Part shown: positions 1-55,583 of the stretch, one piece after another
Position numbering within the stretch: position 1 is the stretch's first letter
Layout: the number at the start of each line of letters is the position of its first letter
IMG/VR virus record: IMGVR_UViG_3300028197_000011
Span: 1 to 55,583 of that record
DNA: 55,583 nt
Origin: a virus
Reading direction: 5' to 3' (one strand)
Translations under genes and position numbers: made by a program
The notes under the pieces: generated by a model
The model's database searches: none
Told to the model about the DNA's origin: nothing
Seen by the model: the letters and a program-made list of their open reading frames with translations, nothing else

Positions 1-3000
1 TGGTTTTCTTGGTGGTTTAAGTGGTGGTGTTGGTAAAGGTTTTAATGCGGGAGGACCAGTAAGAGCTTTCGCTAGAGGCGGTCCCGTTCCGGGTAGTGGC
101 AATGGAGACACAGTGCCAGCAATGTTAACTCCGGGCGAGTTTGTAATTAAAAAGAGTAGTGTTAAAAAATTGGGGATGGGCAATCTTCAGGCTATGAATG
201 AAAATAAGTTTAGTGGTGGAAAAAAAATTACTTCAGGATTATCTCCAGATGCTCTTGCGGCAAACGCGGCAAGAAAACAAAAAAGAGAAGCTTTGGCTAG
301 AAAGCAAGGAGAAGAGTCTTCTTTAAAAAGACCAGATGGTAGACCTTATCAATTTGGTTTAGCTTCAATGTTTGGTTCAGATCTTGGAGTTAAGCCCACG
401 ATTCTACCAAAGAGTAGGCAAGTTGTCATGACTAACTTTGGCACATTAGATAAAAGTATGTCTGAAAAGTATGAAGGTCAAATGAGAACCTCTGTTAAAA
501 AGATAGCTAGCAGTATGGCTAAATCGCTAGCTGGAGACATTAAAGACAAAACTCCAATAGCTGGAGGTCAAATTGACGAGCTAATTAATAAGGCTGGATT
601 TGCTAATGCTGTAGGTGCTTTCTTTGAAACAGCAATTGCCTTGACGGGCGCTCCTTACGAGAAGGGTCAGATTAATGACTCTCTCGATTTCCCTTCTGGG
701 CTAAAAAATGCTGCTCAAAAATTTGGTTTACCGGGAGATATTCCCTCAGACGCTACAAGAACTAGTGGTCCTAATGGAAAAAATCGCAACAAGTTTGCGG
801 CACAGGTAGAAAGATATTTGGAAAAGATGGGCGTGTTAAAGAAGATGGCTACGGGTGGACCAGCTGGTAGTGATACGGTTCCTGCCTTACTAACCCCCGG
901 TGAATTTGTAGTTAATAGAAAGTCTGCTAATAAAATTGGATATGGTAATTTAAATAGAATGAATAAAGTTGGCAAGTACGCCAAGGGTGGTGTTGTACAA
1001 AGATTCGCAAGTGGTACTGGAGCTAGGGGCGCACAACCTTCAGGCGGTGGAGGGGGTGGTGATATTTCTGGTTTGTTAAGTTCTTTTGATGCTTTAACAG
1101 CCGCTATACAACAAGTAGTTGCAGAACTTGAGGGTGTTAATACTTCTACTTTAAATATGTCAGACCAGCAAGACGAAGCGGCTACGGCTACTAAAACAAA
1201 TACAACGCAAACTATTAAAAACTCAAAAGCGCAGAAATCATCTACCGAGTCTAGTCTGAGAATGATGGCGATATTTGGAGCAATAACTACTGGCCTTGCT
1301 ACCCTAGCTCCTGAGATCGACGAGACTTCTGGTTACTTGGATTACTTAAGGAAAAATCTTAGTGAGTTTGCACTACAAACTGTTACAGCGTCATATCTTC
1401 TATCTTCACTAGGAGCATTTAAAGTTGAAAATTGGAAAAATACTATGTCATTTATTCAAGGTTCTGCTCAAGAGGTAGCGCAAGGATTTAGTAAATTTCG
1501 TAAGGTTCTTAATAATCCTATACAGTCTCTTAAAACATTACATGCAGCTACTATGGCTGCTGTAAAAGCTGAAGCAGCTGAAACTCTTGCTAACAAAGCC
1601 GCCGCTGCGTCAGAAGCTCAAGAGACTCTTGCTAACAAAGCCGCTACTTTATCAGAAGCTCAAGAGACTCTTGCGAATAAGGGTAGCACTCTTGCTGGCG
1701 TTTTTGCTTTTCTTTCGGCGACGGTTATAGCAGTTGGTGCTGCTTTTGGCATTGCTTTCGCTCCGGTTACAGCTATGCTTATTGGTCTTGGGGTAGTTAT
1801 TGGTGCGCTTACTGCGGTTTTTGGCGGCTTACATTTACTAGCCTCTTCTGAACTTGCAGGCGCTAGAAAAGAGAGAGCTATAGAAGAAGGCGATGTAGAC
1901 GAAGCTGGAAAACAAGCTGTCATAGAAGGGGGTCTGTATTCAAGTTTGCTTCGGTTAAATGATGGTTTGAGAGCCACGGCTAGAGCTGCTGCCGCTGCCA
2001 CTAAATCTCAAAAATCAAATGAGGAAGCCCAAGATAAAGCTAATAGAGCTATGGAGAAGTTTAGGAAAGGTCTTAGTACTGTTGGAGAGCTTTTAGGTTC
2101 TACTGCTATAGCGCAGAGGGATGCCGTTGAAGCGAGAGTAGCAGCTGATGCAGCAATTGCACAAAGCGCTCGTGACGCTCAAAGTGCTTTAGATTCTTTC
2201 TGGAGAGGTCTTTTGAGTTGGTTGCCTTGGATCGACAGTGGAGAACAAGTTCTAGCAAAAGCAGAAAAAGAACAACAAAGACTTGACAAGGATGCTAAAC
2301 AAAAAGAAAGAGCTGCTGTTAATGTTGCAATGCCTCAATTAAATATTTTACAAAGACAAGTTGCAGCTGCTGGTGGAAGCTTTGAAGATTTTATGATTAG
2401 TTTAAGGTCTTCCGCTGCTGGAAACGATATATACAAAAATCTAAAAAGTTTAGATATGCTACCTCAAGTAAGGGAAGCGTTTGAAAATATAAGAGACGAA
2501 GTAGAAAGAACAAGAAAAGCTTTTGAAGCTTTGAATTTAGGATTAAGATCTGTTCAAGGAGCTGCTCTTGCTATAAAGACTTCTGTTGACAATCTTCTGG
2601 ATGGGCAAGATGGAGACACTGGAGCTTTAGGTCCAGCTATAGCAACTCTTGAAGCTTCCATTACGTCAGCCGCTGAAGCTATGGACCCTGCTGCTATTGC
2701 TGCTGCTATGGAGACGGCGGGGGATGCTTTACGGACGCTGGGAGCAACAGATGCACAGATTAAGAAATTTCAAGAAACTATGACAGCTATTCAGGCAGCT
2801 CAAAGAGGTTTTGCCAATGCTACCGAAGACGCTAGAAGGTCTTTACTCGAAGACTTAGGTAATATAGACACCAATGCTGGCTCAGACAATATAAGAGAGG
2901 CAATAGCAGATGCTATTGTGAACAATTTAGATGATCCTACTATTGGCCCAGAAGTAAAGAAAAGGCTTAAAGATGCTATCAAAGGTGTTGAGTTAGATCC

Positions 3001-6000
3001 GGGCGTTATAGAAGACATAATGGCAGGAAATCTTCAAGGTATAGATAAAATATTAGAAGATCTTGGAGAAGGCACTCTTAAACAAGTCATTACATCTTTC
3101 AATCAATTAAATGAAGTTTTAAATAAAAAATTAGCTCTTGAAACTCAGCTTGTAGAATTAGAACAAAAACTAATATCTGCTAAACAAAAAGCTTTAGATG
3201 TTGAATTAGAAGCAAGAGAGTGGGAAGAAAAGTTTGGTGGCAACAAAGTTAGTCCGCAAGAAAGACGGGCGAATATTCTTGGTAAAGCTAATATTCGTGG
3301 AGACGAGATGGGTCTTCCTAGACTTAGAACCGGAAGCGCCCAAGAGTTTAGAGAACGATCTGCTGTTGCTAGACAGCAACAACGAGCAAATGCTGATACT
3401 AGAATAGCAGCTGCTGGTCCTGATGGTCAACCGGGAGTTATGGATGCTAGAAGAACAGTCAACTCCCAAGCGTTTAAAGAATCTGAAGCAAACTTGAAAC
3501 AATTTTTCGCTGAAGATTTAAATACTAGACGAAAATTATTAGAACAGATTGAAAAAGAAATAACAGCCGTTGAAGCAAAAACTACGGCAGAGAAAAAAGC
3601 GGCTGATGCTTTATTAAACGGAACGTATGAACAGTTTGTAGAAGAGATGGCAGCGATGGGCGCTTTAGCTGCTGCACAAACTGGCGATCCTAGATTAATG
3701 TCTGAGTTTAGTAGAACAGACTATGGTAGAGCTTCTAACAATATTGACGAAATGAGAAAAGCTGGAGTAACTAGTATTGATGGAATAGAAATTGATGACG
3801 TAGATGTTAGTGTTAGATCTGCTGGATTAAGAGCTGGTGGATTGAATGCAGGTCAGGCTGATAGATTCGCTCGACTAGGTGTACCTAATAGAAATCCTGA
3901 AACCCAAGATCTACGAGACGAGGGTTTAGAATTAGCTGCTAGTTTACCTGACGCTTTCCAAGGCACGATACAGGGTATCGAACAACAAATAGAAGTACAA
4001 AAGAAGTTAATAAAAACTATAGAGGCAGAAATAGCAGCTAGATCCGCAGCCGGTTTTGAGGTAAATAAAAAAAGAGAAGAGACAAACAAAAAAACGGAGA
4101 AAGACAGAGAGGCTCTTGAAGAAAAACGGCGAAGAAAACTTGAAACCACTTCCTCAATGGAAAAAGAAGGTGGTGGAGGCGATAATTGTTGCGACGGCGT
4201 AAGTAAGGTAGAAGTTACCAATCCCAACGATATGACAGATGACATAGTAAATGGCCTCCAAGATGTAGTTCAAGGTTTGAGATTATTTAATTTTATTAAA
4301 AGGTTACTTGATGTTCCTAGGAAACCGCCAGTACCTGACACATTAAGACTTCCAGAAGCTGACAAGCCAAGACTTCCAGAAGCTGACAAGCCAAGACTTC
4401 CAGAAGCTGACAAGCCAAGGCTTCCTGCACCTGATAAGCCAAGGCTTCCTGCACCTGATAAGCCAAGACTTATTGGTCCAGAAACTCCCAAAGATCCAGA
4501 TTTTACGGTGAGAGATCCTGATAAACTAAGAATTCCCGGTCCTGATCGAGCGCCAACAATTGAACTTCCCGGTCCTACACAGCGAAGACTTCCCGGCCCT
4601 CAACAGCGAAGACTTACCGGCCCAGAATCTAGAACTATGATTGATCCTAATGCTGGCAGAAAAGCTAGAATTATTGATGAAACACTAAATCTTCCCGGCC
4701 CTCAACAGCCAAGGCTTACCGGCCCTCAACAGCCAAGGCTTACCGGCCCTCAACAGCCAAGGCTTACCGGCCCTGCTCCAGAGGCGACACCCGTTCTTAA
4801 GGGAGAGACTATTCCGGGCAAACAAACTAACATTCCAAACAAAACGCCACAGCCTAATAAGCCAACGTCAATGACCCCGTATCAACCACCAGTAATAGAT
4901 GCTACTAATGTTGAAGTGGTAAAAGCAGCTGATGCAGCAGAAGACGCATCTAAAGGATTTAAAATATTTGACAAGCTTAAAGATGGTCTTGGTGGGTTTG
5001 GTACAAGTTTGCTTAACGTGGGCAAGACAACGCTGAGAGTTCTGGATGTATTAGATCCTTACTTGATGGCTGCTGATTATGGCTTTGGTGCGTATAAGGG
5101 TGCAACTGCCAAAGAGGGGGATAGAAAAGGAACGCAAGCTCGAAGTGCAGATAAAGGACTAGACGAACAGAGTACACTTTGGAAAATGTTTACAGGGGCG
5201 ACAACTGGAGATCCTCGCATGGGTGGATCTGTTACGAACGACTACCTTATTGGTTCTGAAACTGGATCAGATTTAGATTTATTTTTGGGCGGTTTTGAAG
5301 CTGTGCTACGTGGGGCAATGGATGGAGGAACAGTTACCGGATATAATCCAGCAGGTATTGTAGGAGGCGCTGTGTATGGGGGAAGCGCAGAGATAGCTAA
5401 AGCTCTGAATTTCTTGCAGCAAGACATGGGCGAGTTAGCAAAAGCAGAAGAAAAAACAACACGAATGAGAGAAGCTTCAAAAGATGAAAGTGGTTTAGAT
5501 GTAAATACAAGAAACTTATTAGGCCATAAAGGAAGTATACAATTAAATTTAGAAGAAGCGAAAAAATCTGGAGACTCTAAAAGAGTTACGGAGTTAGAAA
5601 AAGAACTAAGCAACGCTAATATTGCTCTTGAAAATAGAATACAAGAACGCACTGGTCAGGGTGGTGATTTAAGAAGAAGTACTGGCAGGAATCAGTTTAA
5701 CGGAGGACTTACGGACAAGGCTGTAGAGGAAGATAGAATTCTACAAGATCAATACTTAGAAAAAGACAAGGCTGCACAACAAGAAGAACGTGCAGCTCAA
5801 GCAGCGGTTGCAAAAAGGCAAGCAGAACTCAAAGCTGTTCAACAAAAAACAATTCAAGCTAACCAAGAGGTCGCTTCTCAAGCCACAACGGGAACGTTTG
5901 ATTATAGAACTGGTGCGCAATTAACTACAGGTGATACTGGTTTAGGATTATCAAGACCTGAAGAAGAAGGCGCTCGCACTGGCTTTGCACAACGTGTAGC

Positions 6001-8575
6001 TAAATCAGCTATTAATGTAAGTAAACCCGCTCCATCTGGTATTGAGCAAGAATACGAACAATTTAACAGCATGATTGACCAAATAAACGAAGAAGGTTAT
6101 CGTGAGTTTAATAAGAAAAGCATGACTTTACCTCAAACATCAGAAGCAGAAAGATTACCTACTTCATATGATATTGACAACATGACTCTACCAGAAACAT
6201 CGTCAGCAAAAACAGAAATCGCAGCACAGAAAGTTTTAATTGATGCGCCACTAGCGCCGGGAGATGGTGCTGACCCCTCTGGTGGAACTGGTGGAACTGA
6301 CCGACAGGTTGATCCGGGTCGTATGGCCCTTCTGGAAACGAAAAAACAACGGTTCGATCCTTTATCAAAAGGAATCCCCGGAATTCCTACAGGAACAGGT
6401 AAATATGATATTAATACGCAGGAAGAACAAACAAATAAATTAATACCTCTTGAAGAAGATAAGAAGGAGATGAGTAAGATAGCTACTGTGGATAAAATAT
6501 TAGAAGCTCCAAAAGCACCAAGTGATGAAAGCGCTGTCTCTAGTATGGCAGGTAATGATCAAATCATTAAGTTGTTGGCTGCTATATTACAGCAATTAAA
6601 AGACTGTTGCGTAGGCGGTGAGGGTGGTGGTGGTAGTGGTGGTGGCGGCGGTGGTTCACAAAACGCAAGATCAATATTTGATTTTGAGAAAACATACCCG
6701 GCAACTGCTGGTGGTGGGAGCATACCCGGAAATGAACAATTACATCCACGACGCGGTGGCTTGACTATTGATAAAAAATTACCGAACAAATACGACATTG
6801 ATCAGATGACCCTTCCAGAAAAAGATCAGCTACATCCAGAGGGTGGAGGCTTAATGATTGACGGAGGTAAGACTTTAATTGAAGACAATAGAGGAGTTAC
6901 ATATCCTGATCGTAAACAAAACAATGTTTTATCTGAACAAAAAAGAGTAAGAGAAAGAGAAGCTACTGTAAATAGAGACAAGAACTTACTCAACACACCA
7001 GAATCACCTACAACGCCACTTAATCCATCAGAGCATGGAGATCAAAGTCTTAGAGTCTTGGACGATTTAGGGGTTTCATCATACCCTGAAAGAAAACAAG
7101 CTAACATTCTCTCTAGACAAAAAAGACAGAGAGAGTCTAATGTAGATAGAGAAACGTCAGAAGCAATTACTGGCCCAAGCAAACACGGGGATAAGACCAC
7201 TCACAAAGCTTCTCAATATCCTGAACGTAGGCAAGCTAATATTTTGGCTAGACAAAAGAGGCAGAGAGAACGAGAAGCTAATGTAGACAGAGATAAAAAT
7301 GTAATTAGTTCTTTCCAATTTAATACTCCTCAAATGACTGCCCCCACATCTACGGATGAACATGAAGACAAAACTGTTAGTGTCTTAGACGACTTAGGAG
7401 TTTCAACATATCCTGAACGCAAACAGGCTAATATACTATCTAGGCAAAAAAGGCAGAGAGAGGCCACTGTAGACAGAGAAGCTTCAGAAGCAATTACTGG
7501 TCCAGACAAACATGGAGATAAGACCACACACAAAATTGAGCTTTATCCTGAACGTAGACAAGCTAATATTTTGGCTAGACAGAAAAGGCAGGGAGAGCGA
7601 GAAGCTGGAGCTGAAGACCATTCTAAGTTTAACATAAAAACAAGGCAAAGAATTCCTAACATGTTCTTAGATGATCCTTTCCCTACGCAAAGTGATACAA
7701 GTCAATTAGCCAATAACGCATCTAAATCAGCTCGCGGTCATAAAACTTTATCAAATAAAGTAATGAGGAAGAAAGATGCAATTAAAAAACTTCCACCATC
7801 ATTCCATGTAGATAGTCCTTTCACTCAATCTGAAGACATTCGCGCTCAAGGTGGACCGAGGCTTTTAGCTCCCGGCACTACGAACCAAGAAAATGCAATG
7901 CTAAATTCAGCTGAGAATAAAATAATGCAAGGTGTATCCGCTAGTGCGGGAACTCCATTCTCTGCTGGTATATCTGATGCTCCTGCGATTTCTAAAGGCA
8001 GCGCCTTACCACCTACTGCTCCACAAACAGCTCCTTCTAGGACTAGCGATAACGGATCTCTTGGAGTTGGGTCTGGAACGCCACCTAGTAATCAAATGAT
8101 GAGGAGTGTAGGTAGCGTCAGCGGATATACTGGCGGCAATACTTCTGGAGCTATGGAGATGGGGGGCATGGTAAGCTTACTTACCAGCATGACTCAGATA
8201 CTACAGAGTATTGACCAAAAAGCTGTCAAGCCTGCCGCTGGTCAAAACTCTAATGCAAGATCACAAGATAATGCTGGTATCGGTGGAGAAACTAAAGATC
8301 TTACTCAATCTCTTAGTAGTGTATTTGCTACGTTTAATTCTGATTTTTCAAATATTGTTCAAAGATTAGAAAATGTATCAATACAAATTCAAATAGCTCC
8401 CGTTCAGGTAAACATTGATCTTAACGGTGGGTCAATATTACAAAGTATAAGACAGTATGTTTCTGAAGAATTGTGGAATGGAATACAAAAAGAAATTTCT
8501 CAATACACAATGGGACCAAACGGCAAGTTACAAAAATCAACATCTACATTACCTTCTGGATTTGGATCGAATTAA
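1..8575 (+). CDS. Tail tape-measure protein (5' end outside window)
   Basis: The reading frame is open from base 2, so the true start lies upstream; at least 2857 residues are visible. Such proteins set phage tail length and are threaded inside the tail tube. Two copies of a tape-measure signature are present: DTVPAMLTPGEFVIKK (around base 107) and DTVPALLTPGEFVVNRK (around base 874), each followed by a G-GNL--MN stretch. A strongly hydrophobic segment at about bases 1690-1855 could form two membrane helices, as is common in this family. Long Ala/Glu/Lys-rich helical stretches follow (bases 1900-4150), then Pro/Gly repeat regions, a Gly-rich linker (6616-6660) and basic repeats (6897-7600). 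At about 0.15 nm per helical residue a fully helical protein would span roughly 430 nm, an upper bound because much of the C-terminal half looks disordered. It starts the visible plus-strand virion block. The family call is firm; domain limits are not. Confidence 0.9.
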   Translation, partial: GFLGGLSGGVGKGFNAGGPVRAFARGGPVPGSGNGDTVPAMLTPGEFVIKKSSVKKLGMGNLQAMNENKFSGGKKITSGLSPDALAANAARKQKREALARKQGEESSLKRPDGRPYQFGLASMFGSDLGVKPTILPKSRQVVMTNFGTLDKSMSEKYEGQMRTSVKKIASSMAKSLAGDIKDKTPIAGGQIDELINKAGFANAVGAFFETAIALTGAPYEKGQINDSLDFPSGLKNAAQKFGLPGDIPSDATRTSGPNGKNRNKFAAQVERYLEKMGVLKKMATGGPAGSDTVPALLTPGEFVVNRKSANKIGYGNLNRMNKVGKYAKGGVVQRFASGTGARGAQPSGGGGGGDISGLLSSFDALTAAIQQVVAELEGVNTSTLNMSDQQDEAATATKTNTTQTIKNSKAQKSSTESSLRMMAIFGAITTGLATLAPEIDETSGYLDYLRKNLSEFALQTVTASYLLSSLGAFKVENWKNTMSFIQGSAQEVAQGFSKFRKVLNNPIQSLKTLHAATMAAVKAEAAETLANKAAAASEAQETLANKAATLSEAQETLANKGSTLAGVFAFLSATVIAVGAAFGIAFAPVTAMLIGLGVVIGALTAVFGGLHLLASSELAGARKERAIEEGDVDEAGKQAVIEGGLYSSLLRLNDGLRATARAAAAATKSQKSNEEAQDKANRAMEKFRKGLSTVGELLGSTAIAQRDAVEARVAADAAIAQSARDAQSALDSFWRGLLSWLPWIDSGEQVLAKAEKEQQRLDKDAKQKERAAVNVAMPQLNILQRQVAAAGGSFEDFMISLRSSAAGNDIYKNLKSLDMLPQVREAFENIRDEVERTRKAFEALNLGLRSVQGAALAIKTSVDNLLDGQDGDTGALGPAIATLEASITSAAEAMDPAAIAAAMETAGDALRTLGATDAQIKKFQETMTAIQAAQRGFANATEDARRSLLEDLGNIDTNAGSDNIREAIADAIVNNLDDPTIGPEVKKRLKDAIKGVELDPGVIEDIMAGNLQGIDKILEDLGEGTLKQVITSFNQLNEVLNKKLALETQLVELEQKLISAKQKALDVELEAREWEEKFGGNKVSPQERRANILGKANIRGDEMGLPRLRTGSAQEFRERSAVARQQQRANADTRIAAAGPDGQPGVMDARRTVNSQAFKESEANLKQFFAEDLNTRRKLLEQIEKEITAVEAKTTAEKKAADALLNGTYEQFVEEMAAMGALAAAQTGDPRLMSEFSRTDYGRASNNIDEMRKAGVTSIDGIEIDDVDVSVRSAGLRAGGLNAGQADRFARLGVPNRNPETQDLRDEGLELAASLPDAFQGTIQGIEQQIEVQKKLIKTIEAEIAARSAAGFEVNKKREETNKKTEKDREALEEKRRRKLETTSSMEKEGGGGDNCCDGVSKVEVTNPNDMTDDIVNGLQDVVQGLRLFNFIKRLLDVPRKPPVPDTLRLPEADKPRLPEADKPRLPEADKPRLPAPDKPRLPAPDKPRLIGPETPKDPDFTVRDPDKLRIPGPDRAPTIELPGPTQRRLPGPQQRRLTGPESRTMIDPNAGRKARIIDETLNLPGPQQPRLTGPQQPRLTGPQQPRLTGPAPEATPVLKGETIPGKQTNIPNKTPQPNKPTSMTPYQPPVIDATNVEVVKAADAAEDASKGFKIFDKLKDGLGGFGTSLLNVGKTTLRVLDVLDPYLMAADYGFGAYKGATAKEGDRKGTQARSADKGLDEQSTLWKMFTGATTGDPRMGGSVTNDYLIGSETGSDLDLFLGGFEAVLRGAMDGGTVTGYNPAGIVGGAVYGGSAEIAKALNFLQQDMGELAKAEEKTTRMREASKDESGLDVNTRNLLGHKGSIQLNLEEAKKSGDSKRVTELEKELSNANIALENRIQERTGQGGDLRRSTGRNQFNGGLTDKAVEEDRILQDQYLEKDKAAQQEERAAQAAVAKRQAELKAVQQKTIQANQEVASQATTGTFDYRTGAQLTTGDTGLGLSRPEEEGARTGFAQRVAKSAINVSKPAPSGIEQEYEQFNSMIDQINEEGYREFNKKSMTLPQTSEAERLPTSYDIDNMTLPETSSAKTEIAAQKVLIDAPLAPGDGADPSGGTGGTDRQVDPGRMALLETKKQRFDPLSKGIPGIPTGTGKYDINTQEEQTNKLIPLEEDKKEMSKIATVDKILEAPKAPSDESAVSSMAGNDQIIKLLAAILQQLKDCCVGGEGGGGSGGGGGGSQNARSIFDFEKTYPATAGGGSIPGNEQLHPRRGGLTIDKKLPNKYDIDQMTLPEKDQLHPEGGGLMIDGGKTLIEDNRGVTYPDRKQNNVLSEQKRVREREATVNRDKNLLNTPESPTTPLNPSEHGDQSLRVLDDLGVSSYPERKQANILSRQKRQRESNVDRETSEAITGPSKHGDKTTHKASQYPERRQANILARQKRQREREANVDRDKNVISSFQFNTPQMTAPTSTDEHEDKTVSVLDDLGVSTYPERKQANILSRQKRQREATVDREASEAITGPDKHGDKTTHKIELYPERRQANILARQKRQGEREAGAEDHSKFNIKTRQRIPNMFLDDPFPTQSDTSQLANNASKSARGHKTLSNKVMRKKDAIKKLPPSFHVDSPFTQSEDIRAQGGPRLLAPGTTNQENAMLNSAENKIMQGVSASAGTPFSAGISDAPAISKGSALPPTAPQTAPSRTSDNGSLGVGSGTPPSNQMMRSVGSVSGYTGGNTSGAMEMGGMVSLLTSMTQILQSIDQKAVKPAAGQNSNARSQDNAGIGGETKDLTQSLSSVFATFNSDFSNIVQRLENVSIQIQIAPVQVNIDLNGGSILQSIRQYVSEELWNGIQKEISQYTMGPNGKLQKSTSTLPSGFGSN
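1571..1696 (+). repeat. Three 42-bp in-frame tandem repeats in the tape-measure gene
   Basis: Three consecutive 42-base units (starting at 1571, 1613 and 1655) encode a 14-residue helical unit around ETLANKAA and SEAQETLANK. The first two are close copies and the third diverges at its end. They lie just before the hydrophobic segment. Expansion or loss of such units is a plausible way to alter tape length. Confidence 0.75.
4346..4465 (+). repeat. Five 24-bp tandem repeats encoding PRLPEADK/PRLPAPDK
   Basis: Five consecutive 24-base units begin at 4346, 4370, 4394, 4418 and 4442. The first three are identical and encode RLPEADKP. The last two are a second identical pair encoding RLPAPDKP. Exact identity within each group suggests recent slippage or unequal recombination. 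The product is a Pro-rich, probably extended segment. Confidence 0.9.
4697..4768 (+). repeat. Three 24-bp tandem repeats encoding GPQQPRLT
   Basis: Three perfect 24-base units start at 4697, 4721 and 4745, followed by a partial unit. Degenerate relatives lie upstream near 4565-4620 (GPTQRRLP, GPQQRRLT). Together with the 4346 array they make a long Pro-rich region in the middle of the tape-measure protein with the same 8-residue period. Confidence 0.9.
6897..7600 (+). repeat. YPERKQANIL repeats with a duplicated segment
   Basis: Five copies of a basic block of the form YPER(K/R)QANIL(S/A)RQKRQRE occur here (the first is YPDRKQNNVL). Four of them belong to a larger duplication with an offset of 327 bases: the segment beginning at 7031 (EHGDQSLRVLDDLGVS) recurs at 7358 (EHEDKTVSVLDDLGVS), and each copy carries two YPER blocks separated by a SEAITGP(S/D)KHGDKTTHK-type spacer. 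This is within the tape-measure coding frame. Confidence 0.85.
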
Positions 8576-8588
8576 TAAAGGAAAAGAT

Positions 8589-11500
8589 ATGTCGAATTTA
8601 TGTGGAAATGATGGAATTAAAATTGATATTGTTAGCAAGTCTAAATTACGAGGCTTTGCAACTAAGCTATGTAAAGTTCGCGCTAGATCAAGGGTCAAAT
8701 GTTTATTTAAAGCAGGCGTGTCTGTACTCTTCCAAGGATTTGTTATAGGTTCAGGCGAATCTGAACCTTCAAATAATTTTGGTTCTTCCAATTTTGGCGA
8801 CACGCCAAGACGTAACCCTCCCCAAATATTAGTTAGGTCTATCTCTGGGTCTGGCGGTATTCGTATTAATACTACTATTCAGACTATCCGTCGATGCTCT
8901 ACCGATTTGCCTAAAGCTATCTTCGACATTACTTCTCAAGAATATATTGATCGTGGTTATAATGCTATACCAGATAGTATCTATTCCCCTTTTAATTCTA
9001 ACAATTCTATTCAAGTAAATTCTAAAGGTCCACTTATAGAGCATAGTTTAATTACCCAAAGGAAAAGAAGTAGTAATAGTAGATTGATCGCTAATTTAGG
9101 AAGACCCGTAAATAATATGGGTGTAAAACTTACTGGTATTGCGAAAGTTAAATCTAGATTCTTTGAAAAATTACATGGACATTTTGATATAATTAACAGT
9201 TTTGATAATTTTATTCCCACAGAAAAACTCTTTCCTATTAGAGATATTAATAATAAAAAGAACGGTATATCATTTGTAACAGAACGAACTAAGTCTAGTG
9301 AAATATATAAAAGTATTAATGAGGGCGTACACGTTGGTAATATTACCAAGCATGGAGCCAAAGGCTTTGTTATAGCAGACGATATTGATTCATTTATTAC
9401 ACCTTCTTCAATTTACACTGAGGGTGAATTTACTTACAAGTGTGAAGTCAACGCTCCTAGCATTACTCCCCTCGAAACATTTTTCTTCTTAAGAGCTTCT
9501 GCTCCTCTTACAAACTTTGACTCAGACATTCCACCAACTTATGAAGTATCTAATATTAAATTAGAAGACCCCTATGGAAATCTTATAGCTAAGTATAAAG
9601 ATTTTACTATTAGGGGTGAGCAAGACTATAGCGATAAGGATCATCATCACTATGTTACTTATGTAACTGAACCAGAGGTTAATTATGCTAAAGGTAATAC
9701 TTGGGATTATTATTATCCAGTTCTTGGTGAGGATAGTGGATACACTTTAAGCTTGGATATAAAAGGAAATTGTTTCTTCCATGCATTTGAAGAGGACTCT
9801 TTTAATAAAGGTTTCCAAGACGGTTGTAATCTAGATGATAAATTTGTCCAATCCTCTAACTCAGATTATCTAGGAATTGATGGAGCTGCTTTTTCTACTC
9901 AATCTAAAAATTACTTCGTAAGACCTACCGATGCTCTCAGAATTTCTGCGATTGAAATTAATAACAAAGGTAGCCTAAATGGAATATTGCATGATAATAA
10001 ATTAAATATGTTTTTAGATGTGGTTCCTACTGGATTATTACTAGAGAGAGTTCTTAGACCTCAAAAAATCTTATCAACAAATTATACTAATAATATATAT
10101 CCAACTAATACAATAAATATTTGGCAAACATCTCCAGATATTGATGGAAATAGATATGACAATACTGTAGATAGTGGTAAAAATAATTATGAACTTAAGG
10201 ACAGATTAAGTAATGAATATATAGAAGGGCATCTAACTTTAATAGACACTGATCCTATCGCAGATTCTGGAAAAATACAATTATTTTACTCTCATCAAGA
10301 TCCAAAAAGAGTAAAGGTTAAAACCGGAGGCGCTTTAAATATTGGAAATAAATATGAAGGTGCTTTTTCCAGACCAGAAATTAAACAAGTATTCCCAGAT
10401 GATAACTACTTCATTGTAGAAGAAATATTTTTAAGAATAGATATTAAAAAGGATGCGTCGAAACCAGACTTCCCTATAGATGTTGTTGGTTATTCAGATG
10501 ATGGCGTAATGATCTCTACTAAACAAGTAGGAGGATTTTTACAAAATGCTTCTTCTGGCGTAGGAACTGTTCCCTTAACTACTGGTTTTGATGATATTAA
10601 TGAGCTTGGTTTTTCATCAGAAACTATGTCTGATAAGTTTGCATATTATTCTAGACCTATTACTCCAAATCCTGCTGGCGATCATTACAGGCTAGAAGAT
10701 TCTGTAATAGTAACTAACAGTTCAGATTTTAAAACTTACGATGTTCCTCTTAAAATATATGAAGATAAAGTAGAACTTGGCAGATCTAGAGACTACAGAA
10801 ATAGTAGATTATTTGAAGCTCTTTATCTAGATATATATCCAATACCTAGCGGCACTGAAATATCTAAAGCAGACTTAGTAATTAAATATAAACCATCAGT
10901 AGCTTTAGCGTTGAACACTTTAGGTTGTGATCAAGTCCGTATTGGTCCTGCGTTTAGTCTTCTTACTCCAATCAAATCCTACGCTGGTAATAATAGCGAT
11001 GGATATATATTATCTAATATACCTCACGCTTATGAGACGAGAGAGCCTACTTTAAAAACGAATTACTCTAAGAGGTGGAGAGGTAGTAGCGGTCTTACAA
11101 GTACTGGTCCTTTTGACGCAGACGGTTTTGGTTTTGGTTTTGAATTTCCACAACTCGATTCTCCATTTAGTTCTGGTTACTACAATTTCTCAGATGTTGA
11201 TGGCACTGATATATACTCTTCTCAATCTTCTAGTCTTGTTGGTCAACTTTCCAACGCTAGCATGTCTAATAACATTGTTAGAAATATAGGTATGAGATTT
11301 ATATCTGACTCTTTATTCCCGCCCCCAACAGAACCTCCTGCTCCTGTAACAGAGGATGGTTTTGATCTTACTCAAAACATAATGTACAATTACCATATAG
11401 TTGGAACTTCTAATGGATTAAATTCAGCTAACGCTATTACTGTTAGAATTCCAGATGAATATGATAATAGAGCTGATGACACCGATAAAACTTATGTGAC

Positions 11501-14500
11501 CCCCACTTTATTTACGGCAAACTACGATGGTAACGCAAGGTTATACAATCGCGCTCCTAACTCTATTGGTATATCAGGTTTATGGACTTTATCAGTATTA
11601 GTTAATGATAAACACGTAGGAGATATATTTACTGAACAACAATCTTTCTCACAAACTTATGATGAATTTTTAAATATTGATGTTAACGTAGGTGATGAAA
11701 TTGCTTTGAGTGGAGTTACAACTAGTGTTAATCATGTAGCTGATGAATTTAATCTTATCTGCGAGTACGTAGGTATTCATATGAACACTTACGCCCCTTC
11801 ATATTACAAGCCTTATAAGACTATTAATTGGACTGAATCTGGACACGAGTTAGAAGACAATATAGTTGATGCGTTTGACCACGCTGTTAGAGCTTCAGGT
11901 GCTGATGGATATATAAACTTTGGAGATGTAGACACAGCTGATGGGTTTGCTATCTTCATGAGGTTTTCACCAGATATTACAGTTAGCGGTGTTAATCCAG
12001 ACTATAACCTTTGGAATTCTGGAGTACTATTCCACAAGCAAGATGCAGGGCAAGACTTAGAATTTGGTCTTAAGTATAACTATGGCAAGCTTCAAGCTTA
12101 TGCGCAAGATGATTTGGGCAATATTATTAGTATTGAAGACACTACTGATTATACTGAGTATCAATATCCTTTATCTGTATTACTAACTTATAATGCCAAC
12201 AAAAATGAGAAATTAAAACTATACACTCATAATGAAATGGCAACTGAAGAGTGGACAAGACTAAGAGCAGAATCAAATATATTTAATTTAAATGATGGCA
12301 ATAGTGACCTCACGTTTGCTTACGATAAAGAAAATGATATAGGTTTCAATGCATTTGTTACAGAGATAGGAATATCGAACTCTCACCCAGACGGTGGTTC
12401 TAATATAGTTGATGGTACTCCAGAAAAGTCATACTCTCAAGCTAATGTAGATACATTCTTTGATACTATAACAACTACTCATGATGATAGCAATCCATTG
12501 TGGCAATTTGTTGACAATAAAACTACTGAATGGAATCTTGGTGCATTTAAATACTGCTCGTTTGGTAATGACTTCAATACTATGACTACTCGTAACGGTG
12601 AAGATTATGTATATCACACTTATTACCATGACGGGCTAGACTATGCTGCTAGAACAGATATTAGTCTACCAGAATCCTTAAGCAACGCATCTGGTGTAGC
12701 GTATCATTCTCAGGTAGAAAATGATATGCTTAGATTTAATGTGGGTGGAAAGTCTGAAGAATTCTATGCTATTAGACCTAGAATTGCTAGAGCGTTTCCA
12801 AGAAGTTACATGTTGGCTGAAGACGCTCTGCGAGTTAACACTGTTTTACAACATCATTGTGATGGAGATATTTTCTGGCCTGATGGTAACAAGGGAGCCA
12901 AGTTAATTGTTAGTCTATATACTCCAGCGAAAGAAAGTGAGTTGACACCAACTAAGAATTATGGATTAATTAATAGAGCTACTCACTACGTTAATCCAGA
13001 AGATTGTTGGAATAAAATTAGAAGTGTATTTACTCTTAATGATATAAAAGACAAGACTAGCGAACCTTGGGCATTTTTTGACACTACCATAACAAAGCAA
13101 GAACTATCTGAAAACTATTTTTCAAAAGAAATAGACGATATGTTCATCCAGTATGATTTAGTTTATCCTTCAGGTGGTAATTATACAGAATCGAAAATTA
13201 CTATTCATTCTTTAGATGTTTCTTTACATGACGCTTTAACAAAAGAAGCTACAGTTACTGACTATTTATTCTTGCACTCTTCTGGCGCTTTTATGCAAGA
13301 GTCTGACGTTAACTTATTCTCTGACGCAAAGGGCATTAGTAACGACTACCTATGGCTTAGTAATACTGGTATAGCTTATGTTCCCTCTTCTGGAGAATTA
13401 TGGCTTACAACTTCAGGAACATTCAGAGATACAAACGACTTAATGTTAATGCAGCCAGATGTTTACGGCACTGCTACTAGTGATGATACGGGATCTAATT
13501 TTGGTGCAAACTTTGGTTCTGAAGAAGATCTTTCTGATCCACACAGAGACAGCGTAAAAATTCTTTTACCTTTTGATAATCATCTTAATGATATTTCTAT
13601 AAATAATCATTCAGCATCTCTTATTGATCAGATTACCCCCTTACTAACTAGTATATACCCAACCTTATCAAGCAATTCTGTTTTTGAAAATGGACAATCT
13701 GCTAACTTTGTAGATACGGAAGTGGGAAGCGATTGGATGAAGGGTAAATCAACCTTGAAATATGAAGGGGTTCAATTCGACCCAACAGGTATGGATGGAG
13801 ATTGGATGATAGATTTCTGGTATAACTTATATAATACTGAGAATTTCTCAGGATACGAATCACCGCAGGGAGCATGGCGAACTCAAGTTGGTTTTCACGC
13901 GACAATTTTTGAGTGGGGAAAATGGCAGCGAACGGAACATGGTATGCACGGCGCTGAAACTAAATTTGTTGGTATGAAGCTCGTATGGGCAAATGGTATT
14001 CTATCTTTAAAATTTGGTCTAAATCATTATGGCGCGGAGGCAACTCCATATCCAGAAGGTTGGACTTGGAGGGATCACCATAGTTTGTTTGACTCAAGCG
14101 AAGGTCTGAGTGCAACGGGTATGGCTGGTAGTGGAGACGACATAACTAGAAACGACAACCCAGCTGATTGGGTAACTTACGCATCTATAGGAGTAATCAA
14201 TAGACCTGATCGCCCAAATGTACCACATTACAATACAGATTTTTATGGATATGAAGATATTAGAAATATTTGGTCTAAGTTTATAATTAGAAAAATTGGT
14301 ACAGTTATTCAAATTTTTATCAATGAAGAAAAAGTAGCAGAAGCTGATATAGGTCGATGGAAATTCGATTCTTTTGATGAAGTTAATTACGATCCTTCAC
14401 TTGGTATTCCAGATAGTAACCCTCTTCAATTTAGATCAGGATATAATCATGAATTCTTGCTAGATGATTTTAGAATAACTATGGGTTCAGCAAGAAGTAC

Positions 14501-17500
14501 TGACATCAATTCAAATCCTACAACATCTCCCGACGCTGAATCCAATGGGTTATCTATATCTTCACCAATACCATCTCGTAGTCCAATAATAGAGCCACCA
14601 CCACCTCCACCACCTCCTACAACTCCTCCACCAGTTATTGGTTTGAGTATGCGTACTGTCGGAGGATACCCCAACACTCGTCAAGACATACATTTGTATT
14701 CTACTGGTACTGCTGAACTCATAAGTTCTAATGCTACATTACCTCTCAATCTTTTAGATTATGATAATCCAAATACACTTACTAATACATTTGATCTTTA
14801 TGTGTTATGTCTTCCCTCCGCATATACTCCTGAATATACTACTATTGATGCTGGTTTTAATTTATATTCTCTAGCTCCCCCATTAGCCCCTACTCCTTAT
14901 AGTGATAGTATTGCTCTTTTCTTAGAAGCTACTCCTATAATTTTAGATGTTGCTTCTAATATTCCATTATTTTTACAGCATCGCAAGCCAATAAATAGTG
15001 GGCCTAATCAATTAGAATCTTTTGTTTGGGACGGTGATAATTATGGGGTATCTATAGACGTAGTTGATAATAGTTTGGCATCTATATCTGCTAACAACGA
15101 AATACGTGGAGTTAATACTATATGTTATGGATCATGTGACGCTGTTAATAATATCAGTTGTACAGAAGTTGACATTTATACTCACGAAACTTTATGGAAT
15201 CCTTCTCTATGCGCAGAAGGTGGCGTTGCTAGAGCCATAAGAACATATAGCAATCCAGATGTTAACGCTTTTGGTTCGGATGTTCCTTATGATAATCATT
15301 ACTACGGTATGAGAAAGATAACAAATTTAATTCCTTTGGCTCCTTATAATATTATCTTAACAGGAAAAACTGGTAGCGATAAAATATTGGAAGTACCAAG
15401 AGAAATAAAGGAATGGGAATATGGATTTAAAAATGCTTCTACTGGAGACCCTAATAAAAACATTAATTACACTGGACTTAAACTGACAGCCCCCGTGTCA
15501 AACATTGAAAGTAATCATAACTTTGGCAAGGCTGTAACAGTTTTGGGCGACAGGGTTATTATTGGCGCTCCGTTTGAAGATGCCCCAGTTGGTGTTGACG
15601 ATTTATTAAACTCTGATACCGCTTCTTACAATTTAAAAGATGCTGGTAAAATTTACATATACAAAAAAGCCCCAGAAGCTACAGGCTATAGCTGGACAGA
15701 TCAAGATGACAAAGCTCCTTTCGTTTTAGAGCAAGAACTTGTTTTACCTGTGGGTTTCCGTAGGGATTATTATTTTGAAACTACAGAGGAGTTTAAAGAT
15801 GATGCCGGTGATAAGTTAGATTTTGAAGCTACTATTAGAAACTGGGTCAATGTTGGAGAAGGTAGACAGCTTGGTCACTCTCTTGATTCAGCTTCTAGAG
15901 GAGCTAAAGAAGTCATAGTTGCGGGTGGTCCCGGCTCTCTGTGGACAAGAGAATTCTCTCCCATTGCTACGACTCCAGTAAAAATTGCATTAATGGTATT
16001 TAATAATGAGCTTGTAACTAATCCAGCAAATACTAGCTGGCGAAATATTATTGAAGAGTTAAATAATAGAGATGTGTTGTATAGGTATTTTTCTGATCCA
16101 CCTGTAGAGTTCGATATTGAAATTATATTAATGGAACCGCTGTTAGGTTTAGATCTACCTTTCTCAGAGTCTGATGAATTTGATTATCCACAGCCAGATT
16201 TTGTTAGTAAACATCTAGTAAATAGACACTACAACTTTGATTTTAATTCACAAGAATATAAAGATCAAGAAAGTATTATGTTACAAGAGCTTATAAATGT
16301 TTACCATGAAAGATTTCCTCTAGACAGTTCAGCTTTGCACAACGGGATACCACCACTGTTTGGTATTTACATAGATAATTCAAGATCTCTAGGAACTAAC
16401 GCTGTGGGTTATTTTGATGGAGGTTTAACTCAGGGTGCAATTAATAAGTTTATAGAGTATGTAAAAGATTATTCATATGCTAATGGATTAAAATATTTCA
16501 ATAATACTCCCGGCTATACAGAATTTAATGTCACTGTAAAATCAGATGAAGATTGGATAACTCAATCTATTGAATGTTTAAAAGACTTAACTGACCAGAC
16601 TAGACTAAAAAATAGTGGTGGGTTTAATCTTATAGCTAATGATATTGGAACTTTTAACACAAATGCTTCTGAGTTTAATTATCCCCCAGCAAGTGGTGGT
16701 GCTGTATTTGTTTTCGAGAGAGAGCATCATGGCAATTTTGAATTAGTTCAGCATATCGAATCTCCTTCTACCTATAACAATGATGTTTCTGACAGATTTG
16801 GTCACGATGTAGCGATTAGTGATGATGGTAAAGTAATTGTAATAGGCTCTCCATTCTGTGAAGAGGCTGTACAAATATGGGAATATAATGATAGATATGA
16901 TAATATCCTTGACTCGTCGGTGGTTAACGGGAGATTCACTGAGTTCCTATCTGTAGATCATCAAGCAGAAAGATTGAATCAAACGTTTGGAGAAGCCTAT
17001 CAAGCTTATGAGCGTTATATAACTGAAATAGTAAATCAATCTTCTCCGTTTGATTTATTAAGAGATATATATTCTAATGCTTCAGAGTCGCTGAAATATA
17101 AATTTATTCTTTATGCCAACTTGAATTCATACAATAAAATTAAAACTGTTTCCTATAGTTCGTTGTTTTCTGGAGTTGGATCATGGGATAGATTGTACTC
17201 ACGATACATACCAACAGCTAGATTGGGCTATAGTGTAGATGTTAATGAAGATGGTAGCTTAGTTGCGATAGGTTCTCCAACTGATAGTCTTGGAGAAAGA
17301 GACAGTGCGATGACATGGTTTAGGTATGATCAGGCTGGAGGAGAACAGGTTACTGGATACGGTGGTTCTGATTGGCAATGGCAAAATTACACAAACGCTG
17401 GAGCTGTTAGATTATTAGAAAGTAGAGACTACTATCCGCACTCTAGAAAAGTAGTTGAGTATTACAAGTTTGGAAATAAACATGAAAGCATTGCTCCAGA

Positions 17501-20500
17501 AGAAGATTCTGGACTTTTCCTTACTTCTATGCGCAATCTGTTTGCTAGCAGGGGTTATGATTTCTCTAGAACTAGTTTTTCTGAAGATAAGAAAATACCT
17601 CAAGATGCTGGCTTGGCTTTTATAATTACTCCAGAGATAGACGCATCTAGTGATGAGATATTAGATAACATCCGAGAGTGGTTGGCTTATGGAGATAGAC
17701 ATCTTGTCTTAGTTGCTGACGATCCATTATATGAACAAGGTGGAGTATATGAAGATACAAACAAAATAATAAATTATATATTAAAATCATTAGATATAAA
17801 CTTAAGAGTTTATCCATCTAGAAATCGTTATGACGCTTTGCTGGAAGACACTGGACTATTCTTCAATGTTCGTACATCTTTTGTGCCATCAAAGACTACC
17901 AATTCTATATCCACCCCAATTCCGTTAAGAGCCTCTGGCGTAGCTGATATTAGATTCTATGATGAGGGTAAATCTGATCTTTATAGTTGTGACCTACCTT
18001 ATGGCATGAGGAAATCTAGCGATCCATTTGTTATATTAGAACAGATAGACGGTCTAAGCTCAAGTGAAGCTGGACGTATTCAACAGTACAGAGAGTTGCA
18101 CAGTAGGTGTGAACTACCAATCGTTCACGAGGGAGATTTAAGAGCTAAATATACAGATCAGTGCGTCTACAGAAGCTGTAAAGGGGAATCTACCTTGCTC
18201 AACTATCAGCATAATTTAGGGTTTATGTATGGCTCTCACACAACCTGTAATGATTGGGATTGTACAATATGTGACGAGTTTTGCCCACCAGTATTAAGCG
18301 TGAATGATAGAGAAGCTAGTGAGCCTATGCCAATTATGACTGCTTACGAGTCAATAAGTAAAACCATTAACGTTCCCGCAACTCCTGACTATGAAACCTT
18401 TGTAAAAACATTTGTTGGATTCAAAGAACCTTTGCCGGGAGTACCATACTATGACTTCACTGATATAGCATATTCTGGGATACAATACATGTGGTCAGCA
18501 GAGAGTGGTAATTTCTCAGCGATAGATTATAATATTAATAATACTATTAGCCAGAGTCTCTTTTTTGACCCTGAAGAATATAATGGTCAAGATGCATTAT
18601 TACAATCTAAAGCTAGTGTACCTTATGAAACAACAGAAAGACTTGAAAAGATATCTGATACTTTTGATTTTTGTGCTGAAGAAAGATTTGAAGCCTTTAC
18701 TGAATCTTCAGTTATTCTTATAGCTGGAACTTATACAGAAAAGAAAGAATCATTAGTATTACGTGCTGGCGATGTAAATCTTAATTTCTATTTTAATCTT
18801 TTAGCTAAGGATGTAAACGGATCTTGCAAGGTTGCACAGGTTGGTGGATTTACACAAAGAGCTTCTTACCAAGACGGTTATGCGTCTTCTGATATTCAAA
18901 TACAAATGCTTGGCTTAGGAATCAACATGTTAGACACAAATGTTCCTACTCATGAGCTTTATGATGTTTCAAAATATTACGATGTTGCTTGGATAGCTAA
19001 TAGTAATGACTATCCTTCCGACGAAGAAATAGAAGATATCAAAAGATTTTTACGTCTTAAGAATAAAAAGTTAGTAATAACTTATGGTCAAGATTCTGAT
19101 GGTGAAGATTTTGATCCAAGTACTGGTGCTATTAATCCTTCTCTTATTAATAAAGCCAAAATAGCTGAGTACATTTGTGAAAAACTTAACCTTACAATGA
19201 AACCAAGATTTTTAAATGGTAATAATGTTTACGCTTCTACTAGAAACGTCGTCGGAGATTGGCAACTCACTAGTTACTTTATTAATATTAATGAGAGTAG
19301 TCGTCTGTGGGCAGGATTTCCTACTGACCCAAATACGAGAATAGAAGAATTCTATATTAATAATCCACCGTTTGGTCGTAGAGGTAGAGGTCGTGGTTAT
19401 TCCCACGATGTAGTTCCTATTGAAGTGAATTCTGCTTCTCGGGTTGCCTACTTTGACCTACCAATATCAGATTTAATTACGGAAGAGCAGGGAGTGCCAA
19501 CATTCAGGACGGGCATAACTAAAGTGACTTTCGATGTTAAAGAACCTAAAGAAGATCAAGATAAATTTAATCTATTCAAATTGTTCTTTTCTGTTTCTAG
19601 TGAAAGTGAATTAGAAAGTTCTCCTCTTGAAGTATTTGTTAATAATTGTTCAACAACAGTAAGCCATCCAAGTGAAGCCACAGCCGTCGAGAATGGAATA
19701 AATGTAGAAGACGAAAGTGATTCTGGAGATATAATTTTAACTACTATAAAACATGGGTTTCACGAAGAACTTAGAACTGAAAATAGAAAAGAATATGAAG
19801 CTTTTATACAAATACCTTCTGGTGTTCCTAGTTTTGATATATTTATAACTGGATGTAGAAAGAAATATGAATTACAAAGTAATCCAGAATATTTAAGGAC
19901 TAATAGATTAGTAAGCATATCTGGTGTCAGAGTTAAAGCGTTAGAAAAAATAGATGAAAACAGACCAATTCCTATATATGAAGATGTACTTACTATAGTG
20001 CCGGGAACTGACGCTTATTCATATGAATATGATGTAGTTAGAGAAATTAGCAACTCTAGCGCACAGTACTGCTTTGCTGCAAATAGTGATGTTTGCGCCG
20101 AAGACGATCCGGCTGGATATGGAACTGAAGCCAACGCTCCCGATATTCCTGATGGCCCAATGGTAGTAGCTCAGGCTATATACCATCAAGCAGGATTTTT
20201 CTCTGGACATAACAAGTCTAGAGTAACAGTTATTAGTGATGCTAGTTTAATCCAAGGACGTACCACCTTATTAGAAGATGGCGTTCGTGTTAATCCAAGT
20301 CTCGTTAGTTTTCTCACTGGAATGTATCCAGCCACTAGTTTTGATAGCGAAAATTACGGTAGACAGTACGAGTCTGAGTTCAAAATAATTTCCCCTGAAA
20401 GATCTTCTCCTAGTAGATTAATTAATGCTTATCCAGAAAACTCTGGTTTAAATCATAGATTTGGTCAGTACCCAAGCAATGAATTGGCATTAAATAAATA

Positions 20501-22334
20501 TTCTGACGATGAAGGAAAGAAGCAAATTACTCCTGTTCCTCCGAATAAATTTGTAAGACAGCCGTTCGATGGTATGCTTGGGTTGATGGACGCTGTTGAT
20601 CCGGGTAAATTTAGAAAACTTCCTAAAGAACTTCAAATTCCTCCCGGTGAAAGATTTGCTCGTATGAGACCTACATCTGCGGGAGTAGCCGCTAAGAAAG
20701 CATACGAACAAGCTTGGTACGTTGATAATTTTGAGCCAGTACAGGCAGCTTACGCATCTAAGACTAAGCTACATGATACATATAATGGAGTTACATATGA
20801 AGATGCTGGATATAGAGATTTAATACCTCCAATACTTAGAGAAACTGGACATGACCATCTAGATCTAAAGGTATTTAATTCTGGCTATCCCGGCGATTTG
20901 TTTGGATACAAAGTAACTTTACATAAAGATAAATTATACGTAGGCGCTCCATTCGCAGTATACAAAGACGAGCAGGATATTGTCACTTGGAAAGACGTTA
21001 TTGATCAATCTTCAGAAGGTATATATGGCGCAGAGATTGGATTCAATGGAGGGGCAGGAGCCGTGTATGTTGTGGAAAGAACTGGAGTAATAGGATCTGG
21101 CGTTGGCAGCTTTAATAGATCTCGGGAAATTACAGATGGTATAGCTTGGGATGTAACTCAGAAATTTAGACCGGAAGAAATTAACGTTGGATTCTCTGGT
21201 ATTAATACTTTAAATTCAGAATCTTTAATTGGACCTAATTCATACTCTGATGAATTCTTAAAAGATCATGCATTTATGCCTGACATGTTTGGTTATGATA
21301 TAGCTCTTGAAGGAGATATATTAGCTATATCTGCTCCGGGGCATGACTTTGAAACGTTCTTTGAACACACGCCGGGAACGTTTATGAGGAAAGAATTTAA
21401 CGAGCAATTTGCTATTCCCAAAGTTAATTCTACTGATTTAGGCTCATCAGCTAACAGGTCTCTACTACCTGCAAGTGGAGATGTTGTTATTAATCATGGA
21501 GCAGTATTTACTTACGAAAATAAAATAGATAATTGGGGAGATAAAACGCAGCAATGGACGACCATACATAAAGTTGTTGGTCAGGGTTATAACACAAGAG
21601 TTCAAAACTCTGGAGAAAATACATTCTTCGGATCTGCTTTAGGTTTAAGTAGAGCTAGAAGAAATGATGGAGATTATATCTTAGCAGTTGGTGCAAGTAA
21701 TCATCTTTTCTCTAACAACAATAACACAGAAGTTGCAGAAGGTGGCGCTACTTATGCATACGATGGTATGCTTAGAAAGCTCAGGCCAGCATTTTCACAT
21801 CCAGATACATATATTTCTGGGCGTGTGTTTGGCAGTATACCAGATAAGGTTGATATGAAGTTCAATTTCTCTAATGGTTCTGTTAGTAATAAAAATGTAT
21901 TCTTTGATGGAAGAGTTCACTCTGACAGGCAGGGGCAAATATTTATAGAAGTTTCTGGTCAGGACAAATTGGAAAAAGGATATGTTATTCATAGACCATA
22001 TATAGAAAAAATCAGCGGTGGCTATGCTTTCGGCAAAGCAGAAGTCGCTACCATGCCTTTAATATCTGACGGTAGATTTGCCCCACATTCTGGCGTTATG
22101 CCTCTAATAAGTTTGGGTCCAAGTACTGGCAGTGTGTATAATAATATGAACTTAATTATGCAACGAGATCTCCAAACTTCTGGAGAATTAAGATTATACA
22201 GTAGTGGAATTAATTTATTTGGTCAGGTTCCTTTTGGTGAAAACGTTGAAAACACTGAAGGAGCTAAGGAGCTAGAAAATAATATTGCAAATATAAATAA
22301 TTTTGCATTTCTAGTTGGTAGAGGAGGATTTTAA
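8589..22334 (+). CDS. Giant virion protein with LamG-like regions and a seven-repeat FG-GAP propeller
   Basis: The protein has 4581 residues. The ATG at 8589 is chosen because GGAAAAG lies just before it and it follows the tape-measure stop by 13 bases; an in-frame upstream ATG at 8457 lies inside the tape-measure gene. Features in order: N-terminal beta-rich region; LamG-like segments around residues 1100-1220 and 1650-1970 (the second ends FLLDDFRITMGSAR); a polyproline linker near residue 2005; and FG-GAP-type repeats near residues 2311, 2425, 2735, 2877, 4104, 4233 and 4346 (for example NFGKAV..RVIIGAP and RLGYSVDVNEDGSLVAIGSP). A VWA-like patch IDNSRS (D2596) lies between repeats 2 and 3, and about 1200 residues are inserted between repeats 4 and 5. 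No signal peptide. FG-GAP and LamG folds usually bind ligands or glycans, so a tail-fibre, baseplate or receptor-contact role is inferred from them and from position. Confidence 0.75.
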   Translation: MSNLCGNDGIKIDIVSKSKLRGFATKLCKVRARSRVKCLFKAGVSVLFQGFVIGSGESEPSNNFGSSNFGDTPRRNPPQILVRSISGSGGIRINTTIQTIRRCSTDLPKAIFDITSQEYIDRGYNAIPDSIYSPFNSNNSIQVNSKGPLIEHSLITQRKRSSNSRLIANLGRPVNNMGVKLTGIAKVKSRFFEKLHGHFDIINSFDNFIPTEKLFPIRDINNKKNGISFVTERTKSSEIYKSINEGVHVGNITKHGAKGFVIADDIDSFITPSSIYTEGEFTYKCEVNAPSITPLETFFFLRASAPLTNFDSDIPPTYEVSNIKLEDPYGNLIAKYKDFTIRGEQDYSDKDHHHYVTYVTEPEVNYAKGNTWDYYYPVLGEDSGYTLSLDIKGNCFFHAFEEDSFNKGFQDGCNLDDKFVQSSNSDYLGIDGAAFSTQSKNYFVRPTDALRISAIEINNKGSLNGILHDNKLNMFLDVVPTGLLLERVLRPQKILSTNYTNNIYPTNTINIWQTSPDIDGNRYDNTVDSGKNNYELKDRLSNEYIEGHLTLIDTDPIADSGKIQLFYSHQDPKRVKVKTGGALNIGNKYEGAFSRPEIKQVFPDDNYFIVEEIFLRIDIKKDASKPDFPIDVVGYSDDGVMISTKQVGGFLQNASSGVGTVPLTTGFDDINELGFSSETMSDKFAYYSRPITPNPAGDHYRLEDSVIVTNSSDFKTYDVPLKIYEDKVELGRSRDYRNSRLFEALYLDIYPIPSGTEISKADLVIKYKPSVALALNTLGCDQVRIGPAFSLLTPIKSYAGNNSDGYILSNIPHAYETREPTLKTNYSKRWRGSSGLTSTGPFDADGFGFGFEFPQLDSPFSSGYYNFSDVDGTDIYSSQSSSLVGQLSNASMSNNIVRNIGMRFISDSLFPPPTEPPAPVTEDGFDLTQNIMYNYHIVGTSNGLNSANAITVRIPDEYDNRADDTDKTYVTPTLFTANYDGNARLYNRAPNSIGISGLWTLSVLVNDKHVGDIFTEQQSFSQTYDEFLNIDVNVGDEIALSGVTTSVNHVADEFNLICEYVGIHMNTYAPSYYKPYKTINWTESGHELEDNIVDAFDHAVRASGADGYINFGDVDTADGFAIFMRFSPDITVSGVNPDYNLWNSGVLFHKQDAGQDLEFGLKYNYGKLQAYAQDDLGNIISIEDTTDYTEYQYPLSVLLTYNANKNEKLKLYTHNEMATEEWTRLRAESNIFNLNDGNSDLTFAYDKENDIGFNAFVTEIGISNSHPDGGSNIVDGTPEKSYSQANVDTFFDTITTTHDDSNPLWQFVDNKTTEWNLGAFKYCSFGNDFNTMTTRNGEDYVYHTYYHDGLDYAARTDISLPESLSNASGVAYHSQVENDMLRFNVGGKSEEFYAIRPRIARAFPRSYMLAEDALRVNTVLQHHCDGDIFWPDGNKGAKLIVSLYTPAKESELTPTKNYGLINRATHYVNPEDCWNKIRSVFTLNDIKDKTSEPWAFFDTTITKQELSENYFSKEIDDMFIQYDLVYPSGGNYTESKITIHSLDVSLHDALTKEATVTDYLFLHSSGAFMQESDVNLFSDAKGISNDYLWLSNTGIAYVPSSGELWLTTSGTFRDTNDLMLMQPDVYGTATSDDTGSNFGANFGSEEDLSDPHRDSVKILLPFDNHLNDISINNHSASLIDQITPLLTSIYPTLSSNSVFENGQSANFVDTEVGSDWMKGKSTLKYEGVQFDPTGMDGDWMIDFWYNLYNTENFSGYESPQGAWRTQVGFHATIFEWGKWQRTEHGMHGAETKFVGMKLVWANGILSLKFGLNHYGAEATPYPEGWTWRDHHSLFDSSEGLSATGMAGSGDDITRNDNPADWVTYASIGVINRPDRPNVPHYNTDFYGYEDIRNIWSKFIIRKIGTVIQIFINEEKVAEADIGRWKFDSFDEVNYDPSLGIPDSNPLQFRSGYNHEFLLDDFRITMGSARSTDINSNPTTSPDAESNGLSISSPIPSRSPIIEPPPPPPPPTTPPPVIGLSMRTVGGYPNTRQDIHLYSTGTAELISSNATLPLNLLDYDNPNTLTNTFDLYVLCLPSAYTPEYTTIDAGFNLYSLAPPLAPTPYSDSIALFLEATPIILDVASNIPLFLQHRKPINSGPNQLESFVWDGDNYGVSIDVVDNSLASISANNEIRGVNTICYGSCDAVNNISCTEVDIYTHETLWNPSLCAEGGVARAIRTYSNPDVNAFGSDVPYDNHYYGMRKITNLIPLAPYNIILTGKTGSDKILEVPREIKEWEYGFKNASTGDPNKNINYTGLKLTAPVSNIESNHNFGKAVTVLGDRVIIGAPFEDAPVGVDDLLNSDTASYNLKDAGKIYIYKKAPEATGYSWTDQDDKAPFVLEQELVLPVGFRRDYYFETTEEFKDDAGDKLDFEATIRNWVNVGEGRQLGHSLDSASRGAKEVIVAGGPGSLWTREFSPIATTPVKIALMVFNNELVTNPANTSWRNIIEELNNRDVLYRYFSDPPVEFDIEIILMEPLLGLDLPFSESDEFDYPQPDFVSKHLVNRHYNFDFNSQEYKDQESIMLQELINVYHERFPLDSSALHNGIPPLFGIYIDNSRSLGTNAVGYFDGGLTQGAINKFIEYVKDYSYANGLKYFNNTPGYTEFNVTVKSDEDWITQSIECLKDLTDQTRLKNSGGFNLIANDIGTFNTNASEFNYPPASGGAVFVFEREHHGNFELVQHIESPSTYNNDVSDRFGHDVAISDDGKVIVIGSPFCEEAVQIWEYNDRYDNILDSSVVNGRFTEFLSVDHQAERLNQTFGEAYQAYERYITEIVNQSSPFDLLRDIYSNASESLKYKFILYANLNSYNKIKTVSYSSLFSGVGSWDRLYSRYIPTARLGYSVDVNEDGSLVAIGSPTDSLGERDSAMTWFRYDQAGGEQVTGYGGSDWQWQNYTNAGAVRLLESRDYYPHSRKVVEYYKFGNKHESIAPEEDSGLFLTSMRNLFASRGYDFSRTSFSEDKKIPQDAGLAFIITPEIDASSDEILDNIREWLAYGDRHLVLVADDPLYEQGGVYEDTNKIINYILKSLDINLRVYPSRNRYDALLEDTGLFFNVRTSFVPSKTTNSISTPIPLRASGVADIRFYDEGKSDLYSCDLPYGMRKSSDPFVILEQIDGLSSSEAGRIQQYRELHSRCELPIVHEGDLRAKYTDQCVYRSCKGESTLLNYQHNLGFMYGSHTTCNDWDCTICDEFCPPVLSVNDREASEPMPIMTAYESISKTINVPATPDYETFVKTFVGFKEPLPGVPYYDFTDIAYSGIQYMWSAESGNFSAIDYNINNTISQSLFFDPEEYNGQDALLQSKASVPYETTERLEKISDTFDFCAEERFEAFTESSVILIAGTYTEKKESLVLRAGDVNLNFYFNLLAKDVNGSCKVAQVGGFTQRASYQDGYASSDIQIQMLGLGINMLDTNVPTHELYDVSKYYDVAWIANSNDYPSDEEIEDIKRFLRLKNKKLVITYGQDSDGEDFDPSTGAINPSLINKAKIAEYICEKLNLTMKPRFLNGNNVYASTRNVVGDWQLTSYFININESSRLWAGFPTDPNTRIEEFYINNPPFGRRGRGRGYSHDVVPIEVNSASRVAYFDLPISDLITEEQGVPTFRTGITKVTFDVKEPKEDQDKFNLFKLFFSVSSESELESSPLEVFVNNCSTTVSHPSEATAVENGINVEDESDSGDIILTTIKHGFHEELRTENRKEYEAFIQIPSGVPSFDIFITGCRKKYELQSNPEYLRTNRLVSISGVRVKALEKIDENRPIPIYEDVLTIVPGTDAYSYEYDVVREISNSSAQYCFAANSDVCAEDDPAGYGTEANAPDIPDGPMVVAQAIYHQAGFFSGHNKSRVTVISDASLIQGRTTLLEDGVRVNPSLVSFLTGMYPATSFDSENYGRQYESEFKIISPERSSPSRLINAYPENSGLNHRFGQYPSNELALNKYSDDEGKKQITPVPPNKFVRQPFDGMLGLMDAVDPGKFRKLPKELQIPPGERFARMRPTSAGVAAKKAYEQAWYVDNFEPVQAAYASKTKLHDTYNGVTYEDAGYRDLIPPILRETGHDHLDLKVFNSGYPGDLFGYKVTLHKDKLYVGAPFAVYKDEQDIVTWKDVIDQSSEGIYGAEIGFNGGAGAVYVVERTGVIGSGVGSFNRSREITDGIAWDVTQKFRPEEINVGFSGINTLNSESLIGPNSYSDEFLKDHAFMPDMFGYDIALEGDILAISAPGHDFETFFEHTPGTFMRKEFNEQFAIPKVNSTDLGSSANRSLLPASGDVVINHGAVFTYENKIDNWGDKTQQWTTIHKVVGQGYNTRVQNSGENTFFGSALGLSRARRNDGDYILAVGASNHLFSNNNNTEVAEGGATYAYDGMLRKLRPAFSHPDTYISGRVFGSIPDKVDMKFNFSNGSVSNKNVFFDGRVHSDRQGQIFIEVSGQDKLEKGYVIHRPYIEKISGGYAFGKAEVATMPLISDGRFAPHSGVMPLISLGPSTGSVYNNMNLIMQRDLQTSGELRLYSSGINLFGQVPFGENVENTEGAKELENNIANINNFAFLVGRGGF

Positions 22335-24391
22335 TGGATAAAGAATTGTTTGGAGCCGTCAAACCTCAAGATGAAGATGGTGACGGCGAAATATTTGACG
22401 TAATAGAATCTTTTGAAAACAACCCTGCACCTCTTGTTGGAGTTTCTACTGCTGCTTTTGTTGATAGGAAAAGAGAAGGGCTAACCAAAGTTCACACGGT
22501 TAGAGTTATAGGCTATCATGTTTATGAAACATTTTCGGAGGATAATGCTAAAAGTATTTTAGAAGAACAAAAAGGTCTTAGGGATAAGTTTACAAACAAC
22601 AAAGAATATAAAATACAAATTAAAGACAAAGGAGGTAGCGTTGTTTCTACTTTTTCTAATTGTAGATTATTAGATATTGTTTTTGAAGAAGGCGCTTATA
22701 CTCATTACGGAAAATTTGTAGCTTCTTTTGAATCTACTCAGTTAGATACTGATAATATTATAGACCTTAATTACAGTCTTGATATGTCTCAAGATTATAG
22801 CATGGGATACGTAGATACTAATGGAGCTATAGTCAGCGACTCTTATTATACCTGCTCAGAAAGTATAACTGCTACTGGCTTGAACGTTGATGATGTAATT
22901 AAATCTATAAAAGATGACCACATGTTGAGCGACGGTGATACAGTTAAAGCCGCTGGAGATGGTAGAGTTTTTAATGTAAGAAAACTTCAAGGTAGTCGAA
23001 ATAATGTAGTTGTCACCGGCGCAGAAGTGACTGTTGAACAAACGATGATATTAATACCAAGCGCTTTAAAACAAGACTTAGTATGCGGTCTTAGCGTAGA
23101 AATATCAAGATCCTATAACTCAGGACCAGCTGTCATAACAATTTCTGGAACCGCTTTAAGTTGTGACGAAGATACGACTCCTTACGAATCTTTTAAAGAT
23201 TTTGAAGATAATATATTTTTTTACGCTAGAGATTTTGAAGGCTTATTGGACTCTGAATATGTTAGAGATGTTCGTGGCGGTGGAGGATTAAGCAATACGG
23301 ATAGAAATAAAAAAGGATCTGAAATATCCAGAGATATAGGAATAGATAATCAAACTGGGGCAATAACTTTTTCATATCAATATGAAGTAACTAAATCTTA
23401 TTTTGTCAGCAACGCTGTTTACGAAAGAATCTCAGAAGATATACAACGATCTACTCCAACTTTTGCAATTGTTCCAGTTCTTGGTAAAACTAATGGTCCT
23501 GTTTTACAAAGTACTTACAGTAGAACAGAAAACCAAAAAACAGTCAACATAGAAGTTGTTTTTGCAGAAGGTTACGATAATATTACAGAGAAAGCCTCTG
23601 TTGACAATGTAATAGCGTCTTATATTCCTGAAGGCAATGTAGCCGTTGTTGGTGATGTGCAAGAATCTTATAACCCTTCTGAAAGAAAATATACATTAAG
23701 TATGAGCTGGATATATACAGATCCTATATTTAATTTAATAGAAAGAAAATTCGATGAAGATGGTGGGTTAGTCAAGATAAAACTTAATCAGGAAATGATG
23801 ACTGCGGCAGAGTACAACAGAAGGTATCAGTTTGTAGAATGGAAAATGGATGAGGATGAAAATGACGCTTTTGGTGGCTATGATAATGAAAAGTTTACAG
23901 TAAGCGGAGGAGGCATAGAACAAGCCATCTTGTCTTCTTTAGGAGAATTAAATTTTGAAACAAGAGACTCTTACGTTTGCAGAGTTAAAGCCGTAGGTAA
24001 TATCAAACCTTTGCCTTCCTTTGGAAGTCCTCCAGAGCAAAAAAATTTCCACATGACAATAAGAGTCTTTCCAGACGATAAGAATGAAGACGCAGAAGAT
24101 CCAGAGACTGTAATATTATTAAGTAATAAAACTATGTATACTCCTGCTCCAAAAAATATGATAGTAGGAATTCTTAGCTACAACGGCGAACCTGACGAGA
24201 GGCACGGTAAAACAAGATCTGTAGATAGAGAAGTTAAGTTTGAAGGTAGTGGTAGTATTTTTAAAGTGGTTGGCAATAAGTTGATGACATCTGAAAAATA
24301 CGAAGGGGAAGCCGGGGAAAAATCAGCAACTATTGAAGCTAAAATTAATGGATCGACGTATTCAAAAACATTTACAATTACGGTGTTATAA
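22334..24391 (+). CDS. Probable tail/baseplate protein, larger of two tandem paralogues
   Basis: The 685-residue protein starts at an ATG that shares one base with the preceding stop (TAATG); a strong AGGAGG sits six bases upstream. It is homologous to the next gene. Shared blocks are SMGY(V/L)D, ES/TITATGL/ALNVDDV, a V(I/L)VPxLG-type block followed by GPVLQSTY, VYERI, and a closing SERKYTLSMSWIY matching AERRFVRQKSWVY. Beyond that last block this copy has an extra C-terminal region of about 230 residues ending in a beta-type sequence (YSKTFTITVL), possibly an Ig-like domain. No named family is recognised. Its place between the giant propeller protein and the likely hub protein suggests a baseplate component. 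Confidence 0.6.
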   Translation: MDKELFGAVKPQDEDGDGEIFDVIESFENNPAPLVGVSTAAFVDRKREGLTKVHTVRVIGYHVYETFSEDNAKSILEEQKGLRDKFTNNKEYKIQIKDKGGSVVSTFSNCRLLDIVFEEGAYTHYGKFVASFESTQLDTDNIIDLNYSLDMSQDYSMGYVDTNGAIVSDSYYTCSESITATGLNVDDVIKSIKDDHMLSDGDTVKAAGDGRVFNVRKLQGSRNNVVVTGAEVTVEQTMILIPSALKQDLVCGLSVEISRSYNSGPAVITISGTALSCDEDTTPYESFKDFEDNIFFYARDFEGLLDSEYVRDVRGGGGLSNTDRNKKGSEISRDIGIDNQTGAITFSYQYEVTKSYFVSNAVYERISEDIQRSTPTFAIVPVLGKTNGPVLQSTYSRTENQKTVNIEVVFAEGYDNITEKASVDNVIASYIPEGNVAVVGDVQESYNPSERKYTLSMSWIYTDPIFNLIERKFDEDGGLVKIKLNQEMMTAAEYNRRYQFVEWKMDEDENDAFGGYDNEKFTVSGGGIEQAILSSLGELNFETRDSYVCRVKAVGNIKPLPSFGSPPEQKNFHMTIRVFPDDKNEDAEDPETVILLSNKTMYTPAPKNMIVGILSYNGEPDERHGKTRSVDREVKFEGSGSIFKVVGNKLMTSEKYEGEAGEKSATIEAKINGSTYSKTFTITVL

Positions 24392-25833
24392 TGGAATTTA
24401 AAAATAAAAAAAGTCAACAAGTCTTTTTATATAAACCGGGAGAAGCTAGCAAGCAGAAAGGTTTTGGAGATTCTGTGGCTGGTGCATACGTCTTCCCAGC
24501 TCCAGCCCCGCTTGTATCTATTTCTTCACAAATAATTTCTGAAAGGTCTCGGGGTTTACATCCTCAAGGTACTTCTGACAATGAAGTAGCAAGAAAAGAT
24601 ACTATTACTTTACATGGGTATTTTATTGAACGGGAAACCCTACCGGGAGAAGAGCAAGCTCAATATATTTTTGGTCAAATAGAACAGATGCAGGATGCTA
24701 TAAAGAAAAAAGATGTAACTTTAGAAGTAAATACTGGAGACGGGGCATTAATACAATCTTGGGAAAAAGCAAATCTTGTTTCTATAGACATACCAGAAGG
24801 TAAGTTCGTAAATTATGGCGAATATACTATTGTATTTGAAGCTTTTGACACTGACGATATGGACAATGATCATATAGAATATTCTTGGTCGTTTGAGGTA
24901 AGCGAAGACGAAAGCATGGGGTATTTGGATCAGGCGATGACTGAAATGCTCAGTAGCTCCGTAGTCAGAGGCACAGAGACTATCACTGCCACCGCTTTAG
25001 ATGTCGATGATGCTAGAGCATTTGTAGACTCTAAAGTTCAATTTGATTCAGGCACAGTCTATTTGCACACGAAGGGTAAAGTGTATGATGTATTAGACTC
25101 TTCTGAAGCATGGGATGTTTGTAATATTGTTGCTAATTCAAGCTCAGATGTAACAACCGGGAGCGTCACTTATTCATCCACCTTTGTTTTAGTACCTCAA
25201 GAGTTAGATGCTAGCACGACAGCTATGGGAGGTTTTAGTTTATCCAAAAATGCATCCTACGACCAGCCTAGAGATAGGGGTTCTATATCAGGCACAATTC
25301 AGGGATTACAAAAAGGAGCCAAGTTAAGCGATTCAATATTAGCTGCTAATGCTTACTCAGCTTTTTCAGCGCTGAAAGACGCTGCTATAGATAAAATTGG
25401 TGAAGTAGGTATAAATATAACCGTTGAAGATCCATTATCAGAAAATGTTAGCAAGAATTATGGTGCAGGAACTTGCGAATTTACGCTAGAATATGATAAT
25501 AGAGCAGAATACCAAGTAGACAATGTGGTATACGAAAGAATAGATGTTACCAATAGACCGTCTCGCAGAATACACGCAGTCATTCCCGTAATGGGCAGGC
25601 CAAGTGGTCCCATATTGCAGGATACGTATGCTAAGACTGAATTGCAAAGAGACTTCAGTATAGAAGTAGTTTACAAAGCAGGCTTTGGTGACGCTGATGG
25701 TCCGGGGACACAAGCTATAGAAGATGAGTATAAGCCTGACGGTGATATTGTATTTGAATCTTCTGCTTCTACATCTTGGCAGTCTGCGGAACGAAGATTT
25801 GTTAGACAAAAATCATGGGTTTACGAGGAATAA
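24391..25833 (+). CDS. Probable tail/baseplate protein, smaller paralogue
   Basis: The 480-residue protein starts with ATG overlapping the previous stop by one base. There is no good Shine-Dalgarno sequence, so translational coupling is likely. It matches the first two thirds of the 685-residue neighbour through DESMGYLDQAM, TETITATALDVDDA, VIPVMGRPSGPILQDTY and a C-terminal RRFVRQKSWVYEE, and it ends where the paralogue's extra domain begins. The N-terminal region (PAPAPLVSISSQI, then KDTITLHGYFIE) has the look of a beta-rich tail tube or baseplate domain. Tandem duplication followed by gain of a C-terminal domain in one copy, or loss in the other, explains the pair. Confidence 0.6.
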   Translation: MEFKNKKSQQVFLYKPGEASKQKGFGDSVAGAYVFPAPAPLVSISSQIISERSRGLHPQGTSDNEVARKDTITLHGYFIERETLPGEEQAQYIFGQIEQMQDAIKKKDVTLEVNTGDGALIQSWEKANLVSIDIPEGKFVNYGEYTIVFEAFDTDDMDNDHIEYSWSFEVSEDESMGYLDQAMTEMLSSSVVRGTETITATALDVDDARAFVDSKVQFDSGTVYLHTKGKVYDVLDSSEAWDVCNIVANSSSDVTTGSVTYSSTFVLVPQELDASTTAMGGFSLSKNASYDQPRDRGSISGTIQGLQKGAKLSDSILAANAYSAFSALKDAAIDKIGEVGINITVEDPLSENVSKNYGAGTCEFTLEYDNRAEYQVDNVVYERIDVTNRPSRRIHAVIPVMGRPSGPILQDTYAKTELQRDFSIEVVYKAGFGDADGPGTQAIEDEYKPDGDIVFESSASTSWQSAERRFVRQKSWVYEE

Positions 25834-25835
25834 AA

Positions 25836-28800
25836 ATGTCACAACCAAAACAAGCATCAGATCCAATGGATGATAAAACTGATTATTTCAAAGTAGAAAT
25901 ACAGGGAAAAGAGACTACCACTACTCCTGCCCCTACTGGTGGTGGTGGTGGCACTCCTTCCATTAGGACTGCACTTTCAGCACCTGAATATACAGCAACT
26001 ACCCCTCCACCAGACAAAGTAGACCAGCAGCGTTTCCTTGGATCTACCATAGTATCATTTTCATGTAGTGGAGGATTTGGAGAAAGTCCTTCACAGCTTA
26101 ATGTGACATTAGTTAATGATGAGGGTGATTCTTTTATAACTCCAACGGTTGGTCAGCCAGCTTGGTTCTGCTTTGGAGATAAACAAAAATATGCAAGTGA
26201 TGGCGGTTTTAGAAAAGCTATTTCTGATTTATATAGATATAGCGATGATGAACATAAACAGTTTTATGAAACTGACACTGATCCTGTTACTGGAGATGTC
26301 GTAAAGTCAAGGCACTTTGCCTTTGGGGGTTTAGTTCAATCGTGGAATTATAATGAAGACCCAAATAGTGGTCAGCTATATACAGTTACTTTAACAGATC
26401 CTAGAGAGATATTATCTAATGTAAGCTTATTATTAAATAATCATGCTGGCACAACTTATTCTAATAATAATTTAATTAATATATATGGATTTTTAGAACA
26501 TGTATCTGACGATCATCGTGCTAATTTTATGATTCAATCAAATCTCCAAAAATCATATACTTTTCCACCAAAAGAATTTAATGATGTTGGCGCTGCTTAC
26601 ACGCAGGGACGCATAATAACAGGAATTGGTCTTTCTTTAAGGTCTGAGCTTGGAATGCCACTTTTTAGAATTGTGCAGGCTATGAACGCTTTGATGGGTA
26701 GTCATGAGACTCCAGTACTACAAGGGGATGAATATTCACAATACGGTGGATTTATAAAATTCAGAGGAAAGACTTATGTTGTAGATTTGTCAGAAGTGCC
26801 TATACCAGATCCAAATTATAAAATTAATTATGATACTATAAGTATATTAGATTTATGCATGGAACTTTGCGAAGCTTCTAATCATGAAATGTTAGTATCT
26901 TTACTTCCTTTAGAAGAAACTCACATGGCTATTGACACCCGTGGTAGTAAAGCTGATAAAATAACAAATTGGTATAGCAACTGGAGAGGAGTAGTACAGG
27001 CTGATGGTGTTATTAAAGTATCTACAGTTGACAGAAGTGTGGCTGGAGGTACAGGAGCGTCGGCATATATTGCTGATACGCCGTTCTGGATTGAGAATAA
27101 AGATATTGGCACAGAGATGCAGAGCGCTGTAACCGATAGGTTTATAACTGGCGCAAAAGAAGTTATGATGTATTATTTTACTGCGCAGCATGACCTTTGG
27201 CCTGCACAGGGACCGTGGAAATTAGAACATAGTTTAAAAAATCAAATTCTTCCATATTACGGAACTTTAGGAACTGGCATGGTGACTATACCCAGAGGTT
27301 ATGGTCCTTGGAGCCAAATAATATTAGATGCAAGTGGTGTTACAGCTTTTGGTGTGGGACAATACTACGTAACAACTGAGATGGAATTGAGAGCTGCTGA
27401 CGTATCATTTGATCAGTGGCTTAACTTTTTAAATCAATACAATCGTAAATACTGGGAGTATGTTGTAAATGGGGACATTAGAGATGGTGGAGCTGAAGGA
27501 AATGAAAAAGGAGACGGGAGTGGTGGAATAGGAGAAGGTAGCGGAAGTGGTGGACAAATAGAAATTACTGTGCCAAGATGTTGTTGGCCTCCTCATCCAA
27601 AAGATTTAAATAATTGGGCGGGTGATAACGAAAGATACGCAGTAACTAAACAAATTTGTAGCCCTCCTTACGGTTGGCCTTTGTATTGGAAAAGAGCTTC
27701 TGGACTAGGCGCTTTTAGTGGTGGCGCTGTTGGTAATCCTAACACTGGATTAGAAAAATCTGGCAAAGGAGATGCTGCAAACAATGATGAAAAAAATACC
27801 GGGAACGATGCTTTTAATGCTCAATCTGGTGGAGCTAATACAGCTGTTGATGGCGCTCAAGCAAAACGAGGGTTAAAGAATCTTCAGATAGTTTATAACT
27901 TTTTAAAGAGTGTTGCCGATGAGTGTCTGGGTAAAAAATTCTTAGTAAAAATTCCTCAAATGCATAATAACGGATGGTCTGTTGGTAATCCTTATGGGTT
28001 TGCTCCTAGAAACGCTGAGGGTGCGGTTGACCTGACTTTGGCACAGGGCGGTTGGAATAAGGGTACTAAAGATACAATGCTGTACCCAGCGAATTTCGGT
28101 GGAACCCCCAAGCCTACAAGTATAAGAAAAAAAGGCGCACTAGATATAGGATATAATTCTGAAAAAGGTAGTTTTGTTTTTAGCTATTATCCAGAACCAC
28201 AAGGGGGAATGGACCCAAGAAATTTAAATCTGGTTCCTCCTGCTTTAAGCGGTTTCTTTTCTCAAGAGGGTAGAACAGGGACTTATGTAAAATTTCCAGC
28301 AGGAGATTTTGACGTAGAAGGATTAGACAAAAACTCTTTTTGTTACTTTGGTGGATCGTTACACGTTTTAGCAGATTTGGATAGCAACTATTACATAGCT
28401 CCACCTTTGACTAAAGTTTCCCCGCAGGTAGCTGGAAATGGCGCTGGCCCAATAGAAATAATAGAGGCTGGATATCAAACGATTACCGACCCAACAACTG
28501 GCGAAAGAAAACAAGTCGAAAAAGTAAAGCCATACATTATACCTCCACCTCAATTTCAACCATCTTCAGAAGATGAAAATCCAACACTACCAACAGTATA
28601 CGATATTGATAATATGGATGTGGACGACGGAGCAGGTAAAGTCGATGTCTTCGTCCCCGGTTCAGCAGGACAGCTGATAACAATAGACTTACTGAGAGCA
28701 AAAGCTAACTGGTCTCCTGACTTTTATAATGAAGGTTTTCATGTCTATGTTTTAATAACTGTACCTAGAATTAGCATTGGAGATGAAGAAGCTCAAGCTA

Positions 28801-29957
28801 GAGCTATGAATTTTAATGTAAATCCAGCATTAATACAACATTATTTAAGGTGGGACGCGACAATAGGAATGCCGGGAATGAACGGCGTAATTGCAAACTA
28901 TCCTACAGAGGGACAATTGCTGGGAAGTCAGCCAGTATCAGATCCTAAGAATATTAGCGCTATAGAAAAAGCTGTAGATGGCTTGACATTTTCTATTAAC
29001 AATAGAATACAAGTTGCTTCTCCAGCATCAATATATCCTTTAAATGTAGCTGTGCCTATGCTTTCTACGCAACGATCTTATGGGCCTTATTATAATAGTG
29101 CTATAGACTCTGGGGAATTAGAGTATATTCATGACGAAAGCTTATCCCCTTGGACGTATGGTAGCTATGCTGGGATGGACGCAGTAGCTCAAACTCTTTT
29201 AAATGGAACTGCTGGTTCTGACTTAGATACTGAAAGAGCTTCTTTCACAATGGTTGGCTGGCCTGAAGGTATCACGCTTGGAGGCTTGCTACGAGGTGGA
29301 CCAGCTATTACCAGTATCAATACAAACTTTAGTACTCAAGGTATTAAAACTAATGTGACTCTAGACTCTTACACTCCTAGCTTTGGAAAGATGGCTAGAC
29401 AAAGAACTGAGCATATTAAAAAATTAAGCAGAAACCAACAAAAATTTCAAGATCATGTTAATGCTTTGATTAGAAAAAATGTTATTAGTGGTAGAGATAA
29501 TTTTTCCAAGTTTAAGGCTGGTGCTGAATTCCATGCTTTAGAATCTGCTAGAGTGTCTACATCAAATTATGGATCAACTCCTCTTGCTAGAGGTGAAAAA
29601 AATCCTTCCAACTCAATTAATATCGACGTAAGAGTAGAAAGCGCAATGGTTAACGGTGTTCATCAAAATGTTAATTTCCCCGTAGGATACCGTGACTTTT
29701 CTCCATATCCATACAAGCAATATGCATCTTCTATACAAAGCGCTAAAGATACAGCAGAGATGGGAGGAATGCTATTAGCTAATAAGTATTCTTATTTGAG
29801 ACAATATTGGCATTCCATATCCACCACCATTGAAGAAATGTTTCATCCAGCATCGACTACTTGGCATAATATATTCCCAGCTATGGGACAACCCACGGAT
29901 TTAATTTTGTATCATGATGGTCACGATGATGATCACGAAATAAGTTACTACGATTAG
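25836..29957 (+). CDS. Probable baseplate hub or tail-tip protein
   Basis: The 1373-residue protein is started at the ATG at 25836, which has GAGGA six to seven bases upstream; the in-frame ATG at 25815 lies inside the previous gene. The N-terminus has a Thr/Pro/Gly-rich stretch, then a beta-rich region (FLGSTIVSFSCSGGFGES, LNVTLVND, FGGLVQSWNYNEDP, LYTVTLTDPREIL) of the kind found at the start of phage hub proteins. Midway is a Gly-rich linker (about base 27490-27560) followed by a Cys-containing segment (VPRCCWPPHP). The motif TVYDIDNM at 28596 also occurs in the tape-measure protein. Near the C-terminus is a basic helical stretch (RTEHIKKLSRNQQKFQDHV). The hub assignment is inferred from position and pattern, not from a recognised family. 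Confidence 0.55.
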   Translation: MSQPKQASDPMDDKTDYFKVEIQGKETTTTPAPTGGGGGTPSIRTALSAPEYTATTPPPDKVDQQRFLGSTIVSFSCSGGFGESPSQLNVTLVNDEGDSFITPTVGQPAWFCFGDKQKYASDGGFRKAISDLYRYSDDEHKQFYETDTDPVTGDVVKSRHFAFGGLVQSWNYNEDPNSGQLYTVTLTDPREILSNVSLLLNNHAGTTYSNNNLINIYGFLEHVSDDHRANFMIQSNLQKSYTFPPKEFNDVGAAYTQGRIITGIGLSLRSELGMPLFRIVQAMNALMGSHETPVLQGDEYSQYGGFIKFRGKTYVVDLSEVPIPDPNYKINYDTISILDLCMELCEASNHEMLVSLLPLEETHMAIDTRGSKADKITNWYSNWRGVVQADGVIKVSTVDRSVAGGTGASAYIADTPFWIENKDIGTEMQSAVTDRFITGAKEVMMYYFTAQHDLWPAQGPWKLEHSLKNQILPYYGTLGTGMVTIPRGYGPWSQIILDASGVTAFGVGQYYVTTEMELRAADVSFDQWLNFLNQYNRKYWEYVVNGDIRDGGAEGNEKGDGSGGIGEGSGSGGQIEITVPRCCWPPHPKDLNNWAGDNERYAVTKQICSPPYGWPLYWKRASGLGAFSGGAVGNPNTGLEKSGKGDAANNDEKNTGNDAFNAQSGGANTAVDGAQAKRGLKNLQIVYNFLKSVADECLGKKFLVKIPQMHNNGWSVGNPYGFAPRNAEGAVDLTLAQGGWNKGTKDTMLYPANFGGTPKPTSIRKKGALDIGYNSEKGSFVFSYYPEPQGGMDPRNLNLVPPALSGFFSQEGRTGTYVKFPAGDFDVEGLDKNSFCYFGGSLHVLADLDSNYYIAPPLTKVSPQVAGNGAGPIEIIEAGYQTITDPTTGERKQVEKVKPYIIPPPQFQPSSEDENPTLPTVYDIDNMDVDDGAGKVDVFVPGSAGQLITIDLLRAKANWSPDFYNEGFHVYVLITVPRISIGDEEAQARAMNFNVNPALIQHYLRWDATIGMPGMNGVIANYPTEGQLLGSQPVSDPKNISAIEKAVDGLTFSINNRIQVASPASIYPLNVAVPMLSTQRSYGPYYNSAIDSGELEYIHDESLSPWTYGSYAGMDAVAQTLLNGTAGSDLDTERASFTMVGWPEGITLGGLLRGGPAITSINTNFSTQGIKTNVTLDSYTPSFGKMARQRTEHIKKLSRNQQKFQDHVNALIRKNVISGRDNFSKFKAGAEFHALESARVSTSNYGSTPLARGEKNPSNSINIDVRVESAMVNGVHQNVNFPVGYRDFSPYPYKQYASSIQSAKDTAEMGGMLLANKYSYLRQYWHSISTTIEEMFHPASTTWHNIFPAMGQPTDLILYHDGHDDDHEISYYD

Positions 29958-29968
29958 GAGAAGAATAA

Positions 29969-32900
29969 ATGTTTAAAGGAAATGCTATATCTTGTGTAGA
30001 TTCTGGTCATTACTTTTACTTAGGAGAATTAGCTAAATTTGGTTTGGCTATTATGTCTAATGGAGAATTCAAGGTAGTAAAAAAAGCCGCTGGAGTACCA
30101 CCCATTGTAAAAAATGCTATAGCTGAGAAGGTGCTGGATTGGTGTCAGGAAGACACAGGTGGTGGCGAAACTTGGTACTACATGGAAAACATGGGTAATG
30201 GTGCGGTTCAAAAAACTTCAATGACAAAAGAAGAAGTTCAAGAACTTATAACTTATGTAGATACTAAGTCATACGCTGAACGTATTAAACAAGTTAATGT
30301 TGCAGATAAAGAAAAGAAAATTAGAAAAATACAGAATAGTGAATTTGGATCTTTGTGGCAAGAGTATACGAAGTCAGAAACTGTTGCAAACGAAAGTTTC
30401 CAGATGAAATATTTAAATAAATTATATTTTCACAAGAAACATATAGAAAGAAAAGAAAGAGTTCCTGCTTTTAAGGGGGGAACTTTAATAGCAGATCACC
30501 CACGGAGAAAGAGTGGTGCTAAGTACGCTTTTAAACACACGTTGGGAGCAAAAAGATACGCAATAGAACAAGACAAAGTATCTACAGGTATATATGTTGG
30601 TGATATAAATTTAACAGAATTTGATTATGCCTCTATGGTCGCGGCTCCTCTTAAGTTATATTACAACGCTAATGAAAGTATGTGGGAAACTAATTCTATA
30701 TTTTTAGTAAGCTTGCTAGAAGATATAGATGCAGCAGATAATTTAGCTCCAGCTTTAGATAAAGATAATCTTGATTATGAATCTTCAGAATTTTATGGTT
30801 CAGAACCTCCTGCTAAACTATGGGATTACAGAACTGGCCTAGCCATTCCTCTAGCTATTCAAGATAATAATCCACAAGCTTTCGGTCCTAATATAATTCA
30901 AAAGTGGAACGCTGATGATGATAAATATGATAATCAGGTAGAAAAAGTAAGAGTGGTAAATAGAAGTGGACAAATATTTAGAACTGGAGAAATTGCACTT
31001 TGCATAAATGTAGACGGGGAAAACTTGTTGTTACGTATGGGTGAAGGCGGTGTGGTAGAGATTAGACCGCCTGCTTTTACTAGCCCTTGGCTGTTTGCAA
31101 AGTTTTTGGCTAGTTCAGATTCGTATTTTAGAAAGGCAGATGACACTAGAATTAATATTGGGCAAGAGTGTATTGATGAGGTGCATAAGTGCATTACAAA
31201 TCACCCTACTGCAATAGGATTAAGGGGCTATATTCAAGATACCTCTCACAGCATGACAGGGAAGGACACCGCTACCGACGATGATAAACCAAAAATAATG
31301 GGTGGCAAACTTAGTGAAAACAAAGATGCTTATTCTTCTAGAATTAATGTCAGCGTACCAGTTGGAGATAATGAAGAAACTATTATTGACAGTATTACAT
31401 GCAATGATATAAAATTATTTTGGGGGCCAGTATTTTCTAACGGTCACGCTACCGGCGTAGGAAGACATGACAAAAATCAAACTCCTGCTGATGTTGCTGC
31501 TTGTGGTCCACTAAGAGGAGCCGATGGAAACTATGACGGATCTCCAATTGAAGATCATGAATCAATATTATATTTAATTAATACAATTGACGATAGTACA
31601 GAAATCAATTTAGCGAAATTGTGTAGGAATTATAATAATAACGCAACCGATGGTACTCTAGATAGATTTTGGTTTGGACCTGATATTGAAGTAGTGCAAG
31701 AAGATGGGTCTAAAACGATGGTAGCCACCGCAACTAATTCTAAACCTAATGATCCATCGACTATTCAGTACTCACTACTTAGCGCTGACGTTTATGCTCA
31801 TCTAGACACAAATGCTGGAAACACATCGCTTACTAGAAATATGGAGAAAGCAGCAAGAGATCATTACACTGTGTGTGGAGAATTTTCTAATTACGATGTC
31901 GGCACAAATTTGTTTGGAGGTAGAACTTTTGGTCCTTTCGCTGGCACTAATGCGGCAGCTTATCAGCATATCTATGGAGACGCTCCTCCGGGTGGATACC
32001 CCGGCCCTAAGTACGATGCTTATATTACCAAGGAGCCTCTCAACAGACCTCAAGCTGCTTACGATATATATGGAGATGACGGTGCATACCGTGGAGCTAA
32101 CGCTATTGGTATGACATGTAGTAGAAGATTAGCTTTTAATAAGGGAGCTTGGACTTTAAATGTTGACACAGAACAAGTATATGGAACTCAAGGTATATTC
32201 TATGGTGGCGCTGTTGGTGGTGGTATTAGTTTAACCATACTTCCGGGTATTGGAGGTTGGGTAAACGACACTACGGGTAAGATGATATCTGGGACTACTC
32301 AAGTTTACGGATCTTCTTTAGATAGTTTAGATAGTTTTGGAACAGCTGCTATGAACGTACAAGTGTGGGACGGTTGGCCTAGAGAGTTGTGTATGTGGCT
32401 ACCACAATATGCAGTTCCTCTACATTTTTCAGATTTTCCAAGCTATACGGAGACAGAATATCAAGTACAAAAGTGGAATGGCGAGGAAATGGAAGAGACC
32501 ACTATTGATGTTGGTGATACTGCTTGTAGGTATGATTTTAGAGTTCCTACGTTTGGAGATAAACACAACGACATAAGAAGCTATACTACTAACAGAGATG
32601 GAGAAGGAGTGCCACTTGGTGTAATCCCGCCAAAGGAAGGTGGCGAGACAGAAGTGTTACGACCCAAAGAATATTGGAACTTGAGTACTACAAGAAGGGG
32701 TAGATTTCTTACTTACTATGGATTTGTATGGGCAGAGCCTGTTATTGGTTTAAGTAATCAATTTTCTATACAATTTTCTGGTGCGCCAGAATCCTTTGTG
32801 ACAGGCGATATAATAGATTGTGGAAGAGGTGTATGGGTTAAGTGTACTACAGGAGGTGGAACCCCAGCATTTACTTTTGCAAAAAGTGACGAAATTACAC

Positions 32901-33337
32901 CAGATGCTTCAATTTATCAAGAGGTTTATGGAGGTGGTGATCCAACTAAAACAACTTTCAAAATGCGGGGGCGGGATTTTGAACCGCAGGAATTCCCATA
33001 TAAATTAGTAATACCTTCTCCAAATGGAGGTGAAAACGCTGAGATGATTTGCGACCTTTCCCAGTGTTATGAAGTATACCACATGGATTATGGCCCAAAA
33101 CCTCAAAGCTCTATGACAAGATGTTCTAGAGCTAGCGGTGCGGGGCAAAAAAGGGTCACAGGAGTCAAGTCTACTCAAATTGGTGTATTAGATAATCAAG
33201 ATCCAAATAACCCATATCCGGGCGAATATGAGGTCTTTGTCTATGTCCATAATGATATAGGATTATGCCTACATAAGCCTGTAGCCGCTACCACTGGAAC
33301 CCAATTCCACAACTATATTAAAGCTACTTTCAGCTAA
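29969..33337 (+). CDS. Large unrecognised virion protein
   Basis: The 1122-residue protein has an ATG with GGAGAAG six bases upstream and starts 11 bases after the previous stop. The N-terminal third is mixed helical and charged. The rest is rich in Gly, aromatic residues and short beta-type segments (GTQGIFYGGAVGGGISLTILPGIGG, read in shorter pieces), as in adhesin or baseplate proteins. The last segment is YEVFVYVHNDIGLCLHK. No signal peptide or membrane segment is seen and no family is recognised. Its position at the end of the tail block suggests a structural component. Confidence 0.6.
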   Translation: MFKGNAISCVDSGHYFYLGELAKFGLAIMSNGEFKVVKKAAGVPPIVKNAIAEKVLDWCQEDTGGGETWYYMENMGNGAVQKTSMTKEEVQELITYVDTKSYAERIKQVNVADKEKKIRKIQNSEFGSLWQEYTKSETVANESFQMKYLNKLYFHKKHIERKERVPAFKGGTLIADHPRRKSGAKYAFKHTLGAKRYAIEQDKVSTGIYVGDINLTEFDYASMVAAPLKLYYNANESMWETNSIFLVSLLEDIDAADNLAPALDKDNLDYESSEFYGSEPPAKLWDYRTGLAIPLAIQDNNPQAFGPNIIQKWNADDDKYDNQVEKVRVVNRSGQIFRTGEIALCINVDGENLLLRMGEGGVVEIRPPAFTSPWLFAKFLASSDSYFRKADDTRINIGQECIDEVHKCITNHPTAIGLRGYIQDTSHSMTGKDTATDDDKPKIMGGKLSENKDAYSSRINVSVPVGDNEETIIDSITCNDIKLFWGPVFSNGHATGVGRHDKNQTPADVAACGPLRGADGNYDGSPIEDHESILYLINTIDDSTEINLAKLCRNYNNNATDGTLDRFWFGPDIEVVQEDGSKTMVATATNSKPNDPSTIQYSLLSADVYAHLDTNAGNTSLTRNMEKAARDHYTVCGEFSNYDVGTNLFGGRTFGPFAGTNAAAYQHIYGDAPPGGYPGPKYDAYITKEPLNRPQAAYDIYGDDGAYRGANAIGMTCSRRLAFNKGAWTLNVDTEQVYGTQGIFYGGAVGGGISLTILPGIGGWVNDTTGKMISGTTQVYGSSLDSLDSFGTAAMNVQVWDGWPRELCMWLPQYAVPLHFSDFPSYTETEYQVQKWNGEEMEETTIDVGDTACRYDFRVPTFGDKHNDIRSYTTNRDGEGVPLGVIPPKEGGETEVLRPKEYWNLSTTRRGRFLTYYGFVWAEPVIGLSNQFSIQFSGAPESFVTGDIIDCGRGVWVKCTTGGGTPAFTFAKSDEITPDASIYQEVYGGGDPTKTTFKMRGRDFEPQEFPYKLVIPSPNGGENAEMICDLSQCYEVYHMDYGPKPQSSMTRCSRASGAGQKRVTGVKSTQIGVLDNQDPNNPYPGEYEVFVYVHNDIGLCLHKPVAATTGTQFHNYIKATFS

Positions 33338-33386
33338 TTTTTCGTGTATATTAATATGTACCCCCTACAATAACGGAGACCCAATT
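33338..33386 (+). promoter_or_regulatory. Leader gap, possible late promoter
   Basis: This 49-base gap is the longest in the plus-strand block. It carries a near-palindromic A/T core (TATATTAATATG) about 30 bases upstream of the next start and a GGAG ribosome binding site. No convincing -35 box is present. A phage-specific late promoter is possible but unproven. Confidence 0.25.
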
Positions 33387-34178
33387 ATGCCAGCTACTAT
33401 CACATTTTATGGAAATCAAAAGTTGAGCGATTCTCAGGACTTGCTAGATCATAATACTGGCAGTGGTATTGGTTTTTTTGGCAGTAGTTTTGGAGTTCCA
33501 GTTCCCCTGACTGAATCTCAGCAGACTACATGGGTCACAGATGAGCTTGGTAGAGAAACTGGAAATCAGCTTAACAACAATCAATACGTAACTGAGGGTG
33601 ATACTACAGGCTTGGGAACGGGTGAGCAAGGTACTGTTAAAATTAATGGAGCTGATCCTTTAAATATTAGCAGATTACCAAATCATAAATCAACTTTAAA
33701 CATTAGATTTGAGTATGATGAACCTGTAGTTTGTAATCAACCTACCATTGTTATATATGATAGAAGCACCATTGAAAACCACGCTGTAGACGTTATTACA
33801 TATGTTTATGAGTGTAGACATCCACAATCAGAAGAAAGTGCCGCAAGTTTATCTCACAGAGCTAAAGGTACATTTACTTGGACTACATTTAACCCCAGAG
33901 CAAGTGATAAACCTACACCTATGTTGTTAACTAATTCCCCCGGACCTAGCGGACTTAATAGTAGTCCAGCAGATACGGCTGGAAGTTATGGTGCTTATGT
34001 AGACTCAGAAATGACAGCGATTGGCAACGGCTTAACCAGAGACGATTTTAATAAAGAAGACGTTGGATATTTCATGAGGCACGATTGGTTTATATCTCTT
34101 AGTTCTTCACCAATTGAGATTGGACAAAAAGCATCTTATGGCCTCTACTTCACTGTAGATTATTTGCCACAGGCATAA
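33387..34178 (+). CDS. Unrecognised small virion protein at end of the late block
   Basis: The 263-residue protein has GGAG eight to nine bases before its ATG. The N-terminus (MPATITFYGNQKLS) and the middle (STLNIRFEYDEPVVCNQPTI, TFTWTTFNPRA) are beta-rich and the C-terminus ends ASYGLYFTVDYLPQA. There is no signal peptide, membrane helix or enzyme motif. Unlike the upstream genes it has its own leader, which may mean separate, higher expression, as for a decoration or major structural protein. It is followed at once by a hairpin. Function is not recognised. Confidence 0.6.
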   Translation: MPATITFYGNQKLSDSQDLLDHNTGSGIGFFGSSFGVPVPLTESQQTTWVTDELGRETGNQLNNNQYVTEGDTTGLGTGEQGTVKINGADPLNISRLPNHKSTLNIRFEYDEPVVCNQPTIVIYDRSTIENHAVDVITYVYECRHPQSEESAASLSHRAKGTFTWTTFNPRASDKPTPMLLTNSPGPSGLNSSPADTAGSYGAYVDSEMTAIGNGLTRDDFNKEDVGYFMRHDWFISLSSSPIEIGQKASYGLYFTVDYLPQA

Positions 34179-34203
34179 AAAGAGGGGGCATTTCTGCCCC
34201 CTC
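34177..34203 (-). terminator. Rho-independent terminator of the minus-strand operon
   Basis: A perfect 9-bp stem (GAGGGGGCA with TGCCCCCTC, 34182-34203) closes a 4-base loop. Read on the minus strand the loop is GAAA, a GNRA tetraloop, and the stem is followed by TTTTT (34177-34181). Read on the plus strand there is no U-tract after the stem. It therefore suits the replication operon arriving from the right, while it could still protect the 3' end of plus-strand messages. Confidence 0.85.
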
Positions 34204-34206
34204 GTA

Positions 34207-34260
34207 ATAGAGATAACAATCTGAATCTAGAATAAACTAGTTAATGTTTTAAATCTCTAT
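34207..34260 (-). ncRNA. Structured element copy C (novel repeat family)
   Basis: Coordinates are on the plus strand. Outer stem P1 is ATAGAGAT (34207-34214) with ATCTCTAT (34253-34260), 8 bp. Stem P2 is AACA (34215-34218) with TGTT (34245-34248). The inner hairpin is CTAG-AATAAA-CTAG (34227-34240). The 38 bases inside P1 have the same internal spacing as the copies at 47306 and 47366, while P1 and P2 differ in sequence but stay paired. It lies in the 3' region of the minus-strand operon, three bases before the terminator stem. The minus strand is given because that operon is transcribed across it. Function is unknown. Confidence 0.7.
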
Positions 34261-34287
34261 GTTTAAACTAGGTTATGATGCGAACCT

Positions 34288-34620
34288 CTATTCCATAGCC
34301 TTGGTCTTTGGGTTCCACTTGAGCCAGCCATTATCTGGTAGCCATGTGTCGCCATCCTTACGCTTGGGAAACAGACCTCCACCCTTCTTCATAGAGCCAA
34401 AAGCAAGTTTGGCCCCACAGTCTGCACATCGTAGTTCATAGTATTCATTTTCGTCCACAGTTCTAACTACAAATCTTAGGTTCTCAGAACCACACTTTCC
34501 ACATTTACTTTCTTCAAAGACTTCTTGAAATCTTGAGATTTGAGTAAACACTTCTCTGTGCGTATCTGCTTCAAACTCTGCTGTAATCCTGTTATTTGCT
34601 GTTGTATAGTTTAGCTTCAT
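34288..34620 (-). CDS. Zinc-ribbon protein
   Basis: The 110-residue protein starts at ATG 34620, one base after the upstream gene's stop, with GGAG five bases ahead; a longer frame upstream is not needed. Two CxxC pairs (CGKCGSENLRF and, 19 residues on, RCADCGAKLAFG) form a zinc ribbon. The C-terminus is basic and Trp-rich (DNGWLKWNPKTKAME). Such small phage proteins often bind nucleic acid or polymerase. It is the last gene of the minus-strand operon, next to a gene that may act in recombination. Partner and role cannot be read from the sequence. Confidence 0.7.
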   Translation of the reverse strand: MKLNYTTANNRITAEFEADTHREVFTQISRFQEVFEESKCGKCGSENLRFVVRTVDENEYYELRCADCGAKLAFGSMKKGGGLFPKRKDGDTWLPDNGWLKWNPKTKAME

Positions 34621-34621
34621 C

Positions 34622-35377
34622 TTATCTCCACTCTTGATTATATCCAGTAATTTCACTTGGAATAGTACTCTTGTCACGTTGATATTCATTGAGACGATCA
34701 ATGATTTCGCTGGCGACCTTCTTTGAAATTTTACGATTATTATCTACTTTAAATATATCTTTTAGTAGTTTTGCTCCATCTATATTTAACTGTTTACATT
34801 TAATGTCTATAAAGTTATATTGCGCATCACTCATCCTTGCGGATTCATCAAATTCCCCAGCGCTGCTACTATTTTGCTTGGATAGATCGCGTACAATTTT
34901 TGCAGTATCTTTCTTTGTTAACTCTTCTGCTGCTACACCCTTGATCTTTAGAACTTTTCGTAAAGCTCTAGCTTCTGCTCTTGTGCTAGCAATCGCAACG
35001 GCGAAAGCGCAGAACATGTCATCTGTGTTTCCCTCCCAAGAGTCTGCTACTTCTGAGCATCTTAAACCATTAACAAATTCTATCGTAAAAATAACAGTTG
35101 CTCTACCGTGATGGTCGTCTCTATCTGTAGGCTTTACCCACGTTGGACCACTAAACGACATCGGCCCCAGAACAATTTCAGAAACCCTCCTAAGACCAGT
35201 TACGAGAGGATGACCATTCATTAGCTCATCTTCCTGAAACAAGGTCATAGCGTAATCATGCCACTCTGGTGACAACATAGAAGGAGCATCTTCAAGTACC
35301 ACGTTTTTCACTGATGTGTCAGTATTTGATGGCGTATCTAATGATTCCATACCATCAAACAAATTCTCTTCATTCAT
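34622..35377 (-). CDS. Unrecognised protein, possibly a single-strand annealing protein
   Basis: The 251-residue start at ATG 35377 is preferred because AGGAT precedes it; an ATG four codons earlier (35389) overlaps the previous stop and could also serve. The middle contains a beta-rich segment (RATVIFTIEFVNGLRCSEVAD) followed by a helix STRAEARALRKVLKIKG. That order (beta sheet, then a TRAEARALR-type helix) recalls Rad52/Sak-type annealing proteins, but the resemblance is weak. The C-terminal helical part (SDAQYNFIDIKCKQLNI) resembles tails found on phage recombination proteins. The zinc-ribbon gene follows directly. The function is a guess. Confidence 0.6.
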   Translation of the reverse strand: MNEENLFDGMESLDTPSNTDTSVKNVVLEDAPSMLSPEWHDYAMTLFQEDELMNGHPLVTGLRRVSEIVLGPMSFSGPTWVKPTDRDDHHGRATVIFTIEFVNGLRCSEVADSWEGNTDDMFCAFAVAIASTRAEARALRKVLKIKGVAAEELTKKDTAKIVRDLSKQNSSSAGEFDESARMSDAQYNFIDIKCKQLNIDGAKLLKDIFKVDNNRKISKKVASEIIDRLNEYQRDKSTIPSEITGYNQEWR

Positions 35378-35385
35378 ATTTATCC

Positions 35386-36156
35386 TCATGCTTCTAGTTC
35401 AATATATCTACTGGATTTAGATGGAAATACTTTTTCCATACCGTGTAACAAATCAATCAACTTGTTCTTCAACTCTTCCTGCGCACTTAAGCACACAGAA
35501 TCTGAAAGGTGCTTTACTCTTATTATAGCAAATCCTTTGCTTAAAATCAACCCCGTCTTGTTAGAATCTGCTTTAATTTGTTTCCTAAGTTTTTCTTCCC
35601 CCCAAATTGGCAAAAAATGCGAAGGACCATCTACTTCTATAATACATTTTATCTTTGGTAAGTATAGATCTATTTCAAGATTTTCGTTTGGTATTAAATT
35701 CTTTTTGTGTTTTTGTATATTCAATCCTGTTCTAGATAGCTCTTCGTACAAAAACCTCTCTAGTTTAGAACCTTCTTTTCCAGCTTTCTGTATAGCTTTA
35801 ATTGCTAGACTTTGCATATTCTGTTTATCTTGAGCTGTCATATTTGACCATCTTACTTTAGCTTGTTTAACATGTTTATTATATTCTTCATCACTTATAT
35901 TATCCCAGTATTGTTTTAAAGAGCTACTTATTTTAAGTTTCTCTTCCTTACTTCTTTTTTTTCCTTGAGTTGGAATTTTAGCAATTCCTTTTTTGATTGC
36001 ATTCTTCTGCGCTGTACTTTTATCGTTAATCTGAACCCCGTTCTTTAATAAAATTCTTCTAATCTTATTGGGGTACGTATTTAAAAACTTGGCTATCTCG
36101 TATGTACTCATATTTTCTTTTTCGTACATGTTTACTATATCTGTTGTGTTTTTCAT
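35386..36156 (-). CDS. Homing-endonuclease-like protein with Vsr-like nuclease domain
   Basis: The 256-residue protein has an N-terminal helix-turn-helix (residues about 10-45, YEIAKFLNTYPNKIRRIL), a NUMOD3-like stretch (GKKRSKEEKLKISSSL) and a C-terminal Vsr/DUF559-like nuclease domain. The last shows a LEIDLYLP strand, IIEVDGPSHF and a closing GFAIIRVKH strand. This order matches free-standing phage homing endonucleases of the EDxHD (Vsr-like) group, which cut DNA to spread their own gene. It overlaps the next gene by four bases (ATGA), so it sits snugly in the operon rather than in an intron. Activity and target are unknown. Confidence 0.75.
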   Translation of the reverse strand: MKNTTDIVNMYEKENMSTYEIAKFLNTYPNKIRRILLKNGVQINDKSTAQKNAIKKGIAKIPTQGKKRSKEEKLKISSSLKQYWDNISDEEYNKHVKQAKVRWSNMTAQDKQNMQSLAIKAIQKAGKEGSKLERFLYEELSRTGLNIQKHKKNLIPNENLEIDLYLPKIKCIIEVDGPSHFLPIWGEEKLRKQIKADSNKTGLILSKGFAIIRVKHLSDSVCLSAQEELKNKLIDLLHGMEKVFPSKSSRYIELEA

Positions 36157-36160
36157 AATG

Positions 36161-36586
36161 TTAACCTAATTTATTTTTGAGGAACTCATCTATTGTTATC
36201 CCGCTACTTTGAAATATTCTTTTAGATTTCTCTACTACGTTTTCGTTGTCACAAACTATCTGTATATCACTATCATGTTTACTATATTCAAATAATCTTA
36301 CTATATCCACACCTTGTCCTATATAAAGTATCGCCGTGTCTATATTATTTTTAATAGATCTAGCATATATTATATCATTGACTGTGAAGCATAGCAAAAC
36401 TCCTGAAAAAAACGACATCTCAGCTATACCAAAAGTGCCAAAAGGAACTCCAGCGTTAACCTGAAAGTCTGCAAACATAGAAACATCTAAGTTTTTATAT
36501 TCTTGTTTAGCTACAGTCCCCACATTGGCAGCTGCCGACACAAACTCTGTAGCAGGGTGAAGTGCAAAGCCTAAACTAATTCCCAT
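36161..36586 (-). CDS. Unrecognised 141-residue protein
   Basis: The ATG has GGAG seven bases upstream. The N-terminal half is Ala/Gly/Phe-rich and mildly hydrophobic (FGTFGIAEMSFFSGVLLCF) but not a clear membrane helix. The C-terminal half is an alpha/beta sequence (AILYIGQGVDIVRLF, IQIVCDNENVVEKSKRI) ending in a helix. It lies between the glycan cluster and the homing-endonuclease gene. No family is recognised. Confidence 0.55.
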   Translation of the reverse strand: MGISLGFALHPATEFVSAAANVGTVAKQEYKNLDVSMFADFQVNAGVPFGTFGIAEMSFFSGVLLCFTVNDIIYARSIKNNIDTAILYIGQGVDIVRLFEYSKHDSDIQIVCDNENVVEKSKRIFQSSGITIDEFLKNKLG

Positions 36587-36595
36587 ACTTAACTC

Positions 36596-37348
36596 CTATA
36601 TAAAGTGATTCTCTTGTTCCAAGCATAATGATACATAGAAATAAAATCTTTCTAATGCGTGTGACATATCTCCATCTGGTCTATAGTGAGATGGAAAAAA
36701 ATTTTCATGAATACACGAGTGCGCTAAAGACAAAACCCTTTTATCTATTAGAAACATAGTCCCCGACGTAAATTTAAAGTTAAGATTATCTCTTTTTATT
36801 AAGCCATGTTTTTCATACATTATATATTGAAGCTCTCTTAACCATATCAAAGTCTGCCTGCATAATACCACTAAGTGTTTTTGGTCAAATCTTAATACCT
36901 TGTCAAGATTAATTAACTCTTCTTCGCTCTTTAATGATTCTAGTCTTTTAGGATGCTTTGAAGATACTAGACCAGAAGTTTCATCGTTTATTAATGAGTT
37001 AACTTTTTTCTCTTGTTCTATCAGAGGGTCTACTATTTGATCAATCCATTCGAGCTTATCGTTGCTTTTATCATGAGCGTAAAAGACCCAATCCTTATTC
37101 TCTTTATTTGTTTTATAAGATGCAAAAAATCCATTTTGATCTGTACCTTTATTTGGAACGTATACAGTTTTTACATCACAAAAATTATCATGTGCAAAAT
37201 CTAGTATAGCATCATTAGACTCTGAATCATGTATTAATGAAATGTTTATACGTCCCTTCCAATAGGGGCTAAGTTTTTTTAATAAGTATAATGAAGAATC
37301 TTCATACCAGAGATGTAGATGGACTTCTATTTTTTCTTGATTTAACAT
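36596..37348 (-). CDS. RgpF/rhamnan-synthesis-F-like glycosyltransferase
   Basis: The 250-residue protein opens with VHLHLWYEDSSLYLLKKLSPY, followed by YVPNKGTDQNGFFASY and WVFYAHDKS, and later FTSGTMFLIDKRVL and DGDMSHALERFYFY. This series matches the RgpF family that builds rhamnose-containing polysaccharides (the family form is roughly PNRGRDIGPFL, then HDKKS, then GTMFW and HALERL). It starts on an ATG sharing one base with the previous stop, without a clear ribosome binding site, so coupled translation is likely. Acceptor and sugar are unknown. Confidence 0.75.
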   Translation of the reverse strand: MLNQEKIEVHLHLWYEDSSLYLLKKLSPYWKGRINISLIHDSESNDAILDFAHDNFCDVKTVYVPNKGTDQNGFFASYKTNKENKDWVFYAHDKSNDKLEWIDQIVDPLIEQEKKVNSLINDETSGLVSSKHPKRLESLKSEEELINLDKVLRFDQKHLVVLCRQTLIWLRELQYIMYEKHGLIKRDNLNFKFTSGTMFLIDKRVLSLAHSCIHENFFPSHYRPDGDMSHALERFYFYVSLCLEQENHFI

Positions 37349-38199
37349 TAAATTTTTTGTGGTAATTGTGATAAAATAGTTTTTACTCTATTAATATTCG
37401 TGTGCTTGTCTTTAGTGTTCTTCTTTAGTTTTGAGAAGTCTTGTATCTTATTTTTATTGTTATAGTCTAAACTTTCTTCTATTTTAAAAATCTTTTTAAT
37501 CATATCGTCTATTTTTTCTGCTTTATTTTCAGAATAAAAGTAAACTTTATCACAGTAGATTATGGATTGAAAAAAGAATTCGTCTAAACCATCGTCTAAA
37601 TTTGTAAATAATACTTGATTATAATTTTGAATTAGATTTGCATAGTGAAATCCAGCAGGAACTTTTAAATCTCCGAGACCTTCAGTGGGAAATATATGAT
37701 AATGATCTTCATTTATTTTAATATCTAATTTATCTAGACTTTCTTGACCTTCAGTCACTATTAAGGTGTCAAATTTTTTAGACCACTTCTTCGACTCGTC
37801 TAACAGTCCCAGCTCAACAGCTGGCAACAAAGGGATAGCATTATCTGGCATAAATAAAACTTCTTTGTTCACAGTTTTATTGTAAAATACTCTATGATTT
37901 ATATTCATATTCTTTAAAGCTTCAAACGTATTTTTAGAAGAACCATATTTAGCTCCATCGTTACATATAAAAAGTGGTATATTTTTTTCTGAGTCCTGAA
38001 TATAGCAAACTGTATCTCTTGATAGTGTTTCACAATGGGTAATGTAAGCATCTGGGTTAAATGAGTCTAGCATTTCAAACATTGTTTGAGAAAAATCGTT
38101 AAGTAATACCTGATGATCTCCAACTTCTTGAAGTCCTCTAGCTAAATACTCAGGTTGAGAAATTGAATCTGTAGAATATTTATCAATTACTAACTTCAT
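37348..38199 (-). CDS. Probable GT-B-like protein of the glycan cluster
   Basis: The 283-residue protein has AGGAG five bases before its ATG and overlaps the upstream gene by 17 bases. The sequence is alpha/beta (MKLVIDKYSTDSISQPEYLARGL, DAYITHCETL, IPLFICNDGAKYGSS, FDTLIVTEGQES) and ends with a stretch like the second half of GT-B enzymes (QVLFTNLDDGLDEFFFQSIIYCDKVYF), followed by a Lys/Asn-rich tail. No catalytic signature is clear. The glycosyltransferase call rests on fold pattern and neighbours. Confidence 0.5.
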   Translation of the reverse strand: MKLVIDKYSTDSISQPEYLARGLQEVGDHQVLLNDFSQTMFEMLDSFNPDAYITHCETLSRDTVCYIQDSEKNIPLFICNDGAKYGSSKNTFEALKNMNINHRVFYNKTVNKEVLFMPDNAIPLLPAVELGLLDESKKWSKKFDTLIVTEGQESLDKLDIKINEDHYHIFPTEGLGDLKVPAGFHYANLIQNYNQVLFTNLDDGLDEFFFQSIIYCDKVYFYSENKAEKIDDMIKKIFKIEESLDYNNKNKIQDFSKLKKNTKDKHTNINRVKTILSQLPQKI

Positions 38200-38935
38200 A
38201 CTTACTCCTAACCTTATTATATGTCTTAATGTTCTTAATTTTCATTATAGTTCCTGTATTTGATTTTGGCTTAATGTTATGTTTATTTGTTATCTTGTTC
38301 ACTGCTTCAAATAAAAACTTCTTTCTAAAAGATTTATCACTAAGTATTTTTTCTAAATCTAGTATAGTTTCTTTTCCATTAAAAAAAATGATTTCAGACC
38401 AAGGCTGACTTGCTCCGTAGCAGAAAAATTCTACAGAGTCTTTGCTAGCATTAACTCCTATTTCCAAACTTTCATCTGAATACTCATTAAGTATTGCGAA
38501 TGAATTAGCAAAATCTAACCCAGTGAATACTTTTGGCTCAAACAATAAGCTACCATCTATGAATAATATCTTATCATTAAATGTATTGTGCAGGCATAGC
38601 CTAGCACTCTCACATGAATTTGTATTTTCGTAGTCTTTGTTTTCTACAATTCTTATGGTATTGTCTTTATACTTATTCATAATGTAACTATAAACTGCGC
38701 TTGTAGAACTACCTACAGATATAATAAGTTCATAGTTAGTAAATTTTTTATTTATCGCATTTATTTGTTTGTCTATTAATTTTTGTTCTCCAACATCTAT
38801 AAAAAGTGTAGGGCTGTGTCGTTTCATTCTGTTTATAGTCTGATCGTGAAGAAGAACTATAGTAATAAATTCTTCATACTTTCTAGGTCGTCTTTTAACA
38901 GGTTGTTTTTTATTCTTCTTAGCAGATGATCTCAT
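38183..38935 (-). CDS. Sugar/choline-phosphate-type nucleotidyltransferase
   Basis: The 250-residue protein has a very basic N-terminus, then the pattern of small NTP transferases: KLIDKQINAINKKF, YELIISVGSSTSAVYSYIMNKY, IRIVENKDYENTNSCESARL and KILFIDGSLLF. In this superfamily the VxNxxYxxTN block and the following aspartate strand form the nucleotide site. The usual N-terminal glycine-rich G-x-G-x-R loop is not obvious, so activity may be altered. Such enzymes charge a sugar or choline with CTP or UTP for transfer. It overlaps the upstream gene by four bases and sits inside the glycan cluster. Confidence 0.65.
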   Translation of the reverse strand: MRSSAKKNKKQPVKRRPRKYEEFITIVLLHDQTINRMKRHSPTLFIDVGEQKLIDKQINAINKKFTNYELIISVGSSTSAVYSYIMNKYKDNTIRIVENKDYENTNSCESARLCLHNTFNDKILFIDGSLLFEPKVFTGLDFANSFAILNEYSDESLEIGVNASKDSVEFFCYGASQPWSEIIFFNGKETILDLEKILSDKSFRKKFLFEAVNKITNKHNIKPKSNTGTIMKIKNIKTYNKVRSKYEVSN

Positions 38936-39363
38936 GCTAACCTTACTCCATTAAATACAAGAAAATATTCTCTTTGTTCTATTTTTTCTATGTTTACATT
39001 TCTACGAGCCAACAACTTCTTAACCTCAGACAAAGCTATGATAGAATTGAGACTAGGCAAGAATTTGTTTAATTGTTCTAGTTGTAAATTTCCAGACGTA
39101 AAGTCAATACATACTCTTTCAAAGTCTGAGATGGAAACGTCAATAGTACCTTTAATCCTAATTTTTGAAATAGATTTATTCAATACCTCTAATGCGTCTT
39201 CTCCACCAATAAGTTGTAAAGCTTCTGATATAATAACTGCATTACAAGAAGATGTTGGCACAGCATCTAGTTCTTTCATGTAGGTTTCTTTGTTTTTTGT
39301 AATGTCTATGTTTGTAAATCCAGACATATGTTTTTTGTCGGAATATGTAATGTGTAGATTCAT
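38932..39363 (-). CDS. Truncated, SAM-methyltransferase-like protein
   Basis: The 143-residue protein resembles the second half of phage and bacterial class I methyltransferases. It starts MNLHITYSDKKHMSGFTNIDI where relatives have a glycine-rich NIGCG binding loop and GxxNID. It continues CNAVIISEALQLIG, matching the usual D-ISSHVLEHI, and GTIDVSISDFERVC, matching G-LxISVPD. The SAM-binding glycines are replaced, and SEALQLIG lacks the usual His-Val-Leu-Glu. It may be a dead or purely structural relative. Overlaps of four bases link it to both neighbours. Confidence 0.55.
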   Translation of the reverse strand: MNLHITYSDKKHMSGFTNIDITKNKETYMKELDAVPTSSCNAVIISEALQLIGGEDALEVLNKSISKIRIKGTIDVSISDFERVCIDFTSGNLQLEQLNKFLPSLNSIIALSEVKKLLARRNVNIEKIEQREYFLVFNGVRLA

Positions 39364-39857
39364 TTAAAATATCCTTTATATAAGCTTATAAGTAAATCAT
39401 TAAGTTGATTTGATTCAAATATGTTATTAACAACACAGAGTCCTTGTTTAATTTTCCAAGAATTTAATATTTTATCGGAAGTAAAGATATTCATATCACC
39501 AGCTAATTTATTTACTGCTGATTCAAATTTAGGAGTAATTTCTTGGGGAGGATGGGTAGTAAATACGCATAGTTTAGGTATATCAAAAATTTGAACTATA
39601 GAATCACTGACTTGATTTGTTACGTTGTCATTATCAAAACATATAAGAATGTCATAGCTAATATTAGACATGCCATCACCTTCTGGAAGTTCAAATATAT
39701 TATCTACCTCTCCTGAGTCTTCTATTTTTTCTACTGAAAAAAGATTATTTTTATTAATTAATAGCGCTGTTTCTTTTGTCAAGTGGCAACAAAATAAATT
39801 TAAAACTTCTTTTTGTTGAGACACAACGCTACGTAGCACTGATGAATTTCTATTCAT
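39360..39857 (-). CDS. Small Rossmann-like protein of the glycan cluster
   Basis: The 165-residue protein has AAGGAAAG about five bases before its ATG and overlaps the upstream glycosyltransferase gene by eight bases. The sequence alternates strands and helices (SYDILICFDNDNVTNQVSDSI, PKLCVFTTHPPQE, MNIFTSDKIL, GLCVVNNIF), like one half of a GT-B enzyme. No catalytic motif is visible. It may be an accessory or a remnant domain. Confidence 0.5.
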   Translation of the reverse strand: MNRNSSVLRSVVSQQKEVLNLFCCHLTKETALLINKNNLFSVEKIEDSGEVDNIFELPEGDGMSNISYDILICFDNDNVTNQVSDSIVQIFDIPKLCVFTTHPPQEITPKFESAVNKLAGDMNIFTSDKILNSWKIKQGLCVVNNIFESNQLNDLLISLYKGYFK

Positions 39858-40965
39858 TTAAACTTTCCTTAATCTTATTACCCACCGTATTGTAATTAAA
39901 CTTTTCCCCTAACATATAAGATTTTGTTTTATCTTTTTTATGCCTATTATTATAGTAATATCTCATTGCTTCAGAAACTTTCTTTTCACTGGGATGAAAC
40001 CAAAACTCTGAGCCAGTAAAAATATGATTGAATGCACCATCTTGTTGATTACAAATGTCGTATACTCCATCCACAAGAGTCCCTGACCACTTGTTGTCTG
40101 GGTCTATAAATGTTTTTGGTCCACCCTCATTGCTACATATGGGAGTATTACCAAAGCACATGGCTTCAAAAGATGGAATAGACCAAGCCTCTCCATAAGA
40201 TGGACTAACAAAGCAGTCGCACGAGTAGTGTAAAGATTGTATCTCTTCGTCTGTTACAGGGCTTGTAATAAATCTAATTGCTGGATAGTTCATAGAATCA
40301 TTGTAAAGTCTCATTTCTCGTTGAATATTTACGCACATATTTTGACATTGCTGGTCTAACTCCTCTGGGCCTATATTAAATTTGTTTAGTTTTAATACTA
40401 ATAAAGTATTATCTCTTGGAGAAAAAGTGTGATAATAGCTTCTTATTATGCTTTGTATGTTTTTTCTGTTAGTAACATCCCCTATAAAATAAAATTTAAA
40501 ACAACTTTGATGGCATCCAAAATCAATACTATTATATGATTCTTTATATTTTTCTGTGTTGAAAGTGTGATGTATTGTAGAGACTTTATTTTTTACAAAT
40601 TTTTCTGTATTTTCTTTTAACGTGTCGTTAGGAACCCAAACCTCGTCAACTAAATCCAAAGAACTGTGCCACATATTTTTCTTTGTGTGTATTGTTTCCG
40701 CTTCTAGATAAGCAATATTTTTCTTAAACAAAGAGCTACCTAATATGTGATGAGGCAGAACGTGCTGTATGCAATGCGTGACATCTTCTAAATTGTTTCT
40801 TTCTAGCTCTGTTATTCTGCTGGGTAAACTATAATCTTTATTAGTAAGCTTTATATCCCTACAAACTATTGGTACTCCCACACTATCTATAGCTAGTATA
40901 TGATCTATAGCAGAGTTGGCCCAACCGCTTGATTCTTTGTAATGTCCTATATATAATATTTTCAT
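39850..40965 (-). CDS. GT4-type glycosyltransferase
   Basis: The 371-residue protein has a GT-B layout. The N-terminal domain begins MKILYIGHYKESSGWANSA and includes LDLVDEVWVPND. The C-terminal domain has CFKFYFIGDVTNRKNI, LLVLKLN, SCDCFVSPSYGEAWSIP and FEAMCFGNTPICSNEGG. The PSYGEAWSIPSFEAM block is the EX7E-type donor site of family GT4, with Glu residues in GEAW and FEAM. It transfers a sugar from an activated donor; sugar and acceptor are unknown. The start overlaps the upstream GT4 gene's stop by four bases. Confidence 0.85.
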   Translation of the reverse strand: MKILYIGHYKESSGWANSAIDHILAIDSVGVPIVCRDIKLTNKDYSLPSRITELERNNLEDVTHCIQHVLPHHILGSSLFKKNIAYLEAETIHTKKNMWHSSLDLVDEVWVPNDTLKENTEKFVKNKVSTIHHTFNTEKYKESYNSIDFGCHQSCFKFYFIGDVTNRKNIQSIIRSYYHTFSPRDNTLLVLKLNKFNIGPEELDQQCQNMCVNIQREMRLYNDSMNYPAIRFITSPVTDEEIQSLHYSCDCFVSPSYGEAWSIPSFEAMCFGNTPICSNEGGPKTFIDPDNKWSGTLVDGVYDICNQQDGAFNHIFTGSEFWFHPSEKKVSEAMRYYYNNRHKKDKTKSYMLGEKFNYNTVGNKIKESLNE

Positions 40966-42620
40966 TGTATGCCTAACCTATCCCCCCTCTTTTTTTCTAA
41001 TGCGTTCTCTATACTCCTCATTTGCTTTACATATCTATAAGCTATCTCGTAATTGAAAGCTGACTTTTGAATATTACCATCTGAAATCATAGAACTATCA
41101 TTCGCATAAGTTCCAGCAGTAGAAGACGTACTGAATCCATAAAGTAAATCTCTTTGTAATTTCTTGTGGAAATAACTATTTATCTTTTCTGGTTTACATA
41201 ATACATTAGATATTAGAAAGTGACTCATGTGATCTGTAGATGAAAAATTTTCTGGATTCAACATCGGGTGAGATTCTTTAATGTTTAAAGGAGATTTCCA
41301 AGTTAATTCTTCCGGCAATATTTCTACAGAATCAAAATACTTCTCCCAAACTGCCCCACTTTTATCCCACTGATAATGTTTCAAAAAGTTTTGCTTGATA
41401 TTAAATCCTACCTTATTTCTCATGGCTGATGGCTTACTTAAGAAATCAATAATTTTTTCACACGCTGATTCATTGTTGGGTACAGCCCTCATGCATCCTG
41501 TTTCCATCTCTTTATATAAGCTCTTTGTCTCAAGAATTATTCCTTCTAGTTTTCTTATAACACTTGTCATAGCTGAATAATCTATAGATGCTACCGGAAC
41601 TCCTCCAGCTGCTGCCTCTACTTGTGGTAGCCCAAACCCCTCTGAGTTAGCATATTGCACATACAAATCAAAACAATTTATAATTGTAGATAGATTTTCA
41701 TATGTAATTCCGTTCTGAACGTTGGACATAACAGCGTCTACTTCGTTCGTAAAAGGAGAAATAGTCCTTGGGCCTTGAAAGAAAGAGGCAAAGGGCTTGG
41801 AAGTTTTTTTACAAACATATGTAAACATAACATGAGAAGATAGCTTATGCTCCTGTAATAACTGTGGTAAATCCCACCCCATATCTGGATAACTGGTGTG
41901 GCAGTAAAGCAAATAATTTTCAGGATCTTCAACCTTGTCAAGCATCATTCTAAAAGTTTTAAATAAATCGGGATATAATTTTCTTCTTTGATTTCTCATT
42001 ACTGTGCCGAGTATTTTTTTATCTTCTGGTATATTCATATTTATTCTGCACTGAGTCTTGTCTTTTTCCACAGAGTAAGCAGGGTGTGCTGAAGGTGGTG
42101 CAGAACCTACAATATTAATAGAGTTAAAACTTTGTTTCTTTAGCAATTCAGATGCCCAATCAGAGTATGTTAGGCAAGCATCTGCTTTTTTGTAAGCTTC
42201 TATCCACTGGTGCGCTTGAGGTTCAGCGTCTACAGTGGGCATAATACACCATTTATAAAAGTTTCTGTATGGAGATCTCTCTTCAAATTCCATCATCCAG
42301 AAATCTCTAATATCACATACTATATCAGGCATAAAGTCTAAACAAGCATCGTGAAAGTAATATTCTCCAAACTGATTAGTGTATTGAGAATTGTATTTTC
42401 TTTTTTCATCTTCACTAGCTGTCTTTGTCAATGCAGCAGGATAATATTTCCAAGGAATTGATGCTGATCTTGGATCGTCAGCAGACCCGTAGGAAGACAA
42501 CTCAGCAATTTCATACTTACCAGTGTCAAGTAAGTAATTTAAGATTTCTCTAGAGTAGGTAGCGTATCCCGTATTAAGAAATGTCGCTTCCGTGCAAAAC
42601 AAAATTCTTTTTTTTCTCAT
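40962..42620 (-). CDS. GT4-type glycosyltransferase
   Basis: The 552-residue start at ATG 42620 is chosen because GGAG lies five bases ahead and ATGA overlaps the SSB stop; an in-frame TTG four codons earlier is weaker. The N-terminal domain starts RILFCTEATFLNTGYATYSRE, with the Gly-rich acceptor loop of GT-B enzymes. The C-terminal domain has ILGTVMRNQRRKLYPD, YLLYCHTSYPDMGWD and the donor site YANSEGFGLPQVEAAAGGVP (EGFGLPQVE, an EX7E motif). About 150 extra C-terminal residues follow. It adjoins SSB, which joins the glycan cluster to the replication genes in one operon. Confidence 0.88.
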   Translation of the reverse strand: MRKKRILFCTEATFLNTGYATYSREILNYLLDTGKYEIAELSSYGSADDPRSASIPWKYYPAALTKTASEDEKRKYNSQYTNQFGEYYFHDACLDFMPDIVCDIRDFWMMEFEERSPYRNFYKWCIMPTVDAEPQAHQWIEAYKKADACLTYSDWASELLKKQSFNSINIVGSAPPSAHPAYSVEKDKTQCRINMNIPEDKKILGTVMRNQRRKLYPDLFKTFRMMLDKVEDPENYLLYCHTSYPDMGWDLPQLLQEHKLSSHVMFTYVCKKTSKPFASFFQGPRTISPFTNEVDAVMSNVQNGITYENLSTIINCFDLYVQYANSEGFGLPQVEAAAGGVPVASIDYSAMTSVIRKLEGIILETKSLYKEMETGCMRAVPNNESACEKIIDFLSKPSAMRNKVGFNIKQNFLKHYQWDKSGAVWEKYFDSVEILPEELTWKSPLNIKESHPMLNPENFSSTDHMSHFLISNVLCKPEKINSYFHKKLQRDLLYGFSTSSTAGTYANDSSMISDGNIQKSAFNYEIAYRYVKQMRSIENALEKKRGDRLGIQ

Positions 42621-42946
42621 GACCACTCCCAATCCTCAAAGTCTGAGTCCTGACAAATATCAAATTCATTAACCCTAAAAATTATAGAATCATTATCCTT
42701 AGAAAGATTTTTTGCAGAAGCCTGTATGGATATTTTAGTACCTTTTTTTGCAAATTTTTCTATGGTCTCTGCGCCAGTGTGCCAAGCTTCGCAGTAGATG
42801 TGTGTTGGTATTCTACTCTTCTCTCCTGTACTTTTCGTTCTCCTGTAATTATATACTACTACCACAAATTCTGCTAGAAGTACACTACCAACGTGAGATG
42901 TTTTTGGGTTTTCTATAAGATACCCAGTAAAACAACAATTATTCAT
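42617..42946 (-). CDS. ssb: Single-stranded DNA-binding protein
   Basis: The 109-residue protein has AGGAG upstream of its ATG. The OB-fold pattern of bacterial-type SSB is visible: MNNCCFTGYLIENPKT, then LLAEFVVVVYNYRRT, IPTHIYCEAWHTGAETIEKF, KKGTKISIQASAKN and IIFRVNEFDIC. The C-terminal tip is acidic and aromatic (DSDFEDWEWS). In bacterial SSB such an acidic tail recruits replication partners, so a partner-binding role is inferred. It coats single strands at the phage fork and follows the polymerase genes directly. Confidence 0.85.
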   Translation of the reverse strand: MNNCCFTGYLIENPKTSHVGSVLLAEFVVVVYNYRRTKSTGEKSRIPTHIYCEAWHTGAETIEKFAKKGTKISIQASAKNLSKDNDSIIFRVNEFDICQDSDFEDWEWS

Positions 42947-42964
42947 ATTCTCTCCTATCTTTGT

Positions 42965-42993
42965 ATATTAGCTTGTACAATGTAAAAAAACAA
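42965..42993 (-). promoter_or_regulatory. Possible sigma70-like promoter before ssb
   Basis: In the 47-base gap between the polymerase and ssb genes the minus strand reads TTGTTT (42988-42993), a 17-base spacer, then TAATAT (42965-42970). Each hexamer matches the consensus at four positions of six. In A+T-rich DNA this can arise by chance. Confidence 0.3.
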
Positions 42994-44559
42994 TTAAATT
43001 TCGTGAATTTTATCTACGATAAAGGAAGTGTCATTTTTATTAACGGAACCACAAAATATAAGATTATTTCCTTCATATAATATATATTTATATTTACGCT
43101 TAACACTGGGGAAAATAATTACGCTATCAAGTAAACATGTATCATCTTCTATTGTTAAGAAAGACATAGCCTGACCCTTTGAATCACCTTTAGTTATGGT
43201 ATAGTCAGACATTCTTTGTATGTTTGCGCCAACGCAGATATTCTTTCCTTTCTTTCCGTTTAAGATCTGCTTACAAGTAGTATTAGAGGCTGATGTATCT
43301 GACATTTCTACCCGAGTCATAGTAACGGGACAACCTAAGAATCTAGTTTCTTGATCTATTATCCATCCGGCATCATCATCTAAGTCGTAGGGTGGATCTA
43401 TTAAGAGCTGTATCTCGTTTTCAACAATTTGTTTTCTCTCTACCTTGCTGGTTCCACCGCCCTCTTTCTTTGTTGGAGCTAGGCCGGACAAGCAGTCTAT
43501 AAAGTTCTTCCATTTATATGTGGAATAGTTTTTGTGTAACCAAGCTTGCTCTGCTTTGGTTAAACTTCTGTATATTTCGTATTCGTATAAAGCCTTATTT
43601 CTGCTAATAGAACCATTAAAATCTCTAAAGAATCCAATAGATGCCAATGCTTTGAATGCTGTAGAATTAACTTTAGTAGCAAAAAATAATAGTATCTCCA
43701 CCCAGCTAAACTGCTTTACTTTTTTACTAAGTTCTTTTTCGGATTCTAGCAAAGAAGATATTACTTTGTCCCCAGTTTTTCCTGTTAGTGATTTTATATC
43801 TTTTATTCCAAAGTAAATTTTACCTCTATTGACATTGAATTTTTCTTTATAGTTAATTATACTTGGAGTTCTTGCTTGAATGTCAAACAACTTAGCTTCA
43901 GAAATCAGTTCGTATATCTCTTGATGTGGATCTTGTTTTTCGTTTGCAAAATATAAGTAAGCTAGAAAAAATTCTTTCGTATTATGAGCTTTCTGATAAG
44001 CGCTCCAGTATGAACACACTGCGTAGGATATACTATGTGATTTGTTAAACGCATACCTTGCCGATGCTTGAATCCACCCAAATATTTGTTCTGCCTCTTC
44101 TTTATTTACAATCTTAACCCTTTTAGCTCCAGCAATAAACTTCTTTTTGACCTTAGCCATGAGGTCTGCTTTCTTCTTACCAATAGCTTTGCGTAACTCA
44201 TCTGCTTCTTCAAGATTAAAACCAGCTACTTTTTGAGCAATACGCATGGATTGTTCTTGATATACTAGCACTCCATATGTAGGCAGCAACACATCTTCCA
44301 ATGATTCGTGCAAGTATGTTACTTCTTCACGACCATGCTTACGATCAATAAAGTGTTGGGTCATAGACTTGCCGTCCACGAAAGCTTTTAGACATCCGGG
44401 GCGAATGATAGCAATTAATGCTGACAACTCTTCAATATTATTAGGTGCAAGTTTCTTAGACCATGATTTGCCAAGGTTGCTCTCTAGTTGAAACACACCC
44501 TTAGTTTTGCCTTCTGCAAATAATTTCCAAGTATCCTTGTCGTCATATTCATTTGACAT
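42994..44559 (-). CDS. dnaE: DNA polymerase III alpha subunit, C-terminal half
   Basis: This 521-residue polypeptide (ATG 44559, overlapping the exonuclease gene; a TTG six codons earlier is possible) continues the C-family polymerase exactly where the other gene ends. It opens with TKGVFQLESNLGKSW, then IRPGCLKAFVDG and FIDRKHGREEV, the usual sequence just after the third catalytic aspartate. YGVLVYQEQSM, GFNLEEADELRKAIGKK and ARYAFNKSHSISYAV belong to the fingers region, followed by helix-hairpin-helix and OB-fold parts (ANIQRMSDYTI, LLDSVIIFP). No catalytic aspartates of its own are expected. It must pair with the N-terminal product. No intein motif is present; the fingers site interrupted by the cyanobacterial DnaE split intein (before the FNKSHS motif) is intact here. 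Confidence 0.88.
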   Translation of the reverse strand: MSNEYDDKDTWKLFAEGKTKGVFQLESNLGKSWSKKLAPNNIEELSALIAIIRPGCLKAFVDGKSMTQHFIDRKHGREEVTYLHESLEDVLLPTYGVLVYQEQSMRIAQKVAGFNLEEADELRKAIGKKKADLMAKVKKKFIAGAKRVKIVNKEEAEQIFGWIQASARYAFNKSHSISYAVCSYWSAYQKAHNTKEFFLAYLYFANEKQDPHQEIYELISEAKLFDIQARTPSIINYKEKFNVNRGKIYFGIKDIKSLTGKTGDKVISSLLESEKELSKKVKQFSWVEILLFFATKVNSTAFKALASIGFFRDFNGSISRNKALYEYEIYRSLTKAEQAWLHKNYSTYKWKNFIDCLSGLAPTKKEGGGTSKVERKQIVENEIQLLIDPPYDLDDDAGWIIDQETRFLGCPVTMTRVEMSDTSASNTTCKQILNGKKGKNICVGANIQRMSDYTITKGDSKGQAMSFLTIEDDTCLLDSVIIFPSVKRKYKYILYEGNNLIFCGSVNKNDTSFIVDKIHEI

Positions 44560-45229
44560 ACAAATTGCCGTCTGCAAACGCCTTATCTAGTTCAATGTTT
44601 TGGTAAACTGCACGATGAGTCTTAAGCAACTTTATAAATATATTAGCCGTATCTTTAACATCTTGCAATGCATCGTGAGCATTTTCTTTGCTCAGTCCCA
44701 TACGCTCCCTAAGAGTATCCATACTGATAGACCTAATGCTTGGATCACCCTCAGTCCACATGTGCATATTATCCATAACGTCACACTTGTGGATCTTACT
44801 AAAGATCTTTTGTTGCTGCCTAGCGTCATCAAAAGGTCCATATTCTTTACATAATCTATTAATAATAATCATATCAAAGCCAATAATATTAAAACCAACG
44901 GGGATAGGATTAAAGAATGGATCTTTTTTCCAATTATATTTATCCACAAAGGTGCAAAACTTTCTCCACACTGACTTAAGCGTTGGGGCTTTTGCCAAGT
45001 CTTTTCTATTTTTCCCCGTGACTTTTAATGCGCCCTCTTCTATAGGGTCAAGACCGGCAGCAATAGCCGCATCGTCATTTAGTATTGGTCTAATCTCACT
45101 ATTAAAAGATCCTTTCATAGCAAGGTTGCGACCGTCTAGTGCGATGGCAGCAATTTGAGTGGGTTGAGTATTATGAGGATTACGACTTCCTGTTTCAAAA
45201 TCAAATACAATAAAATCTCTGTTAGCCAT
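44549..45229 (-). CDS. DEDDh-family 3'-5' exonuclease (DnaQ/epsilon-like proofreading)
   Basis: The 226-residue protein has AAGGA before its ATG. Exo I is VFDFETGS (D10, E12), exo II is PVGFNIIGFDMIIINR, and exo III is NAHDALQDVKDTA, with the His and Asp of the DEDDh group. These residues bind two metal ions and remove mismatched 3' nucleotides. The gene lies between the two halves of the polymerase III alpha subunit, which strongly suggests it proofreads for that polymerase. Confidence 0.88.
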   Translation of the reverse strand: MANRDFIVFDFETGSRNPHNTQPTQIAAIALDGRNLAMKGSFNSEIRPILNDDAAIAAGLDPIEEGALKVTGKNRKDLAKAPTLKSVWRKFCTFVDKYNWKKDPFFNPIPVGFNIIGFDMIIINRLCKEYGPFDDARQQQKIFSKIHKCDVMDNMHMWTEGDPSIRSISMDTLRERMGLSKENAHDALQDVKDTANIFIKLLKTHRAVYQNIELDKAFADGNLYVK

Positions 45230-45231
45230 TG

Positions 45232-45723
45232 TTAGTCCTTCTTTTCTAGTTTTTCTAGTTCATTAATGCTTAAATTATAGCAGTCTGCTTTAACCTTAAA
45301 ATTATTACTTGGGTCTATCTCGCCTTTCTTGAGTTTTCTGGCTTGCTTAAAATACTCAGCCTTGTCCTTTTGTCCTAATACCCACGCTTTAACAGGTCTA
45401 TCACCTTGAAATTGTACTCTTACAAAAAAGTAAATATCACATCTTTGTTTTGTATTATAAGCAGCTACTGAACAGTCATAGTTTGGTTTAGGAGGACTTG
45501 TGCATCGCTTGGTTTTTACATCATATGTTTTACCATCACTTACAATGTCAAAATCATAAGTATTGGCTTTAACTCCACCCAGATAATCCAAAGCTATCAA
45601 CTCTCCCACAAAACCAGCAACGTTACCTTCACCTTTGGTTATAGAATTTTTAAGCTTGCCTAAATCTCTAGCCATGCTTCTGGCTTTAACTCTCATATAA
45701 TCTGTAACTTTAACTTCTATCAT
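45232..45723 (-). CDS. PD-(D/E)XK-like nuclease between polymerase halves
   Basis: The 163-residue protein shows a restriction-endonuclease-fold core: GFVGELIALDYLGG (with a conserved Glu), NTYDFDIVSDGKTYDVKTKR (the D...D-x-K strand pair) and CDIYFFVRVQF. Its ATG, with AAGGA upstream, lies inside the last 14 bases of the polymerase N-terminal gene. It may have inserted as a homing-type nuclease that split the polymerase gene, or it may act in replication or host DNA breakdown. Which is not decided by the sequence. Confidence 0.7.
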   Translation of the reverse strand: MIEVKVTDYMRVKARSMARDLGKLKNSITKGEGNVAGFVGELIALDYLGGVKANTYDFDIVSDGKTYDVKTKRCTSPPKPNYDCSVAAYNTKQRCDIYFFVRVQFQGDRPVKAWVLGQKDKAEYFKQARKLKKGEIDPSNNFKVKADCYNLSINELEKLEKKD

Positions 45724-47281
45724 TAGTCAATTCCTTAATTTTCATTAGCTTGTCTAGTAGATTAATTCCTAGAACGTCAAATTTTACATGACCTAGCGCT
45801 TCTAGATCAGTCATCTCTAATCCTGCTATCTTTTCTTCTGCGCCTTTCTGTGTTACCATTGGACACACGTTTTTTAATTTATCTTTAGATATTACAACGC
45901 CAGCAGCGTGTTTGCCCTGAGTTTTAAACGTGCCTTCAATATCTATTGCCTGCTTGAAGTATTCAGCATAATCTCCCTCAAGCTTTCCCTCGTCTGTTAT
46001 GTGACAAAAATCTCTTAAGTCATCAGAGCGATTCAATAGTGACCATCTAATGATTGACCTGTCTTCGTCTTCCATGTCTGCAAGTTGATCTGATATGTCT
46101 GCCTCGTTTGGTATGCTCTTTGTTATAGCATTCATCTCACTAAAAGAACAAGCCTCATTTATACGAAGCACTTCTTTTATTGCGCTGCGTCCTTGGAGTC
46201 TGCCAAATGTAATCATCTGGCTAACATGTTCATTTCCATAAGTTGCTTTTAGATAATCTATAACATCGTCTCGACGCTTACCGGGAACGTCCATGTCAAT
46301 ATCTGGTAGAGAAACGTGACCGCCCGTATTACGACCAGCATTATAAAATCTTTCAAACAACAGATCGTGTTCTACCGGATCTATCTTGGTAATACCTACT
46401 AGATATGATATTAAACATCCAGCAGCAGAACCTCTGCCGGGACCAGCTAGACATCCCATATCTTTTTCTATATGTCTAATAATATCTTGAACAATTAAAA
46501 AATATCCAAACAGATCTGCATTTCTAATAACTTCTAATTCTTTGTGGAACCTGTCTCCGTATAGCTTTTGTTTATCTTTATCTTTTCCAACTTTTGGTTT
46601 TAATAATTCTGTGTATCCTTCACGCGCCATCTTTGTTAAGTAATCTTCTTGAGACATACCCTTGGGGCATACAAACTTTGGCAGCATGGGTGGATTTAAA
46701 ATTTCATATTCTTCACAATTTTCGTATACGTATTGTAGTTCTCTATCGGCCTTGCCTTCTACTATACATTTATTATCATTAATAAAGTAATCTAGAATAT
46801 CACTTTCTAATTCTTTTTTCCTAATCTTGTTTTGTATTTTAGGTAATGTTGTCTTGAGTGCGGAACATAATAAAACTCTATGTAATACTGCTTGTTCTTT
46901 CTTTGCGTAATATGATGGTTTAATATTATCATTAGACTTGCTGATTGCTATTAAATTGTTTTTGCTTATAATTTCTTTAGCAACTTCAGATACAATATTC
47001 CCACTGTCATCTGTAGAGGATACCATCTGTATAAGATCATACCAGCCATCTTTGTTCTTAGCGTACACTGTGGTATTGTCAAATGAGCAACCAATTATTG
47101 GCTTGATGCCAACTTTTTTGCAAGCTTGATGGAAAGATACTGCGCCTGATATAGATTTATAATCTGTAATTCCACAAGCTGGATAGTCATTATCAGAACA
47201 AATTTTTGCCAGTTCGTGTGGCTTAGAAAATCCTTTTAGCAAACTATAATGTGTAAAATTCTTCAATGGAAACCAATTCAA
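45710..47281 (-). CDS. dnaE: DNA polymerase III alpha subunit, N-terminal half (PHP and catalytic palm)
   Basis: The 523-residue protein starts with TTG at 47281, five bases after an exceptionally strong GAGGAGG; no ATG fits. It has a PHP domain (FTHYSLLKGFSKPHEL, ACGITDYKSISG, KPIIGCSF) whose first metal-binding histidines are replaced. The polymerase core follows: GYFLIVQDIIRH, AGPGRGSAAGCLISYLVG and LLFERFYNAGR. The catalytic aspartates are in LPDIDMDVPGK and VKFDVLGINLL. It ends 14 residues later, where ordinary alpha subunits continue. Together with the gene at 42994 it makes about 1044 residues, near normal length. Two structured elements lie directly upstream. Confidence 0.9.
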   Translation of the reverse strand: MNWFPLKNFTHYSLLKGFSKPHELAKICSDNDYPACGITDYKSISGAVSFHQACKKVGIKPIIGCSFDNTTVYAKNKDGWYDLIQMVSSTDDSGNIVSEVAKEIISKNNLIAISKSNDNIKPSYYAKKEQAVLHRVLLCSALKTTLPKIQNKIRKKELESDILDYFINDNKCIVEGKADRELQYVYENCEEYEILNPPMLPKFVCPKGMSQEDYLTKMAREGYTELLKPKVGKDKDKQKLYGDRFHKELEVIRNADLFGYFLIVQDIIRHIEKDMGCLAGPGRGSAAGCLISYLVGITKIDPVEHDLLFERFYNAGRNTGGHVSLPDIDMDVPGKRRDDVIDYLKATYGNEHVSQMITFGRLQGRSAIKEVLRINEACSFSEMNAITKSIPNEADISDQLADMEDEDRSIIRWSLLNRSDDLRDFCHITDEGKLEGDYAEYFKQAIDIEGTFKTQGKHAAGVVISKDKLKNVCPMVTQKGAEEKIAGLEMTDLEALGHVKFDVLGINLLDKLMKIKELTNDRS

Positions 47282-47286
47282 TCTTT

Positions 47287-47293
47287 CCTCCTC
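47287..47293 (-). promoter_or_regulatory. Strong ribosome binding site deciding a TTG start
   Basis: Minus-strand GAGGAGG lies five bases before TTG at 47281 and 12 bases after the end of structured element B. It is one of the strongest Shine-Dalgarno sequences in the window and it supports the non-ATG start of the polymerase gene. Confidence 0.75.
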
Positions 47294-47305
47294 AATTTAT
47301 AAGTT

Positions 47306-47357
47306 GCCAGATAGCAACCTGAATCTAGAATGAACTAGGTGATGCTTTGAATCTGGC
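47306..47357 (-). ncRNA. Structured element copy B (novel repeat family)
   Basis: Plus-strand reading: P1 is GCCAGAT (47306-47312) with ATCTGGC (47351-47357). P2 is AGCA (47313-47316) with TGCT (47343-47346). The inner hairpin is CTAG-AATGAA-CTAG (47325-47338). The inside is 38 bases, as in the other copies. On the minus-strand message it ends 12 bases before the polymerase ribosome binding site, so control of polymerase translation is a reasonable guess. Confidence 0.72.
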
Positions 47358-47365
47358 TTGTATTC

Positions 47366-47419
47366 TAACGGATGGTGTGTTGAAGCTAGACTAAACTAGT
47401 TAACAGCATGAATCCGTTA
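47366..47419 (-). ncRNA. Structured element copy A (novel repeat family)
   Basis: Plus-strand reading: P1 is TAACGGAT (47366-47373) with ATCCGTTA (47412-47419), 8 bp. P2 is GGTG (47374-47377) with CAGC (47404-47407), three pairs and one mismatch. The inner hairpin is CTAG-ACTAAA-CTAG (47386-47399). On the minus strand it begins immediately after the stop codon of the 33-codon reading frame and is eight bases from element B, so the two form a tandem. Confidence 0.72.
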
Positions 47420-47521
47420 TTATTTTGACGTTGCAGGCATGGGTCTGCGTATGGGTTCTTCCTGTTTTGGTCTATGCTCTCCGGGGCGTGTCAATGGAAA
47501 GCTCTTTACCTCTTCGCTCAT
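47420..47521 (-). CDS. Possible 33-residue protein, Pro/Arg-rich
   Basis: A short frame starts at ATG 47521 inside the end of the PAP2 gene, with AAAGGA eight bases upstream, and stops at 47420. The peptide begins MSEEVKSFPLTRPGEH and ends PMPATSK. It contains five Pro and many charged residues, with no membrane segment. The good ribosome binding site and the fit between PAP2 and element A support it; overlap of 50 bases with PAP2 and its small size are against it. Confidence 0.4.
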   Translation of the reverse strand: MSEEVKSFPLTRPGEHRPKQEEPIRRPMPATSK

Positions 47522-48173
47522 CGTCAAGTCCTTTCATTATATCATACAATTTCTTTGTTGCAACTTTTGAAGCCTTGTTATCTGATGGATAGTGGACACC
47601 TTGTAATATTCTAGCTAAAGCACAGTAATCAGACAACTTAAAAAATACTTCTTTATGTACTGGATACTGGTCTGCAAGTATATGAGCTGCTAGCTCTGAG
47701 TATATAGTATGACCACTAGGATATGAGGGGGTGTGGTGAGTATCTGTATAGAGAACATTAATATCTAAATTATAATAAGGAGCTAATTGCTCTGGTCTAG
47801 CTCTATTATAATAATATTTAAGCGCAAATTGATATTGTTCTATTACATTGTAATAGCTATTAAACTTAGATCTGGGAAAAGTTAGATCATTCTTCTTTAA
47901 AAAATCACTAAATATATTAATAGGATCTTTATCCACAGATATTATCAAATCTACTTCTTTAGAAGTCCTAGACTTAGTTGCTTTAGATATTTCTTGTAAT
48001 TCTTTAACCGTTGTTAAACTGCTATTCTTATGGTGAGGCGGTATAATAGTTTTAAATTCTATATCTAAAAGAGATATATCATCATCATAATCCATCTTAT
48101 TATTAAGATAGGTAACTTCATCTACCGACTTCTGAGAGTCTATAATTGCTGCTACTTTATTTATTAAGCTCAT
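47472..48173 (-). CDS. Soluble PAP2-superfamily phosphatase
   Basis: The 233-residue protein contains the three PAP2 signature parts in order: KYYYNRARP (K-x6-RP), YPSGHT (PSGH) and ARILQGVHYPSDN (R-x5-H-x3-D; the usual leading Ser is Ala here). The histidines form and break a phosphoenzyme. Relatives dephosphorylate lipids, nucleotides or organic phosphates, or act as vanadium haloperoxidases. There is no signal peptide and no membrane helix, so it should be cytoplasmic, which suits a nucleotide or sugar-phosphate substrate better than a lipid. Its start overlaps the end of the upstream small gene. The substrate is unknown. Confidence 0.82.
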   Translation of the reverse strand: MSLINKVAAIIDSQKSVDEVTYLNNKMDYDDDISLLDIEFKTIIPPHHKNSSLTTVKELQEISKATKSRTSKEVDLIISVDKDPINIFSDFLKKNDLTFPRSKFNSYYNVIEQYQFALKYYYNRARPEQLAPYYNLDINVLYTDTHHTPSYPSGHTIYSELAAHILADQYPVHKEVFFKLSDYCALARILQGVHYPSDNKASKVATKKLYDIMKGLDDERRGKELSIDTPRRA

Positions 48174-48378
48174 ATTTTCTCTCGGTAAATACTTTGTCTA
48201 ATCTTTGAACTAACTTAGTGCCAGCTCTGCGTCTAAAACATGGTAGTAAACCATGTATACATAAATATACACCAGCTCTGATACAACAGAACCCATGACA
48301 TGTAGCAAACTTTAAATGCTGCCAATAGGTCATATTATTTTCTTTTAAATGTTCATTCCATCTTTGATAAAAATTCAT
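48157..48378 (-). CDS. Small DUF6356-like membrane-associated protein
   Basis: The 73-residue protein starts at ATG 48378, one base after the preceding stop. It contains TYWQHLKFATCHGFCCIRAG and YLCIHGLLPCFRRRAGTKLV. The HL...F, A...HG..PC, TG(S/T)-type pattern is that of small DUF6356 proteins of unknown function. The central part could be a short amphipathic or membrane helix, and four Cys are clustered. A longer frame running up to 48507 overlaps the neighbour and is rejected. The family call is from memory of the pattern. Confidence 0.6.
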   Translation of the reverse strand: MNFYQRWNEHLKENNMTYWQHLKFATCHGFCCIRAGVYLCIHGLLPCFRRRAGTKLVQRLDKVFTERKYELNK

Positions 48379-48379
48379 T

Positions 48380-49009
48380 CTACCACGCCTTGCAAGACCA
48401 ATAACGCGCTTTCCATTTTGGACCGGGATTTGCACAGTTATGTCTAGCTCTAAAAGACTTTCTTCTTGCCGGATTATCCTTCTTGATAGACATATTAGGA
48501 TCGCCAAAGTTTACTTTAACAACATTGCCAGAGCCATTTTTGACATAAACGCTTCTTTTCTTAGGCCCGTCTGGAGTTAAGAATGGTTTTCCAAGCTTTA
48601 CTTTTTTCCCCTGATATTCTGCCGCCATACCCTTACATCCACACCCATCTGATTTTTTACCTTTTTTCTTACGTAATATTTCAAAGTCTTCTTCAGTTAC
48701 TTTACCATCGTTATTTACATCAAGGGATTTTTTTTGTTCTTTAGAAGGCTCTGACTGAGCTTTTTTCCAAGACTTTGGATCTGGCCTGTCTTTATCACCT
48801 TTTTTTGCTGGTTTATAATTCTTGCCTTCTCGTTCTTTCTTCTTGCGAATATTTTCCCACAGTGAAGCGGCATCATATTCTCCTTCATCTTCTCCACAAT
48901 CTTCATATTCAGCTTCTGTGGGTAGATAAAAATTTTCTTCTGTTAATTCTTCTGTAGAACCATAAGTTTGAAAATTATATTCTTCGTCAGTTTCTTCTAT
49001 AAAAGACAT
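48380..49009 (-). CDS. Phage protein with EF-hand loop and conserved RHNC/RYWSC C-terminal domain
   Basis: The 209-residue start at ATG 49009 has GGAG seven bases upstream; an ATG two codons earlier is too near the ribosome binding site. The first 60 residues are strongly acidic, followed by a basic linker. A single canonical calcium-type loop, DVNNDGKVTEED, appears midway. The C-terminal 50 residues (VKVNFGDPNMSIKKDNPARR, then SFRARHNC and ARYWSCKAW) form a domain I have seen in many large-phage proteins of unknown role. An acidic, charged protein with that domain could be a structural or scaffold-associated factor. Function is not assigned. Confidence 0.65.
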   Translation of the reverse strand: MSFIEETDEEYNFQTYGSTEELTEENFYLPTEAEYEDCGEDEGEYDAASLWENIRKKKEREGKNYKPAKKGDKDRPDPKSWKKAQSEPSKEQKKSLDVNNDGKVTEEDFEILRKKKGKKSDGCGCKGMAAEYQGKKVKLGKPFLTPDGPKKRSVYVKNGSGNVVKVNFGDPNMSIKKDNPARRKSFRARHNCANPGPKWKARYWSCKAW

Positions 49010-49020
49010 AATCATCTCCT

Positions 49021-49875
49021 CTACAAAGTTTGTTTAATGGCAGCAGTAAGTAAAGAATCTATACTGCCGGGGGGAATTTTATTTTTAAAATGTTCGTAAG
49101 CACCTTTAATCATTTCATGTTCTGGATCTTGTGTAAGTTCTAGCCATCCTACAAAGTAATTCCATATTCTATCTTCTAATATTAATGGGTATTTTACTCC
49201 GCTAGGTCTATCGAATCTGTGAATCCATTTAAGTTCTGGCAAGCAGATAGTTCTACCACCAAATTGTCTAAACTTTTCATGTATATATCCTTCCTCCGCT
49301 CCAAATCCTTTAAATTTTTGATTAAATTTTACCCAGTTCTTTGTTTCGCAGGAGAATAATCCTAAACCCTGCATAGGTATGTCAAAGGGCTTTCCTTCTT
49401 TTAACTTCTGATGGTCTGTAGCCCACTTTCCATACATTCCCGATCCCCATCCCGGCGTAAAGTGCGTTGACGCAGCTTCGTGCTTAAGATGATCATATAT
49501 TAATGGTCCTTGTACTAGGTCTTTACAGTTTGGTTTATCTTTATAATAATCTAATAAGCTTTGTATGGCTCCGGGGAATAGCATAACATGCGAATCCATA
49601 GATATAGCGTATTTACCCTTAGCTTGTCTGAAAATCTCGTTTCTTACCGCTGTCCCTGTTTTAAAAGTATAAGGTATGTATGTTCCATTTGCGACCCAGT
49701 TCATATATTTTTCATTGGCTTTACCATGAGCTGAGTCTGGGTTGTTATCTATTAGTATTATTTCTACTTCTTCTGTATTACATATCGGGTGATACATTCT
49801 CAATGATTGAATAGAGAAATATACTCCATCATAATCATCGTATGTAGCCATGCCTATTGTTAGTTTTTTTTCCAT
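49021..49875 (-). CDS. GT27/GT2-like glycosyltransferase
   Basis: The 284-residue protein has a GT-A fold: MATYDDYDGVYFSIQSL at the N-terminus, VEIILIDNNPDS, then TGTAVRNEIFRQAKGKYAIS, a metal-binding DSHVML (D-x-H) and FKGFGAEEGYIHEKFRQFGG. D-x-H followed by a GAEEGYIHEKF block is the arrangement of polypeptide N-acetylgalactosaminyltransferases (GT27), where the GGE-D/N-xE loop carries the catalytic acid. It begins on an ATG sharing one base with the nuclease stop. Donor sugar and acceptor are unknown. It sits away from the main glycan cluster. Confidence 0.8.
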   Translation of the reverse strand: MEKKLTIGMATYDDYDGVYFSIQSLRMYHPICNTEEVEIILIDNNPDSAHGKANEKYMNWVANGTYIPYTFKTGTAVRNEIFRQAKGKYAISMDSHVMLFPGAIQSLLDYYKDKPNCKDLVQGPLIYDHLKHEAASTHFTPGWGSGMYGKWATDHQKLKEGKPFDIPMQGLGLFSCETKNWVKFNQKFKGFGAEEGYIHEKFRQFGGRTICLPELKWIHRFDRPSGVKYPLILEDRIWNYFVGWLELTQDPEHEMIKGAYEHFKNKIPPGSIDSLLTAAIKQTL

Positions 49876-50912
49876 TAGCCCGGAGCCTCATAAAATCCTA
49901 TGTCAAATCCTTCTCTACTACAATCCTGAATGGTCTTGTCTATACCGTGAGTTTCGATATGCTTCCCTATATACATACACATATTTTGGTCAGTTTCAGG
50001 CCAGTTGTTCTTGCAAAAATGGCACAATTTAGTGCATTTCCAGTGGCTTCTATCGCTAGAAATAGGTCTTGGAGACGTATTTTGTTGTATTTCTTGAAAT
50101 CTATTTTTTAACATTTCTAAAAATTTGCCTTCATCTTCAGGAGAAAAACATAAACTAAAAGGTGATGGGTCTGGTTTTCCATCCTTGTCCTTATAAAAGA
50201 AAATGCTCATAATTCTATTGGGAAATTCAGGGTATAATTTAGATATAGCATAGTAATACAATAGTAATTGTGGATCATTTTCTAATTTTTTGTAGTCTTT
50301 TACCTCTCCTGTTGTCCAATCCATCCTTCTTCCAGTTTTCCAATCCACTACTTCAATAGTGTCATCGTTAATCTTTGTAACAAGATCAATAGTTCCCTTA
50401 ATAGCTAGTTGTCCCTTTATCGTTTTACCATTAATTTCATACTCAAATTTCGCCCAATCCTCTTCAATAGGTATATCAAAATGAGGTTCTGGAAAATGTA
50501 TATTCCTTAACCTTGGATCAAATTGATTATCGCCGTGGGTTAAAAAGCACCAAGCTGCTTTAGATATATCTTCCCTGTCCTTAAGGCTAAAAGAAAAAGC
50601 AGATGTTTTTTCATAAGCATCTATACTTAGATCAATTAAATTATTTACTATTTCATCAGTATGCAGTTCTTCTTTTTTACATTTAAATTTACCAATAGCA
50701 TCATCATTAACTTTTAAAAATTTTACTTTGGGTTTATCCTGTTCGTGTTTCTTCAGTCCAGCCAGAACTTCCATTACCTTGTGGACCATTGTTCCCATGT
50801 CTGCCTTTTTCCCACTTGTGCTTTGATGACCAAGCACATAAGTGATAAAATATTGCATTTGACAATATTCGTAATTGTTATAGCTGGAAGATCTAACGTA
50901 GGTTATTAACAT
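49875..50912 (-). CDS. RecB/Cas4-like PD-(D/E)XK nuclease with probable Fe-S cluster
   Basis: The 345-residue protein has AAGGA upstream of its ATG. Core motifs are MGTMVHKVME (His of motif I), KGTIDLVTKI (Asp), IEVVDWKTGR (E-x-K type) and DPQLLLYYYAI (QxxxY). One Cys near the N-terminus (YNNYEYCQMQYF) and a cluster near the C-terminus (CTKLCHFC) can bind a 4Fe-4S cluster, as in Cas4 and AddB. There are no cas1/cas2 genes or CRISPR array, so a role in phage DNA end processing or recombination is likelier than spacer capture. It follows dNMP kinase. Confidence 0.85.
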   Translation of the reverse strand: MLITYVRSSSYNNYEYCQMQYFITYVLGHQSTSGKKADMGTMVHKVMEVLAGLKKHEQDKPKVKFLKVNDDAIGKFKCKKEELHTDEIVNNLIDLSIDAYEKTSAFSFSLKDREDISKAAWCFLTHGDNQFDPRLRNIHFPEPHFDIPIEEDWAKFEYEINGKTIKGQLAIKGTIDLVTKINDDTIEVVDWKTGRRMDWTTGEVKDYKKLENDPQLLLYYYAISKLYPEFPNRIMSIFFYKDKDGKPDPSPFSLCFSPEDEGKFLEMLKNRFQEIQQNTSPRPISSDRSHWKCTKLCHFCKNNWPETDQNMCMYIGKHIETHGIDKTIQDCSREGFDIGFYEAPG

Positions 50913-50926
50913 GTAGAGTCCTTATG

Positions 50927-51628
50927 TTATAAGATATGATTCATTTTACTTTTTATGATATCGTTTAGTTCAGAAACTGTAATGTTAGAATTTGATATTA
51001 CATAATCAAAATTATCCCAACTATAATTATCTTTGTCTAAAGCAGACTCGCATGTATGAGAGCTGTTTAATATATTTCTATCTAGCCTTATTACAATTCC
51101 TCCAGCGTCGTGTATCGCCTTTACTTCGTTGGGAAACCTTACGTCTGGCACTACTGCTATGCTAGGATCTTCATCTTTTATTAACTTTATGGTGCAGTCT
51201 ACCCATACTGAATCCTTAATCTTCCTCATTATGTCTGTACCGAGATGCTGTAAAAATTCTCTAGCTGTCATACCGTATGGCGTTTCTGTATTTTTATCAT
51301 TGTCAGATCCATAAACTTGTTGTCGTGTTAAATCAAATAAATCCATGCTTATTTTTTTAAGATAGTCTGCAAAGTGATACGTCTTTATATAAGGCCAAAG
51401 ATTCTGTTCCGCATAGTCACAAAAATCATCATCTGTCCTTAGAACGTCAAAGATGCCCCAACCCTCTACGCCTTGCGCGTTAGTAGTCTTAATGACTAGT
51501 TCTCCTTTTTCATTTATCTGGTACTCGGAGATCATTTCATTGTGTTCTAAAACCATACCATTAATGCAGTTTGCGAGGGTATTTTTACCCGCCTGCTTTC
51601 GTCCTGATATGCCTATAATTTTTGTCAT
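50927..51628 (-). CDS. Deoxynucleoside monophosphate kinase
   Basis: The 233-residue protein begins TKIIGISGRKQAGKNTLA, a Walker A loop (GRKQAGKNT). It continues with YHFADYLKKISMDLF, RQQVYGSDNDKN, TAREFLQHLGTDIMRKI, VVPDVRFPNEV and GIVIRLDRN, the phage dNMP kinase pattern (T4 gene 1 type). It converts dNMPs to dNDPs for phage DNA synthesis. ATG 51628 overlaps the primase stop by one base (TAATG). Both neighbours are DNA metabolism genes. Confidence 0.85.
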   Translation of the reverse strand: MTKIIGISGRKQAGKNTLANCINGMVLEHNEMISEYQINEKGELVIKTTNAQGVEGWGIFDVLRTDDDFCDYAEQNLWPYIKTYHFADYLKKISMDLFDLTRQQVYGSDNDKNTETPYGMTAREFLQHLGTDIMRKIKDSVWVDCTIKLIKDEDPSIAVVPDVRFPNEVKAIHDAGGIVIRLDRNILNSSHTCESALDKDNYSWDNFDYVISNSNITVSELNDIIKSKMNHIL

Positions 51629-52647
51629 TAGTATGTACCTTTAAGTTTAGAAAGTATTTTATCTTTAATATCCTTGATTCTCATGTCTCCTATATCTTTG
51701 TTTTCTAGTTTGGGAAATATTAGATTATACATTCTACCAAGCTGTCTTTTAATTTGCACCCTAGCTTCTCTTCCTGCCTGATCATTATCAGTAAGTATAA
51801 TAAGTTTCGTAATAGGCAAGCTACGGATTTTCTGCTCCTGTTCTTTGGATATAGTTTTTCCGAATATACTAACTGCATTTTTAACTCCACATTCATGCAT
51901 TTTCCAAACGTCTCCTTGTCCCTCTAGTATATATAAGCAGTTTGTTTCTTTAGCTTTTTTGATAGCTCTGTGGAAGTTATAAAAGTAATATCTTTTGTTA
52001 AATCCAGTTGGATAAAACAGAAACTTAGGCTGTCTATATTCTTTTACAGACCTTGCTATTGCTCCTACAATTATATCCCCCTGATCATTATGAATTGGTA
52101 TAATCGCTCTTTCTTTCATTATACCTTTATCACTACAATCTCCCACGCCAAAATATTTTAGTGTGTTTTTTTTAAATCCTCTTCCGTAAAAATATGAAGA
52201 TGGAATACAAGCGTCACACCCAATTTCTACAGGAATATCTGTTATTCCGTATTCCTTTTTCTTTATATGTCTTATTAATTTTGAAAACTCGTCTTCATCT
52301 ACAGTAGATATATTAGTAGTGTTACTCTTATATTGTGATATATCAAACTCTTGCGATATCCATTGTAAAGCATCTTTAAATTCTAAATTCTCTCCAGACT
52401 TAGCAGACAATACTCCTGTTATTAATCCAAAAATATCATTGTTATGCTCTAACTGACAGTCTCTTGTCCAGCACTTCCATATGCCTCTCTCTGGAGAAAA
52501 AGAAAAAGCTCTGGGGTTATCGCTACCCTCATGAATTGGACAGGTAGAATATATATTTCCACCAAAATTTTCACATTCCATGCCTAGTTTTTCAAAGACC
52601 AGTTCAGCTTCGCTGTTAAGTTTTTGTTTCAGTTTCTTCAAGTTCAT
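51628..52647 (-). CDS. DnaG-type primase
   Basis: The 339-residue protein has an N-terminal CHC2 zinc finger (CPIHEGSDN, then WKCWTRDC) and a TOPRIM domain with CLYILEGQGDVWK (catalytic Glu) and LIILTDNDQAGREA (D-x-D). It makes RNA primers for the fork. It is shorter than bacterial DnaG (about 580 residues) and lacks the helicase-binding tail. The ATG lies inside the last 32 bases of the helicase gene in another frame, a large but plausible overlap. Confidence 0.88.
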   Translation of the reverse strand: MNLKKLKQKLNSEAELVFEKLGMECENFGGNIYSTCPIHEGSDNPRAFSFSPERGIWKCWTRDCQLEHNNDIFGLITGVLSAKSGENLEFKDALQWISQEFDISQYKSNTTNISTVDEDEFSKLIRHIKKKEYGITDIPVEIGCDACIPSSYFYGRGFKKNTLKYFGVGDCSDKGIMKERAIIPIHNDQGDIIVGAIARSVKEYRQPKFLFYPTGFNKRYYFYNFHRAIKKAKETNCLYILEGQGDVWKMHECGVKNAVSIFGKTISKEQEQKIRSLPITKLIILTDNDQAGREARVQIKRQLGRMYNLIFPKLENKDIGDMRIKDIKDKILSKLKGTY

Positions 52648-54079
52648 CTTTTATTTTATCCATGTTGTTTACTAATCCTGTGTCTCCAACTGGAGCGTTT
52701 TTAAATTCATTTCTTGTTTGTAGCTCCACAAGCTTGGCGTGTGATCCTATCATGTTCATGTTTATATAGTCTCCATCATCCATCCCAGCACCATGTCTAG
52801 AGACGATAGGTACTAATTTTCTGTTGCCAGCGTTGGGTCCATCTTCTGCAAGTTCTTCTGTAGATTTAGATTTAAAAATACTAAACGAAGTACAGAGCCA
52901 AATAAGCCTGTCTGATCCACTAACAGCGTCTGTGCTTTCCTTTGTAATCCCATCGCGGTTTAATTGCACGAAAGATAGACAGGGTATGTCTAGCTTAACG
53001 CATAAATTATGCAGTGAAGTAATTTGAAATCCTAACGCTTGGTATTCTTGTATATTATTTGTTATTGAGGACGAAGACATTAGCTTCAAGTAATCATATA
53101 TAATCAGACAGTCGTTAGTTTTGCCTGCTTCGTCTGTTTTAACCTCTTGCATTACCCAGCGACGAATAAGATTCAGTATTCCCTCAAAAGGTTTCCCGGC
53201 GACACTAATATAACTATATGGTATAGATTCTAATTTTGCTACAGCTGTTTTAATTTTATCTTCTTTGTGCGAATCATCTACAAATTTGCCAGTAGATATT
53301 TCATTAATAGGAACTCCACTAATGTTCGCTATTAGTCTATTTAGATGGTCTTCTTTGGACATCTCTGTGTCTAAAACAAGTACTGGTATATCTAATGAGG
53401 ATACGTTAAGGGCAACATTATCGGCAAATACCGACTTACCAACTTTTGGTCTTGCAGAAACAAGGTCAACGCATTTTCGTCGCAACCCACCACCAATGGC
53501 TTCATCGTACTTTGAGAATCCCGTGGGTACACCAATAATATCACATTTATTTTCTGATAAAAATTGTACATAATCTTCTACGCCCTCTCCAATCTTTTCT
53601 GGATTCTCTGCACCGTCGTCTTCTCTTAAAAAATCTGTAACAGGATTTTCTAAAATTTGTATAATTTCATTTACGCTTTGAGTTCCGTCAACACTATCTA
53701 TATCCTGATGAATCTTCTTTGTTAGTTTCTTTATCTTTCTGGCGAACTCAAACTTTTTTAATTGTAACGCAAAGCCAAAGATGTTACCCTGACTGACAGG
53801 AAATTCATAAAGCGAGTTGATATAGTTTAACTCTTGTTTTGTGCTAATTTGTTCTGATAGTCCCAAAGAATTAGCAGCAGACAATAGGGTAGGTATATCA
53901 GGAGACTGATCTTGATCTATTACTTGTGATATACATGCAAATATCATTCTGTTGTTATCATGGACGAAGCTGTCTGAAGATAGCAATTCAGAAATAACTA
54001 CGTAGCTATCTATACCGTATTGCAACAGTCCAGCAAGCACTGCTCTTTCTGATCCTATGTCTGATAGTTTTTGATCCAT
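52616..54079 (-). CDS. dnaB: Replicative DnaB-type helicase
   Basis: The 487-residue protein has an N-terminal DnaB domain (SERAVLAGLLQYG, then FVHDNNRMIFACIS) and a RecA-type motor: VPTGFSKYDEAIGGGLRR, Walker A SARPKVGKSVFADN, PVLVLDTEMS, Walker B CLIIYDYLKLM and FVQLNRDG. It unwinds DNA at the fork as a hexamer, with the primase encoded next. The C-terminal tail is acidic (KDELEETETKT). ATG 54079 follows the preceding stop directly. Confidence 0.92.
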   Translation of the reverse strand: MDQKLSDIGSERAVLAGLLQYGIDSYVVISELLSSDSFVHDNNRMIFACISQVIDQDQSPDIPTLLSAANSLGLSEQISTKQELNYINSLYEFPVSQGNIFGFALQLKKFEFARKIKKLTKKIHQDIDSVDGTQSVNEIIQILENPVTDFLREDDGAENPEKIGEGVEDYVQFLSENKCDIIGVPTGFSKYDEAIGGGLRRKCVDLVSARPKVGKSVFADNVALNVSSLDIPVLVLDTEMSKEDHLNRLIANISGVPINEISTGKFVDDSHKEDKIKTAVAKLESIPYSYISVAGKPFEGILNLIRRWVMQEVKTDEAGKTNDCLIIYDYLKLMSSSSITNNIQEYQALGFQITSLHNLCVKLDIPCLSFVQLNRDGITKESTDAVSGSDRLIWLCTSFSIFKSKSTEELAEDGPNAGNRKLVPIVSRHGAGMDDGDYINMNMIGSHAKLVELQTRNEFKNAPVGDTGLVNNMDKIKDELEETETKT

Positions 54080-54475
54080 TTACTTACCACCCGTGCAAGA
54101 TTCACATCTATAATATTCTCCATAAACTAAAGAAGAATTAAGTGTAAAAGTTTTGCCACAACTATTACAAGTTATATCCTTCATCTTTGGTGGTTGTCTA
54201 TTTCTAGGAGTTCTTTTTACTTTTGGTGTTGACACATCAGAATGTTCACCAGTATCTTCCCAAGTATTCTTGCCAGCCTTCACTACTCTTTTTCTGCTTT
54301 TATGTTTATCTAAATCTCTGTTCATGGTAAAGTCTCCATCAACAGCTTCTGAGATTGGTTCTTCATGCTGAAACCTAGATTCTACTTCTGGTTTAAAATC
54401 ATCACCAGTAAGCGCCTTTAATAAAGCTGCTCTTTGTTCATCTGACAATGTTTGTATAAAATTATCCATACTCAT
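54080..54475 (-). CDS. Small zinc-ribbon protein before the helicase
   Basis: The 131-residue protein starts on ATG 54475, which overlaps the upstream stop as ATGA. Its N-terminus is helical (FIQTLSDEQRAALLKAL), the middle is basic and disordered (KVKRTPRNRQPP), and the end is a zinc ribbon (CNSCGKTFTL, then YYRCESC). It could bind single-stranded DNA or the helicase. Function is not recognised. Confidence 0.6.
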   Translation of the reverse strand: MSMDNFIQTLSDEQRAALLKALTGDDFKPEVESRFQHEEPISEAVDGDFTMNRDLDKHKSRKRVVKAGKNTWEDTGEHSDVSTPKVKRTPRNRQPPKMKDITCNSCGKTFTLNSSLVYGEYYRCESCTGGK

Positions 54476-54936
54476 GATCTTTTACCCTTCTCTAATAGTA
54501 TGTCGGCTTTACGTTTTAGTTCGTACACTTTGCCCTCCATAGCTTGAATCCTAATTTCTGCAATTTCTCTATAATGATCTACAGCTCTAGCGTATTCGTC
54601 ATTCACTACAATTAATTGTCTGCGCATCTCATGCTTTGTGTATGGGTTAAATTCATCCATGTTTTTTGCTACCATCTTATTTAACTTATCATTGCACCAA
54701 TTCAGTGCAATCTTCTGCATATTTAATTCATCTTGTAGGTGTGTAGAGTAGCTATAAAGTACATAAGCATAATCAAACATCTCATCTCTTGTGAGAATTT
54801 TTAATGTATCCCTGTCGGCATCAGCTGCGCTTTGCCAATCTTCATTAAATTTTTTATTAAACCTAGCATGACTAGCGTTGAGAAAATCATCTACCATAAC
54901 TCTTAATTCAGCTAATTGTTCATTCGCCGTTTTCAA
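54472..54936 (-). CDS. Unrecognised helical phage protein
   Basis: The 154-residue protein uses a TTG start at 54936, with GGAG eight bases upstream, inside the end of the nuclease gene (17-base overlap). It is almost entirely helical and charged (LAELRVMVDDFL, TRDEMFDYAYVLYSYS, RIQAMEGKVYELKRKADILL). No enzyme motif is seen. Its size and place beside the recombinase gene would suit a recombination mediator, but no homology is visible. Confidence 0.6.
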   Translation of the reverse strand: MKTANEQLAELRVMVDDFLNASHARFNKKFNEDWQSAADADRDTLKILTRDEMFDYAYVLYSYSTHLQDELNMQKIALNWCNDKLNKMVAKNMDEFNPYTKHEMRRQLIVVNDEYARAVDHYREIAEIRIQAMEGKVYELKRKADILLEKGKRS

Positions 54937-55345
54937 TTTGGTCTCTCCATTGTTCGTTTGCGTCAGAGTACTTCAATACTATTATATCAATTTTATTCAA
55001 CTCGCACCACTCTATTTTATCTTCATCCTTAGCTTTTGCAATGGCAAAGTCTGCTTTGTTCTTATGAAAAAAAGAAGTATACTCATAGTGTTGTTGACCA
55101 TGCACTTCTATCGCTAGCATAATTTGTGGTATATAAAAATCTAAATACAACACACCCTTCTTATGACTTGCCGTGCTGCCCGGAAGCTTTACCTCTTCTA
55201 ATATCCTATAACTATGGAAGATAGTCTTCAAGAGTTTTCTTGCGCGAACGTGAAACTTTGATCTCTTCCGATTGTCGTTTGCGTCTACAGAATAGTTTGT
55301 TAGATTCCAAGCGTACTCTCTCCCATTTATACCAATAACTTTCAT
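54920..55345 (-). CDS. Vsr/DUF559-like endonuclease
   Basis: The 141-residue protein has AGGAA about eight bases before ATG 55345. After an N-terminal segment (MKVIGINGREYAWNL) comes a nuclease core: KFHVRARKLLKTIF, RILEEVKLPGS, VLYLDFYIPQIMLAIEVHGQ with QHYEYTSFFHKNK, and KIDIIVLKYSD. The LDFYIP and IEVHGQQH strands are the metal-binding part of the Vsr-like fold. It could nick mismatched or modified DNA or act in recombination next to the recombinase gene. It is a second such domain besides the one at 35386. Confidence 0.75.
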   Translation of the reverse strand: MKVIGINGREYAWNLTNYSVDANDNRKRSKFHVRARKLLKTIFHSYRILEEVKLPGSTASHKKGVLYLDFYIPQIMLAIEVHGQQHYEYTSFFHKNKADFAIAKAKDEDKIEWCELNKIDIIVLKYSDANEQWRDQIENGE

Positions 55346-55415
55346 TTATGATTCCTATCAATAATTTGGCTAGCAATATGCCAGCACATATGTTTAATAT
55401 TGTGTAAATATGCAT
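55212..55415 (-). CDS. Possible 67-residue membrane protein overlapping the nuclease gene
   Basis: ATG 55415 shares one base with the recombinase stop (TAATG). The product starts with a probable membrane helix (ILNICAGILLAKLLIGIIN) followed by a basic tail. The last 134 bases overlap the nuclease gene in another frame, far more than other overlaps here. The first 69 bases are otherwise noncoding. It may be spurious. Confidence 0.3.
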   Translation of the reverse strand: MHIYTILNICAGILLAKLLIGIINESYWYKWERVRLESNKLFCRRKRQSEEIKVSRSRKKTLEDYLP

Positions 55416-55583
55416 TAAAATAACTCTTTAATTTTGTCATAGATAAATGCAGATACTTTAGGATTGTCATTTAAAAACTCAAGGGTATTATTAGCGCCCT
55501 GAAATTTAAAAAATCTTTCTATATCCTCTTCTTTGTCTGAAATATTATTGTCTTTGAGTAGTTTTGTATTACCGGATCTTCTA
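55415..55583 (-). CDS. Probable RecA-type recombinase, C-terminal end only
   Basis: Only the last 56 codons are in the window. They end FFKFQGANNTLEFLNDNPKV followed by SAFIYDKIKELF. The G-x-N-x-x-x-F/L-x-x-NP-V pattern with a closing helix resembles the C-terminus of RecA (the stretch before the last helix is roughly GRENAKEFLxxNPEV). The position at the head of a replication and recombination operon supports this. The core ATPase domain is outside, so the call is tentative. Confidence 0.5.
   Translation of the reverse strand, partial: RRSGNTKLLKDNNISDKEEDIERFFKFQGANNTLEFLNDNPKVSAFIYDKIKELF

Follow-up and report, generated by a model that had tools for sequence, protein, structure and literature searches.

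The closest described counterparts of the protein analysed here are the I-domain integrin alpha chains (alphaX, alphaM, alphaL and alphaE), the integrin-type FG-GAP propellers of bacteria, the VWA domains (PF00092, PF13519) and, likened by description only, the Vibrio adhesins Bap1 and RbmC. An I domain is present in half of the animal integrin alpha subunits. In VWA domains the D-x-S-x-S motif comes after strand 1 and the third-loop Asp after strand 4; in Bap1/RbmC a beta-propeller used for adhesion is interrupted by an inserted binding domain, which is a beta-prism. In the text searched, PMC3192720 places the integrin I domain between blades 2 and 3, assigns the arrival of a MIDAS domain in the integrin propeller to the chordate era and describes FG-GAP repeats of the integrin type in prokaryotic proteins as well; it mentions the I domain for animal integrins only and mentions no phage members. 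The literature searched contained no phage protein in which a propeller is combined with an insert in blade 2.

We analysed a 55,583-nucleotide stretch of viral DNA (the whole of positions 1 to 55,583 of IMG/VR record IMGVR_UViG_3300028197_000011, hereafter the window), in which a giant protein of the tail region shows a layout that is a variant of the known FG-GAP propellers. It resembles the I-domain integrin alpha chains in the FG-GAP propeller fold predicted for its two halves, whose 4 and 3 blades match theirs, and in having, inserted at the second blade, an alpha/beta domain that bears a D-x-S-x-S-type motif (insert I). It differs in that this domain interrupts blade 2 in its B-C loop instead of separating blade 2 from blade 3, in that the motif lies on the fourth strand, in the lack of conserved DxDxDG calcium loops, and in an additional 1,120-residue insert that parts blade 4 from blade 5 (insert II). 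It has no known beta subunit or leg domains either, and Pfam scans of five neighbouring tail-region proteins gave nothing like an integrin beta subunit, leg or membrane domains. Because the calcium loops and the position of the I domain are not those of integrins, we do not class the giant protein as an integrin, and because motif position and profile differ from VWA we do not class insert I as a VWA domain; the protein may nevertheless work like an integrin or VWA protein.

Genomic setting and relatives

The features of the locus are listed in the table below. The product of the ORF directly upstream contains the motif PAMLTPGEFV and a stretch rich in hydrophobic helices; a PHROG search with it gave no match, so that the name tape-measure-like rests on motif and position. 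No PHROG matched the giant protein itself, and the downstream neighbour matched neither PHROGs nor Pfam.

Features of the giant protein and its neighbours (window positions; residues are those of the giant protein)
Feature	Position	Strand	Basis or description
Tape-measure-like protein, at least 2,857 aa	2..8575	+	directly upstream, overlaps the giant ORF
Giant protein holding the propeller	8457..22334	+	4,625-aa ORF
Likely N-terminal strand closing blade 7, residues 2338-2346 (YTGLKLTAP)	15468..15494	+	inference
Blade 1, FG at 2356	15516..15740	+	best Pfam stretch 2342-2376; AlphaFold2 strands
Blade 2, strands A and B (LG at 2472, AGGP)	15864..15932	+	motif, alignment, AlphaFold2
Insert I, alpha/beta domain in blade 2 B-C loop, residues about 2500-2737	15954..16667	+	AlphaFold2; conserved in 49 relatives
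MIDAS-like motif D2640-N-S2642-R-S2644	16374..16388	+	[DE]x[ST]xS in 49/49
Blade 2, strands C and D (GGAVFVFE...FELVQHI)	16692..16766	+	AlphaFold2
Blade 3, FG at 2781	16791..17159	+	sequence, AlphaFold2
Blade 4, LG at 2923	17217..17471	+	sequence, AlphaFold2, regular expression
Insert II, about 1,120 residues (3010-4130)	17484..20846	+	DUF4350-like alpha/beta parts and jelly-roll carbohydrate-binding-like sandwich
Blade 5, FG at 4149	20895..21176	+	sequence, AlphaFold2, VIA
Blade 6, FG at 4278	21282..21581	+	Pfam, AlphaFold2, VIA
Blade 7, FG at 4391, three own strands	21621..21776	+	sequence, AlphaFold2, VIA
Downstream neighbour, 685 aa	22334..24391	+	ORF

The region is common to at least 57 viral proteins at identities of 26-61%. 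Scans of viral contigs yielded one relative at 42% identity, another at 54% and then approximately 70 loci for each half of the region. Stop-free sequences, the window included, numbered 57 for residues 2310-3290 and 62 for residues 3280-4470, and filtering to <90% identity left 49 and 55 non-redundant sequences, respectively. A tblastn search of 50,697 phage records with the region and one divergent relative as queries found no match. A genome scan with insert I alone likewise returned no relative; with the longer region as query it returned bacterial proteins matched mostly over their FG-GAP parts and one full-length copy, on a contig filed as a Verrucomicrobiales MAG, which is probably viral because its gene layout matches that of locus L047. 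A search of PDB sequences gave nothing beyond a chance match.

An ORF with the TPGEF motif of tape-measure-like proteins abuts the giant gene upstream in most loci with enough upstream sequence, and in nearly all relatives the giant gene is followed by an ORF of 518-905 aa (mostly 520-720 aa). In eight relatives (L028, L032, L036, L037, L040, L067, L076 and L078) two abutting or overlapping ORFs stand in place of the single giant gene, an N-terminal one and a propeller-bearing one of about 2,200-2,500 codons, and because the split falls before it, the propeller-bearing half may be a natural unit.

Two of the loci recovered (L016 and L017) encode very large FG-GAP proteins of 5,019 and at least 4,377 residues, which align with relatives of the giant protein over the FG-GAP units only and seem to be without insert I. 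Adjoining genes of one relative (L005:13052-16843 and L005:17177-21442) have long runs rich in threonine (TTTTTT...), which may be flexible linkers or unstable repeats.

An FG-GAP propeller modelled in two halves

Seven FG-GAP units were found in the giant protein, each consisting of FG or LG followed by a strand that ends in a GAP variant. Pfam FG-GAP_2 (PF14312) matched the protein over four stretches with E = 1.6e-11 and 44.7 bits against a curated cut-off of 23; in the whole record the family was found at four places, every one inside the giant ORF, and the profile matched 49 of 49 relatives at E <= 0.1. A strict motif regular expression recovered 4 units where 0.055 are expected in shuffled sequence, and the remaining three were recognised by eye and in alignments. 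The seven repeats described in the initial annotation are thus real by profile, regular expression and alignment, and the search against FG-GAP families that it proposed passed the curated cut-off; it had picked the right units, but its residue numbers (2311, 2425, 2735, 2877, 4104, 4233 and 4346) are about 45 too low. Conserved DxDxDG calcium loops like those in the later blades of integrin alpha are lacking; there is one degenerate calcium-type loop, DVNEDG at 2928 in blade 4, whose first D is not kept in relatives.

The two halves were modelled apart with AlphaFold2, residues 2310-3290 from the 49-sequence alignment (pLDDT 79.8) and residues 3280-4470 from 55 sequences (pLDDT 76.9). The first model comprises blades 1-4 and the second blades 5-7, four blades and three and therefore seven, with four strands per unit except in blade 7, which has three. 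The segment YTGLKLTAP before the first FG resembles in sequence the outer strand of the FG-GAP units, and going by the models it probably supplies the strand missing from blade 7 and so closes the ring. Blade 3 has in addition a predicted helical insert of ~75 residues between its strands C and D (window 16887-17115), which would face the side opposite to the other inserts if the integrin layout holds.

Foldseek comparison with the PDB ranked integrin alpha chains at the top for both half models. For the 2310-3290 model, which includes insert I, the top five matches were all I-domain integrins, alphaE and alphaX among them, at E values of 3e-7 to 1e-3 (alphaX, 4neh, E = 3.4e-7), and the best integrin without an I domain followed at E = 0.018; TM-scores over the long alignments were low (0.13 for this model). 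In VIA superpositions the same model matched alphaM with Z = 18.9 over 198 residues at 2.4 A, and blades 5-7 matched alpha5 270-452 and alphaV 294-468, the C-terminal part of their propellers, with Z = 12.3 and 12.5, respectively (159-168 residues, 2.8-3.1 A). The preference for I-domain integrins means that both proteins have an insert of similar size at a similar place. Since an alignment is penalised less for passing through inserts of comparable length than for opening a long gap, this ranking is not proof of the same fold and may partly reflect similar insert size. In BFVD the best matches were FG-GAP proteins from giant viruses and uncultured Caudovirales, and two VWA-named viral proteins were also present with weak scores. 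As modelled, a propeller of the integrin-alpha type with 4+3 blades is supported; of the closed seven-blade propeller suggested earlier, the four- and three-blade halves, modelled apart, each match integrin alpha and would together make the ring.

Insert II, estimated at about 1200 residues in the initial annotation, measures about 1,120. Its first part resembles DUF4350 (PF14258) in 16 of 49 relatives, a weak likeness with the listed matches below the curated cut-off (best E = 1.1e-4). A sandwich between residues 3340 and 3827 superposed on a porphyran-binding carbohydrate-binding module (8xmz; VIA Z = 10.0, 128/137 residues), and Foldseek with the 3280-4470 model returned several carbohydrate-binding modules as well as ephrin-receptor ligand domains at E values of 0.002-0.02. 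These structural matches make carbohydrate binding by insert II a possibility.

Insert I and its MIDAS-like motif

Insert I lies after the GAP strand of unit 2, VIVAGGP (2486-2492), and before the third strand, GGAVFVFE (about 2746). The patch that the initial annotation placed between repeats 2 and 3 is therefore inside repeat 2, between its second and third strands, and, contrary to that annotation, the loop is not the one that holds the integrin I domain. AlphaFold2 predicts the order b-a-b-b-a-b-a-b-a (strand 2506-2515, helix, strands 2550-2563 and 2583-2590, helix, strand 2634-2640, helix, strand 2689-2695, helix), with block pLDDT values mostly of 73-95.

The D-x-S-x-S patch IDNSRS is present, as the annotation held, and is conserved, but it starts at I2639 and its aspartate is D2640, the last residue of the fourth strand, not D2596. 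The pattern [DE]-x-[ST]-x-S is kept in all 49 non-redundant relatives, with D in 35 and E in 14 at position 2640, S in 37 and T in 12 at 2642, and S in all 49 at 2644. By chance alone, a bare D-x-S-x-S should occur ~2.6 times in the giant protein, and it was seen twice; the D2640 motif is above chance because it is placed after a G-I-Y-I strand, an arrangement with a chance expectation of 0.02, and because it is kept in 49/49. Position 2517, just after the first strand, is D in 40 and N in 9 of the relatives, and position 2704, at the start of the last helix, is S or T in 45/49. Judged from the aligned residues, these two positions fit the remaining MIDAS loops, and a MIDAS-like site in insert I is plausible.

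The likeness to VWA domains thus extends to a D-x-S-x-S at a strand end with a helix behind it and to conserved D and S/T residues in the other two presumed loops, whereas profile recognition and strand order speak against a standard VWA domain. None of the VWA families in Pfam rose above its cut-off in the 49 members (the closest was VWA_2, with E = 0.15 in a single member), and the VWA profiles touched the motif segment only, so the profile support looked for by the initial annotation did not materialise on the VWA side; its VWA-like patch stands as a MIDAS-like motif in a folded alpha/beta domain. The insert I profile had no match among PDB sequences. SPOC_AIPP2, found in 2 of the 49 at E = 0.004, was taken as chance. 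In the VIA lists, which propeller matches fill, the missing VWA entries are not evidence. When the profile was aligned by hhalign with 29 bacterial VWA domains drawn from the searched genomes, it scored 21.7 over strand, D-x-S-x-S and helix, a span of only ~27 columns, compared with at most 18.7 in 100 column shuffles and ~11 for response-regulator families.

The D-x-S-x-S of insert I follows the fourth predicted strand and not the first, and the model has one strand fewer than VWA. The positions of the D-x-S-x-S and of the third loop are exchanged relative to VWA, which a circular permutation would explain; since an insert I profile rotated before hhalign gave a VWA match no longer than the unrotated one, the permutation is an argument from residue positions and not from sequence. 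At this resolution, a motif moved to a new position within another doubly wound fold would look alike, and the reading that fits best is that insert I is a doubly wound domain, either a VWA-like one with a circular permutation or one of another kind.

A more tentative reading, which we consider distinctly less probable, accepts the propeller as real but takes insert I as an ordinary Rossmann-type alpha/beta domain (cysteine-hydrolase, isochorismatase-like or other) in which the D-x-S-x-S is a catalytic or structural loop rather than a MIDAS, possibly an enzyme that modifies host surface polymers. Isochorismatase-like families have a catalytic Asp conserved at the end of the first strand, where insert I has its conserved D/N, and seven chains of one isochorismatase-like hydrolase appeared at Foldseek ranks 8-27 (E = 0.03-0.14, prob 0.2-0.4); the failure of VWA families to match also speaks for it. 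On the other hand, the isochorismatase profile comparison was at background, 11.6 against 21.7 for VWA, no isochorismatase-like Pfam family was among the matches of the 49 members, no conserved cysteine or lysine is visible in the conserved columns of insert I, and the spacing of the [DE]x[ST]xS, where a strand ends and a helix comes next, is that of a MIDAS.

Proposed role

The role that we consider most likely is that of a tail-borne adhesin, probably with an integrin-like head and a predicted metal-dependent ligand site. Computation supports directly the FG-GAP units, the fold match of the two halves, the insertion points, the conservation and the gene order; ring closure, binding of metal and ligand, and location in the virion are proposals built on these. 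The C-terminal half of the giant protein would form a seven-blade FG-GAP propeller like that of integrin alpha, its blades 1-4 and 5-7 parted by the 1,120-residue insert and its ring closed by the strand before the first FG. The blade 2 B-C loop and the loop that receives the integrin I domain share one ring face, and the inserts in that B-C loop and in the D-A loop between blades 4 and 5 would leave the propeller on this same face. Insert I would be a doubly wound alpha/beta domain whose MIDAS-like site combines the end of one strand (D/E2640, S/T2642 and S2644), the end of the first strand (D/N2517) and the start of a helix (S/T2704). On its simplest reading it would be a circularly permuted VWA-like domain, which holds a divalent metal and uses it to bind an acidic group of a host surface ligand, both activities being putative, and insert II may add the carbohydrate-binding-like sandwich. 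Receptor or glycan binding is what we infer from the position among tail genes together with the fold.

Taken as a whole, the explanation of a tail-associated adhesin with a closed seven-blade integrin-type propeller and a permuted VWA-like MIDAS domain seems to us evenly poised between right and wrong. Its stronger form, that phages built an integrin-like head independently of animals, with a seven-blade FG-GAP propeller, a permuted VWA-like domain in blade 2 with a working MIDAS, and a tail gripping host ligands via a divalent metal, is speculative and on balance doubtful.

It is rather unlikely, and less likely than an ordinary Rossmann-type domain, that the propeller and its inserts are a structural scaffold which stabilises the tail tip or fibre and binds other virion proteins, not a host receptor, with the motif needed for folding. 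Receptor-binding tips usually vary fast, whereas most of the giant protein is conserved (32-59% identity in most 400-residue stretches), which together with the synteny with the tape-measure-like gene suggests a core virion part. The stretch of low identity, residues 1601-2000 (16-27%), falls outside the propeller, and we retain the scaffold explanation for this reason. Integrin propellers and carbohydrate-binding-module-like sandwiches, however, are typical binding modules (PMC3192720), which speaks against a scaffold.

Were a comparable layout present across a widespread family of uncultured phages, the same solution would have originated twice; these water phages would have a candidate host-binding head, and there would be a possible module for metal-dependent adhesion outside animals, with D2640, S2642 and S2644 as a testable site.

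Two further observations concern the minus strand of the window. A DnaE-like DNA polymerase appears to be split in two ORFs (42994-47281), of which 45710-47281 matches phrog_405 at 244-617 and 42994-44577 matches it at 627-1067; between the two pieces lie an ORF of 163 aa and one for an exonuclease subunit (44549-45229). Two adjoining glycosyltransferase genes, each matching phrog_2170, lie at 39850-42632.

Follow-up and report, generated by a model that had tools for sequence, protein, structure and literature searches.

What is the role of the tandem pair of hairpin-like elements that precedes a phage DNA polymerase gene, and of the third copy that stands at the end of the same operon? The locus lies in the window, a 55.6-kb virus record that was analyzed over its whole length, and the features on which the question turns are the following.

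47420..47521, minus strand: 33-aa ORF (MSEEVKSFPLTRPGEHRPKQEEPIRRPMPATSK), whose stop codon abuts A, 0 nt apart
47366..47419, minus strand: element A (54 nt), with P1 TAACGGAT/ATCCGTTA, UCAUGC, P2 TG/CA, UU, P3 AACTAG/CTAGCT and loop TTTAGT
47305..47358, minus strand: element B (54 nt), with P1 GCCAGAT/ATCTGGC, P2 CA/TG, P3 ACCTAG/CTAGAT and loop TTCATT
47287-47293, minus strand: GAGGAGG, a strong ribosome-binding site after B, for the DnaE N-half gene
45710..47281, minus strand: DnaE N-terminal half gene (phrog_405 match, 2.1e-110)
34288..34701, minus strand: ORF for a zinc-ribbon protein, whose stop codon lies inside the half copy beside C
34261..34291, minus strand: truncated copy of 31 bases, 5' half ATAGAG GT TCGCAT CA TA ACCTAG TTTAAAC, directly upstream of C
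34207..34260, minus strand: element C (54 nt), with P1 ATAGAGAT/ATCTCTAT, P2 CA/TG, P3 AACTAG/CTAGAT and loop TTTATT
34182..34203, minus strand: intrinsic terminator, GAGGGGGCAGAAATGCCCCCTC TTTTT, directly after C

The three elements reported in the first-pass annotation were confirmed at their coordinates as copies of one architecture, with an inside of exactly 38 bases in A, B and C; B begins 7 nt 3' of A. When the core pattern TGAAKCTAGAMTRAACTAGKTRA was searched with up to three mismatches, the window gave three matches, all of them A, B and C, against a chance expectation of 0.00 (100 shuffles), and the R2 covariance model scored them at 57.4, 55.4 and 59.5 bits, respectively. All three are minus-strand elements and share the orientation of the replication operon (DnaE, exonuclease, primase and helicase), at whose end C is located. 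With the stop codon of the 33-aa ORF abutting A, the elements are tied no less to the gene upstream than to the polymerase gene, and a similar small ORF is found upstream of the element pair of another virus record, G023. The half copy beside C resembles in sequence the 5' half of the same-site copy in G023, and it is probably the remnant of a tandem array.

Other genes of this record were also noted. The DNA polymerase III alpha subunit (DnaE) is split in two genes (42994-47281, minus strand), with the N-half corresponding to positions 244-617 and the C-half to positions 627-1067 of phrog_405, and with a small ORF and the exonuclease gene between them; relatives of the N-half occur as separate genes of similar length. 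Several glycosyltransferase-like genes and one for a rhamnan-synthesis-like protein lie inside the replication operon (36596-42632 and 49021-49875, minus strand), which also encodes a DUF559-like endonuclease-type protein (35386-36156, minus strand; weak match); in G031 a protein similar to it by eye is encoded directly after the element (L094, after 6698, plus strand). A 4625-aa ORF without assigned function (8457-22334, plus strand) adjoins a 2820-aa ORF (113-8575) that belongs to the same family as long ORFs of several carrier phages.

A tight first pattern derived from A, B and C was too narrow and gave no matches. Among 25 retrieved relatives of the polymerase N-half, two (L011 and L017) showed the same tandem pair before the polymerase gene, and further copies came from a pattern scan of viral contigs, in which loosening the P3 requirement brought in many lineages with quite different stems. 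The covariance model detected copies in 15 of 34 records, among them seven in one 120-kb contig, all on the same strand; copies often stand in tandem, in arrays of up to three to five model-detected copies. Seventy-three distinct copies were finally collected from phage contigs with a descriptor that tolerated up to two mismatches in the conserved letters and required at least 6 of 7 pairs in P1 and at least 5 of 6 in P3.

On the minus strand, these copies read in the order P1 (7-8 bp, often longer), UCANNN, P2 (2 bp), UY, P3 (6 bp), UUNANU, P3', UCANNN, P2', UY, P1'. The three helices flank two identical 6x2 internal loops (UCANNN opposite UY) in opposite orientation, and the UUNANU hexaloop caps P3. 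The middle is two-fold symmetric, since the string U-UCANNN-PP-UY-A occurs on each strand, which results in a head with pseudo-two-fold symmetry. It is the conserved unpaired bases that make up this symmetric head; the sequences of P1, P2 and P3 are free, with compensation, and the NNN positions vary without constraint. The unpaired letters that had been described as conserved are indeed so, but they read better on the minus strand (UUCANNN..UYA twice, and loop UUNANU) than in the plus-strand form first given, and the CTAG/CTAG hairpin that had been taken for a fixed feature is only one of the sequences taken by the 6-bp P3, which varies freely.

To support this fold there is extensive covariation. 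Because pairing in P1 and P3, but not in P2, entered into the choice of copies, the cleanest tests are P2 and a blind mutual-information scan, and in the latter, run on 51 diverse copies, the top 14 column pairs coincided exactly with the model's 14 variable pairs, both P2 pairs included, with nothing else near. In the same 51 copies, 93% of the pair counts were standard pairs, doubly changed cells numbered 295 versus 85 in shuffles, and the covariation score was 0.904 versus at most 0.18 for slid partners. Both P2 pairs form in 62 of the 73 copies, and a Watson-Crick pair 16-44 is present in all of the remaining 11. Of the 4-bp P2 proposed earlier, the inner 2 bp are real (columns 15-44 and 16-43), but the outer two are paired no more often than expected from shuffling (42% versus 41%, with 180 of 500 shuffles as high). 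The proposal of a selected folded RNA with compensatory change, for which a failure to find homologues with covarying P1 and P2 had been named as the refutation, was borne out by strong compensation across many copies with different stems. Taken together, these comparisons make it nearly certain that A, B and C represent one structured RNA of 54 nt.

As to the strand, the non-Watson-Crick cells of the stems comprise 47 G.U and 11 A.C on the sense strand under a filter that treats both alike, and this excess of G.U argues that the element folds as sense RNA. In agreement with the co-orientation with the operon noticed at the outset, the copies share the orientation of the upstream genes or RNA genes, except for a few doubtful small ORFs. 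Fold energies are about equal on both strands and often slightly better on the antisense, so energy alone is no guide to the strand. A reading of the plus strand as a K-turn (NNNUGA/RA) was set aside, given that the wobble count and the gene orientation favor the minus strand, and an RNA made from the sense strand is the simplest account. The same data bear on the proposal that the element is a DNA-level site (a cruciform or folded single-stranded DNA serving recombination, replication or mobility) with no role as RNA. Although the perfect inverted repeats, the tandem duplication and the patchy presence at orthologous sites would suit such a site, the co-orientation with transcription, a wobble bias pointing to one strand and the anchoring to the 3' ends of genes and RNA genes make it very unlikely, and we rank it last among the alternatives.

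The distribution of the element was analyzed in cellular genomes as well. In 84,980 bacterial and archaeal genomes, a similar, slightly tighter pattern gave 62 matches, none of which had the stems, and the best covariance-model score among 52 of those loci was 31 bits, with a poor P1, nearly all viral copies scoring about 40-67 bits. The 62 stemless matches act as a natural negative control, and they suggest that the element occurs rarely, if at all, outside viruses, to which it would be apparently restricted. The carriers found here are uncultured phages only and include several distantly related genomes; at least two (G035 and G038) encode tmRNA. By blast, no named phage was found with the element or closely related to carriers; the named phages listed as matching the L158 region did so through its tRNA gene. 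The best matches listed for DnaE in an annotated phage collection were only about 27-35% identical, and the element was absent from the parts read of four records of that collection with similar DnaE. The search made for a protein family common to all carriers, several of which are fragments, revealed none. The presence of the element is patchy: about five changes, at least two of them forced, are required to explain the element-bearing rows of the polymerase tree, and close relatives at 87% identity are without it.

Tandem arrays, occurrence in viruses only and patchy gain and loss among close relatives would also be expected of a decoy RNA, for instance a mimic that titrates a host defense ribonuclease in the manner of type III antitoxin repeats. 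A decoy, however, would not need single copies tied to gene 3' ends in many operons, and neither a matching host array nor a toxin gene was seen. Type III toxin-antitoxin repeats are pseudoknot repeats upstream of a toxin gene; the mutual-information scan of 51 copies revealed no extra covariation of the pseudoknot type, and no toxin gene was noticed beside the arrays among their partly annotated neighbors. We consider a decoy quite improbable, and fourth in rank.

As to placement, the first element of an array has the stop of a same-strand ORF at a distance of -6 to +57 nt in 24 of 30 array sites, and in some of them this stop falls within P1. Other copies are found at borders of RNA genes: copies flank tRNA-Ile and tRNA-Lys (4 and 3 nt away), one lies 6 nt before tRNA-Leu, one array is upstream of tRNA-Arg and one copy follows a tmRNA by 11 nt; a copy flanking a tRNA lies at L102:10563-10616. 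Two tmRNA genes and a site at a manA RNA are located as follows.

L249, 2398-2760, and L263, 12686-13029: phage-encoded tmRNA genes, one of which ends 11 nt before an element
L255, 1076-1345: element 13 nt upstream of a manA RNA (RF01745), in a 42-kb phage contig

As a separate observation, matches to the Glutamine-II (Downstream-peptide) riboswitch lie within about 300 nt of an element in L256 (7924-8300, also with a tRNA) and L257 (4850-5119). The downstream neighbors of the copies differ, and can be a ribosome-binding site, a tRNA, a terminator or a convergent gene. A few copies do not fit 3'-end anchoring: that of G030 starts where a promoter is predicted to initiate transcription, and that at G023:1869 lies within a long non-coding stretch. 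On the whole, what the copies have in common is the 3' end of an upstream RNA, or the border between two RNAs, as far as gene predictions define it, and not a downstream gene.

This result is at odds with a cis-regulatory leader (riboswitch-like or a translational operator) for the downstream gene, the role favored in the first-pass annotation for the polymerase gene. Some sites, A and B included, are mid-operon and just before a ribosome-binding site, an arrangement also compatible with a 5' role; from the end of the A and B pair, and of several other copies, it is 12-27 nt to a start codon served by a good ribosome-binding site, and the G030 copy begins at a predicted transcription start. 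Against a leader, the downstream genes are unrelated and the other copies follow quite different genes, sit between tRNA genes, or precede terminators that close an operon ahead of a convergent gene (C in the window, and G023, G008, G040 and G051), which leaves nothing downstream to regulate. Neither the constant 5' UTR position nor the coherent gene set of a riboswitch or leader class was found, and a leader is an unlikely explanation, the second of the alternatives. Of the guesses made at the outset, a protein-binding element is the one that survives as part of the best explanation. A replacement of a promoter at the polymerase site was dropped as well, since promoter scores with and without elements overlap.

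Orthologous sites with and without the element were also compared. At the 3' end of the zinc-ribbon gene, the order is stop and then terminator in most of ten element-free relatives read, and stop, element, terminator in the window, G008, G023, G043 and G049. In the case of the polymerase N-half, the element follows the gene in G031 and the G043 group, and two precede it in the clade of the window. An intrinsic terminator stands close after the element at a minority of the array sites, most having none nearby, and none was found after A and B; an identity of the element with an intrinsic terminator was rejected on these grounds. An element that works in the nascent RNA, either on RNA polymerase as in put-like antitermination or by tuning the terminator downstream, would account for that minority and for G060 and G038, in which the element apparently tips a terminator-like stem (by eye). 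Nevertheless, most sites have no terminator nearby, antitermination makes little sense at the end of a convergent operon, and relatives retain the terminator without the element; we hold this third alternative to be improbable.

Because an RNA 3' end or an RNA border is common to the sites, we favor, tentatively and as the foremost of several readings, an element that works as a module of RNA-end punctuation, either for processing or for protection. The tandem copies, the addition of the module before existing terminators and the copies that isolate tRNAs all fit such punctuation. The comparisons show the fold, its strand, its placement and its apparent restriction to viruses, and it is the binding partner and the step of cleavage or protection that we infer. 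A factor, most likely encoded by the phage and probably dimeric because the head is symmetric, would bind the head, and once bound it would either direct cleavage between neighboring RNAs or block exonucleases at the 3' end of the upstream RNA; tandem copies would then be additive, as in other end-protecting arrays. The zinc-ribbon protein encoded next to C was rejected as this partner, since it is also present in element-free relatives. That the module acts as a 3' stabilizer or exonuclease-resistant RNA is a candidate reading, fitted by the position 3' of genes and by the tandem arrangement alone, and pyrimidine-A steps in the loops as cleavage sites are a speculation.

Alternatively, the RNA might do the cutting. 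A new small self-cleaving ribozyme that cuts at one or both of the symmetric UCA or UYA loops, separating genes and tRNAs, would be consistent with the small size, the invariant unpaired bases within freely varying helices, the tandem copies and the copies placed 3-4 nt from each of two tRNAs. However, no Rfam ribozyme family (the hammerhead and other known small ribozymes included) matched in the window and the carriers scanned, a conserved base that would mark a cleavage site is not seen outside the helices, and the element was not found in bacterial genomes, unlike known ribozyme classes, which occur there too. A ribozyme is an unlikely explanation, if the first of those ranked behind punctuation, ahead of the leader, antitermination, the decoy and the DNA site. 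In its fuller form the punctuation reading, in which a virus-specific, two-fold-symmetric head marks the ends of mRNA, tRNA and tmRNA and a phage factor or the ribozyme itself cuts or protects, is held still more tentatively. If the element does set RNA ends, it would show uncultured phages processing dense operons and tRNA clusters without host signals, and a compact module of 54 nt is amenable to direct in vitro work.

The comparison with Rfam suggested earlier was carried out, and no Rfam 15 family reached its gathering threshold for the elements in the window and the other carriers scanned; for A and B, only weak, low-scoring matches, e.g. to snoRNAs, appeared at E values up to 10. The papers searched, a coverage outside which most subscription journals fall, do not describe the element. 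It belongs to no tested family and represents a previously uncatalogued RNA family, one that is well supported, has an architecture of its own and is found at the 3' ends of genes and the borders of RNA genes. An integron attC site was rejected, because the freely varying P1 (GCCAGAT, CTTAGAGT, TCGGAAT and others) lacks a constant RYYYAAC/GTTRRRY pair, and because the sense strand is favored.

The element resembles several known structures, and its likeness to other RNA-end hairpins of phages and bacteria is by position only. Like flaviviral tandem exonuclease-resistant RNAs, it is a compact viral RNA placed in tandem at RNA ends, but it is from phages, its exonuclease block is putative, and any relation in sequence or structure would be conjectural. 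Each of its loops, read on the opposite strand, recalls a kink-turn of the box C/D type (NNNUGA/RA), but wobble bias and gene orientation assign the functional strand to the other one. The archaeal bulge-helix-bulge, seen at tRNA and rRNA processing sites, also presents two identical asymmetric bulges with two-fold symmetry around a short helix; it has, however, 3-nt bulges and a 4-bp center in place of 6x2 loops and 2 bp, and the tmRNA encoded by carriers G035 and G038 is a bacterial gene. The RNase III processing sites (R sites) of phage T7 are, like the element, irregular intergenic hairpins with internal loops in a phage operon, where they set mRNA ends. They depend on a long double-stranded stem rather than on any fixed motif, whereas the element has two symmetric loops, invariant bases, a fixed 38-nt inside and free helices, and such a conserved single-stranded motif would not be expected of a T7-type RNase III site. 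Finally, REP/BIME palindromes and other 3' stabilizing hairpins resemble the element in being tandem palindromes that follow closely on stop codons, in many cases near a terminator, and for which an additive effect of the copies is plausible. REP elements are bacterial chromosomal repeats with a conserved sequence; the element, in contrast, is found only in phages and combines variable, compensating stems with conserved unpaired bases.
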